A stretch of DNA of 45,085 nt. It comes from a virus. The stretch covers positions 1 through 45,085 of the IMG/VR virus record IMGVR_UViG_3300023174_000278. One strand, written 5' to 3'. Positions 1-45,085 of the stretch are shown here, one piece after another; position 1 is the stretch's first letter, and every line of letters starts with the position of its first letter. The translations under genes were made by a program, and so were the position numbers. Below the pieces are notes generated by a model. It was given only the letters and a program-made list of their open reading frames with translations. It was not told the DNA's origin and ran no database searches.

Positions 1-595
1 TTCGACGGCGCTCTGTTAGCGTGTTAAGCTCTTCCTCATCACGCCCAGTCAAGAACTTGAAGATAACACGCTTCTTAGAGACTGGGAGCGTGAACTCAAA
101 CTCATTGATGCCGGCTATCTTAGGCTCGATCTCAAGGGGGCGCAGTGTAAGTGACGACAGATCAAATTGATTCTTCACACGATTGACGCAGGCAGGGCAG
201 ACAACTTCTGCATCGTAGCTTGACCCGTAACCAGTGATTCTAATGGCAACAAGAATCGACTGTCGATCACCTGATAGTAGCTGCGACACATCGACGTCGT
301 GATCAGTGATGCAAGATCGAAGAAGCTCTGACACTGTTGTGCCTGCCTTAGAAAAGGCACGTGACAGCAAGATATCCTCTTCTTTAGCTGTCATAGCCTT
401 GATGCTAATGGTTTCTTTGCCGTGCAGAGATTCATTCTTTGAGTAGACAAGACCACGCGATGGCAAGGGTGCAAGCTCATAAGGAACTTCCCAACCGAAT
501 TCCTTCATTGGATCTTGACGCATGACGCCTTCAACTGGTGATGACGTCTTCTGTGTCGTCTGACTTGCTGTAAAAATATCGTTCTTACGTGCCAA
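1..595 (-). CDS. T4 gp26-like baseplate hub protein, partial (C-terminus beyond window)
   Basis: The reading frame stays open from a TTG codon at 595 to the window edge, giving 198 residues. The segment LPSRGLVY at about residue 44, the stretch KAMTAKEEDILLSRA at 66-80 and FKFLTGRDEEEL at 179-190 are typical of the T4 baseplate hub gp26 family (Pfam T4_baseplate), which takes part in building the central hub of the contractile-tail baseplate. One CxxC pair (C133, C136) could be half of a metal site. The TTG start is chosen because GGGAG at 608-604 lies 8 nt upstream; an internal Met at residue 25 is the alternative and would still keep the conserved core. The ribosome binding site lies inside the stem of a transcription terminator, so expression may be low or conditional. 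Family call is confident, exact start less so. Confidence 0.8.
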   Translation of the reverse strand, partial: MARKNDIFTASQTTQKTSSPVEGVMRQDPMKEFGWEVPYELAPLPSRGLVYSKNESLHGKETISIKAMTAKEEDILLSRAFSKAGTTVSELLRSCITDHDVDVSQLLSGDRQSILVAIRITGYGSSYDAEVVCPACVNRVKNQFDLSSLTLRPLEIEPKIAGINEFEFTLPVSKKRVIFKFLTGRDEEELNTLTERRR

Positions 596-629
596 AATAA
601 AAGCTCCCACTTACAAATATAAGTGGGAG
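594..629 (-). terminator. Rho-independent terminator after the tail tube gene
   Basis: On the minus strand a perfect 10-bp stem (604-613 paired with 620-629) encloses a 6-nt loop and is followed by CTTTTATTTT. It lies just past the tail tube stop at 653 and should end the sheath-tube transcript. The descending arm contains the GGGAG that serves as ribosome binding site for the next gene. Confidence 0.8.
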
Positions 630-652
630 TTCTTAATGTTAAATGTCAAGAA

Positions 653-1141
653 TCAGAACTGTAGCACACAGTTATCAAACTTAAGTGTGAGAGCGATCTT
701 CATGACTTCATCTGATCCGTAGTCAACACCGTTATATGTTGCTGACTTGATAAATGCTCCCTTGATATCCCAAAGTTCAACGACAGTGCCAACAGGATCA
801 AGCATCTTGAGCTGGCAGTCACGCTTGTAGAAGTCAGCGTAACCAGCACGACCGCTCACCATCTCCTGGTGTGTGCGGATCCACTCCATCACTTGCTGTG
901 CACCCGAAGGTGCTATAGGGTCGTGGAGCTCAATTGATAGATCACCGAAAGTGAACTTACCTGCAAGGTAACGCGTGCTATTGATCCATGGAATCGTCTT
1001 CTCTGAGTTTGACATCGAAGGACGTGCAGCTTTTGAGATAAGATATGAGTCGATACCCTCGAGTGCGAAAACCCAGCGATGGGAACGCTTCGGCTCAAAC
1101 TTATTGGGAAGCATGTCGGTGACTGAGAGTGTCTCTGCCAT
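653..1141 (-). CDS. Tail tube protein (T4 gp19-like)
   Basis: This 162-residue protein matches the T4 gp19 tail tube family in length (T4 gp19 is 163 residues) and pattern: RSHRWVFALEGID at 19-31, then a basic/aromatic core and a closing beta-rich segment MKIALTLKFDNCVLQF. Tube subunits stack as hexameric rings inside the sheath and form the channel for DNA. The start has AGGAG 7 nt upstream. The gene directly follows two sheath genes, the same sheath-tube order as in T4 (18 then 19), and is closed by a hairpin terminator. A virion protein made in many copies per tail is consistent with the good ribosome binding site. No anomaly seen; identification is strong. Confidence 0.93.
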   Translation of the reverse strand: MAETLSVTDMLPNKFEPKRSHRWVFALEGIDSYLISKAARPSMSNSEKTIPWINSTRYLAGKFTFGDLSIELHDPIAPSGAQQVMEWIRTHQEMVSGRAGYADFYKRDCQLKMLDPVGTVVELWDIKGAFIKSATYNGVDYGSDEVMKIALTLKFDNCVLQF

Positions 1142-1159
1142 ATTAAATTCTCCTGTCTT

Positions 1160-1166
1160 TAACTAT
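1160..1166 (-). promoter_or_regulatory. ATAGTTA motif upstream of the tail tube gene
   Basis: The minus strand reads ATAGTTA about 19-25 nt before the tube start codon. The same heptamer stands at similar distances before both sheath genes and the LamG-type gene. It may be a late promoter element or just a recurrent AT-rich spacer; only the recurrence supports it. Confidence 0.25.
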
Positions 1167-1169
1167 CTA

Positions 1170-4139
1170 TCAAGTGAGTGTAACGCCTGCATTGCTGAGC
1201 TCAAAGCTGAGTGCGATGAACTCGATGGAGCGGGTGGGCTGGATGAAGATCTTGCCGCGGATCGTGTTGTTATTGATGTCGGCCTGCGTTGTCGTTGTCG
1301 AATCGATCACTACCTTGTAGCGATCAAGTCCACCCTTTGAACGGATCGAAGCGAGGATGGGATTGACGAGGCTGTTGAAGCGCTCCAGCGTAGCAGCTGT
1401 ATTGGGCTCGAAGATGATCTGGTTCGAGACCGCGCGGACCTGCCGGCGGAGCGTGATGAGAAGACGACGGACATTGACTCGATCGAGTGCTGATGCTTTT
1501 GCGAGCAGTGTCCGCTGTCCGTAGATCACCAACTTGCGGTCAGAGTTGGACGTGATGTCGAGGATGGGGTTGATGTGTGCGTCGTAGATCGAGTCAGCGA
1601 GTGTGCCCTGCTTGATCTGCGTTGCAGCTGAACCGACTGTTGTGATGACACCGCGATTTGCTCCTGCGGGCGCGAACCAGGGATATGATACGCGGTCGTT
1701 GTAAGCAAATGCACCCAAGACGCCGACGCTGGGCGGGACGCGAGTAGTCGATCCCTGGTATGGGATATTGATGTCTGGGAAGTATGCTGCTGCAAAAGAG
1801 CTATTGAGACCGCGGTTGCTGAAAGCGTTGATTGTGTTTGCGATGCTCACTGTGGCGCCGTCATATGACCCTGTCAGCACAACATTGTAGCTGTCTCTCT
1901 CTTCGATGTCCATCAGGTAGAGTGTGTCGAAACGGTTCTCAACTGCGCTGATCGCGTAGTCAGTGATGACACTGTTTCTAATGCCTGGAATTGTCAGGAG
2001 AGTGATATCAGCGTCGTCCTTGCTGCCCATGATATTGACTGCCTTGCGGTAAGCAGCCACGGTAGGGCCTGCCGTGCCGCCTTGACCTGCTGTGTCATCA
2101 ATCTCGCGCTTGACGGCGTCGTTACTGAGCGATACCTTGTCTGCATTGAAGATGTTGGTGCCGTCAAATCCGCCCTGTGCAATGAACAAGAAAGATATAA
2201 ACTGTCTGTTACCTGTCTCTCGAAGGTCATCTACCTGGAATGCACGTGTCTTTGCTGCATCGTCGGCTGTGATGTTGCCGTTTCTGACGTATGTTGCATT
2301 CGCCCACTGTGAGCTATCAGCGCGATTGTTGATTGCTGAGGAGCCTGTCACAACTTTTATCCTCTCAAGTGAGAAGAAGTTGTTGTTGAAGACGTCGACA
2401 TCAAGGACGTTACCGTTTGTTGTTGCTGCGCCGGGATTGTTGTCAACAAAGAAGTTCATATTTGCAGGTGCAAATGATGGGAAGAACTTCGTGTGGCTGT
2501 CAATGTAGGACAGCTTGGCAGTTGTTGAGTTAAAGTCAGAGACGCCTGGAACATCTGTGAACTGGATGCCCCAAGCTAGCGATGTGTCAACCACACCGCC
2601 ATTTGAGATGTTTCTACGGTATGGGATAGGTGGCTCAATGACACGTTTAAGCACGTCTGTTTGACCCAAACCGAAATGAGACGTATCAGTGAGAGTTGTG
2701 AGTTGTGTGCTACCTGATGTGACTAAGTGTCCGTAACCTCTGTGACCAATAGGCAGCGCGGCAACTGGAACTTCACCTGCAAGGAATTGATCAGACATCT
2801 CAACGCGGATGTAAGGATTAACAACTGCGTAGTCACCATCTGTAACGATCTTCTGGGAGGTAAGACCCTTATCAAAGTCAAAGTATGTGTTCTGATCGCC
2901 GATGCGAAGTGCAATGTAGTTAGATGAGTCAGGATCAAGTGTCAATCCAGTAAAGTCAACGCCTGCGACGGGTGTAAGATTGAACACCTGACCTACAGGG
3001 TAGCTGTAGAGAACAAGATCAAATGTTCCGTAAGTGTCGTTGTCTACACCTGGAACGATATTCTGGATGTTAAACACAAAGCGTGTGTTATTGTAAGCGC
3101 CGTCGCCAAGTGTGTGTATTCTGAAGAGATCGTACTTTGTTCCACCAAAATCTTGTGAGACAACAAACGGTGTCTTAGGATGTGTGAACCGCTCGCTGAA
3201 GTTCTCATAATTTGGTGCTGTTGCAGAGCTTGTGTCTCTTGTGAGGCTTCCCGTTGTAATGAATGCTGCGTCCTCAAGCCCCGTAAAGACGCGTGCTGAT
3301 GCTGCATCAAGAATGCCTGAACCTGTCACAACTGCCAGCGAAGCAGGAATGTCATAGTAGGCATAGAGGAAGTGTCCCTTCTCTTCGATCTTAGTTGGGT
3401 CACGGTTAATGCTAGCGTTGACGGCAAAGTGATTAGAATTTGCTGGATCAAATGATGCTGTAACTGTGTTAAAAGTGCCCCTATAGCCGTTTAGAAGCAT
3501 TACAAATGATGAGTCACTGATGTTAACTGATCCTGTCAGTGCTCCGTTCGGCCCACCCGTTGTTGCTGCTGTTGTTGCGGGCGCATTTGATGCATTGAAG
3601 TTACCTGACAGTGTAAGCGTTACACCTGAAGGTGCCAGAACAACAGCGCGAAGAATAGGATGCGCTTTTGAGCTTGTCTGGATGCCTGCTTCAGAGAAGA
3701 TTGTACTTCCAGCGCTCTCTGACATGTAGCATCCAAGGAAGTATGTGCGACCAGGAACGCCACCATCAACTGCAGAGATATTTCTGCTAACTGCGCCGTT
3801 GCTTTGAACCTGCTTGCTACCTACAACGAAACCTGCATTTGTCACTTGACCTGTTGATGTGCTTCTCTTGAGGCCGTCACCAGCACCCAAAGTGCGCAGG
3901 AACGTAACTGAGGCGGGAGAGGCGGCATTGGCAAAATACTGTTGTCCTGCGAGAGCACCAAAATTTGAGTTTGTTGCATCACCGAAGACACGATTGAAGT
4001 CAGATACAGACCCTACGACAACAGGAACAAATGCAGGTCCTGACTGTGCTGTGCCGATGATACCTGCAGATGGCCCTGATGGGGGTGTTGAAGTCACACC
4101 CGTTAGGTCAACTTCGCCGGAGTATACGCCTGGGATCAT
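1170..4139 (-). CDS. Tail sheath protein, second copy (T4 gp18-like)
   Basis: A 989-residue contractile sheath subunit. The N-terminus (IPGVYSGEVDL, then GIIGTAQSGPAFVPVVV) is the sheath opening motif found in gp18 proteins; YPWFAPAGANRG in the distal third and LDRVNVRRLLITLRRQV near the C-terminus are hallmarks of the conserved sheath core and C-terminal domain. It is longer than T4 gp18 (659 residues) because of a large variable middle, which in sheaths forms surface domains. It is clearly paralogous to the next upstream sheath gene: both share the opening, APAG-NRG and DRVNVRRL blocks but differ widely in between. The ribosome binding site is GAGAGG about 9 nt before ATG. The two copies may build a mixed sheath or serve different tail zones; the sequence does not decide this. 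Confidence 0.92.
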   Translation of the reverse strand: MIPGVYSGEVDLTGVTSTPPSGPSAGIIGTAQSGPAFVPVVVGSVSDFNRVFGDATNSNFGALAGQQYFANAASPASVTFLRTLGAGDGLKRSTSTGQVTNAGFVVGSKQVQSNGAVSRNISAVDGGVPGRTYFLGCYMSESAGSTIFSEAGIQTSSKAHPILRAVVLAPSGVTLTLSGNFNASNAPATTAATTGGPNGALTGSVNISDSSFVMLLNGYRGTFNTVTASFDPANSNHFAVNASINRDPTKIEEKGHFLYAYYDIPASLAVVTGSGILDAASARVFTGLEDAAFITTGSLTRDTSSATAPNYENFSERFTHPKTPFVVSQDFGGTKYDLFRIHTLGDGAYNNTRFVFNIQNIVPGVDNDTYGTFDLVLYSYPVGQVFNLTPVAGVDFTGLTLDPDSSNYIALRIGDQNTYFDFDKGLTSQKIVTDGDYAVVNPYIRVEMSDQFLAGEVPVAALPIGHRGYGHLVTSGSTQLTTLTDTSHFGLGQTDVLKRVIEPPIPYRRNISNGGVVDTSLAWGIQFTDVPGVSDFNSTTAKLSYIDSHTKFFPSFAPANMNFFVDNNPGAATTNGNVLDVDVFNNNFFSLERIKVVTGSSAINNRADSSQWANATYVRNGNITADDAAKTRAFQVDDLRETGNRQFISFLFIAQGGFDGTNIFNADKVSLSNDAVKREIDDTAGQGGTAGPTVAAYRKAVNIMGSKDDADITLLTIPGIRNSVITDYAISAVENRFDTLYLMDIEERDSYNVVLTGSYDGATVSIANTINAFSNRGLNSSFAAAYFPDINIPYQGSTTRVPPSVGVLGAFAYNDRVSYPWFAPAGANRGVITTVGSAATQIKQGTLADSIYDAHINPILDITSNSDRKLVIYGQRTLLAKASALDRVNVRRLLITLRRQVRAVSNQIIFEPNTAATLERFNSLVNPILASIRSKGGLDRYKVVIDSTTTTQADINNNTIRGKIFIQPTRSIEFIALSFELSNAGVTLT

Positions 4140-4161
4140 TTCGTTAAACCTCTCTTATTCC

Positions 4162-4168
4162 TAACTAT
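4162..4168 (-). promoter_or_regulatory. ATAGTTA motif upstream of second sheath gene
   Basis: The minus strand has TGATAGTTAGG about 23-29 nt before the sheath start at 4139, lying between the stop of the first sheath gene and this start. It is one of four copies at comparable positions. Function as a promoter element is a guess. Confidence 0.25.
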
Positions 4169-4171
4169 CAA

Positions 4172-7100
4172 TTACACGAAGCTTGCGCCGTTATCTGTCA
4201 CAATGAAGTCGATTGAGATGAACTCTACGGCGCGTGTGGGTATGATGATGACCCGTCCGTTCAGACGATTTGCGATCACATCAGTCTGTGTGTTGTTGGT
4301 GTCATCAACTATGACACGGAAGCCTTCAATACCCTGCTGAGCTTGAACAAGTGCCAATGCAGGGTTGACCTGTGACACAAAAGCTGTCCTTGTAGCTGCA
4401 TTGTTCTGCTCAAACAAGAATGTGCTAGCAATATTGCTGACAACACGCTTCACTTCATTCACGAGGCGGCGCACATTGACACGATCAAGCGCAGATTTTC
4501 CAACTTGCAGTGTCTTCTGTCCAAAGATGACGTAACCTGTTCCTGGGAATGACGTGATTGGGTTTATCCTATTGTCATACAGGAAGTCACGATCTGCTGA
4601 GTTTAACCGCACAGATGTCGATGTGACGAAGTTGAGAGCGCCTCGGTTGAAGCCTGCAGGTGCGTACCAAGGATGCGATACGGCATCATTGTATCCTATA
4701 GCTGCCAGAGCTGCGACTGATGCTGGCACCTTGACCTTCCGCGATGTGCCGCCCTGATCTTGCATAGAGATATCTGGGAAGTAGACGGCAACAAAGTTAT
4801 TGTTCAACTTTCTTGATGTAAACTTGTTGCCTGTCTGCTGGACATCTGGATGTTCAGAGCCACCATCGAACAATCTAGACCCGTTGTAATCGTATCCTGG
4901 GATGTCCATTAGATAGAGAGCAAATCCATAGTTCTGCACAAGAGTCGAGACGTAGTTGGTAACTGCTGCATCTCTTATACCAGGAGCAGCAACGACGCTG
5001 ACGTTTGATGCGTATCGATTTGTCAAGATCTCAGCGGCCGTTCTGTAAGCTGTCACAATGCTGTTGTTGACACCTGCGCCGGGCGTGTATGCTGAATTAA
5101 GGCCGATGTCGACCACGGCGACTGCCTTACCACCCGTCTCTGACGACGTTGCTCGGTCATTCATCTTTCCCATGTCAGGATCGAGAATGTTGAGGCCGTC
5201 AAATCCGCCTGTGAAGATGTTGGTAAACTTTGCGTAGTTTGTAAACTTGTTGAAGTAGATCGACGAAGTTACTGAGTAGAGCGATGCAAATGTCAACCTG
5301 TTACCCTCAGCTGCAGGTTGAACTGTGTAGTTTGTTGGATTAACTACGCCGTTACGTATGTAAGCTGTCTCAAGCATGTGCTGCTCTGCAGTTCCTGTAA
5401 TATCTGCAAGTGCATTAACAAGTGTGCGTCCACTTAGTGAGTTGTTAAGAGCAACACGCGCTAGTGTGAACTTATTGTTTGAGAATGCATCTGCCGATGA
5501 GCCTGTTACCAAAACATCAAGCTTCTGGATGCCTAGAAGCTTGCTGTAGGCAGTGAGCAAAGGATTAAACAGTGAGCTGTCATTAGAACGCAAGATTGCA
5601 TTAGAAACGCTAGATGTCAGGGGAAGTGCCTCTGACTTAATGCCCCAGTAGTAAGATGCATCTGTGATCTCAAGAGATCCAGGCTTACCAACGTAACCAC
5701 CTGCAGCATCAACTGCATTAGTTGTCACCTTAAAGCGGAGGGGAACGGGTGGAAGAATTGAGCCCGTGTGTGCCTCGAGGCCTGCTGTCCCGAAGACGCC
5801 GGCAAGTCGTCGAGCTGTGTTTATTCCAAAACCACTTAATCCAGTCGTTCCATCAGTGAGCGTGTCTGTTGTCTTGACAACTGGCAAGCCTCTAAAGCCG
5901 AATGGCAGTGCATCAGATGGTACACGCTTTGCTTCAACGTCTGGGTGCATGACAACTCTTACACGACTTGACACATTGGTTCTTGTTCCTGATGTGTAAG
6001 ACTTGCGCTCTTCTGATGAGAGCGCGTCAAAACTAAAGAATGACTTTTGATCACCAATGCGCTTCGCAACATAATCATCATCATCGGGATTTAGTGTGCA
6101 GTTAGGATACTGCTCAAGAATGACAGGATTTTTATCAGTGTCGTAGAAATCACGAACTTGAACTGTAAACGTTCCGTATGGATTTGCAGGATCACTTGAC
6201 TTAGCGAGCGTGCTGATTGATACCTTGTACTTCTGTGATGTGTTTGCACCATCATTCAGCGTTTCAAAGTAGAAGAGATCATATTCACTCGAACCGTATG
6301 GTTGAGAGATGAAATAAGTTGTCTTTGCTGATGTGTATCTAGTGTCAAATCGACCAAAGGCATCTCTAAAAGATTGTGTGGTGTCACCTGATGCAGCCGA
6401 TGTATTTGCAGATCCTGATAGGACAGCAACTGAGCCGCTGTCAGTTGATGTGATTGCAACCTCAGCTTCGACTGGAAAGTCTGCGTAAAGCAGATGTTCT
6501 TCTAGTTCAAAACGTGCAGGATCTGTGTTAAGAATGTTACTAATATATGCAGAATCTGCAGGATCAAGTGAAGCAGTCAAAATTCTAATGCATGATTGAC
6601 CATCACCTGTTGAGAACGAAGGTGATGAACTAGAGATAACAAGCTTAAACTTTCTGTAAAGATTACTGCTTAGTGTGGCGTTAATTGTTGCATTATCGTC
6701 AGCTGTGTTTGCAACTGAATAGTTCTGATTGTGGTCAAGAACCTGAAGACGTGTGCCTGATGCGAGTAGCACCATTCCACGAACTAAGTTGACAAAGTTG
6801 TCTCCTGTTGCAACGCTGAAACTGTTGTTGTCTGTAAAGATTGGGTATCCTACATCAGCAGATGCTGATACCCAGTGTTTTGCTGTGATATACTGAACCG
6901 CACCTTTGTGACGTGCATCTGTGCCAACTGCTGGGGTTGTTCCTTTGATGAAGAATCCAGCATTCTTGACTGTACCCTGTGCTGTAGTTGTTGAAAAATC
7001 TGACGTCGTCGAATTTGCTCCGCAACCAAGCACTCTGACAAATGTGAGTGCTGTTCCGTTCTGGAGATATTGACTTGCGCCCTGGAGGCCCACGTCAGAT

Positions 7101-7288
7101 GTGCGTGGGGCACCAAAAATCTGCTGAAGCTGTGCAGCATTGCCCACCGTCACTGGGACGAATGCGGGGCCGATTTCTGATGTTCCAATCACACCGACTG
7201 GAACACCTGATACACCGGGTGTTGCGGGAGATGATAAATCAATCTCTTGCTCAAAGAACCCAGGTGACCTAAAAGTTGTCTCTGCCAT
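4172..7288 (-). CDS. Tail sheath protein, first copy (T4 gp18-like)
   Basis: This 1038-residue sheath subunit opens with FRSPGFFEQEIDLS and GVIGTSEIGPAFVPVTV, the usual N-terminal sheath motif. It carries HPWYAPAGFNRGAL in the conserved core and FGQKTLQVGKSALDRVNVRRL in the C-terminal domain, ending in the beta strands that interlock with neighbouring subunits in other phages. Two adjacent ATG codons exist (7291 and 7288); the second is preferred because GGAG would lie only 2 nt before the first and 5 nt before the second. The gene follows the gp15-like gene and precedes the second sheath gene. It is about 1.6 times the length of T4 gp18; the extra length lies in the middle, likely decorating the outer tail surface. 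Both copies look intact, so neither is an obvious pseudogene. Confidence 0.93.
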   Translation of the reverse strand: MAETTFRSPGFFEQEIDLSSPATPGVSGVPVGVIGTSEIGPAFVPVTVGNAAQLQQIFGAPRTSDVGLQGASQYLQNGTALTFVRVLGCGANSTTSDFSTTTAQGTVKNAGFFIKGTTPAVGTDARHKGAVQYITAKHWVSASADVGYPIFTDNNSFSVATGDNFVNLVRGMVLLASGTRLQVLDHNQNYSVANTADDNATINATLSSNLYRKFKLVISSSSPSFSTGDGQSCIRILTASLDPADSAYISNILNTDPARFELEEHLLYADFPVEAEVAITSTDSGSVAVLSGSANTSAASGDTTQSFRDAFGRFDTRYTSAKTTYFISQPYGSSEYDLFYFETLNDGANTSQKYKVSISTLAKSSDPANPYGTFTVQVRDFYDTDKNPVILEQYPNCTLNPDDDDYVAKRIGDQKSFFSFDALSSEERKSYTSGTRTNVSSRVRVVMHPDVEAKRVPSDALPFGFRGLPVVKTTDTLTDGTTGLSGFGINTARRLAGVFGTAGLEAHTGSILPPVPLRFKVTTNAVDAAGGYVGKPGSLEITDASYYWGIKSEALPLTSSVSNAILRSNDSSLFNPLLTAYSKLLGIQKLDVLVTGSSADAFSNNKFTLARVALNNSLSGRTLVNALADITGTAEQHMLETAYIRNGVVNPTNYTVQPAAEGNRLTFASLYSVTSSIYFNKFTNYAKFTNIFTGGFDGLNILDPDMGKMNDRATSSETGGKAVAVVDIGLNSAYTPGAGVNNSIVTAYRTAAEILTNRYASNVSVVAAPGIRDAAVTNYVSTLVQNYGFALYLMDIPGYDYNGSRLFDGGSEHPDVQQTGNKFTSRKLNNNFVAVYFPDISMQDQGGTSRKVKVPASVAALAAIGYNDAVSHPWYAPAGFNRGALNFVTSTSVRLNSADRDFLYDNRINPITSFPGTGYVIFGQKTLQVGKSALDRVNVRRLVNEVKRVVSNIASTFLFEQNNAATRTAFVSQVNPALALVQAQQGIEGFRVIVDDTNNTQTDVIANRLNGRVIIIPTRAVEFISIDFIVTDNGASFV

Positions 7289-7314
7289 CATTACTCCGAC
7301 TTCAAAGCCGAATA

Positions 7315-7321
7315 TAACTAT
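7315..7321 (-). promoter_or_regulatory. ATAGTTA/TTATATT motif upstream of first sheath gene
   Basis: The minus strand reads ATAGTTATATTC, ending about 23 nt before the sheath start. Position and AT content would fit a T4-type late promoter box, although the sequence is not the T4 consensus TATAAATA. Support is only the recurrence at other structural gene starts. Confidence 0.28.
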
Positions 7322-7341
7322 CCTGTTAAACTTCTAAAAGC

Positions 7342-8538
7342 TCAATCGAGTGTATCTATCTTGCGGATCTTCTGCGCCGTAAGAATTGTTTCACCCGCTT
7401 TAGGTACTCTTGACGTTACTTTTAAGTATTTTGTCTGATTTTGTCCTGTAAAAGGATTCGTAACATTCTCAATAACACGAAGCGTTTCATCACCTCTATT
7501 CTCAACTTGTTGACCATTTTTATTGAGAACTTCTACGTCTGTGAGCGCAAACTTGTCAACTATATCTTTTGCCTTGTTGCCCTGGGCTTCGTTGACAAGC
7601 TGCGCATTCTGCTCCCAGATCTCAAAGTTGATCTGTGGTGCACTAACAAAGCGTCGATATGGAGACGGTAGACCTGGATGCTCTGGTGCAATGATGTAAC
7701 CCGGCACCTTGATATCAAAACCTACTTTTATGATACGTTCATCATTTGTGAATTCTTCTAGATTGTCTGAGTTGGAGAATGTGTTCTGCACAAATGCTGT
7801 GAACGTGTAACCCTTATCCGTCTCGAGAAGAAATTCAGGTGATGGGCCGCTAAACTTCATCATCAGTGTCTCAATTAATTGGTTCATCTGCTGCATATAC
7901 TGTGTCCAGAATATGACATTGTATGTGATACCAACAAACTTTGGGTAAGGTACGGTGATAAATTCATAAATGTTATTAGTGAGGTCGTTTGACAAAGGCG
8001 TGTATTTTGAAGTGCTTTTAAATGTTAAAGGCGCGCCTTGCCGACGTGATGCGACTGTTCCCGCTATGGCCTGTGTGCCGGGAGATGTTGACGTGTCAGC
8101 AATGTGACTTCTTGTTGCAACGTCTTTCTGGTTCATTAGGTTAAGATTGTTGACCAGCTTCTGGTAATCACGATCACCTGCATCTAGCTTCTTTTTTATG
8201 TAGTAGTCACCTGTCTGTCTAATGCTAATTGCTGTGCCAAAGACGTCTGCTTGTGTCTTGTGACCGATAGCACCGCGCTTTATTGAAATAAGTGGTAAAA
8301 TCAACGTGTTATTCTTGTCACGTAGCGGATTGTCACGCCTAGTCAGCGCAAATCTTTCACCTGATGCAAAGATGACAGGAACACGTGTTGTCTGATTATT
8401 GACTTTGGTCTCAAATGCCAGCTTCTTGTCAAAAAGTGTAAAGATGGCACGGTCGATGTCTTCTATGCCTACAGGAGGAATAGAAAAATCATCTGGGACA
8501 TTTGTACCTTCATAACCTGTCTTTATTTTATCTGCCAT
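7342..8538 (-). CDS. Tail sheath stabiliser / tail completion protein (T4 gp15-like)
   Basis: The 398-residue product resembles the T4 gp15 family, whose hexamer caps the head-proximal end of the tail and joins it to the neck. Matching features are RVPVIFASGERFALTRRDN near residues 52-70, an LPLISIKR strand, a middle segment beginning VPYPKFVGITYNVIFWTQY, and a closing block with DERIIKVGFDIKVPGYI. It is longer than T4 gp15 (272 residues), with a linker of low complexity around residues 145-170. Its position, after gp13/gp14-like genes and before the sheath genes, is that expected from T4. Its ATG lies 1 nt after the preceding stop codon, without a strong ribosome binding site, suggesting translational coupling. 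Confidence 0.75.
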   Translation of the reverse strand: MADKIKTGYEGTNVPDDFSIPPVGIEDIDRAIFTLFDKKLAFETKVNNQTTRVPVIFASGERFALTRRDNPLRDKNNTLILPLISIKRGAIGHKTQADVFGTAISIRQTGDYYIKKKLDAGDRDYQKLVNNLNLMNQKDVATRSHIADTSTSPGTQAIAGTVASRRQGAPLTFKSTSKYTPLSNDLTNNIYEFITVPYPKFVGITYNVIFWTQYMQQMNQLIETLMMKFSGPSPEFLLETDKGYTFTAFVQNTFSNSDNLEEFTNDERIIKVGFDIKVPGYIIAPEHPGLPSPYRRFVSAPQINFEIWEQNAQLVNEAQGNKAKDIVDKFALTDVEVLNKNGQQVENRGDETLRVIENVTNPFTGQNQTKYLKVTSRVPKAGETILTAQKIRKIDTLD

Positions 8539-8539
8539 T

Positions 8540-9205
8540 TTATGACTCGTCGTAGAATGCAGAGCCTACATTCTCTGGATCACCGCTTGGTGATACCTCA
8601 GCGGGTCCTGTAAGTGGTGCGTCAAGTACACCTGTTTTCTGTAGATCTCGGACGTCTCCTGTCTTACCAAGCCTGTTCTCATCAAAGCCGCGCTGTTGCA
8701 CGAATGTTGTCTGCACAGCGTCTGGATCTGAGTATGATTCCGACGTTGGACCAAAAACCTTAGTGATGAACTGGCCTTTGCGTGCCTGCTTACCCGATAC
8801 TGTAATGTAGCTTTTATGCTCGATCTGACCGAAGATGACATCTGATCGAGGTGCTTTGATTATTTCAAAGAAAGTCTCGCCGTAGGAGAAGAAGTCACCC
8901 TCTCTAACATCAATCTGCTTATCAATTAGATCTCTTTCTTGGATGTAGCACTCGATGTTGTAGTATTCTTCTGATCCGAATCGATTCGTCTTTACTTCTT
9001 GACCTGAGTATTTGACAAGGGCATCAATCTCTATTGGGTTCTCGAAGATCTTGTTGGGTGACTCTTCGTAGACGTCGTGTACTCTTGACTTAATCTCCGA
9101 TATAGAGAAATAATAGATCTTCTGACCGATGACATCTTTGACGACTTCTTTCATGATGTCGTTTATGAAGTTCATCTCTCTTTCAGTGATAAAAAGACGT
9201 GCCAT
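8540..9205 (-). CDS. Neck / head-completion protein (T4 gp14-like)
   Basis: A 221-residue protein placed between a gp13-like and a gp15-like gene. Its central segment EGDFFSYGETFFEIIKAP at about 102-119 parallels the EGDLIYFP...LFEI segment of T4 gp14, and the preceding part (ALVKYSGQEVKTNRFG, then YIQERDLI) fits the beta-barrel fold of neck proteins that close the portal after DNA packaging. The C-terminal quarter is polar and probably disordered. GGGG lies about 6 nt before ATG, overlapping the end of the preceding gene. Assignment rests on weak sequence likeness plus strong gene order, so the exact T4 equivalent could be challenged, but a neck role is likely. Confidence 0.65.
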   Translation of the reverse strand: MARLFITEREMNFINDIMKEVVKDVIGQKIYYFSISEIKSRVHDVYEESPNKIFENPIEIDALVKYSGQEVKTNRFGSEEYYNIECYIQERDLIDKQIDVREGDFFSYGETFFEIIKAPRSDVIFGQIEHKSYITVSGKQARKGQFITKVFGPTSESYSDPDAVQTTFVQQRGFDENRLGKTGDVRDLQKTGVLDAPLTGPAEVSPSGDPENVGSAFYDES

Positions 9206-9208
9206 CCG

Positions 9209-10384
9209 TCACCCCGTAAAGATTGCTTTGCCGTTTGGAGGCGGTATGAACTTCAACTGTTTGCTTAAGTTTTCTGATCTTGTCGCCTGCTGTTCTATAA
9301 GCTTATCATAGGTCATTGTATCAAGCATCTCTTTGAGCTTGGTGATGAACTCTTTCCTATCTTCGCGACCTTTTGAGACGAGATCAGCACCGTTCAAAGT
9401 AACGTTGCCGCCAGGAACAGGTAGAGTACCCATCTTGCTTCGAATGTAGCCCAATGTCTCCATCGATAGCGCAAGCGTGTACTGTCGGATCCACTGTCTA
9501 CCAATCGAGTTGATGCGGTTGAACTGCAAATTACCAAACGGTATGTTCGACAAGTTTGACACGCCGTAGATTGATCTATCTCTAAACGCAGGATTTAGCG
9601 GATCTTGCATAAACTTGACACGAATAAACAAGCGTGGCATAGGATCTGTGATCTTAGTCGGCATCGGGTAGATGCGTATCTTTGTTCCTATGACTTTATA
9701 TGAATAATTTGATCTTCTGACTCTATTAGACAGATCAAGCTGACCTGCTCGAAGTATATCTTCAAAGACAGGCAGGACATAGAATATTGTCTCTGGTGTG
9801 AATGATTCAAATGAGAATGCGTTGTTCAAATAGTTGATTGCTGACGTTGTGTCAAAAAAGCGATACGCTGCCTGTGGTGAAAAATGAAATACTTCACTAA
9901 TGCGCATTTTTCCACCCATCGTGTTCAAGGAAGAACTAACAATAGGTGTATTGTTTGTGTCTAAAAGCTCTGTATAGATGTCATAATCTTGACGTCCTGG
10001 TTCAAGAAGTATAGAGCCTGAGATCTGGTTATACGAACCACCCACGTCAGCTTCTGAGGCGTAGGGTTCAGCAAATCGTGTTAGAAACTCGAGGCTCTCG
10101 CGAGGATACATTTGCTCAGATCCTGACAATGTACCTGTAGCATATCCTAACCAGTTGACAAGCTGGCTTTTTGCCTGGTACTGGTTGAGAATTGAACCGT
10201 ACTCAAAACAAGCTTCCTCAAAGTTGGCCCAAATCTGCTTCTTAGTCAACTCAACAGATAGAATGTCATCGCCAAGACGCCGCTTGACGAACACTATCAT
10301 CTTATCTGCTTCACTGATAAAATCAGTTTCGAGGTCAAAGACGCCGAAAGGTGTAGGATTTAGGGTTGTAGCAAATGTAGACAT
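9209..10384 (-). CDS. Neck / head-tail connector protein (T4 gp13-like)
   Basis: The product has 391 residues. The N-terminal part (ADKMIVFVKRRLGDDILS, then LTKKQIWANFEEACFEY) resembles the helical start of head-tail connector proteins, and a beta-rich middle and a C-terminal helical region follow (KGREDRKEFITKLKEMLDTM). It stands first in a 13-14-15 type block, so it probably binds the portal ring and receives the tail with the gp14-like protein. The start at 10384 has only a modest GGG 7-9 nt upstream; the 70-nt leader contains the partly complementary arms ACGCGC and GCGCGT. The final residues PNGKAIFTG abut the next start. Function is inferred mainly from order. Confidence 0.6.
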   Translation of the reverse strand: MSTFATTLNPTPFGVFDLETDFISEADKMIVFVKRRLGDDILSVELTKKQIWANFEEACFEYGSILNQYQAKSQLVNWLGYATGTLSGSEQMYPRESLEFLTRFAEPYASEADVGGSYNQISGSILLEPGRQDYDIYTELLDTNNTPIVSSSLNTMGGKMRISEVFHFSPQAAYRFFDTTSAINYLNNAFSFESFTPETIFYVLPVFEDILRAGQLDLSNRVRRSNYSYKVIGTKIRIYPMPTKITDPMPRLFIRVKFMQDPLNPAFRDRSIYGVSNLSNIPFGNLQFNRINSIGRQWIRQYTLALSMETLGYIRSKMGTLPVPGGNVTLNGADLVSKGREDRKEFITKLKEMLDTMTYDKLIEQQATRSENLSKQLKFIPPPNGKAIFTG

Positions 10385-10454
10385 TGAACGCGCCCTTACT
10401 CTATACTAAGTATCGAGCAAGAGCGCGTCATGTTACTAATGTAAAATGTTAATT

Positions 10455-10646
10455 CTAACGTCTTCTACGGCGATTCTTTGAAATCTCAATCGCTGCAAGT
10501 TGCCGCAGTGCACCTGCTTCTGTGTCGTGTGTGCCTAGACGCTTACCCCCTTTCTTGGGATAGACGGCCCATTTACCGTTAGGCAAATGAACTACTCTTT
10601 CAAGTAAAACACTGCGGACAATGCTGCGTATGAGATCCTCTATCAC
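10455..10646 (-). CDS. Small basic-tailed protein, possible internal head protein
   Basis: A 63-residue protein of unknown function. It begins with an amphipathic segment (MIEDLIRSIVRSVLLE) ending in L-L-E at 14-16, matching the L/I-x-E cleavage rule of T4-type prohead proteases. A short module follows, PNGKWAVYPKKGGKRLGTHD then an ALRQLAAIE helix, and the protein ends in five consecutive arginines. The start overlaps the stop of the preceding acidic protein gene by 4 nt, so the two are likely translated together. One reading is that the first helix is a capsid-targeting peptide cut off during maturation and that the basic remainder sits on DNA in the head. This is inference; no known family can be named with certainty. 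Confidence 0.6.
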   Translation of the reverse strand: MIEDLIRSIVRSVLLERVVHLPNGKWAVYPKKGGKRLGTHDTEAGALRQLAAIEISKNRRRRR

Positions 10647-11041
10647 CGCTTCTTCTTCTTATTGCTACCGTAATTTTGTGGTAGATTATTTGGGCGTGTG
10701 ACAATCTTAAAACCCGATGCTGCATCAGCAGCTGCATCTAGAGAATTTTCTAGAGCTTCTTCGTCGGCGCTGAGGGCTTCTTCTGCAAGATCCTCGTCGT
10801 CTGTAGATTCAATCATTTGCTCAAGCTGTGCAGCCGCATCTTCAGCTGCTTCAATATGATCATCGCCTGCTGCGTCAGCTGTGTCCTCAATTGGTGCTTG
10901 CACAGCTGGTTCAACATCATCATCGACAGCAGGAACAGTCTCTGTAGATACGATGTCTACATTCTCCTCTCTAGACTTCTCAACAGGAGCCTGTGCGTTC
11001 TGTGCTCTTCTTGCTTCTTTCTGCCACCAGCGTCTTCCCAT
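10643..11041 (-). CDS. Acidic low-complexity protein, unknown function
   Basis: The 132-residue product starts with a basic/aromatic patch (MGRRWWQKEARRAQ), continues with a long Ala/Asp/Glu-rich stretch that is probably disordered, and ends in a basic tail GSNKKKKR. An ATG 30 nt further upstream is open, but the start at 11041 is chosen because GGAGAGAG lies 4 nt before it. The gene is the first of the neck cluster after the homing-endonuclease-like gene and overlaps the next small basic protein by 4 nt. Acidic chains with a charged tail are seen among scaffold-like and assembly chaperone proteins, but nothing specific supports that here. Expression is likely late because of its neighbours. 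Confidence 0.6.
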   Translation of the reverse strand: MGRRWWQKEARRAQNAQAPVEKSREENVDIVSTETVPAVDDDVEPAVQAPIEDTADAAGDDHIEAAEDAAAQLEQMIESTDDEDLAEEALSADEEALENSLDAAADAASGFKIVTRPNNLPQNYGSNKKKKR

Positions 11042-11178
11042 AAATCTCTCTCCTATACACTTAAATATCACTCTCTGCTGTTTCTGTTAAACTGCATAAT
11101 TCCGTGTATTGACCAACGTCTTTTTAATAGACATAGAACACGCATTATCTGGTATGGCATCAGTGATTTATTAAAGCA

Positions 11179-12162
11179 TCACGTGAACCTGATTACTTCA
11201 AGATGAGCATCATTCTGGAGACACCATGACATCGTGGCGCGCCACTTCTCTCGGTCGACCTCTGTCTCGCATCCCTTCACCTCGTACAGCGTCTTCTCGT
11301 CAAGTGTCAAGAAGTCTGGGATGTAGGTGCGCTCGAGCCCGTTCGGGTCCGTGTATGTGATTCGGATGCCGTGCTGCTTGGTGACTGGGACGTTCTGCTC
11401 GACGCACTGGTCGAGGAAACGGGACTCCCAGGAGGAGTGCATGTATTCCTCATTGCCTGTGAAGGGGTTCAGCTTCCACTCGGCCCTATAGGGTGCCTGG
11501 GGTCCGATCTTGCCCTGTTCGAGGCGATCACAAGCTCGGGATGACCATAGTTTCCTCATTTCTGGATTCTCTTCCCACCATTGTTTTGACCACGTTGATT
11601 TTTTTGCTATCACTTCGGGGCGTTGGGCTACTTCTTTGCTTATTTTTCTCATGTTTTCTCGATATTCATCAGATGCCATGATCTCATGTCGAGGATCATT
11701 TGGATCTGACCATCTAGTTTTTGATGCTTTTGAATACCGTTCTTTCATCTCATTTGTCCGCTTCTTTCCCTTGTTCGGACTATTTTCACCTTTCTTCCCG
11801 AACATTGGATTATTCTCACCGCGACTTGCATGACCGTCGACGAAGATCGCAAAGCCGCCCTTCTTCCAAGTAAGCTCATTGTCACATCCGCATGCACACT
11901 TAGGCCACACACCGTCGTGCACATGCTTCACTTCATACAGCGGCCAGTCAATTCCGTGCACCTTTCTTACATGTCGTGCAAGGACATTGTTTGAGTTTGC
12001 GACCATCTCACCGCACTCTAGACACTTCATGGTGAAAGTTACGGTCTTGTCGTAAAGTGACTTAGCAACTTCCTTGTGGTGATAGCCAACGTGTGCGCCA
12101 ATTGAACGTGGCGTGTTATTAATCATTGCATCACAGTAATCGCACTTAATCTTGTCGACCAT
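11179..12162 (-). CDS. Freestanding homing-endonuclease-like protein (zinc fingers, NUMOD3, PD-(D/E)XK)
   Basis: A 327-residue mosaic. Residues 7-29 (C7, C10, H24, H28 or H29) and 47-69 (C47, C50, H64, H69) form two C2H2-type fingers; 89-112 has a CxCxC motif with a later GH. Residues 115-135 contain GENNPMFGKKGENSPNKGKK, the NUMOD3 DNA-binding repeat of mobile endonucleases. The C-terminal domain has E246 in SSWESRFL, D283 in YIPDF and E294/K296 in YEVKG, the PD-(D/E)XK nuclease pattern. Such proteins cut an allele lacking the gene and promote its copying by recombination. It sits alone between the capsid terminator and the neck cluster, with AGAGGA before ATG. It shares its architecture with the gene at 30923-31825. 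The exact target site is unknown; neighbouring capsid or neck genes are natural candidates. Confidence 0.85.
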   Translation of the reverse strand: MVDKIKCDYCDAMINNTPRSIGAHVGYHHKEVAKSLYDKTVTFTMKCLECGEMVANSNNVLARHVRKVHGIDWPLYEVKHVHDGVWPKCACGCDNELTWKKGGFAIFVDGHASRGENNPMFGKKGENSPNKGKKRTNEMKERYSKASKTRWSDPNDPRHEIMASDEYRENMRKISKEVAQRPEVIAKKSTWSKQWWEENPEMRKLWSSRACDRLEQGKIGPQAPYRAEWKLNPFTGNEEYMHSSWESRFLDQCVEQNVPVTKQHGIRITYTDPNGLERTYIPDFLTLDEKTLYEVKGCETEVDREKWRATMSWCLQNDAHLEVIRFT

Positions 12163-12209
12163 CTTGTTCCTCTTACGGTAATTATATGGTCATGTGCGAT
12201 TATGTTTTA

Positions 12210-12255
12210 TAAAAAAGAAATAAAAGAAGCGGGCCACCCATAAAGAGTGGCCCGC
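12210..12255 (-). terminator. Strong rho-independent terminator after the major capsid gene
   Basis: On the minus strand a perfect 9-bp stem, eight pairs of it G-C (12229-12237 with 12247-12255), has a 9-nt loop and is followed by a T-rich tract including TTTTTT. It lies 35 nt past the capsid stop and should end the heavily used capsid transcript and protect its 3' end. A second hairpin lies between it and the stop codon. Confidence 0.88.
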
Positions 12256-12264
12256 CCATTATCT

Positions 12265-12282
12265 ATCTAGTAGAAACTAGAT
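12265..12282 (-). other. Second hairpin in capsid gene 3' leader
   Basis: ATCTAGT and ACTAGAT form a perfect 7-bp stem around a 4-nt loop directly between the capsid stop codon (12290) and the main terminator. It has no T tract of its own, so it is more likely an RNA stability element or a chance repeat than a terminator. Confidence 0.4.
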
Positions 12283-12289
12283 GGTCAAA

Positions 12290-14230
12290 CTAGATAATGT
12301 TCATGTCTAAGCAGGTCACAGTGCCGTAGAAGTCGCTGCGCACCATTTTCTTCCCGTAGCGAGTCATCACGCCCTTGCGTGGGGTGAAGTCCTCGGGAGC
12401 GAAGATGGTGGGAGTGACGATCAGTGGCACGTAAGGAGCGTAGACGTAGCCTGTCTCGAGGTAGCTGCCGCCCTTGTAACCGACGAGGATCTTGTTACGT
12501 GGGAAGTAGGGGTCCTTGTAGACGGTGAAGCGGTTGCTCAGGCTGCCGATGGGTGTTGCACCGATCGAGAAGCCGCTGCCGACCTGACCCTGGCCGTCGA
12601 GGCTGTAGCTGGGCTTGTAGAGGACCGAAGCCTCGAGGACAGTTGCCACATCGGGTGAAACCACGATGAAGTTAGCTGAACCACGGAGGGTCTTGCGGTG
12701 GATCTCGTTAGCGACGTCGATGATGGTCTCGATGAGAGTCTCGTACCACTCGCGAACGGTACCAGTGAACTGGGGACCGGGTGAGTTGTTACCCTGGAGG
12801 ACCTCAGCGCCGGTCACCTTGTTGACGAACTTGCCTGGTGCACGTGACCAGTAGTAGTTGGCGCCGTTAGCCTGGACGAGGAGGTCGTTGAGGATCTCAC
12901 GGTCGATCTCGAGAGCGATCTGCTCGGAGAGGATCTGGGTGAGCTCGACCTCGGCATCCATGCTGTGGTATGCATTGAGGTCCTGGGCCAACTCTGGGCT
13001 CCAACGAGCGCGCAGCTTACGGGTTGTAGCTGTGACTGCGATGGACTCGATCTTGATGTCGATCTCTGGGATGATTGGCTGGGTTGCATTGGAGAGGCTT
13101 GCACCACCGAAGTCTGACTCGAAGACAGGAACTGTGAGTGCGGATGCATCGTTAGGATCAGCGCTGAATGCGTCGGAGATGACGTAGGATGCGCTGAGGA
13201 ATGTGCTTGGTGACTGCGATGGTGCGCCAGAGAAGACACCGGACACGACGGTGAGGATTGCAGCGTTACCTGCAGTTACATCAACGAGTGGGTTTGGTGT
13301 GAACACGCCGCCACTGAAAGTGCCGAGCTGGTTAAGACGACGAACGTTGAGGAGGTTTGTGCCACCCTGAACAGTGTCGCCGATTGTGCCAAGGCCGAGT
13401 GTTCCTGCTGCAGTTGCGGAGAAGAGAGAAACGTCCTTGATCTGAGTTGAGTCGAGGTTGGTGAAGCCTGTTGTCTTAACAACTGCGAATGAGAAGACAC
13501 CGTCGCCTGCTGTTGTACCTGGGCCGCCGCTGTTGGCCTCAATGAGGTTTGCGATCTGTGGATCGAAGCCTAGCAGCTTGCCGTCAGTGCCAGTTGCGAA
13601 GGCGGCCTGACCTGCGACGATTGTTGCTGAATTTGCGCCAAGTGCAGTGTGGAATGCGCCTGATGCCCAGAGCTGAACGCCGCTAAGCTTCTGGTGAACC
13701 TGTGAGTAGGAGGTACCGACGAGGTCGTACTGACCACCGACGCCGAGTGATCCGCTGCGGATGCCTTTGCCAGTGGGGTTGTTGTAGATGGACTTGCCCG
13801 CGGTGTAGGTCTGTGCAACTGTTGATGCACCGGTCTGGAGGTTGGTGTCACCGCCTACGTTGGTGCCGTAGGTGTAGTCCAAGTAGAACAGGAGACCGGA
13901 TGGGAGGCTCATGGGCTGGATGGACACGAGCTCGTTGGCCACGAGACCGCCGAACACGCGACGGACGATGGGGAAGGCGATGTTGGCAAAGCCACGGATG
14001 TCGCCGGATGAGGAGGTGCTGCCGCCACCTGCGCCGAGGCTGTTAGCCTCGCGGAGGACCTGGGCTGCCTGGTTCTCCATGAGGCGGGCCATGTTGTCGC
14101 GCTTGACGCCGTCAAGACCGCGGAGGAGGCCTGTGCGGCTCCACTTCTCAACGAGACGTGCGCCTTCCTGGCTGTTATTACGATCCTTAATGCCCTCGGT
14201 GAGGTGGTTAAGGGAGAATGCCTTTGACAT
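12290..14230 (-). CDS. Major capsid protein (T4 gp23-like)
   Basis: A 646-residue capsid protein with the HK97-fold subtype of T4 gp23. Diagnostic blocks are the N-terminal helix region with MENQAAQVLREANS at 51-64, GDIRGFANIAFPIVRRVFG at about 76-94 and MSLPSGLLFYLDYTYG after it, a Ser/Gly-rich variable middle, and the C-terminal AELTQ/LSEQIALEIDREIL-like helix and PYVPLIVTP strand. L59-R60-E61 followed by Ala fits the T4 prohead protease rule and suggests removal of about 61 residues. It is longer than gp23 (521 residues), the extra part lying in the insertion region. AGGAG precedes ATG by 9 nt, codon use looks GC-rich and selected compared with neighbours, and a strong terminator follows; all fit very high expression. 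It lies directly after the scaffold gene. Confidence 0.95.
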   Translation of the reverse strand: MSKAFSLNHLTEGIKDRNNSQEGARLVEKWSRTGLLRGLDGVKRDNMARLMENQAAQVLREANSLGAGGGSTSSSGDIRGFANIAFPIVRRVFGGLVANELVSIQPMSLPSGLLFYLDYTYGTNVGGDTNLQTGASTVAQTYTAGKSIYNNPTGKGIRSGSLGVGGQYDLVGTSYSQVHQKLSGVQLWASGAFHTALGANSATIVAGQAAFATGTDGKLLGFDPQIANLIEANSGGPGTTAGDGVFSFAVVKTTGFTNLDSTQIKDVSLFSATAAGTLGLGTIGDTVQGGTNLLNVRRLNQLGTFSGGVFTPNPLVDVTAGNAAILTVVSGVFSGAPSQSPSTFLSASYVISDAFSADPNDASALTVPVFESDFGGASLSNATQPIIPEIDIKIESIAVTATTRKLRARWSPELAQDLNAYHSMDAEVELTQILSEQIALEIDREILNDLLVQANGANYYWSRAPGKFVNKVTGAEVLQGNNSPGPQFTGTVREWYETLIETIIDVANEIHRKTLRGSANFIVVSPDVATVLEASVLYKPSYSLDGQGQVGSGFSIGATPIGSLSNRFTVYKDPYFPRNKILVGYKGGSYLETGYVYAPYVPLIVTPTIFAPEDFTPRKGVMTRYGKKMVRSDFYGTVTCLDMNII

Positions 14231-14261
14231 ATTAATTTACTCCTTGAATACTTAACAAATG

Positions 14262-15710
14262 TTACTTGAGACCGGCAAGGCGTGCCCAGCGGTCGACTTC
14301 AGTTGTCTCGGTTGTGCGAGCTGCAGCTGATGATGTCGCGCGGGATGACCCGCCGGCATTGAACCTAGAAGCTGATTCGTTGAGGGTAGCACCATTGCCA
14401 CCTGTCAGTGATTCAGTCAGGCTCTTATATAGCATCTTCACTTCGCGTAGTGTCTTAGCACCGTCGATGGCCTCAATGACGACCTTCTGTTGCTTAGGTG
14501 TCAAATCCTTTGATTGCAGCATCTTGTTGACGTAGAGCAGCTTTGCGTTGAAGAGATTCATATCTGTCATTTGCTCACGAAGCGTTTCAACTGCGCTTCT
14601 GTATTCATTGAGCTGTGTCATGAGAGCACGATTAGTGCGTGCCTCTTCCAATTTCTTAAGTTTGTGCTTCTTTGCGGTGTCGAGCGCGTTGATCTCAACC
14701 TCGTCGACTTCCTCGATGGTGGCATCACCAAATGACTTTGCTGCTGCCTTGACATGTGATGCGCTCTTGAGGCTCTTCTTGTTGAGGAGCTTGTCCTCCT
14801 TCTGCTTGCGTGCCTCGCGAAGGCGTGTGAGCTCACGGCGGAGCATGTTCTCGTCGACGTAGAATGTCTCGGCAACGGGAGCGGGAGGTGCTTCATCAGC
14901 AACTTCGCCATCATCAGCAGGCATGTCACCCATGTCGCCATCATCTGCGGCGAGCATGTCCTCTTCCTCTTCTTCAGGAACAACACGGACAGAAGGCATG
15001 AAGTCTTCTGGGAGCTCAAGGTCACCGAGGTCGACTTCAAGCTTCATCTCATTAAGCTCGCTCATGTAATCCTCGTCCATGTCGTCTTCCATGTCCATCT
15101 CGTATAGATCGCTGTCCATCTCGAACATGTCTTCCATGGCAGGTGCAGGTGACTTCTTCATACCACCAGCTTTGGGTGGCATTGGCTTCATTGCGGGCTT
15201 GACTGCGGGCTTACCAGGAGAAGCGACAGCAGCAAGCTCCTTCTTGAGCTCATTCAGATCAATCTCATAGAGTGATTCGTCCATTTTCTTCTCCTGCGCT
15301 GGTGCGCTTTCTTCATTTTCATCCAGATCAGCTTCGTCTTTGTCTTCACTGATCAGGTTTAAAAGCTTCTTCTTCTCAGAGTCACTAAGCTGGTCGAAAG
15401 CTTCCTGGAAGCTATCTTTTGCTTGTGTCGTCTGTTTAGGTGTGAATAGAGAGACAAGTGACTTAAGCGCTGCTTCGTCGAGCACAACTTCTTCTTCTGT
15501 GCCGTCGTCTGCTGCACCTTCGTTTAATGCATCAACAAGAAACTTTTCGGCTGACACTGACTTAGTTGTGTCTCCTACGAGCTGGCTGTCGATGAACTCT
15601 CTAATGCGAGGTGTAACTGCCTCTACAATTGCATTCTTTGCATTCTGCTCAGCAACTTCACGAAGTCGCTTGGCATCAGCGATTGCTTCATCATATAGTG
15701 TCTTTGACAT
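14262..15710 (-). CDS. Prohead core scaffolding protein (T4 gp22-like)
   Basis: The product has 482 residues when started at ATG 15710, which has AGGGA 8 nt upstream; a TTG 21 nt earlier is a poorer choice. The N-terminal half is helical and charged, the middle holds dense Met/Asp/Glu runs (for example DLYEMDMEDDMDEDYMSEL), and a long coiled-coil region around TLREQMTDMNLF leads to the C-terminus EVDRWARLAGLK. That last motif is typical of T4-like gp22 scaffolds and probably contacts the capsid lattice. Scaffold forms the inner core of the prohead and is degraded by the prohead protease, which fits several L/I-x-E sites such as LRE at 16-18. It precedes the capsid gene by 31 nt, as gp22 precedes gp23 in T4. 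It is longer than T4 gp22 (269 residues). Confidence 0.82.
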   Translation of the reverse strand: MSKTLYDEAIADAKRLREVAEQNAKNAIVEAVTPRIREFIDSQLVGDTTKSVSAEKFLVDALNEGAADDGTEEEVVLDEAALKSLVSLFTPKQTTQAKDSFQEAFDQLSDSEKKKLLNLISEDKDEADLDENEESAPAQEKKMDESLYEIDLNELKKELAAVASPGKPAVKPAMKPMPPKAGGMKKSPAPAMEDMFEMDSDLYEMDMEDDMDEDYMSELNEMKLEVDLGDLELPEDFMPSVRVVPEEEEEDMLAADDGDMGDMPADDGEVADEAPPAPVAETFYVDENMLRRELTRLREARKQKEDKLLNKKSLKSASHVKAAAKSFGDATIEEVDEVEINALDTAKKHKLKKLEEARTNRALMTQLNEYRSAVETLREQMTDMNLFNAKLLYVNKMLQSKDLTPKQQKVVIEAIDGAKTLREVKMLYKSLTESLTGGNGATLNESASRFNAGGSSRATSSAAARTTETTEVDRWARLAGLK

Positions 15711-15749
15711 TAACTGATTCCCTGCTTTCAATACATATTAGGTTCTTTA

Positions 15750-16310
15750 TCAAACATCCTGCAATATCTTTATTTTTAAGCGCTGCTTAACAAGATTGCG
15801 AGTGTCTGGATCCATGAGATCATTTAGTCTATCGATTGTGATGAGTTCATCGTCAGCAAGTTGGCTTGCGCGTGTTGAACCGTACTGATTACCTATTAGA
15901 CGCCCAGGAGCATTTGTAAAAGATTGATTAACAGAAGCGCCGCCGACAGGGGGTCCTGTGAAGCTCTTGTAGAGCATCGAAGCTGGAAAGGGCGTAATAC
16001 CTTTCATAATCGTTGTCTCTTCTAGCGGTGTGCTCCACCTCATCTTAGTGAAAGATGCATTATCTTTTCTAACATGCGAACGTGCTCTTGCAACGCCTGT
16101 GTAACCTGTCTTGTTGATGAAATCTTGTGTGTGCATTAGATCATCAAGTTCTTCATCTTCAAATGTGTCATCATCTTCAAAATAAGGAAAAGTTCCCACA
16201 GTGGAATAATCACCACCGGAGAACTTTTTCTTTAATGTGCCGTAGCCTGCGCCTGCATTTGCATCGCCTTTAAACCAAAAACGATGCTCTGCTGGAGGTG
16301 CGTCTCTCAT
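15750..16310 (-). CDS. Head-region protein, unknown function (186 aa)
   Basis: I do not recognise this protein. It starts with a polar, aromatic N-terminus (RFWFKGDANAGAGYGTLKKK), has an acidic stretch around DDDTFEDEELDD, a Gly/Pro-containing middle (FTGPPVGGASVNQSF) and a helical C-terminus with RNLVKQRLKIKIL. No membrane segment, signal peptide or catalytic motif is visible. Its start follows the stop of the preceding gene by 2 nt without a strong ribosome binding site, implying coupling. Between protease/core genes and scaffold it is probably a prohead or capsid-associated structural protein. The adjacent upstream protein has the same low-complexity, linker-like look, so the pair may act together. 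Confidence 0.6.
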   Translation of the reverse strand: MRDAPPAEHRFWFKGDANAGAGYGTLKKKFSGGDYSTVGTFPYFEDDDTFEDEELDDLMHTQDFINKTGYTGVARARSHVRKDNASFTKMRWSTPLEETTIMKGITPFPASMLYKSFTGPPVGGASVNQSFTNAPGRLIGNQYGSTRASQLADDELITIDRLNDLMDPDTRNLVKQRLKIKILQDV

Positions 16311-16312
16311 GA

Positions 16313-16897
16313 TCAGGTGATCTTAGAAGTACCCAACATGAACTTACCAATTGTGGCTCGTGCAACTTCTGCTGTAGTAGAAGCAGGATTAGCTGCTGAA
16401 CCTTCACCACGTCCAAACTGTGATGCAGTGGCCTGTCCTGGATCGCCGCCGTAGGGTAGATCACCTGTAAATTCTGGTTGTGCGAATGGATCAACACCAT
16501 TGCCTTCACCAGGAGATGCAGGATTAGGTATGTATGGTGAAGCGGGTAGTCCCTCTCCACCTGTCACAACCTCAGCAAGATTTGGAGATGCGTAAGCTTC
16601 ATCCACACCTGATGCTCTGCGACCAGCAAAGCGTAGGTCGACCTGGTTAAACATGTATCCACCGTCATCGACGACGCCGTTTGCGACGCCGACGTCAGGT
16701 ACGCTGTCACCTGGGCCTCCACCGCCATTCAAAGTAGCAATTCCTACATTCTCTGCTGCTGTAGGTGTGTACTCATTGGGCTTGTAGATGGGTGAAGAGG
16801 GAAATATGGCCTTCAGATTGCTCTGATTGCGATTACCTAATCCTCCGGTCTTAGAACCGTCGTCTGGTGATACAACTGTCGTGTAGTTGACTGCCAT
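16313..16897 (-). CDS. Gly/Pro-rich head-region protein, unknown function (194 aa)
   Basis: This 194-residue protein is rich in Gly, Pro, Ala and Asn throughout (LNGGGGPGDSVPDVG, SPYIPNPASPGEGNG), with only a short helical C-terminus (AEVARATIGKFMLGTSKIT). It is probably largely extended or disordered. The ribosome binding site is strong (AAGGAGG, 5 nt before ATG), so it is well translated. The position among small head genes between protease and scaffold suggests an internal or minor capsid component. No enzyme motif, zinc site or membrane segment can be seen. The Pro-rich spacing could alternatively make it a flexible linker on the capsid surface; the sequence does not decide this. Confidence 0.6.
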   Translation of the reverse strand: MAVNYTTVVSPDDGSKTGGLGNRNQSNLKAIFPSSPIYKPNEYTPTAAENVGIATLNGGGGPGDSVPDVGVANGVVDDGGYMFNQVDLRFAGRRASGVDEAYASPNLAEVVTGGEGLPASPYIPNPASPGEGNGVDPFAQPEFTGDLPYGGDPGQATASQFGRGEGSAANPASTTAEVARATIGKFMLGTSKIT

Positions 16898-16928
16898 CTT
16901 TCCTCCTTATTCTCTCATCTCTAAGAGA

Positions 16929-17222
16929 TCAGAGGCTCTCCATGATGCGACGCTTGAGAGCAAGACGGCGCTCCATGATTGCCTGGAGGCGACGGCGGAG
17001 GCGGGCTTCCTCTTCCTTGAGCATCTTGGCGGCTTCCATGTCCTTAGAGCCGGGCTTGTACTGCTTGGCAGCTGGGACGTCTGCATCTGCCCACTGCTCC
17101 TCAGTCTCCTCGAGGTGGTAGTCCTTACGGGCCTTTGCATTTTCCTTAGCGTGAGCAGCCTCGACCTTCTTCTTCTCCTCGAGGACCATTCTTCTAAGCA
17201 TCTGTGGTGTAAGCTTCTTCAT
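16929..17222 (-). CDS. Small coiled-coil prohead core-like protein (97 aa)
   Basis: A highly charged, helical 97-residue protein. It begins MKKLTPQMLRRMVLEEKKK, an amphipathic segment ending in L-E-E at 14-16 that fits the prohead protease consensus. Two Lys/Glu/Arg-rich helices follow, separated by a short acidic/Pro linker (DADVPAAKQYKPG). T4 carries small helical core proteins (gp67, gp68) close to protease and scaffold genes, and this gene is a plausible counterpart in role, though no direct homology can be claimed. The start has AGGAG 6 nt upstream. A 50-nt AT-rich leader containing ATAATTA precedes it. Confidence 0.65.
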   Translation of the reverse strand: MKKLTPQMLRRMVLEEKKKVEAAHAKENAKARKDYHLEETEEQWADADVPAAKQYKPGSKDMEAAKMLKEEEARLRRRLQAIMERRLALKRRIMESL

Positions 17223-17272
17223 TGTAAACTCCTATGGAACATAAATTAATTATCACGAACTTTGCAAATTTA

Positions 17273-17797
17273 CTACTTTCTTATTTTATCTGAGAATGCC
17301 AATGTTGACCACATTGATACGCTCTCACCAAACAAGTCTGTAGGATCTGACATCATCATCTTTCTTGCTGCAGCATCTCCTGATGACATTACCTGCTCTT
17401 CATGAGAAGGTTGCCCATTTCTGCTATTGCTCTCACCCATGTTCATGTGCTGACCTGACGACGCAGTCTCTGCTAGGATTCCTGCCATGATCGGATCAGA
17501 CGTGATGTCTTTAACCATGCTTAGTGGGTTTATCTTCTTTGAAGCAGGAGCAGCTCTCTGTACTTGCTCACGGGTGGGGGCAAACGCAAGTTTATCATAG
17601 ACAGACTGACGTGGCTGCTGTTGTGGCGCTGATACTGTTCTCCCGCTTAGATTTCGAGCAGTTGACTGTGCTGTGGGTGCCTGTCTTTGAACTTGGCGAC
17701 TTTCAACAAGACTCCCGCCGCCGCCAAGACCCTCACTTAGTATCTCTACGAGACACTCCTTAACGATGCCCTTCAGATCTTCTTTAGATAACTTCAT
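17273..17797 (-). CDS. Head-region protein with capsid-targeting-like N-terminus (174 aa)
   Basis: The product starts with MKLSKEDLKGIVKECLVEIL, an amphipathic helix containing L-V-E (16-18) and L-S-E (20-22), the latter just before a Gly-rich linker. This resembles the removable capsid-targeting peptide of T4 internal proteins, such as the start of IPIII ending in I-A-E. Residues 30-90 are Gln/Arg/Ala-rich and probably disordered; the C-terminal 80 residues contain NPLSMVKDITSDPIMAGIL and a Met-rich helix. It lies immediately after the prohead protease gene (2-nt gap) with GGAAG before ATG. An internal or core head protein that is trimmed on maturation is the best guess, not a demonstrated function. 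Confidence 0.6.
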   Translation of the reverse strand: MKLSKEDLKGIVKECLVEILSEGLGGGGSLVESRQVQRQAPTAQSTARNLSGRTVSAPQQQPRQSVYDKLAFAPTREQVQRAAPASKKINPLSMVKDITSDPIMAGILAETASSGQHMNMGESNSRNGQPSHEEQVMSSGDAAARKMMMSDPTDLFGESVSMWSTLAFSDKIRK

Positions 17798-17798
17798 G

Positions 17799-18410
17799 CT
17801 ACTTCCATGCTAAGATGTCTGTGAAGATCCTATTGACTCTGTCGGATTTCGTAAAAGTTTTCTTTAATTCTCTGCCCGATATCACCTTGCTCTCATTCAT
17901 CATGAATGCGCCTGGCGTTGAAGGTTCTGAGACGATGTCGAAGCAGATCAGCTGGAAGTCATCTTGAACTACAACAGCTCCGCTTTGATTGCGTGTTGAT
18001 CCGACACCTCTAGATGAAATGCCCAGTGTGATCCCGGCTTCAACAAGGCTCTGGAGAATCTTACCGCTAGGAGTATCAAGTAGCTCAACGACGCCTGTTA
18101 CGGTGTCGCCTTCCATCTTGGCTTCGCGTACAATGTGTGACACATTCTTTAATTCTACGACAGATGTATCAGGATGATCGCACTCGCCCAGTGCTCTATT
18201 CTCACGGATAAACTTCTGGTAGTTATCGATCTCGCGCTCTAGGATGGCACGTGGATAAATACGACCGTTTTGGTTCAGTGTATCAGCACGCTGGATGACA
18301 CCGCGGAGCATTACTTTACCGCCGTTGAGCTGCTTTGACTCACGGACAATGTCAGGTGAGTATTTGAGTGGCAGCCACTCTTTCAAAAGAACCATGTTAT
18401 CACTTGACAT
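17799..18410 (-). CDS. Prohead maturation protease (T4 gp21-like serine protease)
   Basis: A 203-residue protease of the gp21/U9-type fold. Key features are the GRIYPRAILEREI block at 49-61, the catalytic His in GECDHPDT (H79), the acidic strand HIVREAKMEGDTVTG at 92-106, and the nucleophile region GISSRG (S132-S133), which together give the pattern of phage capsid proteases. It acts inside the prohead, cutting scaffold and the N-terminus of capsid protein after L/I-x-E and then degrading itself. Length matches T4 gp21 (212 residues). It overlaps the preceding helical protein gene by 11 nt and precedes the small head genes and scaffold, the usual order. Several neighbouring proteins carry sites that suit its specificity. 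Which of the two serines is the nucleophile is not certain. Confidence 0.9.
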   Translation of the reverse strand: MSSDNMVLLKEWLPLKYSPDIVRESKQLNGGKVMLRGVIQRADTLNQNGRIYPRAILEREIDNYQKFIRENRALGECDHPDTSVVELKNVSHIVREAKMEGDTVTGVVELLDTPSGKILQSLVEAGITLGISSRGVGSTRNQSGAVVVQDDFQLICFDIVSEPSTPGAFMMNESKVISGRELKKTFTKSDRVNRIFTDILAWK

Positions 18411-19263
18411 CGTCTTCCTCCTCGCTTAATTCTGTCACTAATTGAGACACTGTCATGAAGCGTGAGATTGTCTCATCATTGAGTGATGTGAAATTCAAAT
18501 TTCGTAAAGCTGTCTCTACAAGTGGTATCCGTTCTTGTAGCGTCTGATTTTTAGTCATCGTCTTTAGCTGGCCCACTCTAGAAAGAGCTGTCTCCCTAAG
18601 AGAGTTAAGACGTCCTAGGAAGCGCTCTTCTTGTCCGTTCTCAATGCTAAAGATGTAATCTTGGATCAGCTTTGTCTGGTCTACATTAAGCTTACCTGCG
18701 TATTTTTCATTGAACTTCTCGTTCATGATTTTAACCACAAGATTATCAACTTCAGGTGCAGGTGTGTCAAGATTGACTTGATCTTCTTTTTTCTCTGCAA
18801 GCAGCCAGTGAACAACTTGCCCTTCAAGCATAACCATCTTAGTCAGATCAGAACGATCGCCTGCAGTCCACTCGTTTAGAAGATTTTGGACTGTTGCATA
18901 GAAGCGGTAATCTGGTATTCTTCTCTGATAAAAGCTGTCATCTTTTAGGTTGTGGTTTATCTCTCTGATCAAGAGAGACTTCTCGTGGTCAAGCTTGCGC
19001 ATATCAGCTCTGCGTGCAGCAGACTTTGCCTCTGCAAGAACAGCAGCAGCAACAGGTGTGTCGCTTACAGTAGACTTGACAAGTGCATTGAAAAGTCTGT
19101 ATTCCTTATAGAGCTCTGTTGACTTATCATAGTATTTTTCAATGATGTCAAGAGCACGTTGAGCGCTAGCTTTGTCGTTTTCGACTATTGCTGCTGACAC
19201 TGAGCGCAGTAGTAGCTCATAGATGATACCGACGTTTCGCTTCTTGTTGTGCTGGATGTTCAT
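18400..19263 (-). CDS. Helical protein between portal and protease (287 aa), possible prohead core protein
   Basis: This 287-residue protein is almost entirely alpha-helical and charged. It starts KKRNVGIIYELLLRSVSAAI, continues with long helices such as ARRADMRKLDHEKSLLIREI and ends in a Glu/Asp tail (TELSEEEDDVK). No enzyme motif is visible. In T4 the genes between portal (20) and protease (21) encode the prohead core proteins gp67 and gp68, so the position suggests a core or assembly-initiation role, although the protein is much longer than either. Its start overlaps the portal stop by 4 nt and its end overlaps the protease start by 11 nt, giving tight translational coupling across the three genes. 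Homology to a known family is not claimed. Confidence 0.65.
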   Translation of the reverse strand: MNIQHNKKRNVGIIYELLLRSVSAAIVENDKASAQRALDIIEKYYDKSTELYKEYRLFNALVKSTVSDTPVAAAVLAEAKSAARRADMRKLDHEKSLLIREINHNLKDDSFYQRRIPDYRFYATVQNLLNEWTAGDRSDLTKMVMLEGQVVHWLLAEKKEDQVNLDTPAPEVDNLVVKIMNEKFNEKYAGKLNVDQTKLIQDYIFSIENGQEERFLGRLNSLRETALSRVGQLKTMTKNQTLQERIPLVETALRNLNFTSLNDETISRFMTVSQLVTELSEEEDDVK

Positions 19264-21305
19264 TCGTCCTCCTCTGACGTATTGTGAGACGCAGAGATCT
19301 GCCTATTAAATATATTCTTACGTCGCATTGAACCTAAAACACTATGTATCTCTGACATTCTTGTATCGTTGAAAGTGTAATCTTCGTCTGGATCGACGTC
19401 ATCATCAATCTCTTTAAGAACATCCTTAAATGGATTGATTAAGTCATTCTTTGCACCAAATGGGTGGGCAATTGAGTCTGTTTGATCGCGCTTATCGTGA
19501 CTGACCATTGCGTTATGATCAGTCATGTTATGCAAGTGACCTCGACGTTTTCTCTTGTCGTTATAACGATCTCTATCGGCTTTTGTCTTTCCCTCGATCC
19601 TCTCGCCGAGCAGCTTGCGGCCTATTGCATCAACTGTGCTTTGTGCTTTAATCGGCGCACTCTCATCGTTAATTGACAAGTTAGATAAGTCAAAATCTGG
19701 CTCTGCTAAGATTCCTAGGCCGCGCTTGTTTGTGTTGGTCGAAGCAGTCTCAGGTCCTGCGGGTGCGGGCGCTGCGGGTGGCGTTTCTCCACCGGCGGGT
19801 GGTGTAGGCTCGGCTGAGGGTGCCTCGGGCTCTGAAGCGAATGGGCTAGTTGGAATTCCTGCTGCCATTGATGACATATCAGGAGCTGTAGATTTATCTT
19901 CTGGCAGCTTAACTGCTTCAACTTTAAGTTCCAGCTCCTTGTCTTTGATGATTCCTTTCTCTATGGCTTCAATCTCTTCATCAGTCATCTGGAAGATCTT
20001 CTTACGAACCCAGCGCTTGTCAACAAGGTTAGGGATACCGTTAGCAGATCCTGCAATCTGGAACTTAGTATTGTAGAGTTCGAGCTTCTGCTGCTGTGCA
20101 ATCGTTGAAGGATTTGTCAGCTTAAGGTCGAAGTCAAGGAGGTCGGGGCCGTCAAATCCGTTGGAGTGCAAGTGGATGATGGCAATCTTATTGAGCTCGG
20201 ACACGATTGTGCGCTGGATGCGTGCAATTGTGCGAGAAAAGCGGATGTCTTCTTGAGACAGCGTTGCCTTTGCGCCCAATCCCTCATCGTAACCAAGATA
20301 TGCCTTTGGGATCTTCAGTGCAGCAAACATCTTCTTCTGGATGTACTGGACGTCCTCAATTGCTGCAGCATTTGCACCACCTGCGAGAGGCTCAATCTTT
20401 GTGCCTGATTGACCGCCGCGGACAGGAATGAAGTAGTCTTCGTCCACAGACAGAGGATTATACCTGAGGTCTACGCGACCTGTCTGCTTATCGACAACTT
20501 GACTCTTCTTGAGCTGTGCTTGTGCTTGCTCCATGTAGTTGGCGATGTCTTCAGGCGGTACATTTCCCACATCAATGTAGAATACGCGACGATCCGGTGC
20601 GCGGACGACACGGTAGACAAGCATTGCATCCTCGACGAGGATCAGCTGACGCCAGATGCGTCGTGCTGCTTCAAGGACTGATGAACCGTATGGTAAGAAT
20701 GCGTCATTACCTAGGATTCTGAAGTGTGACACCTGCCAGTTTTCAAGAACTTGATTACCCTGTGTCAGCCAGCGGAAGCGAACTGCCATCGGGTCGTCCT
20801 TGTCGTACCCCTCTTCGCGCTCGATCTCATTAACTGGAATTGGATAGACGTTGATGACACCCTGGTCGGGTGAAACGTCGTTGAAGAGGAAGAAGTCACC
20901 GTACTTACACATGTTTCGTGCCCAAGCTGTCAAGTTGAAGTTGACGTTGAGCGTGTCGTAGAAGAGCTCGTTAAGAAGCTTGTGGATGACTGGATTCTCT
21001 GAGTGGATGTGAAGGACGTTGCCCTTCTCATCGGGTGAGATCGTCTCTTCAGAGTAGATGTCAAGTGCTGATGCGATCTCTGGTGTGTACTCCATCTCTT
21101 GGAAGTCAGAGTATCTTGCCATACGGTCGTAAGAACCGTATGCACTCATTGCTGAGCTGTAGACATAGCTCTGTGCTTTTCTAAACTGCTCAAATGCTGA
21201 AGTTGACTTTGTTGAAGGAGTGACTTCTCTCACTCTTCTCTTGATGACTGGACCACTCCTAAAGAGCTTCGTCAGTCTGCCAAAGAGATTACTATCTTGT
21301 GCCAT
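19260..21305 (-). CDS. Portal vertex protein (T4 gp20-like)
   Basis: A 681-residue portal subunit. The core has LVEDAMLVYRVVRAPDRRVF followed by YIDVGNVPPEDIANYM, the signature of gp20 portals, plus the YGDFFLFNDVSP segment, the AFLPYGSSVLEAARRIWRQL helix region and IPKAYLGYDEGLGAKATLS. Twelve copies form the ring at the head vertex through which DNA is pumped and to which the neck binds. The C-terminal third (after about residue 460) has a Pro/Ala/Glu-rich linker and a charged tail, longer than in T4 gp20 (524 residues). The start at 21305 is preferred over one 27 nt upstream because GGAG lies 5 nt before it and the overlap with the terminase gene disappears. Confidence 0.94.
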   Translation of the reverse strand: MAQDSNLFGRLTKLFRSGPVIKRRVREVTPSTKSTSAFEQFRKAQSYVYSSAMSAYGSYDRMARYSDFQEMEYTPEIASALDIYSEETISPDEKGNVLHIHSENPVIHKLLNELFYDTLNVNFNLTAWARNMCKYGDFFLFNDVSPDQGVINVYPIPVNEIEREEGYDKDDPMAVRFRWLTQGNQVLENWQVSHFRILGNDAFLPYGSSVLEAARRIWRQLILVEDAMLVYRVVRAPDRRVFYIDVGNVPPEDIANYMEQAQAQLKKSQVVDKQTGRVDLRYNPLSVDEDYFIPVRGGQSGTKIEPLAGGANAAAIEDVQYIQKKMFAALKIPKAYLGYDEGLGAKATLSQEDIRFSRTIARIQRTIVSELNKIAIIHLHSNGFDGPDLLDFDLKLTNPSTIAQQQKLELYNTKFQIAGSANGIPNLVDKRWVRKKIFQMTDEEIEAIEKGIIKDKELELKVEAVKLPEDKSTAPDMSSMAAGIPTSPFASEPEAPSAEPTPPAGGETPPAAPAPAGPETASTNTNKRGLGILAEPDFDLSNLSINDESAPIKAQSTVDAIGRKLLGERIEGKTKADRDRYNDKRKRRGHLHNMTDHNAMVSHDKRDQTDSIAHPFGAKNDLINPFKDVLKEIDDDVDPDEDYTFNDTRMSEIHSVLGSMRRKNIFNRQISASHNTSEEDE

Positions 21306-21313
21306 TGATTCTC

Positions 21314-22909
21314 CTAGTTCTTGTACACCCACGCAAACTCTGGGGGTATTCCCAAAGGTCGTGCGTGTCCACGCAATGCACGATCACGATTTATCTCTTG
21401 ATGATGCTTGTTTGATATTACGTCGTTTGACGCACCATTAAATTGCTTGTTCTTAAAACCCATCGCAGCAAGCATCGCATTGTTTAGTTTATCTGAATCT
21501 TTACCATAATCATTTGACGCGTCATAGAGCCACGTTCCAATTGCCAATGAAAGAATAAGATCGTCGTTCTCTCCCTTCATTGCTTGTGCTTTGTTTTCAT
21601 TCCAGACAAACGTCTTTAATTCTTCATAGAAGCGAGAAGAGTATATCAGTAGTTGTTTGTTTCTAATGATCTCCTCAAGCTTGGTGAGGATCTGGTTTCT
21701 TGACTTACCGCTTGTTGTAAAGCCTGCAAGTTCTGTCTCAGCAGGAGGAACATAGTCGCCGATGTAGACAGACTTGTTCTTATTGTAGTACATCTTTGGG
21801 TAGCCAAGATCCTTAAGCTTGACTATGGTTGCGTATCCAAATGAGTTATTCTCTGGGCACATTAGAGCTTTATTGTAAAGCAAGCCGTACTCATTTAAGA
21901 GTTCACCAAACTTATCAGGTGCAATCTTTCCTTTATACTCAGCGACTACTTCGCCCTCTGTGCAGTCAATGACGTGAAATGTTGAATAGTCTTTGCCGTC
22001 GCCTCTTGCAACGTCAGCAGAAATGATGTATTTGTGCTCTGTAAGAGCCTGCTTCCATATCCATACATTTCTATCAGGACCGCCGCGATCGATCGGTGGT
22101 CGTATAATCTTGCTAATCCACTTGATGTCGTCGTCATTAAGGAACGTCTCACCTGATGCAGCAAAGTCACACAGGTACTCCTGCGCAATCTCTTTGGCTG
22201 ACAGATTTCTCGTTTCCTTCTCGAACCACTCTTGATTGCGTTCTGGATGAACGTCCCAGTTCAAACGGATGGATTTGAATTCATTTAGACCTGACTCGGC
22301 CTCAGTGAAAAGTTTGTAATACTGACCTCCAACACCATTAGGGGTTGAAAGAACAATAGCACGACCACCTGTTGAGATTGTGGGGTACAAGCCTGTCCAC
22401 AGCTCATCAAAGTTTCTAACGAATGCTGCCTCATCGATGATGAGCAGTGAGAGAGACTCAGAACGACCTGCATCTTCTGAAGTAGGTACTGCCTTAATTG
22501 ACGACCCGTGACTGAACTCTATCATCTGTCGATTGTTTAGAGTAATCTGGGGTAGCACCATCCACGGAGGAAGGTTGCTAACCATAGTCTTTACTTTCTT
22601 GATGAAGTTCTGCGCGACACCCAGCTTAGTTGCAATGATAAGAATATTCTTATCTTTCTGGAACAGCGCGAGCCAAACAGAATAAGCTGCTACAAGTGTT
22701 GACAGACCAAGCTGGCGACTTTTGACTATAACAGTGAATCTATTCTCGATGAAGTCGTCAACGCACTGGTCCTGGAAAGGGAACGTCTTAAATGGGATCG
22801 TTCCCTTTGTTGGATGCTGTATTTTTACATAGTTATTGAAAAAATAGGCCGGATCTTTACCGCAGCGTATAATCTCAGATACTTGTCTTGACTTGTTGCT
22901 TGTGTTCAT
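21314..22909 (-). CDS. Terminase large subunit (T4 gp17-like DNA packaging ATPase-nuclease)
   Basis: The product has 531 residues. In the N-terminal ATPase the Walker A variant SRQLGLST is at 64-71, Walker B LLIIDEAAF has D159/E160, and the coupling motif STPNG is at 188-192. The C-terminal RNase H-like nuclease shows IISADVARG, a conserved Asn/Glu patch in CPENNSFG and NDDLILSLAIG, supplying metal-binding acids. The enzyme binds the portal, pumps concatemeric DNA into the head and cuts it when full. The length is slightly below T4 gp17 (610 residues). The start overlaps the stop of the 127-residue gene by 4 nt, indicating coupled translation, and portal follows 8 nt after. No typical small terminase (gp16) is obvious in the window. 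Confidence 0.96.
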   Translation of the reverse strand: MNTSNKSRQVSEIIRCGKDPAYFFNNYVKIQHPTKGTIPFKTFPFQDQCVDDFIENRFTVIVKSRQLGLSTLVAAYSVWLALFQKDKNILIIATKLGVAQNFIKKVKTMVSNLPPWMVLPQITLNNRQMIEFSHGSSIKAVPTSEDAGRSESLSLLIIDEAAFVRNFDELWTGLYPTISTGGRAIVLSTPNGVGGQYYKLFTEAESGLNEFKSIRLNWDVHPERNQEWFEKETRNLSAKEIAQEYLCDFAASGETFLNDDDIKWISKIIRPPIDRGGPDRNVWIWKQALTEHKYIISADVARGDGKDYSTFHVIDCTEGEVVAEYKGKIAPDKFGELLNEYGLLYNKALMCPENNSFGYATIVKLKDLGYPKMYYNKNKSVYIGDYVPPAETELAGFTTSGKSRNQILTKLEEIIRNKQLLIYSSRFYEELKTFVWNENKAQAMKGENDDLILSLAIGTWLYDASNDYGKDSDKLNNAMLAAMGFKNKQFNGASNDVISNKHHQEINRDRALRGHARPLGIPPEFAWVYKN

Positions 22910-23289
22910 ACATCGATTTCATATGTCGTATTGAATCTATAGTAGGCAACTTTGCGTGGATTGTAAGGAGACATGCTGATCAACTCGATGCCGTTGTCGG
23001 TCGTCTTCTTGGTAGCTTTTAGTGACTTACCTTCAATCTTTTTAAACTCACTAACAACATTGTCGATCGTCTTCTTCGTAAGCTGTACTGCAGCACGCTC
23101 GAGCTCTTTTGTCTGCTCTCTCATTGATTGTTCAGAAGCAAAGTGCACGAGCGTCGTGTACTTGACTATAAGTGAGTTGCCTTGCAGAGTCATCTTTATT
23201 GACACTGTTGGTGCTGCTGTTGTCGAGCTTTTACCGAATGTTGTGTCGATAATCTGCCCGAGTGTATTTACTTGTTGCATTGAAAGCAT
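22906..23289 (-). CDS. Protein upstream of terminase, unknown function (127 aa)
   Basis: A 127-residue protein with a beta-rich first part (TVSIKMTLQGNSLIVKYTTL), a long charged helix (SMREQTKELERAAVQLTKKTIDN fragment from about 55) and a beta-rich end with YYRFNTTYEIDV. It occupies the place of T4 gene 16 (small terminase subunit) and overlaps terminase by 4 nt, but it lacks a clear helix-turn-helix or the long central coiled coil of gp16, so a small-terminase role is only a possibility. The start has AGAGG about 8 nt upstream. A second Met three codons later is an alternative start. No further motif can be identified. Confidence 0.6.
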   Translation of the reverse strand: MLSMQQVNTLGQIIDTTFGKSSTTAAPTVSIKMTLQGNSLIVKYTTLVHFASEQSMREQTKELERAAVQLTKKTIDNVVSEFKKIEGKSLKATKKTTDNGIELISMSPYNPRKVAYYRFNTTYEIDV

Positions 23290-23293
23290 GCGA

Positions 23294-23527
23294 CTAACCT
23301 CTTAGTATATCTATTTCGTTAAGTATGTGTGATCTTCTATTAGTAATTTCAGCAGCAACTTCAGCCATGCTAGGGCGCCAACCCATTTGCCACTGCGCGC
23401 GATTTGTCTCAGCCCACTTCATACCACATTGCGTGCAGCTCTGAAATAGGCGATGATAGTCAAGGTCATCTTGCCCCACCATTGCCGTCTCGCAAACAAG
23501 ACAAAATAGCGGCGTAATATCAAGCAT
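23294..23527 (-). CDS. Zinc-ribbon protein, unknown function (77 aa)
   Basis: A short protein with two CxxC pairs (C9/C12 in CLVC and C31/C34 in CTQC), the layout of a zinc ribbon, then WAETNRAQWQMGWRPSMAEV and a terminal helix. The start chosen at 23527 overlaps the stop of the Mre11-Rad50 fusion by 8 nt (ATGCTTGA), suggesting coupled translation; upstream in-frame starts at 23548 and 23584 lie deeper inside that gene. No good ribosome binding site decides between them. The ribbon could bind DNA, RNA or protein; a modulator of the adjacent recombination nuclease or of late transcription are both conceivable, neither shown. Confidence 0.55.
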   Translation of the reverse strand: MLDITPLFCLVCETAMVGQDDLDYHRLFQSCTQCGMKWAETNRAQWQMGWRPSMAEVAAEITNRRSHILNEIDILRG

Positions 23528-26500
23528 ATCTGACACTTGCACCCCCATCAATCCAGTTAATTTCAACAAAGTTATCAACTGCATCTTTGATAGCGTCTAC
23601 GTGAGAGATGATTAAGATCTGACTAAAGTGCTTCTTCAGAGATCTCAGTAGACGAGAGCATGCTTCAAGGTTAGCGTCATCAAGGGCACCGAACCCTTCA
23701 TCAATGATGAAGACATTAGACTTTGGCAAAGACGACATGTTGATGAGTGCAACTCTTGTTGCAATTGCAGAAATCATCTTTTCCATTCCCGATCCTAATT
23801 CAATTATCCGACGCTTGTCACCGTAGTTAATGTAAACTTCAAGTGAGTTTGACTCATCATCAACCTCAAGCTCGACTGTGAAATTACAGACACCGAGTAG
23901 AATATTCTGAATCTCAGCATTGACAAGAGGAAGCAGCTTAGAGATTAGGCGTGATGGAAGACCTTTCTTCGACATTGCAACATTGAACAGCTCAAAGATC
24001 TCGAGGTCAGCAAGATCTCGATCAAGTACCTCTTTCTCATTCTGCAGCGTTGTGATAGAAGTCTCGTGAGCACCGACGTTCTTTGCATTTGTGAGCTGCA
24101 ATTTACGTGTCTTCTCAAGCTCTTCTTCTACTTCTTTGATGCTGTCATAGACACCACACAGGTTATCTGAGTCTTTGACAACTGCGCTAAGTCGGTCGAT
24201 CTCAAGATTACATGTAGCAAGATCAACATCGACAGACTTGAGTGATGTCTCTGCATGCTCAATCTTCATGTCAAGCTTACTAACATCGAACTGTAGTGTT
24301 CGTTCTTCCTGGAGCATTAAGTCATATTTCTTGACTTTGTCATCAAGATTCTGCTCAGCTATTTCATTAATATTAGTTTGAAGTTGCTTGATGTACTTCC
24401 GCTGCTCTTCAACTTCTAGCTGCTCCTGGCCAATCTTTGATTTACTCTCAAATGCCTTCTTAATGAATGGGCATGTTGGAAATTCGTCACCGCATGGAAC
24501 TGTTGATAGAATTCCAACATCTTCATTCAGCCTTCCTAGAGATTTAAGATGCTGCTGCAGCTCCCTATTCGCAGCTTCAAGCTTTGTCTCTAGCGACCTT
24601 TGTGATTGAACTTTCTGTCGAAGTTCATCAATAGGAAATTTCTCCTTTAGTGCACTGAATTTCTCAAGTCGTGCTGTGTTCTTAGAACGCAGCGTGCTAG
24701 CATCTTCAACTTGAGATGCAAGATCCTTGCGCTTTTCGGCAAGACGATCCCGGCGCTGCTCAAGTTCACGCAGCTTAACTGCAGCTTCGACTGATGTGTC
24801 ACCGTTGATGATGACACGTAGATCTGCCAGCTTTCTTGTAAGATCACTGTGAGCATTGTCAAGTTCAGAAGTTTTCTCTCGTTCTGCAGCGAGCAGCTTT
24901 ACAGCATCTGTAATTTTTGCATCAATCTGCTGCTTGTCTCGGCGTCCTCTAAACGAGGCACGAAGGGGTACAAGATCCTCTCGTGACCGCTCATAAAGTG
25001 CGTCAAAGATGTCAAGATTAAGAAACTTTCCAATGATCTGCTTGCGAGCGGTCGACTTCTCCTCAAAGAACTTATTGAGGTTGCCTTGAGCTGCAAGAGA
25101 TGTCATGAAGAAGTCGTCTGCAGTTCCAATTAGCTGTCGCAGCACCTTCTCTGTCTCACGACGCTGCTCATCTGAGACGTCACTTAGCTGCATATCCGTG
25201 TCGAGCTTAGTGATGCCTAACGTCGTGTTGACGTTGACGTCGCCTTTCTTGTTAACAGACTTTTTAGTTCTACGAGAAATCTTATACTTGTCACCCTTAA
25301 CTGTAATGTCTGCTTCGGCGTCGCATGTGTCCTCCTTATCATTAATGATGTGGAGGTTCTTAAGTGATCCTCTATCTGAGGTGTTAAAGAGACAGTAGAC
25401 AAGGCTGCCAATGATGGATGACTTTCCAGCACGGTTCTTGCCAAAGATGCCTGTAATGCCAGATGACTTGGTAAAGTCAATCTCGTTGTCACCGCGGAAT
25501 GCGAATGTGTTCTTAAAAGACAGCTTATCAAGTGACCAGCTGTAATTTCGATCCTCATCGCTGCCCAAATCAAGTGACTTCATGTACCTATCAACGATTG
25601 CATCAACACGCTCAAACTTATCTTTCGGCAATGCTGAGTCAGCATAGAAGTCACGGATCAACTCTTTGATTGTGCTAGGCTGCCTGAGATCTGTTACAGG
25701 TGTTCCGCTTGTCTTTGCAAGGCTTTTGCCAGCATCTAGATCAGCGATCTTGTAGACGATCTCTTTCGGAGACTTCTCAGCTTGCAGCTTCGATTCAATG
25801 AGGTGCAGAGTTGTAGGTGGTACTGGAACATCGGAGCCAATGCGGACACGTGCACCAGTAGGAGCGCTGTCGATCATCTGGTAAGTTTCATCAAGATCAC
25901 CGCGGTAACCGATTGTTACAAATGGTGAGTCATTGACGATGTGAATAAACTTACAGCTGTAATCAACTGCTGACTTAATATCCCACAGCAGGCAGCCCTT
26001 GATGACTTCCTCACCGTAATCCTGCTGGATGAACGACCCAGGATAGGAGATGACGCCGTTACCCGTGACATTTTGACGCTTGTGGATGTCGCCCAAGAAA
26101 GTGTAGTCAAACTCATCAAAGAAGCTTGCTGTCACTTCACCGTTGATCTTCCAGTCGGAGTCTGTAGACGACCCACGTACTGCGCCGTGGAAGCATGCAA
26201 TGTTGATCTCACCCTTGACGGGCTTGACGTCATCCCAACCTTCTTCATCAAAGCATGAAAAGACACACCAGTTGATGCCAGGAAGACCTGCTGGATAGAC
26301 ACCTGACTTCTTGTACAGGTAGATACGCTTGTTGCCCAGAGCGTTGATGATGGGTGTGATGGCATCCTGGCGACTCTTGTTGTGGATAAGACCGTCATGA
26401 TTGCCCAGGATCATGTGGACAGGTGCGATCTCTGCCATCGTCTCAAAGCACCAGGTCAGAATGTCGATCAGCTCCGGTGTGATGCCTTGTGTCTTTGAGT

Positions 26501-26639
26501 GAACGATATCACCGCCGACGAAGAAGACATCAGGCTTCTCCTTTCGAGCGATGTCGAACAATCTAGTGAAACACTTCCTATACTCGTCATGTCGAGACAG
26601 GCCTCTAAAATGAATGTCTGAGATATGGAACGCTTTCAT
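23520..26639 (-). CDS. Fused Mre11-Rad50 (SbcD-SbcC; T4 gp47-gp46) recombination nuclease
   Basis: One 1039-residue chain carries both halves of the complex. Residues 1 to about 350 are a calcineurin-like phosphoesterase: D8/H10 in SDIH, GGD at 42-44, GNHD at 79-82, CFHG near 149-152 and GDIH at 183-186. From about 366 on is an SMC-type ATPase: Walker A FGKNRAGKSS at 399-408, a long coiled coil with a zinc-hook-like pair C716/C723 near its middle, signature LGSGMEK at 948-954, Walker B VFIIDE (D980, E981) followed by ALDD, and H1013 in the switch. In T4, gp47 and gp46 are separate and resect DNA ends for recombination-dependent replication. No stop or frameshift interrupts the join. The start lacks a strong ribosome binding site. 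It stands between a Cys-rich protein and a zinc ribbon gene. Confidence 0.93.
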   Translation of the reverse strand: MKAFHISDIHFRGLSRHDEYRKCFTRLFDIARKEKPDVFFVGGDIVHSKTQGITPELIDILTWCFETMAEIAPVHMILGNHDGLIHNKSRQDAITPIINALGNKRIYLYKKSGVYPAGLPGINWCVFSCFDEEGWDDVKPVKGEINIACFHGAVRGSSTDSDWKINGEVTASFFDEFDYTFLGDIHKRQNVTGNGVISYPGSFIQQDYGEEVIKGCLLWDIKSAVDYSCKFIHIVNDSPFVTIGYRGDLDETYQMIDSAPTGARVRIGSDVPVPPTTLHLIESKLQAEKSPKEIVYKIADLDAGKSLAKTSGTPVTDLRQPSTIKELIRDFYADSALPKDKFERVDAIVDRYMKSLDLGSDEDRNYSWSLDKLSFKNTFAFRGDNEIDFTKSSGITGIFGKNRAGKSSIIGSLVYCLFNTSDRGSLKNLHIINDKEDTCDAEADITVKGDKYKISRRTKKSVNKKGDVNVNTTLGITKLDTDMQLSDVSDEQRRETEKVLRQLIGTADDFFMTSLAAQGNLNKFFEEKSTARKQIIGKFLNLDIFDALYERSREDLVPLRASFRGRRDKQQIDAKITDAVKLLAAEREKTSELDNAHSDLTRKLADLRVIINGDTSVEAAVKLRELEQRRDRLAEKRKDLASQVEDASTLRSKNTARLEKFSALKEKFPIDELRQKVQSQRSLETKLEAANRELQQHLKSLGRLNEDVGILSTVPCGDEFPTCPFIKKAFESKSKIGQEQLEVEEQRKYIKQLQTNINEIAEQNLDDKVKKYDLMLQEERTLQFDVSKLDMKIEHAETSLKSVDVDLATCNLEIDRLSAVVKDSDNLCGVYDSIKEVEEELEKTRKLQLTNAKNVGAHETSITTLQNEKEVLDRDLADLEIFELFNVAMSKKGLPSRLISKLLPLVNAEIQNILLGVCNFTVELEVDDESNSLEVYINYGDKRRIIELGSGMEKMISAIATRVALINMSSLPKSNVFIIDEGFGALDDANLEACSRLLRSLKKHFSQILIISHVDAIKDAVDNFVEINWIDGGASVRYA

Positions 26640-26677
26640 ATGTTCTAATCTTAGACAAGAAATGCTAGATTTATATT

Positions 26678-27037
26678 TTAGTTCCTAAAGGCCTTGAGCT
26701 TATTGCTGAAGTGCTCTATCTCTGCAATCATCTCGTCGCTTATCTGGTCAGCATCATCGTATTGGTCGTAGACACCAATAGCATCTTCGATGATCTCATA
26801 GAGGCCTCTCTTGAAGAGTGCCGTTGCAGTAACTGTTCCACTCTTCTTATCACCGCATCCTCCAGGTGCACCGCCGCAGCCACAACCGCAGTCACCACCC
26901 TCATCTACTGTCTCGTCTTCAATATCACCGACAGGTGAGTCGTCTTGATGCGTCATTGTTGTAAAGAGCGCATCATCAGCAAGTATATCAGCCATCTCTT
27001 TGAGAATGACTCGTCGAAGTTTTAGATTTCTAGCCAT
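26678..27037 (-). CDS. Small Cys/Gly-rich protein, unknown function (119 aa)
   Basis: The N-terminus MARNLKLRRVILKEMADIL is an amphipathic helix with L-K-E at 12-14, fitting the prohead protease rule. Residues around 48-63 form a dense Cys/Gly cluster (CGCGCGGAPGGCG), five cysteines in 13 residues, flanked by an acidic stretch before it and by helices after (LYEIIEDAIGVYDQYDD). The cluster could hold a metal or form disulfides; no known family is recognised. Its start has AAGG only 2 nt upstream of ATG, and ATAGTTA directly precedes that. It lies between primase and the Mre11-Rad50 fusion, so a replication or recombination link is possible, but the head-targeting-like start hints at a virion location. 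Confidence 0.6.
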   Translation of the reverse strand: MARNLKLRRVILKEMADILADDALFTTMTHQDDSPVGDIEDETVDEGGDCGCGCGGAPGGCGDKKSGTVTATALFKRGLYEIIEDAIGVYDQYDDADQISDEMIAEIEHFSNKLKAFRN

Positions 27038-27052
27038 AGCCTTAACTATTCG

Positions 27053-28015
27053 CTACAGAATGGATCCACTTGATATCTTGCTAATTTTGTGCAGCATGCT
27101 AACTTTTGGATACCATGCTTTTGCATCTGCAATACGCTGCTTAGCAACATCGCGAGGCATCTCACCGATGTCTTTAAATCCCGTGATGTCTGCTTGACGA
27201 ACATCGATGCCAAATTTATACAGATCACCTGCAATCTTGTGTATCTTATCCTCAACGTCTGGATCTAGCGCCAATGTTACTGGAATATTATTTGCCACGA
27301 TCTTTGCAAAAAGAGCTGCAGATTGTGGCAGATAAGATCCGAGTATTGGAATGGCATTCTGACCGACATTGATCGCATCAAACACACCCTCGACGATCAC
27401 GACGGGCTTTGACCAATCAACCATTAGATCATTAAAGATGATCTCCGTCTTGTTTGCTTTTGAATTGACATAACGCGGTTTCGTGTCTTTGTCAATCGAG
27501 CGCGAGACGTAGTAGTTGAGATCACCGTCAGAGTCAAATGAGGGAATGATGACACGCCTGTCAAATCTATTCTCACTGCTGACACACATCTTCCAGTACC
27601 ACAGGTCACGCTCTGTTAACCCGCGACGCATCAGATAATTGTACGTCGCTCTAAAATTAGGATTCTTAGAGTTTGACACTTGAGCTACGGGCTTCAAGCC
27701 ATCAGGTAACGTCACAACCTCGACAGCGGGTACCTCAGTCGTATCATCATCACTTATGCCGAATCTCTCTCTAAAAGCAACAACAACTTCGGGTGTATAG
27801 TATTGCTTAAAGAGCGATCGAAGATTTCCTCCTTTTACTCCGCACACCCAACAGTGGTACTTCCACGTCTCGACGTTGATCGAGAGCTTTTTCTTATCAG
27901 GCGTCTTACAGTTTGGACACGCAACTGCACAGTCATTTCCATCTCTTGAAACATGGATGTCACGAAATATGCCGCGCAGAAATCGTATCTTCTCGGTTGA
28001 AGTGACAGTCGTCAT
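27053..28015 (-). CDS. DNA primase (DnaG-type, zinc-binding plus TOPRIM)
   Basis: A 320-residue primase. Zinc ligands C33, C36, C55 and C58 (CPNC ... CWVC) form the DnaG-type template-recognition ribbon. The catalytic TOPRIM domain has E209 in VVIVEGVFDA and the acidic pair in LALDPDVED (D251, D253). The intervening region NYLMRRGLTERDLWYW and RVIIPSFDSDG corresponds to the primase core. The protein makes short RNA primers on single-stranded DNA during lagging-strand synthesis. No helicase domain is fused, so a separate helicase must exist outside the window. It is close in size to T4 gp61 (342 residues). The ribosome binding site is weak, and the gene follows the RuvC-like gene by 20 nt. Confidence 0.9.
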   Translation of the reverse strand: MTTVTSTEKIRFLRGIFRDIHVSRDGNDCAVACPNCKTPDKKKLSINVETWKYHCWVCGVKGGNLRSLFKQYYTPEVVVAFRERFGISDDDTTEVPAVEVVTLPDGLKPVAQVSNSKNPNFRATYNYLMRRGLTERDLWYWKMCVSSENRFDRRVIIPSFDSDGDLNYYVSRSIDKDTKPRYVNSKANKTEIIFNDLMVDWSKPVVIVEGVFDAINVGQNAIPILGSYLPQSAALFAKIVANNIPVTLALDPDVEDKIHKIAGDLYKFGIDVRQADITGFKDIGEMPRDVAKQRIADAKAWYPKVSMLHKISKISSGSIL

Positions 28016-28035
28016 ATCTTAATAGTAAGATACGT

Positions 28036-28596
28036 CTACTCTTTGTTCAACCATCCTGCGCGAGCTAGAACATATGCATCTGCCATATCATAGCACGATG
28101 TCTGGACTCCGCCTGTCTTTGTGGTAGGCCAATCGATGTCAATTTGAGGCTTAACGAACTCAAAAATCTGCTGTTTAGTGGACACATCTGACTTTCGGTC
28201 AAGCTTAATACCCAGCTTTGACCTTGCTGACGTAGCATTGAGAAAGATGGGTTTTGACCTACAAACTTCGTAAGCGATCAGTGATGCAGCACCATTGAAT
28301 CGGGCGAGTGTATTGATCGTCTTGGCAGACGACAATCCAGGACGGAATGCCTGCAAGTTCTCCTCGATGCAGACCTTCTTGATGCCTGTATGTCTCGCAA
28401 ATACAGCTGCAAGTGCAGCCCTATAAGCATCGCACTTGTCAAAGAAGTCATCAAACTTATCAAGCTTAAAATTTCCTACCTCAACTACTCTGCCCGCATC
28501 TGCCGTCACAATTGCGTAGCCGGTGCAGGACGTTGAGATGTCAAGCCCGAGGATCGTGTCACATGTCGTACTTGATTCTAAAGAGAAATTCTTCAT
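28036..28596 (-). CDS. RuvC-like Holliday junction resolvase
   Basis: The 186-residue protein has the RuvC RNase H-like layout: D19 in ILGLDISTSCTGYAI, E78/E79 in VCIEENLQAF, and D170/D173 in CYDMADAYVLA, giving four acids for two-metal catalysis. It should cut four-way DNA junctions formed in recombination-driven replication and so supply unbranched DNA for packaging, the job done in T4 by the unrelated gp49. Its start at 28596 lies 38 nt inside the LamG-type virion gene, with AGAGG 4 nt upstream; no in-frame ATG lies between it and D19, so the overlap seems real. It opens the DNA-metabolism block, followed by primase. Confidence 0.88.
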   Translation of the reverse strand: MKNFSLESSTTCDTILGLDISTSCTGYAIVTADAGRVVEVGNFKLDKFDDFFDKCDAYRAALAAVFARHTGIKKVCIEENLQAFRPGLSSAKTINTLARFNGAASLIAYEVCRSKPIFLNATSARSKLGIKLDRKSDVSTKQQIFEFVKPQIDIDWPTTKTGGVQTSCYDMADAYVLARAGWLNKE

Positions 28597-30898
28597 CGGG
28601 CCTCTTGAGTACTGGTTGTGCCAGGTTTGCTCTCATAATAACGTTGAAGTTGTCGTCGTGAATATTGATGCCCGTGATGTACACGAAGTTATCTGCCGTT
28701 TCATTCTGTTCATTTGTAGGCGGGAATGATAGGTAACTCGGATTAGATGATGAGTTGATCTCTCCAGCTGGACAGATAGCATCGATGGTATATGTGTGGA
28801 TATTCTGCGATCCATTGAACGAGACAGAGAAATTATCCTTACCGAAGTAGTAGAGGTGAGGCGACTTGATGATCGCAAGACCCTCGTCATAGAAGAGGTT
28901 ACCTACGGTAGCCCAAGTAGGTGGAGGTGTGACAGCATCTGCGCGGTAGAGGCCACCAAAGCCGTTGTCCTTAAGCGTGATGTTGATCTTATCACCCGAT
29001 CCTGTCAGTGCTGTAGATGATAATGTAAATGACTGCGGGAATATCTGATTACCGTAATAGAGATTGCTAACTTGATAGATCGTCGACAGGTTGCTTGATC
29101 TATCGGCAAATGATGATGTTGTAGTGAATGAAAAAAGTGTTGTTGAGTTACCTGCAGTAAGAATTGCTGTAGTGTTATAATCTTCTGACGTTAGATAAAA
29201 TTGCGTCTCGCCTGCTGAAAGAGGTTGTACAGAGCCCGAGCCACCCGATCTAGACATGCTTGTCGTATCAATATTGAGCAAGCTTATCGTTGTTTTATCA
29301 CTATTACCAAGACTGTCAACGTAGGGTTTGTATGCAGATGCAATTGAACTCGTCGGTACTATCTGGTAATTTGGTAAAAAGAGGCCGTTGTCATTTGGTA
29401 ATATTGTGTAGGCTCTCTTTATAAATTCTGGCTGTCTAAACATGTGATCAACAGCGTACTTTTCACCTGCATATGCTTCTGCTGACGATGTGAGCTTATA
29501 AAGGCGTGGTGCGCTATAGCTTTTCACGTCAAATAAGAAATTTTGCAAGTTAGGACTAAATACTTGAGTGCTTGCTGCAAGACTGACGTTATACGGTGTC
29601 GTAGGATATCGTTGTGGTTTTTTCCCAACGGGTGTTGCAAAATCACTCTGGAACTTAGTTGCACAATTTGTGAAGATTGGTGGAACGTAGAATATTAACC
29701 CACTTGTGTTGGCATCATTTACTGTGTTCCTAAAGTTATTCACTTCGCTGTTTGTTAAAACTCTGTTGAAGAGCTTTACATCATGCATTTCAGCATTGAG
29801 TGGACTTGAAAATGTAAATCCACTAGGATCAGCTGATCCTGTGTCTAGCTGCGCAACACCTTCACCGCTTGTTGAGCTAGCAACAACACTATTAAAAAAC
29901 TTAGCTTCATCATCACTTCCGATGTACTGATTACCTAAGATGACAACATCGGGAGCAGCGGCAGCAATTGAGCTGCTTGGATAGTAGAACGACGAAGTTG
30001 TAGCGTCAACTGTGAAAGATCCTGTGTTGTTGTTATAAGAAGCACCCCAGCGAATTGAGACATGGTGCCAGTTGTTGTGATTCAGAAGATTGTCATCACT
30101 GACGTAGATTAGATCTTGTGGGTATGTTCTTGATCCGTTTGCCTGTGTAACATCGATGCTACTAGGCGGCACATTTGCGCTGTGTTTAAAACCAACTGCA
30201 AGACGAAATTGATCAACCTGACCATCCGCATTTCTGTGCGATCCCGTAAGTAGAGACACGCACAATGATGACGACATGTGAAGGATCGCACCTGCGTTAA
30301 AATCAGTGCCTACATCAGCTAGATACCTTGGGTTGATGTAAAAATCAAAGCTAAAGGCATTTGTTAGCTTGTACTGATTATTAATGTTAGGATAAATAAT
30401 TGCGCTGTCACTGGGAACAGACGACGCTGTGAAGAAGTTGATCGTGTGATAATTCTTATAAGAGTAGTCGCAATCTGTGTAGACAGATCGGTACTGCGGC
30501 ATCAAGATATTCTTGATAGTGCTCTTAGTGAGCGAGTTTCGATCGAAGTCAATTGATTGTGTTATTCTCTGAACCGGGAAGACAATGTCATTCTTTCTAC
30601 TAACTGATAGTGCATTAACTAAATTCAGGTACAATCTTGCAGCATAGTCACGCTCTGTGGGCCTTGTAATCATTGAATTTCTGATAGTTTCAACAAGATC
30701 TAAAGTTGAAGCACCTTCACGAAATTCAGTTATTCTTTCTGTGCCTGCTGCTATTTCTTCCTTAAGATAAGGACTTGGGCGTTCAACTAGACGAACTGAC
30801 CCTGTGATTCCGCTCGAAGAGGACACAAATTCGGTGCGAGGCCGCAATGTGAGAGAGAACGTGTCAAAGTTCTCAGGTTGCAGCTTGATGAATGACAT
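28559..30898 (-). CDS. Virion protein with LamG-like domain (779 aa)
   Basis: A large structural protein. The region about 170-385 is a concanavalin/LamG-type jelly roll: AFSFDFYINPRY strand, NNWHHVSIRWG, and AEMHDVKLFNRVLTNSEV are its usual markers. Such domains in tail and baseplate proteins often bind glycans. The last 130 residues (VGNLFYDEGLAII, then SSSNPSYLSF and FVYITGINIHDDNFNVI) match the C-terminal module of the 406-residue protein at 31886. No signal peptide or membrane segment is present. AGAGGGG precedes ATG, and an ATAGTTATAAA motif lies about 18-28 nt upstream, overlapping the stop codon of the homing-endonuclease-like gene. It is probably a baseplate, neck or fibre part with host-surface contact; the precise place in the particle is not known. 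Confidence 0.75.
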   Translation of the reverse strand: MSFIKLQPENFDTFSLTLRPRTEFVSSSSGITGSVRLVERPSPYLKEEIAAGTERITEFREGASTLDLVETIRNSMITRPTERDYAARLYLNLVNALSVSRKNDIVFPVQRITQSIDFDRNSLTKSTIKNILMPQYRSVYTDCDYSYKNYHTINFFTASSVPSDSAIIYPNINNQYKLTNAFSFDFYINPRYLADVGTDFNAGAILHMSSSLCVSLLTGSHRNADGQVDQFRLAVGFKHSANVPPSSIDVTQANGSRTYPQDLIYVSDDNLLNHNNWHHVSIRWGASYNNNTGSFTVDATTSSFYYPSSSIAAAAPDVVILGNQYIGSDDEAKFFNSVVASSTSGEGVAQLDTGSADPSGFTFSSPLNAEMHDVKLFNRVLTNSEVNNFRNTVNDANTSGLIFYVPPIFTNCATKFQSDFATPVGKKPQRYPTTPYNVSLAASTQVFSPNLQNFLFDVKSYSAPRLYKLTSSAEAYAGEKYAVDHMFRQPEFIKRAYTILPNDNGLFLPNYQIVPTSSIASAYKPYVDSLGNSDKTTISLLNIDTTSMSRSGGSGSVQPLSAGETQFYLTSEDYNTTAILTAGNSTTLFSFTTTSSFADRSSNLSTIYQVSNLYYGNQIFPQSFTLSSTALTGSGDKINITLKDNGFGGLYRADAVTPPPTWATVGNLFYDEGLAIIKSPHLYYFGKDNFSVSFNGSQNIHTYTIDAICPAGEINSSSNPSYLSFPPTNEQNETADNFVYITGINIHDDNFNVIMRANLAQPVLKRPDEEFLFRIKYDM

Positions 30899-30919
30899 GT
30901 ACCCCTCTTTTTACCTTTA

Positions 30920-30926
30920 TAACTAT
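30920..30926 (-). promoter_or_regulatory. ATAGTTA/TTATAAA motif upstream of LamG-type gene
   Basis: The minus strand reads ATAGTTATAAAGG, 18-28 nt before the start at 30898, overlapping the TAG stop of the homing-endonuclease-like gene. It is the closest of the set to the T4 late box TATAAATA. A late promoter that the mobile gene landed next to is possible but unproven. Confidence 0.3.
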
Positions 30927-31825
30927 AAACATGTTTTATTATCCTTAAATTCATAGCCTCGAGCGTGCGTCAATCCTAGATCGGCTTCGGTTACGATCCT
31001 ATAGCTAATTCCCAGGTCATTGCAAAATTTTATTGCTGCACTTGTCTTTACAGACACTTCATCAGATGAAACCAGAGTGCAAGGTTTCACTTCAATAATC
31101 TCTTTTTTACCATCGCGATATTCTACTAAGAAATCTGGAACGTAGTTCTTTCGTCTTTCATCATGTGTGTAGGGTATCTTTAATGGTTCGGATGTAAATG
31201 TTACTACATCGTTGTCATTATCAAGTTGCCTTGCAAAAACACTTTCGTAAGATGACCGCAGAAAAATTCTGCCTGCTTTCTTAGATACGTACCACTCTGT
31301 CTTAAAGCCCGTATGTGTCCAAAGACCGTCGACAATCTTTTGAGAGATGGCATCTGATACTTTTTCAGAATTTCTTTTGACACGATCGTCTGTATAAGCT
31401 GTCAATCCGCTGTTCCAAGCAGGTTTTCCAAACCTGTGATTTGCTGCACCTCTACAATGATAGAATGCATTTCTTTCACCTAAATTTGCGCATGATTTAG
31501 AGCAAAATCGTCGAGCTCTATTGATAAACGTCGTCTCAAAATTGCTTCCGCAGCCTTCGCAAGAAATGATTATAGGCCCATCAGGTCTCTGATAAAGATG
31601 ATCGTAAGCACATTTCTGTGTGCAAAATCTAGCATCTTCTGCTCTAAACTTTATGACATCAAATTCCGTGCCGCAGTGCTCGCACGTCTTCGTGACGCGT
31701 TGGCGTTTTGTTCCGGAGTTGGAGCAAGCTTTTGAGCAATATTTTGAGCTTCTCGATCTATAGGGAACCTGCCAGATCTTTTGGCAGAACTGGCAGGTGA
31801 CTTGAACTGGTGCAAATTTCGTCAT
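30923..31825 (-). CDS. Freestanding homing-endonuclease-like protein with three zinc fingers and PD-(D/E)XK domain
   Basis: A 300-residue protein. Three regular Cys4 fingers follow one another: C11/C14/C30/C34, C48/C51/C68/C72 and C89/C92/C108/C112, each C-x2-C-x15/16-C-x3-C. Residues about 129-146 (NHRFGKPAWNSGLTAY) resemble NUMOD3. The nuclease domain has E194 in SSYESVFARQL, D231 in YVPDF and E245/K247 in IIEVKP, a PD-(D/E)XK site. The architecture is that of the gene at 11179-12162, but the fingers are Cys4 rather than C2H2. It is inserted between two virion genes that share a C-terminal module. TTATATT lies 19 nt upstream as a possible promoter box, and the gene looks more AT-rich than its neighbours, consistent with recent mobility. 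The target is unknown. Confidence 0.85.
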   Translation of the reverse strand: MTKFAPVQVTCQFCQKIWQVPYRSRSSKYCSKACSNSGTKRQRVTKTCEHCGTEFDVIKFRAEDARFCTQKCAYDHLYQRPDGPIIISCEGCGSNFETTFINRARRFCSKSCANLGERNAFYHCRGAANHRFGKPAWNSGLTAYTDDRVKRNSEKVSDAISQKIVDGLWTHTGFKTEWYVSKKAGRIFLRSSYESVFARQLDNDNDVVTFTSEPLKIPYTHDERRKNYVPDFLVEYRDGKKEIIEVKPCTLVSSDEVSVKTSAAIKFCNDLGISYRIVTEADLGLTHARGYEFKDNKTCL

Positions 31826-31876
31826 GATGCGCTCTATAGATTAAATATAACGCGCACTTTAAAAGAGAAGAACGAC

Positions 31877-31895
31877 AAAAAAGATTTAAAAATCT
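31877..31895 (-). terminator. Weak AT-rich terminator-like hairpin
   Basis: The minus strand has AGATTTTTAAATCT (6-bp stem, 2-nt loop) followed by six T residues, overlapping the stop codon of the 406-residue gene. The stem is short and AT-rich, so efficiency would be low. It lies just before the homing-endonuclease-like gene. Confidence 0.3.
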
Positions 31896-33106
31896 AATCT
31901 TACTCTAAATGTCAAATCCTTCTCATCATTCTTTTCAATGGGACGACTCATCTTAGCAACTGCCAGCAAGTTATCGTTTGCATCGTAGAGGCCTACAGAC
32001 GTGATGTAGCTGAATGTTCGATCAGTTGTAGGATCATCTATGACGATGATATTGCCATCTGCATCTGTGAATGTGGGGTTTGACGAGTAGTTAAACTCAT
32101 CTGCCGTGGCACGACAAAACACTAATGTCGAGTTGATGTTGGTGACATTCTGGAAGGTCAACGCTGTGAGTGAACCAGAGCTAAATCTGCAGGATGCAAG
32201 ATGGTCAACAATGTCATCGATTGATGATGACACGAAGAAGTCAGGAATAAACTTGGCGTTTCCGTTGCCTGATCTTGCATCTCCTATGAGTGTTTGCCCA
32301 GCAGATGCATCTTTATATGCGTTAGATGTTAAAGCATCTATGACACCTGATACGTGCTGTGTACCTGATAGAACCTTCTTTGCATCGAGGACCATGATTC
32401 CCTGGTCGTAGAAGAGATTTCCTACGACATTAGATGACAGTGTAGAGAATGCAACGTCACCGACTTGACCGCCGAAGCCAAACTGTGTCCCTTGACCTGC
32501 ATCTGTCAAAATTGCAGATCCAATCGCAGATGTCTTGTTCGTGTTTGTAAATGCGCCAGCCACAGGATCATCTACACGGTCAAGTGTTGCTGATGTGTAG
32601 AACTGCATCGCAAATGTCTGGGGCTTGACGCGGTCTCGTGCGAATAGGCGCTTGATGTTGACGAATATTGCTTCATCAATGTAGTCAGTTGTTGCAGGAT
32701 TGCTAAATGGTGCCGAGAACTGTGCATCTGCATCACCGAGCAGTGTCTGTGCGAACTGTCGGTAGACGTTGATCTTCTCTCTCATCATCAGCGACTGCGA
32801 TGGAAAGAGGAGCTTGCCTGCTGAGTCGACTCCAGTTGTGCTACCCGCAACAGTTGAGCTACCTGAGAAGAGACCGACTGTTAGGTCGAGGACCTCATTT
32901 GCTGTCTGGAGTGTATAATCCTGATCAAAAACTGTCTGGAATAGGGAAGATGTTACACCTGGGCCTAGACCGCCTGTGACGAACACCTGGTACTTTTTGC
33001 GTGTGCTCGATCCAGAGACGTCGTTCTGGATGACGTCGACCAGCTGGTTGAGTGCTGATCTGCTAGTCTTGATATCTGCTGCAGTTATCTCTTTAAATGT
33101 GGGCAT
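31886..33106 (-). CDS. Virion structural protein (406 aa), module shared with LamG-type protein
   Basis: A beta-rich structural protein without enzyme motifs. The N-terminal part (TAADIKTSRSALNQLVDVIQ, then RKKYQVFVTGG) is followed by a helical segment MMREKINVYRQFAQTLLG and REIL-type FVNIKRLFARDRVKPQ. The C-terminal 170 residues (NVVGNLFYDQGIMVLD, NYSSNPTFTDADGN, YITSVGLYDANDNLL, KDLTFRVRLDF) match the end of the 779-residue LamG protein. This shared end probably anchors both to a common partner in the tail or baseplate. AGGA precedes ATG by 6 nt. The gene follows the 234-residue gene by 8 nt in the same operon. The T4 equivalent is not clear. Confidence 0.7.
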   Translation of the reverse strand: MPTFKEITAADIKTSRSALNQLVDVIQNDVSGSSTRKKYQVFVTGGLGPGVTSSLFQTVFDQDYTLQTANEVLDLTVGLFSGSSTVAGSTTGVDSAGKLLFPSQSLMMREKINVYRQFAQTLLGDADAQFSAPFSNPATTDYIDEAIFVNIKRLFARDRVKPQTFAMQFYTSATLDRVDDPVAGAFTNTNKTSAIGSAILTDAGQGTQFGFGGQVGDVAFSTLSSNVVGNLFYDQGIMVLDAKKVLSGTQHVSGVIDALTSNAYKDASAGQTLIGDARSGNGNAKFIPDFFVSSSIDDIVDHLASCRFSSGSLTALTFQNVTNINSTLVFCRATADEFNYSSNPTFTDADGNIIVIDDPTTDRTFSYITSVGLYDANDNLLAVAKMSRPIEKNDEKDLTFRVRLDF

Positions 33107-33114
33107 TTTTTATC

Positions 33115-33819
33115 CTAGCTGATCCTTACTTCAAATTCTTTGACGGCACCTGAGTTGATGCCTGTGATTCGGACGTATGATCTAACAACATTCAAGCCAC
33201 TTGACTTGTAGGTGTCGAACAACGTCTGTGAGAATGTCTTGAGGCGCAACGTGAACTGACCTGATGCTTCACTGGCACTTGACAACGCTGATGACCTATC
33301 AACGAGGTAGGTTGCATTGTTGCTTGCATCGACTGAGTCGGGCACCAGGTTCTGCAGGCCTAGGAACAGGTCATTGACGCGCACTTCAAATGCATTGTCA
33401 ATAAGCTCTGGTGAGACAAAGTTACCCTGGGTGATCGCCTGCTTAACGGTAATTGTGAGGGATGGGTTCTGTGTAAGGCGAGAGATCGACACAACGTTAG
33501 AGTTGACAATCGCCGAACCGTAATCAAGCGCAAGGGACGGGAGTAGTGTCAGTGCTGGATTAGAGATGCTCACCAGCTTGTACTTCAGAGCAATGTTTGC
33601 ATTGGTCGAAGCTTCAAACACTGGCGTGTTCTTCTCGATCTTATCTTTTCCTACACTTTTACCATACTGTTGAATGATGGTGTAGTCAACTTCATTGTCT
33701 GCTAGCGCAAACTTGACGATATTGAAACTACCATCGTTTCTCGCGAGAAACTGTCGACCTAAATCAGTCAAAACTGCGTCAACAATGATGTTGTTTGTTG
33801 TTTGATTGAGAAAACCCAT
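33115..33819 (-). CDS. Virion structural protein (234 aa)
   Basis: The N-terminus (NNIIVDAVLTDLGRQFLARN, then FALADNEVDY) has a pattern also found at the start of the 337-residue protein at 41649, where the equivalent reads RIMDVVLTVEGRRQIA. The rest is beta-rich with Ser/Asn loops and ends in a SYVRITGINSGAVKEFEVRIS strand pair. No enzyme, membrane or metal motif is visible. The two proteins with this start may both dock onto the same tail or baseplate part. AGG lies 7 nt before ATG; the 49-nt upstream gap is AT-rich and could hold a promoter (TTATAAC on the minus strand at 33860-33854). The role is inferred from context only. Confidence 0.7.
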   Translation of the reverse strand: MGFLNQTTNNIIVDAVLTDLGRQFLARNDGSFNIVKFALADNEVDYTIIQQYGKSVGKDKIEKNTPVFEASTNANIALKYKLVSISNPALTLLPSLALDYGSAIVNSNVVSISRLTQNPSLTITVKQAITQGNFVSPELIDNAFEVRVNDLFLGLQNLVPDSVDASNNATYLVDRSSALSSASEASGQFTLRLKTFSQTLFDTYKSSGLNVVRSYVRITGINSGAVKEFEVRIS

Positions 33820-33868
33820 TTGTACACCTGTTTCTAAATATTCTTTGCGTGAAGTTATAAGTTAAATA

Positions 33869-35689
33869 TTACGTTGGCCTAAAGACACGCGCCGTCGAGG
33901 GCGTAATAACTGGAGCCTGGACGTAGCTGTCATTAATCTTAATATCGAGTGTTTGACTTTGTTGAAAGTCAGTATTGACAACAAGAAGCTTGTAAGAGTT
34001 GTCATCTCCCCTGCTATTATTAAAGACAATGTGCTCTTGATCATTACCGTTTGCGTCGGTGATACCGATGTACTCTGGATCAAAGTAGATGTTGAGTCGT
34101 GTGTAACCTGACATCTTCATTGTGTCAACAAATGTGTCACGATTGAGAAAGATATTAGGATAAGGCTTGGGTGCATCGGATCTAGAGATGACACGTGTGT
34201 TGATTCTATTGCGGTATCTATCGTACGATGCTTCAAGTTGCACAGAGTAGTTAGATGTGAATCCGTGCGCGTCAATTGCACACACTGCGTAGATGAACTT
34301 ACTGTTCTTTGTGAACTCTGCGTCTCTATGCAGAGTTGTAGGTAGTAAACTACGTGTTATAAATTGTTCTGGTGTACCTTCTGGATCAGGCGTCTTGACA
34401 ACTGAGTCGTCAAAGTCGTACATTCTGAGTAGCTGGAACGGTTCAGATGTAGAACTTCTCCTAAAAACTTGAATTTTCTTGATGTCTGCTTGCAAGTTGA
34501 TAGGAAAGTTCCACGTGATGTTTAATCCTGTATTGTCTGCTCTATATCTAAAAGCAAGATCTACGGGCGGTGGAGGAGCAATGTACTCTTCACAGACGAC
34601 AGAAACATCTGATCCTCTTGATGAAAAGAGAGCGTATCTAGTTACAACTTTGTCTTCTTCAGTTCCGGATGCTGACGTCACTTGTTGGTTCATCTGGAAT
34701 TGACATGCATACAGAGAGATCACTCTGTACTTGTATCTTCTACCGTAAGCAATCTCTGGATCAATGAAAGAAGTAGCATTTTTGTTAAGATCAATCTTCT
34801 CACTAAGTATATCAACTGTTCCATCGTCACGTATGCCAAACTTTTGGATGATGTACCCTATCAAATTATTTTTATGTGTTGGGACAAAGTTGACAGAGTC
34901 ATTGATATAATTAAAATCTGCTTCATAGTCAGTCGTTCTGAGGACGTAGGGTCTACTTTCTGCAACTGATTTTGTTTCTACTTCATTCAATGTTTTCTGT
35001 GCACTAGAGACCTCATCAGCGTAAACATTCTTTGGTGAGTTCAAGCTGGCTGCTGCTATTGTACCTGCAACATTAGGTAGAAAAGAAAATCCAAACTCAA
35101 GTCCCTGTAGGGTCTCTTCAATTGCACTGACTTTGATTTGACGCATGTCTGTGTCTGTATACCTGTATCCATCAGGCTGGATACTATTTATGACAGCATC
35201 AAGAATTCTTCGTGATGCGCTGCTTGTCTCTTGTCTTTCAAGAGACGTAAATGAACCTGACAGGATGCGATAGACTGTCTTATCCAGCGTAGTATCAATG
35301 ATGCTAACACCTACTCTTCCAAACACATTAAGCGCTGCTTCTCGGGCAATATTTCCCTTGACTTCTGTTCTATTGATTGATAAATTTCTATCAATAGCGA
35401 CTGGGGGTTTTGTTATGCTTATCCTATTAAATCTAGGATAAACAGCATTACGCCCATAAAACGATCTAAGCGTTTCATTTTGTATATTTGACGTAGCAAT
35501 ATTGTCCGTATATGTTGACGTTGTTAGATCAATGTCGGTCGATGTAAAACCGACGCTACCGTACACATTAGATGTTTCGTTAGTGCGTTCATCTGGAGTA
35601 AAAAAGTTATAGGTGAACTTTGCTTCTATACTGCCGACCTCAGGTAGATCAACAAGTAGTGCAGGCTTTGATAAAATTGTTTTGGTCAT
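33869..35689 (-). CDS. Virion protein with fibronectin-III-like segment (606 aa)
   Basis: A 606-residue structural protein. Around residues 370-480 there is a fibronectin type III-like pattern: a Pro run (APPPPVDLAF), NITWNFPINLQADIKKIQVF, and SKFIYAVCAIDAHGFTSNYS. Such domains are common on tail and fibre proteins and mediate surface contacts. The N-terminal 200 residues are Thr/Ser/Asn-rich beta structure and the C-terminus ends in beta strands (TLDIKINDSYVQAPVITP). Its ATG overlaps the stop of the preceding gene (ATGA) and GGAGG lies 9 nt upstream. With the 805- and 1181-residue genes it forms a coupled cluster, so the three products probably assemble together. No T4 protein can be named as its equivalent. 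Confidence 0.7.
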   Translation of the reverse strand: MTKTILSKPALLVDLPEVGSIEAKFTYNFFTPDERTNETSNVYGSVGFTSTDIDLTTSTYTDNIATSNIQNETLRSFYGRNAVYPRFNRISITKPPVAIDRNLSINRTEVKGNIAREAALNVFGRVGVSIIDTTLDKTVYRILSGSFTSLERQETSSASRRILDAVINSIQPDGYRYTDTDMRQIKVSAIEETLQGLEFGFSFLPNVAGTIAAASLNSPKNVYADEVSSAQKTLNEVETKSVAESRPYVLRTTDYEADFNYINDSVNFVPTHKNNLIGYIIQKFGIRDDGTVDILSEKIDLNKNATSFIDPEIAYGRRYKYRVISLYACQFQMNQQVTSASGTEEDKVVTRYALFSSRGSDVSVVCEEYIAPPPPVDLAFRYRADNTGLNITWNFPINLQADIKKIQVFRRSSTSEPFQLLRMYDFDDSVVKTPDPEGTPEQFITRSLLPTTLHRDAEFTKNSKFIYAVCAIDAHGFTSNYSVQLEASYDRYRNRINTRVISRSDAPKPYPNIFLNRDTFVDTMKMSGYTRLNIYFDPEYIGITDANGNDQEHIVFNNSRGDDNSYKLLVVNTDFQQSQTLDIKINDSYVQAPVITPSTARVFRPT

Positions 35690-38600
35690 CTGTTATTACC
35701 TCCTAAAAGTCCACCAAAACGGTTGCTTGACTCAATAGCAGCGTTTATTCCTGTACTATCGATGCCTTGTGATCTAACATCTGTTTCTCTAAATATTGTC
35801 AAAGCATCTTGACGCGCGCTTGCGTAGCTTCTACGTGTAGGCGCTTCCTCAAATGCGATAGGCGGTTGACTATCTTCAAGTCGTATGTTGGCGAAGACGT
35901 CTAAGAATGCAATGTCTTCCCGCCTTATCTGGAGCTGGTTAATAATATCACTGACATCGATGGGTATCACGTGTATTCTCTCAAACGTCTTTGATACCAT
36001 CATTGAAGTTTTGTGCTGGTCTGGCGCGAGTTGTATTGATCGTGATATATCACGCAGTACACGTTCTTTGTTAAGCTGACCTTCAGGAGTGTTAGGATAT
36101 CTGTCTGTGATAAGATCAACTATAGTTGTGTAGTTAGCATCTTGTGCAGAGTCAGGGTATCTCCTAACTTGTGGTACAAGATCAAAAACTTCTTCTTCGA
36201 GAGTGAAACCCGCAGTTGTTTTTAACAACAACTTTGCATAGTGGCTCATAAGATGATTATCGATAATTTTTCTATCACCAATGATACGCTCGAGATCAGA
36301 AAAATCAATATCACGATAATTTCCACCATCATCAATGACTTTGTATTTTGTAGCGCTATAGATCTGACTATAGTTCGTTAACTCACTTGCTTTAGTATCA
36401 GCGCCACCTATCAACTGCGATCCCTCATTTACAAAAATGCGCGTTGAAAAAGTGTACCCTCTTGTCACAAATGCCTCAAATGTACTTGCTTCTTCTTCTT
36501 CCTGCGTAATCTGCAAATTTTTGAAAGTGAGGTCAATACTGTACAAGTGTTCAGATGTTGAAGCAATATTCTGGTACCTTAATGCTTCCATTAAACCGGT
36601 CGGTATTCCAACAGCAATCAAAAACTTCCTAGTCAATGCCTCATTTAGAGGATCATTTAGATTAGGATAAGTTGCCACTACTGTCTTAGTGTTTAGAGCT
36701 TGACCAACATTATGATCGATAGCTGATGGAAGATACGATGCTCCCCTTAGAAGAGATGAATATCGATCTACAATGTTCTTCTTAAGGAATGCTTGCTCTA
36801 TCTGTGTATCATTCAGGAGACTGTATCTTCCTACAAGATTATTTGTTGATGCAATCCGATAAATTTCATTGACATTGCTTTTAAATTGCTGTGCTGTTTG
36901 TCCTATTTGAGACGCATGACTTGCAAGTATATTAATAATGTCAAGGCATGTCTGCTCTTGATTATTAATTTTTTCAATTGGTGAACCAAAATATTTATTT
37001 CTGAGACCTACAACAGCAGTACCAAAATTCTGATCTGTTGTAAATTTATCAGTTGCAAAATCAAATGCAAGTCTAGAAAGTGTCTCGCTATCTACATCAT
37101 AGTTTTCAGCAATAAATTTTAGTAATTTAAATTCGGCTGGTCGATACTCGATTGTCATCTCATAATCATAGTAATCTTCTATGTTAACCTTGTAGGAGCA
37201 CTGCCTTAGCATGTCTAAAAAGTGTGCATAAAAGACAAATGCTCGAGCATCTCTAGACAGCCCTAAAGAAAAGTCAGTCTTAAGTGTTGCTTTCTTGTAA
37301 TAATCTTCATTTCTTTCATTTTGAGTGTAACTTTCACCTAAAAAATTTTGTTCTAATCTTCTTGCAAGATTATGAAAATTCAAGAAAGATACACTGCCTA
37401 CTTGTTCAAAGTATTCTTTTTCGATTGAAAAATCACCATATGTAACTTCTTCTGCTGAGATTGGCATTAATCCACTGTTTTCATAGACCCATTCTTTATC
37501 GCTTGGTGGTCTAATGGCGCCTCTCTCGATCCCACGATTAACATCTTCCTCTCTAATAAGAGCATTTATTGCACCGTTGAGTTCATCACTTTGTGGATGG
37601 TCGGCAGGTGTATTTAATCCATAGTTGTTTATCTTATCAAGAACGCACATTAACCTAAATAATTTTTTTGCAACATCATCATTGTATGCTGCTGCCATAA
37701 AGCAACCAATTCGTGTTGCGCTTGCATTGGACGCTAAATCGTCTGTATCTATTTTTGATCCATTAATAAAAGTTAATAGCATATCTCTAATGTTTTTTAC
37801 AACAGTTTTTCTTACATCGTCATCTCTGTAAATTAGCTGGTAAAACAGACGAAGTTTTAGAGTAAACGCTGCATAGTCATTTGAAAAATTAATAATTTCT
37901 TGAAATGCGGGAGCTGTTGCTGTTTGAACAAGATTATTATTTATCAAATAATCTGTGCCTTCACCCAGATCAATTTTTCCTATCTTACGACCGTCAATAT
38001 TAGCAACTAAAAGATTGATAGCATCGTATGCATTAGAACTTTGGATAAAGTCATTAACGTTATTGACACCATTGTCAAGTGAATCAATGAATGGTGTTGA
38101 TTGTCCCCTGTAGTCTTTATATTTTCCTACAATTTGCGCCAGAGCATCTTCTATGTTACGAGATCTAACGTTAACAAGACTTATTAGCTGTTCTTTAACA
38201 CTTTGAATTATAAGATCTCGTTGCACAAGACGAACCATATCAGTTATATTTTCTGCTGTTCCATCTTGATAATCAGACATTCTAATATTGCGAATGTTTG
38301 CTGCGGCGTCATAGTATATCAGTGTTCTTCCTGTAAATTCATCCAACTCTGTTGCTGGATTGATAGTTTGAAGCTTTTTTACACGATCAACAGTGCCAGG
38401 TGAGTTTCTGCCATTAATAAGCGTTGTCTTAATACTTTCATCTGAATAGGGGACTTCCGTTTTACCTAAAACAATTTGCTCTGTTAATAATTTGAGAATT
38501 TGGGCAACATTCTTAGTATTAGATCCAATCTCCCAATCTTCAAGACTTATTTGACCTAATTCATCATTCTCTTTTAAAAATTCAAAGATATTTTGCTTAC

Positions 38601-39231
38601 CAGATAAAAATTGGTAATCTTCACCATTAATTGTGTAACCCTGTGTTAAACCTTGATTGGTAGTAGAAATTGATATAATATTTAGAAGACTGATCAATCT
38701 GTCTTTAATTAATGCAGTTTGCAAACATAAATCTGCATATTGTCTTGCAGACTGCACATTCTGATCATATTGGGCTGTTGTTAATTGCAGCAATGATGTA
38801 TTTTGATCAATTACAGCCTTGACATCTCTCTCGACTATCTTCTTAATCTCATTGTTAATATCTATAATAAATGGTGTTGTTGTCAAACCTGTGTCAACAT
38901 CAACAACTTTAGATGTTCTAGGTGAAGTCAATAGAATTGTAGGATACAGTGAAGTCAAACCATATGACGAAGTGAGATAAACATCACGTGAAGATTCAGG
39001 TAAAACAGTATAGTCACCAATCTGGTTTATCTGATTAGTTCTTGCGCCTGACGTCTCACGTGCTGATAATCTCCGTGAAATTCTTTCTTCTGTCGTAGCT
39101 GGTCTAGAGCTAGTTACAGCAAAAACCCCTCCTTCAAATGTCCCTTGAAGTCGAGTTGCTAAAGTATCTTTGACAATAGTTTTAGACTGAACCTGTAAGT
39201 TAGATGCTGTTTTGCTAAACCTATAACCCAT
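35686..39231 (-). CDS. Large virion protein, unknown function (1181 aa)
   Basis: The longest product in the window, 1181 residues, mainly helical with many Asn/Ile/Lys residues and visibly AT-rich DNA compared with the capsid gene. No enzyme motif is seen. Recognisable stretches are an N-terminal Arg/Thr-rich region (TTEERISRRLSARETSG), a helical core (RDLIIQSVKEQLISLVNVRSR) and a closing region around SKTFERIHVIPIDVSDI. The start at ATG 39231 overlaps the previous stop as TGATG with GAGG about 8 nt upstream; a GTG one codon earlier is less likely. Size and its place in a tail/baseplate gene set suggest a large baseplate or tail-adapter part. A tape measure protein is less likely because there is no hydrophobic, repetitive coiled coil. 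Confidence 0.68.
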   Translation of the reverse strand: MGYRFSKTASNLQVQSKTIVKDTLATRLQGTFEGGVFAVTSSRPATTEERISRRLSARETSGARTNQINQIGDYTVLPESSRDVYLTSSYGLTSLYPTILLTSPRTSKVVDVDTGLTTTPFIIDINNEIKKIVERDVKAVIDQNTSLLQLTTAQYDQNVQSARQYADLCLQTALIKDRLISLLNIISISTTNQGLTQGYTINGEDYQFLSGKQNIFEFLKENDELGQISLEDWEIGSNTKNVAQILKLLTEQIVLGKTEVPYSDESIKTTLINGRNSPGTVDRVKKLQTINPATELDEFTGRTLIYYDAAANIRNIRMSDYQDGTAENITDMVRLVQRDLIIQSVKEQLISLVNVRSRNIEDALAQIVGKYKDYRGQSTPFIDSLDNGVNNVNDFIQSSNAYDAINLLVANIDGRKIGKIDLGEGTDYLINNNLVQTATAPAFQEIINFSNDYAAFTLKLRLFYQLIYRDDDVRKTVVKNIRDMLLTFINGSKIDTDDLASNASATRIGCFMAAAYNDDVAKKLFRLMCVLDKINNYGLNTPADHPQSDELNGAINALIREEDVNRGIERGAIRPPSDKEWVYENSGLMPISAEEVTYGDFSIEKEYFEQVGSVSFLNFHNLARRLEQNFLGESYTQNERNEDYYKKATLKTDFSLGLSRDARAFVFYAHFLDMLRQCSYKVNIEDYYDYEMTIEYRPAEFKLLKFIAENYDVDSETLSRLAFDFATDKFTTDQNFGTAVVGLRNKYFGSPIEKINNQEQTCLDIINILASHASQIGQTAQQFKSNVNEIYRIASTNNLVGRYSLLNDTQIEQAFLKKNIVDRYSSLLRGASYLPSAIDHNVGQALNTKTVVATYPNLNDPLNEALTRKFLIAVGIPTGLMEALRYQNIASTSEHLYSIDLTFKNLQITQEEEEASTFEAFVTRGYTFSTRIFVNEGSQLIGGADTKASELTNYSQIYSATKYKVIDDGGNYRDIDFSDLERIIGDRKIIDNHLMSHYAKLLLKTTAGFTLEEEVFDLVPQVRRYPDSAQDANYTTIVDLITDRYPNTPEGQLNKERVLRDISRSIQLAPDQHKTSMMVSKTFERIHVIPIDVSDIINQLQIRREDIAFLDVFANIRLEDSQPPIAFEEAPTRRSYASARQDALTIFRETDVRSQGIDSTGINAAIESSNRFGGLLGGNNR

Positions 39232-41648
39232 CACACCACCTCAAATAGGCGAGTTGTTATCTCACTCAGTGTTGTTCCATCATACTTGACAGGCGTGATG
39301 ACATAAGCAAACTGGCCCGTCCTCAACCTTGTCTTGTCATCGAGAAAATTTTGTCTTATACTATCATCAACATAGTGACATGTTCCAACAATAGATCTCA
39401 CTCCACCTTTAATAGTCGAGATGATAAAGAAGTCGATGACTTTTTGTGCAGTTGCGTTGATTACATCGAACGATATGAGACGTCGACCTTCATCAACTGT
39501 GACAAGTTCAAAGTTATTGATATTTGTCGACCCAACAGATTGATTTACAGAAAATGTATCCGTAATACCTAGACGACCTTGCAAGAAACCTGACGTGTCG
39601 ACATCAGCAACTTTTGTGTTGCCATACGACAAAGTTCCACGTAGTGTAGCCTTCTTGGACAGGAACTTCTGCGTGAAGTTAACTTTTGAGAGCTGGGGTT
39701 TTGATGTTAAGTTTGATGACACAATTTGACTTCTCTGGAGCGCATCTCTCGGATTGAAGACACGGGGTTGTGTCTTATCTGACCCTATCTCTTCAAAGAG
39801 ATCAGCTTGCCCTCGTAGGAGTCCTTCGAAGATATATAAGACATTCTCTGTTGTTGTATCAGTAAAATCTCCAGGTTCTATGACACCTAGATCCTTGATC
39901 TCACCCGTGTCAAGTGATACCCTTCTAACATTCACTTTTGTGATAGAAGACAGATCACCTGATAACTTTAGTGTCTCTTCTTCAAAGTATTTATCAATTC
40001 CCTGTTCTTTCGTTGCACTCAGGATCGCAGTTGTATCGCTATCTTTAGTAAGTGTAACAGATACACTGAACGTTGTTGTTGTGTTCCTGCCGCTGACATT
40101 TGTACTCTTCTGCGTAACGCTAATTTCTGTGCCCGATGTGTAGTCAGTAACTCTAACTACTGATGTTGTTCTTGCACGTTTAATATTACCGTAAGTGTCC
40201 TGTAGGAAGGCTGCATACTCGTATGTGCGCTCAGTGTTGACGGTTAAATCTTCAATCTTAACGATCCCTGCACCTATCTTTAGTTGTGTCTGTATGTTAT
40301 CCCATTGCTTCTGTTTCTTGTCGATAGAGCGGCGCATAAACTGGACGTATTTGTAATTTGCAGGAGCACCGAACAGCTCAACGGTCACATTTCCTTTGTT
40401 CGCAGTTGCGACAACTGTACCTGAAACAAGATCTTCTCTCACAGCAAGAGTTTTGCTCTCAAAATTACCTAGCACAATTCCAGACGTAAGTACAGGCACA
40501 GCACGAATGATTTTATTTGTTGTTGACTTGATCGGTATCTTTCTTGTGATTGCTTGCTGTCGCCAATCTGCTGGAAGCATTCCAACGACATTGAATGGTG
40601 CTTGTTGGGCCACAGATTGATAGGTAGGAACGTCTCGATTGTAGATCCTAATCCCTGTCACTCGAGGATCTTTGTTGAAGATATTAACTTGTGCAGTCGT
40701 TTTAGACACAAATTGGACGCCGACTGCTGGAAGTTGACTTGGTATGCTATTTTTGATGAGCTGGCGTGCATGATTAATTGTAAAGTCAATCTTCTGGATA
40801 AGATCACCATTTACCTTCCTAATCGTGCATATGATAGAAAATTTACCGCTGGGTGGCGTCAAAGATGCAGGGATCCGAAATGTGTGAGGCAGCAGTACGT
40901 CTGTTGATACTTTCTGACGCTTCTGTGCTGTCAAAGTTGCAGGAAGGAGGCTGTTCCTGCTACCTTGGAGTGCTGTTGTTGTGAATGCACCTCCAATGGT
41001 GCGCTGCTGCCGCTGTGCTGTACCCATTCCCTTGCGAGCAATCTCAGCATCTTCAACTAAACTTGCACCCACAATCTGTTTTGCAGGATCTTTGCCTGCC
41101 AACGTTAGTTTTGAGTACACGTTGATGCCACTAGAAGTTTCAGCCTCAGGGGGCGCGTTCTTGATAAGATCAGATGCAATGATCTTTGATACTTGACTAG
41201 AGGGCAAGCCTGCAACAGGCTCAAATGTGCTCTCAATGACAGCAAGATCAACAAATCTTGAACCTTGAAGACGAAAACGACTCACTTTCCTTGAGCGTGA
41301 GAAAATGTCTGCTCGTCGGGACGTGATAGTGTTATCTAGCTGTTCTTTATCACGATCATTGACAAAATCTCTTCTGATCTTGTTGCCTCCGAGGATCTGG
41401 TTATTGATGTCACTCGTTGTCGTGAATGTTCTTCCGCTAAGAAGCGCAAATGTCTTGCCTACACGCTTGTAAGCAATGTCAACACGCATCGTCCTAACAT
41501 TTGCAGCATAAGCTGCAATCTGGTCGACCAAAAAGTTGACTGTATACTCATAGAACTGTCTATTGTCATAGGTTACAGTTTTGAGGACAATACTTGACTG
41601 TGGGAGATCTTTAATGATCGTGATCAGATCGGTGTTAGATGTGTTCAT
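39231..41648 (-). CDS. Virion protein with fibronectin-III-like segments (805 aa)
   Basis: A beta-rich structural protein of 805 residues. The N-terminus (IIKDLPQSSIVLKTVTYDNR, then NFLVDQIAAYAANV) is followed by a basic variable part and at least one fibronectin-III-like segment near residues 400-510 (YKYVQFMRRSIDKKQ, then NTERTYEYAAFLQDTYGNIK). The C-terminal third has another such unit ending in FAYVITPVKYDGTTLSEIT. It follows the 337-residue gene directly (ATG immediately after TAA), without a strong ribosome binding site, so translation is probably coupled. It may form a scaffold of the baseplate or an adhesive fibre part together with the other fibronectin-like protein at 33869. No catalytic motif was found. 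Confidence 0.7.
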   Translation of the reverse strand: MNTSNTDLITIIKDLPQSSIVLKTVTYDNRQFYEYTVNFLVDQIAAYAANVRTMRVDIAYKRVGKTFALLSGRTFTTTSDINNQILGGNKIRRDFVNDRDKEQLDNTITSRRADIFSRSRKVSRFRLQGSRFVDLAVIESTFEPVAGLPSSQVSKIIASDLIKNAPPEAETSSGINVYSKLTLAGKDPAKQIVGASLVEDAEIARKGMGTAQRQQRTIGGAFTTTALQGSRNSLLPATLTAQKRQKVSTDVLLPHTFRIPASLTPPSGKFSIICTIRKVNGDLIQKIDFTINHARQLIKNSIPSQLPAVGVQFVSKTTAQVNIFNKDPRVTGIRIYNRDVPTYQSVAQQAPFNVVGMLPADWRQQAITRKIPIKSTTNKIIRAVPVLTSGIVLGNFESKTLAVREDLVSGTVVATANKGNVTVELFGAPANYKYVQFMRRSIDKKQKQWDNIQTQLKIGAGIVKIEDLTVNTERTYEYAAFLQDTYGNIKRARTTSVVRVTDYTSGTEISVTQKSTNVSGRNTTTTFSVSVTLTKDSDTTAILSATKEQGIDKYFEEETLKLSGDLSSITKVNVRRVSLDTGEIKDLGVIEPGDFTDTTTENVLYIFEGLLRGQADLFEEIGSDKTQPRVFNPRDALQRSQIVSSNLTSKPQLSKVNFTQKFLSKKATLRGTLSYGNTKVADVDTSGFLQGRLGITDTFSVNQSVGSTNINNFELVTVDEGRRLISFDVINATAQKVIDFFIISTIKGGVRSIVGTCHYVDDSIRQNFLDDKTRLRTGQFAYVITPVKYDGTTLSEITTRLFEVV

Positions 41649-42662
41649 TTACTCAGCCACAATTGTAAAAAGATTGACGAAAGCAGGTGCTTGAAAGTTA
41701 TCCTCACTGTCAGTAGCATAAACTTTACCAACAAAAAATACACGTTTGAATGGCCGTTGCCTGTCATTCTCGTCTTTAAACTCACCAAAATCAATGCAGT
41801 CAAGCTTCTTGAGCATCTCAACACCTGTGCTATCTGTTGTTGATCCTTCAAAGATCTGCATGAAGACGTTGCTCGCAAGTGAAGTCTCAGCAAAGTCAAC
41901 TACTATCTTCTCCTTGAGCGAAACTTGAGGATCTAGACCATTAAGATTTCGCATCAGATCATCGTATGTAAGCGGCGTCACTTCTTCAATTGGATCGTAG
42001 CTGCCTAAATTTTGCTGTATGTTAGCGTCGTCTACGTAGACGGGCGCCAAAAACTGAAAATTATCTAGATGTGAGAGCTGCCTGTCAATCATAAATGGAT
42101 CAAGTGATCCAATCTGGCCGACAGGCTGTATTCCACGAAATGGGACAAAGTTATTTCTACGAAATGTAATTGACCCTGTTGTCAGTCTAAACTGATTATA
42201 GATCTCATAAGGTAACGACGTCTGGATGAGCTGCTGCTCAGCTAGACTGTCGAGGATAGAACCACTGACTAACTCAAACATGGAAGCAAATGAGCTTGTC
42301 ACTGGTTCGTAGTTGACACGATTGTAAGTTCCTACGCCGTCAGGTGATGTAAGAGTGTTGATAGACGCAGAGTATACTCTGCCGTCTGTTGATACTCTTG
42401 AAGTATTGCCGTCATAGGGAACAAGAAGACCACTATCGTCATTCTCAATAACAATCTGGTCTTGGACACGGTTTCCTGCTTCAAAATAGATGTAAGCAGA
42501 TGCGTCATCAGAACCACTTGCAACATCTTTTGCATAGAACACATGACGATCTGTGAAAGATGCAAACTGTGGAACAAATTTCCCTGCTGCAATCTGACGT
42601 CGTCCTTCGACTGTGAGAACGACGTCCATGATGCGTGTTTTTGAATCAAGAATACCAGACAT
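41649..42662 (-). CDS. Virion structural protein (337 aa)
   Basis: The N-terminus (MSGILDSKTRIMDVVLTVEG, then GKFVPQFASFTDRHVFY) has the same pattern as the 234-residue protein at 33115, pointing to a shared docking domain. The remainder is mixed alpha/beta with YEIYNQFRLTTGSITFRRN and a C-terminal strand pair (RVFFVGKVYATDSEDNF, then APAFVNLFTIVAE). No enzyme motif is present. There is no clear Shine-Dalgarno sequence before ATG; the upstream sequence reads TTATAATTAGAATAGC. It stands between the 778- and 805-residue virion genes. A baseplate or tail-tip role is likely by association only. Confidence 0.68.
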   Translation of the reverse strand: MSGILDSKTRIMDVVLTVEGRRQIAAGKFVPQFASFTDRHVFYAKDVASGSDDASAYIYFEAGNRVQDQIVIENDDSGLLVPYDGNTSRVSTDGRVYSASINTLTSPDGVGTYNRVNYEPVTSSFASMFELVSGSILDSLAEQQLIQTSLPYEIYNQFRLTTGSITFRRNNFVPFRGIQPVGQIGSLDPFMIDRQLSHLDNFQFLAPVYVDDANIQQNLGSYDPIEEVTPLTYDDLMRNLNGLDPQVSLKEKIVVDFAETSLASNVFMQIFEGSTTDSTGVEMLKKLDCIDFGEFKDENDRQRPFKRVFFVGKVYATDSEDNFQAPAFVNLFTIVAE

Positions 42663-42686
42663 GCTATTCTAATTATAACAGTGTCA

Positions 42687-45023
42687 TCAAGTCTTGAAAA
42701 TGTTCGTGATCGGTATAAATGGATTATTCTGTGATGTCGTATATGGTCCACGTGAAGTTGATGTCCCAACGTCGTCAGCAAAGGGAAATGTTCCTGTCAT
42801 GTATGGACTAAGGTTATTGCACTGTGTTAGTGATGCCGATACAGGTATATCAGATGATGACAGGACAAACTTTGCGTAAGCAGGCCCTTGATCTTCAAAA
42901 CCTCCACTTTTTTTGTAGATGATTTTGTTGAATATCCTGTAGTCGCGTGCTTGCTCAAGCATATCTCTAAAGTTTCCATAACGATCGTATCTAAAATAGT
43001 TCTTTGGTTTTGTAAGGCCGCTATATGCAATATTGAAAAAAGATGTAAATGGTGGGACCCCAATCGTGATCGTCCTTGGTCCATTCTGGTAGTAATTTTT
43101 CTGCTCATCTACTAGCATAACTTGGCGTGCAAAAGAACCTGATGAGAATGGGGCGTCATTTGTCACGCTAGCATAAACACGACGTGTGCCATCTAATATT
43201 GAACCTTTTACGTAGTTATCAATGTAATTACCGTAGAAAGTTTTCTTCTCAGACACATCAAACTGGTCTCTATCATCTTGCACATTTGTTATGATCTCAT
43301 GCACAGCGGGTGAGATTAAGTTTTGATTGAGACTGTTGTGTGTCTTAGCGACACCGCCCTGTATAAGAGAACCAAAAAGAGTAACTTGCGCCTTCTCTGC
43401 AAGCAACTTAAAGAAAGATCCCGTTTGACTTAAAAATGAATTGTCATACCCATCAGGTGACGTCAATGAACCTGTGGGTAGAACTGTACACACATCTGAT
43501 TCTATTCCAAAAATTAGGTCATCTGTTGGTAGCAGTAGATACGGTGTGCTTTCTGATTGAGGAAATGTCTTACTAACAAATCCATTTGAAGGTTTAATTG
43601 AACCCTCTACTCTTTTTAAGAGACGTGTGTCAGTTGACGCAAAACTAGCAAATCTTGTTTTTGGATAGTCATTACCTGTGATAAGCGCATTAGTTGTTCT
43701 AAACACAAAGAATCCAGCATTGTCAACTTCTGTGTCTTCAGATGCTGTTACAATATTCTGTATACTTCCTGGCCAGAAATTCATAGTTTCAACAAGATTT
43801 GTTGTACCGCTGTATCCTGACCCTGCTGAAAATGATGTTATTCCACCAAATTGTGCGGGATAATCTTTAGGAAAGATTGAGAATGTTACAGATCCTGTAA
43901 AAATACTTGGAACAATTGACGATAGTGAAATGTCATAATCGTAGCTAAATTCTGGATTGTGTGTTGTAAAGCTAACATCTTCATTAACTTTACTATTATA
44001 GAATGTAAGTGACCCATTTGTAATGAGAAATCTCTGACTTGCTTTTTGTAATCCATCCGGGTGGTCGGATGGCGGGCTTGTCTGTCTATAGAGGAAAAAT
44101 ACAAGATTGTCAATGTCTCGATACGCGCCTTCTTTTGGGTAGGTTCCTGCTTTTGGACCTGAATGCTGTCTTTTGGCGACAAATGGCAAAGTTACATCAA
44201 CTCTTTCAAGCATAAAAGGTTGCTCAATGTATCTTGACAGTGACAATGCCTGGCTACCTGTTGCGTAGTAGCGCTGTGCGTTAGGCGCGTCGAAGAACAT
44301 TGTAGGTGTACCAATAGATTCATAGCCAAAAGATGACATTGTTGTCTGGCTAGAGCCATATGAGTCTTTTATGTGCGCAAGATTAGATGTTCCCTGGAAC
44401 TGTGCCATGAAGTAAAGGTGACCAGAAAACTTTCCCATATTACCGTTGTAAGACGGTGCATAGCCAAAACCAATATCTTCCCATCGTTTGAGATCAAAGT
44501 TAAAGTAACAGAATCCTGTGCTTGGCTTGCCATAGAACTCACTATTAGTGTTGGTGTTAACCTGAGATGTGCTGAGACGACAGAGCAGTTTTTCTTTAGT
44601 CGGCGTAATATCAATTGGTATTGCAATCTTGTTGCGTGCTGCAGATGTAAATCCGTATGCTAAGGACGATGTCGATATGTAGTCATCCACGCCTGGGATG
44701 TCGAAAAGACTCTCATTGAAAGGCTTAAGATCTTCTACACTGCCTAGCATTTTTACTCGCTGCTCGACAGCAGCAGCGTCAATATTGACATTTGCGCTGA
44801 TTGAACTTGATGGCATTGTTGTGTAACCAACAGGTACCATTTCAGGAAATGATGTGTTATTTGTAGAGAACACAATTGTCCTATCATCTGCAAACTGTGT
44901 GTTGCTATCAACACCGTTATCAAGTGGATCAGATGATCTAATTAGCTTCGGATAAGCATCCTGAAATTGGTCATAATCTCTTATCAGGCGCCGAACAGTT
45001 TTTCTAAGAAATTTAGTTGACAT
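42687..45023 (-). CDS. Virion structural protein (778 aa), unknown role
   Basis: A Ser/Thr/Asn- and aromatic-rich protein of 778 residues, probably all-beta in the middle. It starts with a basic helix (MSTKFLRKTVRRLIRDYDQF), continues with an IPIDITPTKEKLLCRLS region and a jelly-roll-like stretch (STGFCYFNFDLKRWEDIGFG), and ends with YGNFRDMLEQARDYRIFNKI and a Pro/Thr-rich tail. Many short TGS or SGS turns resemble those of other virion proteins in this cluster. AAAGG lies 6 nt before ATG, overlapping the end of the preceding gene. It is likely exposed on the tail or baseplate and may contact the host; no receptor-binding motif can be confirmed. Confidence 0.68.
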   Translation of the reverse strand: MSTKFLRKTVRRLIRDYDQFQDAYPKLIRSSDPLDNGVDSNTQFADDRTIVFSTNNTSFPEMVPVGYTTMPSSSISANVNIDAAAVEQRVKMLGSVEDLKPFNESLFDIPGVDDYISTSSLAYGFTSAARNKIAIPIDITPTKEKLLCRLSTSQVNTNTNSEFYGKPSTGFCYFNFDLKRWEDIGFGYAPSYNGNMGKFSGHLYFMAQFQGTSNLAHIKDSYGSSQTTMSSFGYESIGTPTMFFDAPNAQRYYATGSQALSLSRYIEQPFMLERVDVTLPFVAKRQHSGPKAGTYPKEGAYRDIDNLVFFLYRQTSPPSDHPDGLQKASQRFLITNGSLTFYNSKVNEDVSFTTHNPEFSYDYDISLSSIVPSIFTGSVTFSIFPKDYPAQFGGITSFSAGSGYSGTTNLVETMNFWPGSIQNIVTASEDTEVDNAGFFVFRTTNALITGNDYPKTRFASFASTDTRLLKRVEGSIKPSNGFVSKTFPQSESTPYLLLPTDDLIFGIESDVCTVLPTGSLTSPDGYDNSFLSQTGSFFKLLAEKAQVTLFGSLIQGGVAKTHNSLNQNLISPAVHEIITNVQDDRDQFDVSEKKTFYGNYIDNYVKGSILDGTRRVYASVTNDAPFSSGSFARQVMLVDEQKNYYQNGPRTITIGVPPFTSFFNIAYSGLTKPKNYFRYDRYGNFRDMLEQARDYRIFNKIIYKKSGGFEDQGPAYAKFVLSSSDIPVSASLTQCNNLSPYMTGTFPFADDVGTSTSRGPYTTSQNNPFIPITNIFKT

Positions 45024-45025
45024 TA

Positions 45026-45085
45026 TTAGCCTTTGAGTCCAGCGAAGGCGATTGAGTCGCGGTCATTGCCTGCATACACAAAACC
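45026..45085 (-). CDS. C-terminal end of a further gene, partial
   Basis: The minus strand from the window edge has an open frame of 19 codons (ending NDRDSIAFAGLKG) closed by TAA at 45028-45026, 2 nt before the next start codon. The tight spacing matches other gene junctions here, so it is probably the end of another virion gene. Only 19 residues are visible, so no family can be assigned. Confidence 0.5.
   Translation of the reverse strand, partial: GFVYAGNDRDSIAFAGLKG

Follow-up and report, generated by a model that had tools for sequence, protein, structure and literature searches.

The Mre11-Rad50 complex has been studied as the product of two genes, with a nuclease that is gated by ATP-driven movements. 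E. coli SbcCD and the T. maritima and archaeal Mre11-Rad50 complexes consist of two polypeptides and have a CxxC zinc hook and a histidine in nuclease motif V, while phage SbcD/SbcC pairs such as T4 gp47/gp46 are the same enzymes with a short coil and a presumed role in recombination-dependent replication, also encoded by two genes. Fusions of Mre11 and Rad50 were reported by Yoshida, Claverie and Ogata in 2011 (PMC3175470) in Mimivirus (R555), Bacillus phage 0305phi8-36, Clostridium kluyveri and Deferribacter plasmids and some eukaryotes, and fusion homologues were found there to be abundant in aquatic viral metagenomes. Here we analysed a virus record of 45,085 bases (G000, the whole of which is termed the window) which carries a gene of this kind on its minus strand at 23520..26639. 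The frame runs from an ATG to a TGA over 1039 amino acids without an internal stop codon, while the plus strand read over the same interval contains 41 stops.

The initial annotation had read this stretch as one polypeptide that joins Mre11/SbcD to Rad50/SbcC and has every main motif, and this was confirmed by the one 1039-residue frame, by Pfam and PHROGs matches and by alignment to relatives; the minus strand, the unusual coil tip, the substitution in motif V and the re-split relatives described below were absent from that annotation. Pfam matches were Metallophos (residues 1-187), AAA_23 (372-633) and SMC_N (384-1028), and in PHROGs residues 1-356 matched the SbcD-like phrog_100 (1.9e-28) and residues 369-1037 the SbcC-like phrog_77 (2.6e-53). 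The solved structures matched by sequence were those of Rad50, SbcC and Mre11. The phosphoesterase domain (residues 1-215, 25995..26639, minus strand), assigned from Pfam, motifs and a fold match to Mre11/SbcD, contains Mre11 motifs I-IV as D8xH10, GD44, GN80H81D and H151, followed by GD184IH186. The Rad50 N-lobe (residues 367-542, 25014..25541, minus strand; Pfam, PHROGs, model and alignment) carries the Walker A sequence GKNRAGKS (K406) and the Q-loop (Q518), and the C-lobe (residues 890-1039, 23520..23972, minus strand; Pfam, model and alignment) carries the signature SGMEK (S950-G-M-E953), Walker B IIDE (D980-E981), the D-loop and the H-loop H1013. Between the lobes the AlphaFold model places an antiparallel coiled coil with arm 1 at residues 543-713 (24501..25013, minus strand) and arm 2 at residues 727-889 (23973..24461, minus strand). 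Every catalytic residue was identical in all 66 aligned fused relatives.

With 65 aligned relatives as AlphaFold input, the whole chain (pLDDT 83, pTM 0.53) and residues 1-368 (pLDDT 88) were modelled separately. The junction, residues 350-366 (nt 25542-25592), lies where the initial annotation had placed it, but the accompanying proposal that the join swaps the Mre11 capping and Rad50-binding C-terminus for a short linker was contradicted by the models, which keep both elements. A capping domain of beta-alpha-beta-alpha-beta topology is predicted at residues ~240-298 (25746..25922, minus strand; fold match of nuclease plus cap to 7dog/4m0v), then a loose stretch (~300-320), then a helix-loop-helix at residues 321-355 (helices 321-331 and 339-355; 25575..25679, minus strand; fold match to 3qg5, 3tho and 6s6v), whose predicted Rad50-binding role is by analogy with T. 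maritima Mre11 (PMC3175470). The linker is confined to about 11 residues, 356-366 (25542..25574, minus strand), and the first Rad50 strand begins at residue 367. Over nearly its entire length the 1-368 model aligned with T. maritima Mre11 (3qg5_D; 393 columns, E 2e-15), E. coli SbcD 6s6v and 3tho, chains which include the cap and the helix-loop-helix; the high rmsd to all three indicates that the position of the helix-loop-helix was not reproduced in this model. Models also matched the Mre11-Rad50 complexes 7zr1, 7yzp, 3qg5 and 6s6v by fold. A loss of cap and helix-loop-helix was therefore rejected on the models and fold matches, and their retention was likewise concluded for most other fusions (PMC3175470), which share with the window protein the order N-terminal Mre11, C-terminal Rad50 and a linker of roughly 9-12 residues. 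Since both elements are predicted to be retained, the chain could fold in the manner of a normal Mre11-Rad50 pair, with ~11 residues connecting the two modules and with the fold of both modules as in E. coli SbcCD and the T. maritima and archaeal complexes. With a pTM of only 0.53, the whole-chain model places the nuclease on the heads only tentatively.

Taken as a whole, the locus is in our judgement very probably best explained as encoding, in one chain, the Mre11-Rad50 nuclease that processes DNA ends in a large contractile-tailed phage, a function which for all parts of the fusion we infer from homology. Contacts between the Mre11 domains, between the ATP-bound heads and at the coil tip would bring two chains together as a dimer, an M2R2-like clamp, and ATP hydrolysis would open the heads so that DNA ends could reach the Mn-dependent nuclease. 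The product would resect ends for recombination-dependent replication, by analogy with T4 gp46/gp47, the single system from which the recombination role is argued. The covalent join would fix 1:1 stoichiometry and co-inheritance and would not confer a new activity. A natural single chain with full catalytic motifs is a stoichiometry-locked enzyme of 1039 residues and would be handy for structural work on clamp opening.

The nuclease departs from Mre11/SbcD at one position. Motif V reads GDIH in place of GHxH (Pf Mre11 His206 and His208), and D184, the equivalent of Pf Mre11 His206, was Asp in 66/66 fused proteins, while the split-gene phage homologues examined retain the histidine (GHYH in L003, GHIH in L006), as do 10/10 bacterial SbcDs in an HMM alignment which covered the motif in only these ten sequences. 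Mimivirus R555 also has Asp in place of Pf Mre11 His206 (PMC3175470), and the missing histidine therefore does not exclude membership of the fusion family. Because Asp stands for His206, the metal site of the fused Mre11 may differ from that of Pf Mre11. The same substitution, in the window family as in R555 and set against the histidine of split-gene phage Mre11s and the ten bacterial SbcDs, could mean that the 3'-5' exonuclease is weakened and that the protein is mainly a structural clamp or endonuclease in which the ATPase-driven clamp is what matters. We regard this as improbable: all other Mre11 metal ligands are invariant in the 66 sequences, Asp is itself able to ligate metal, and such strict conservation suggests a working site.

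Upstream of the fusion lie a DNA primase (27053..28015, minus strand; Pfam, PHROGs) and a RuvC-like Holliday junction resolvase (28036..28596, minus strand; PHROGs), which together with the fused gene would form a replication block, and downstream lies the terminase large subunit (21314..22909, minus strand; Pfam, PHROGs), followed by the portal (19260-21332) and head protease (17799-18410) genes (Pfam, PHROGs). The order RuvC-primase-Mre11/Rad50-g96-g127-TerL-portal-protease was conserved across most of the family. The ORF g96 (23294-23584), for which no family match was found, shares 65 nt, read in another frame, with the 3' end of the fused gene and is conserved beside it in 74 loci. The window also encodes two tail sheath genes and a major head protein beside the protease and portal, and these tail sheath and head genes indicate a contractile-tailed phage. 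SbcCD-type enzymes cut hairpins and protein-blocked ends, which would also suit a protein directed at host DNA or host defence (degradation of the host chromosome, hairpins) rather than at phage recombination. We consider such a role quite unlikely, as the gene sits within a conserved block of primase, RuvC and packaging genes, and SbcCD is practically universal in jumbo phages (PMC7824862), a better fit to a core replication role.

An artefact of sequencing or assembly that merged two neighbouring genes into the single frame, for which Listeria phage LMTA-57 offers a precedent, is already refuted by relatives and can be set aside with near certainty, given the same frame in nine independent contigs, selection across the join, ~185 complete single-chain relatives down to ~37% identity and Mel-JY01 at 28%. 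Nine further contigs have the same 3120-bp frame and the same join (L007-L012, L014 and L016 at 95-97% identity; L017 at 77%). Against the 95-97% relatives dN/dS was 0.008-0.024 for the nuclease, 0.012-0.080 for the cap, 0.021-0.068 for the helix-loop-helix and linker (residues 316-368) and 0.036-0.047 for the ATPase, and thus did not exceed 0.08 in any segment, the junction included. Because nine contigs share the frame and purifying selection extends over residues 316-368, the missed stop or frameshift at the junction that the initial annotation had warned of is excluded. The LMTA-57 case itself (L003, KJ591605 59521-62550), a 1010-residue 'fusion', was rejected as a true fusion, since ~50 near-identical relatives have one base more (3031 vs 3030 bp) and are in most cases annotated as two genes; either an error in sequencing or a single deletion probably accounts for this 'fused' recombination exonuclease.

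An alignment-based scan of viral contigs gave at least 585 related stretches. Among the loci fetched, the nuclease and the next Mre11 segment lay in one ORF at no fewer than 210 loci, with at least 185 complete fused genes, and after removal of sequences at ≥90% identity there were 115 fused and 15 split genes; these counts contain duplicate contigs and should be read as minimum numbers rather than as frequencies. In a separate scan of bacterial chromosomes, none of the best 80 loci listed had both domains in one ORF, a sample that does not show absence from bacteria. In 13 contigs of 123-289 kb, some of them incomplete, no credible SbcC/SbcD match other than the fused gene was found, apart from two weak ones; the window itself is a 45-kb fragment. 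R555 is likewise the sole copy in its virus (PMC3175470), but at 1351 aa it has a coil of cellular length, whereas the window protein of 1039 aa has arms of ~165 residues and a C-x6-C tip. Named phages with a fusion were Microcystis phage Mel-JY01 and the uncultured jumbo phages LR756501 and LR756508, the gene being re-split in the last. The Mel-JY01 protein (WWT39521) is a full-length fusion with 28% identity, encoded downstream of a primase, but it has a CKHC tip of the CxxC type and is annotated as 'AAA domain containing protein' with no mention of the nuclease. The initial annotation had allowed that identical fusions might prove common and already characterised. Common they are, with hundreds of viral loci, and they were described bioinformatically in 2011 (PMC3175470), but no biochemistry was found, nor any measured activity of a phage Mre11/Rad50 fusion in the open-licence literature. 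The fusion is therefore of a published kind, common in aquatic phages and the rule in the phage group of the window, and is not itself a discovery.

What makes this lineage a variant among Mre11/Rad50 fusions is the C-x6-C tip of the coil. At the coil apex, where Rad50/SbcC proteins have a CxxC zinc hook (62/64 bacterial SbcC proteins), the alignment, motif search and model place a loop at residues 714-726 (24462..24500, minus strand), VPCGDEFPTCPFI, with C716-x6-C723 (nt 24471-24494) and the family consensus VPCGDxFPxC (CGDxFPxC). Both cysteine columns were filled in 65/65 aligned family members from viral contigs, the window included, with a longer insert between them in L053. In a motif search of viral contigs the C-x6-C tip occurred only in Rad50-like frames, and those frames not truncated by the contig had the nuclease in the same ORF or, in split forms, in an adjacent ORF, with the exception of the broken frame L231. 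More distant fusions have tips of the CxxC type (CKHC in Mel-JY01, CVTC in LR756501, CEYC in LR756508). The simplest reading of these sequences is that the C-x6-C tip is a derived, lineage-specific joint, which probably still joins two coils through a metal or a disulphide, and it raises the question of an alternative to the zinc hook.

The window copy of the gene is intact; in 27 loci (23 complete; 15 without near-copies) the gene was interrupted inside Mre11, just after GDIHKxQ. Examples are L307:2291-6448, L343:1259-5423, L004:3935-8160, L256:1420-4718, L210 (reverse strand) and L312, among others. The first ORF of the split forms gains a similar tail (e.g. REVEIEIDEDDLCKYPGCTIVE) and then stops, while the second has a fresh start (e.g. 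MGKKIKIKVKKPW) and carries the last Mre11 strands, the cap, the helix-loop-helix and Rad50. Many of the ORF pairs share an ATGA or GTGA overlap, suggestive of coupled translation. An ORF of ~300 codons lies between the halves in L307, L343 and L004; that of L307 has a weak resemblance to Vsr/DUF559 below curated cut-offs, that of L004 scores at the cut-off level for a TnsA-like nuclease, and for that of L343 no Pfam match was found. In L191 ~200 nt (391-594), which may hold a small ORF, separate the halves, and L312 retains a short remnant that resembles the beginning of the L307 insert. These intervening ORFs (L004, L307, L343) and the spacer (L191), together with the similar tails added to the N-terminal halves, make programmed frameshifting unlikely. 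The LR756508 gap is better read as gene fission accompanied by an inserted ORF than as an intron, since other loci that lack an insert have similar N-terminal tails and C-terminal starts.

On a quick tree the split label required 7 changes, at least 6 of them forced by well-supported branches, and the split L307 sat beside the fused L218. We infer that mobile endonuclease genes inserted themselves repeatedly and that some lineages then lost the endonuclease; alternatively, gene exchange may have spread a few split events. Genes in pieces of this type have been reviewed for Aeh1 nrdA/mobE and T4 gene 60/mobA, and the nrdA pieces form an active enzyme (PMC2988022). As in these cases, the two halves of an enzyme gene are parted at a critical site by an endonuclease-like ORF in L307, L343 and LR756508, but here the enzyme is another one and the boundary cuts through the Mre11 fold, in a gene that was already a fusion. 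On balance we lean towards a history by repeated insertion in which the lineage fused Mre11 to Rad50, gained the C-x6-C joint and was then re-cut several times just after GDIH by mobile, putatively homing, endonucleases, so that in the split forms two chains would together make up the Mre11 fold, one of which would supply the remainder of Mre11 along with all of Rad50; the joint would remain a working one. The re-split relatives mark where nature tolerates a cut within the Mre11 fold. Both the C-x6-C tip and the re-split inside Mre11 look new within the open-licence literature, where no paper on zinc-hook variants of this type or on a split Mre11 was found; the term 'zinc hook' does not occur in PMC3175470.

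Several other ORFs of the window were observed. Between 28559 and 42662 there are several large ORFs (779, 606, 1182, 805 and 337 aa) with no PHROG match at E 0.001. The two adjacent large tail sheath genes, at 1170-4139 (989 aa) and 4172-7291 (1039 aa), both match phrog_23; the latter is unrelated to the fusion and its equal length is coincidental. ORFs at 30923-31825 and 11179-12162 gave matches to TnsA-like nuclease and HNH/endonuclease families and probably encode mobile endonucleases, broadly of the type seen in the ORF which interrupts the Mre11/Rad50 gene of LR756508.
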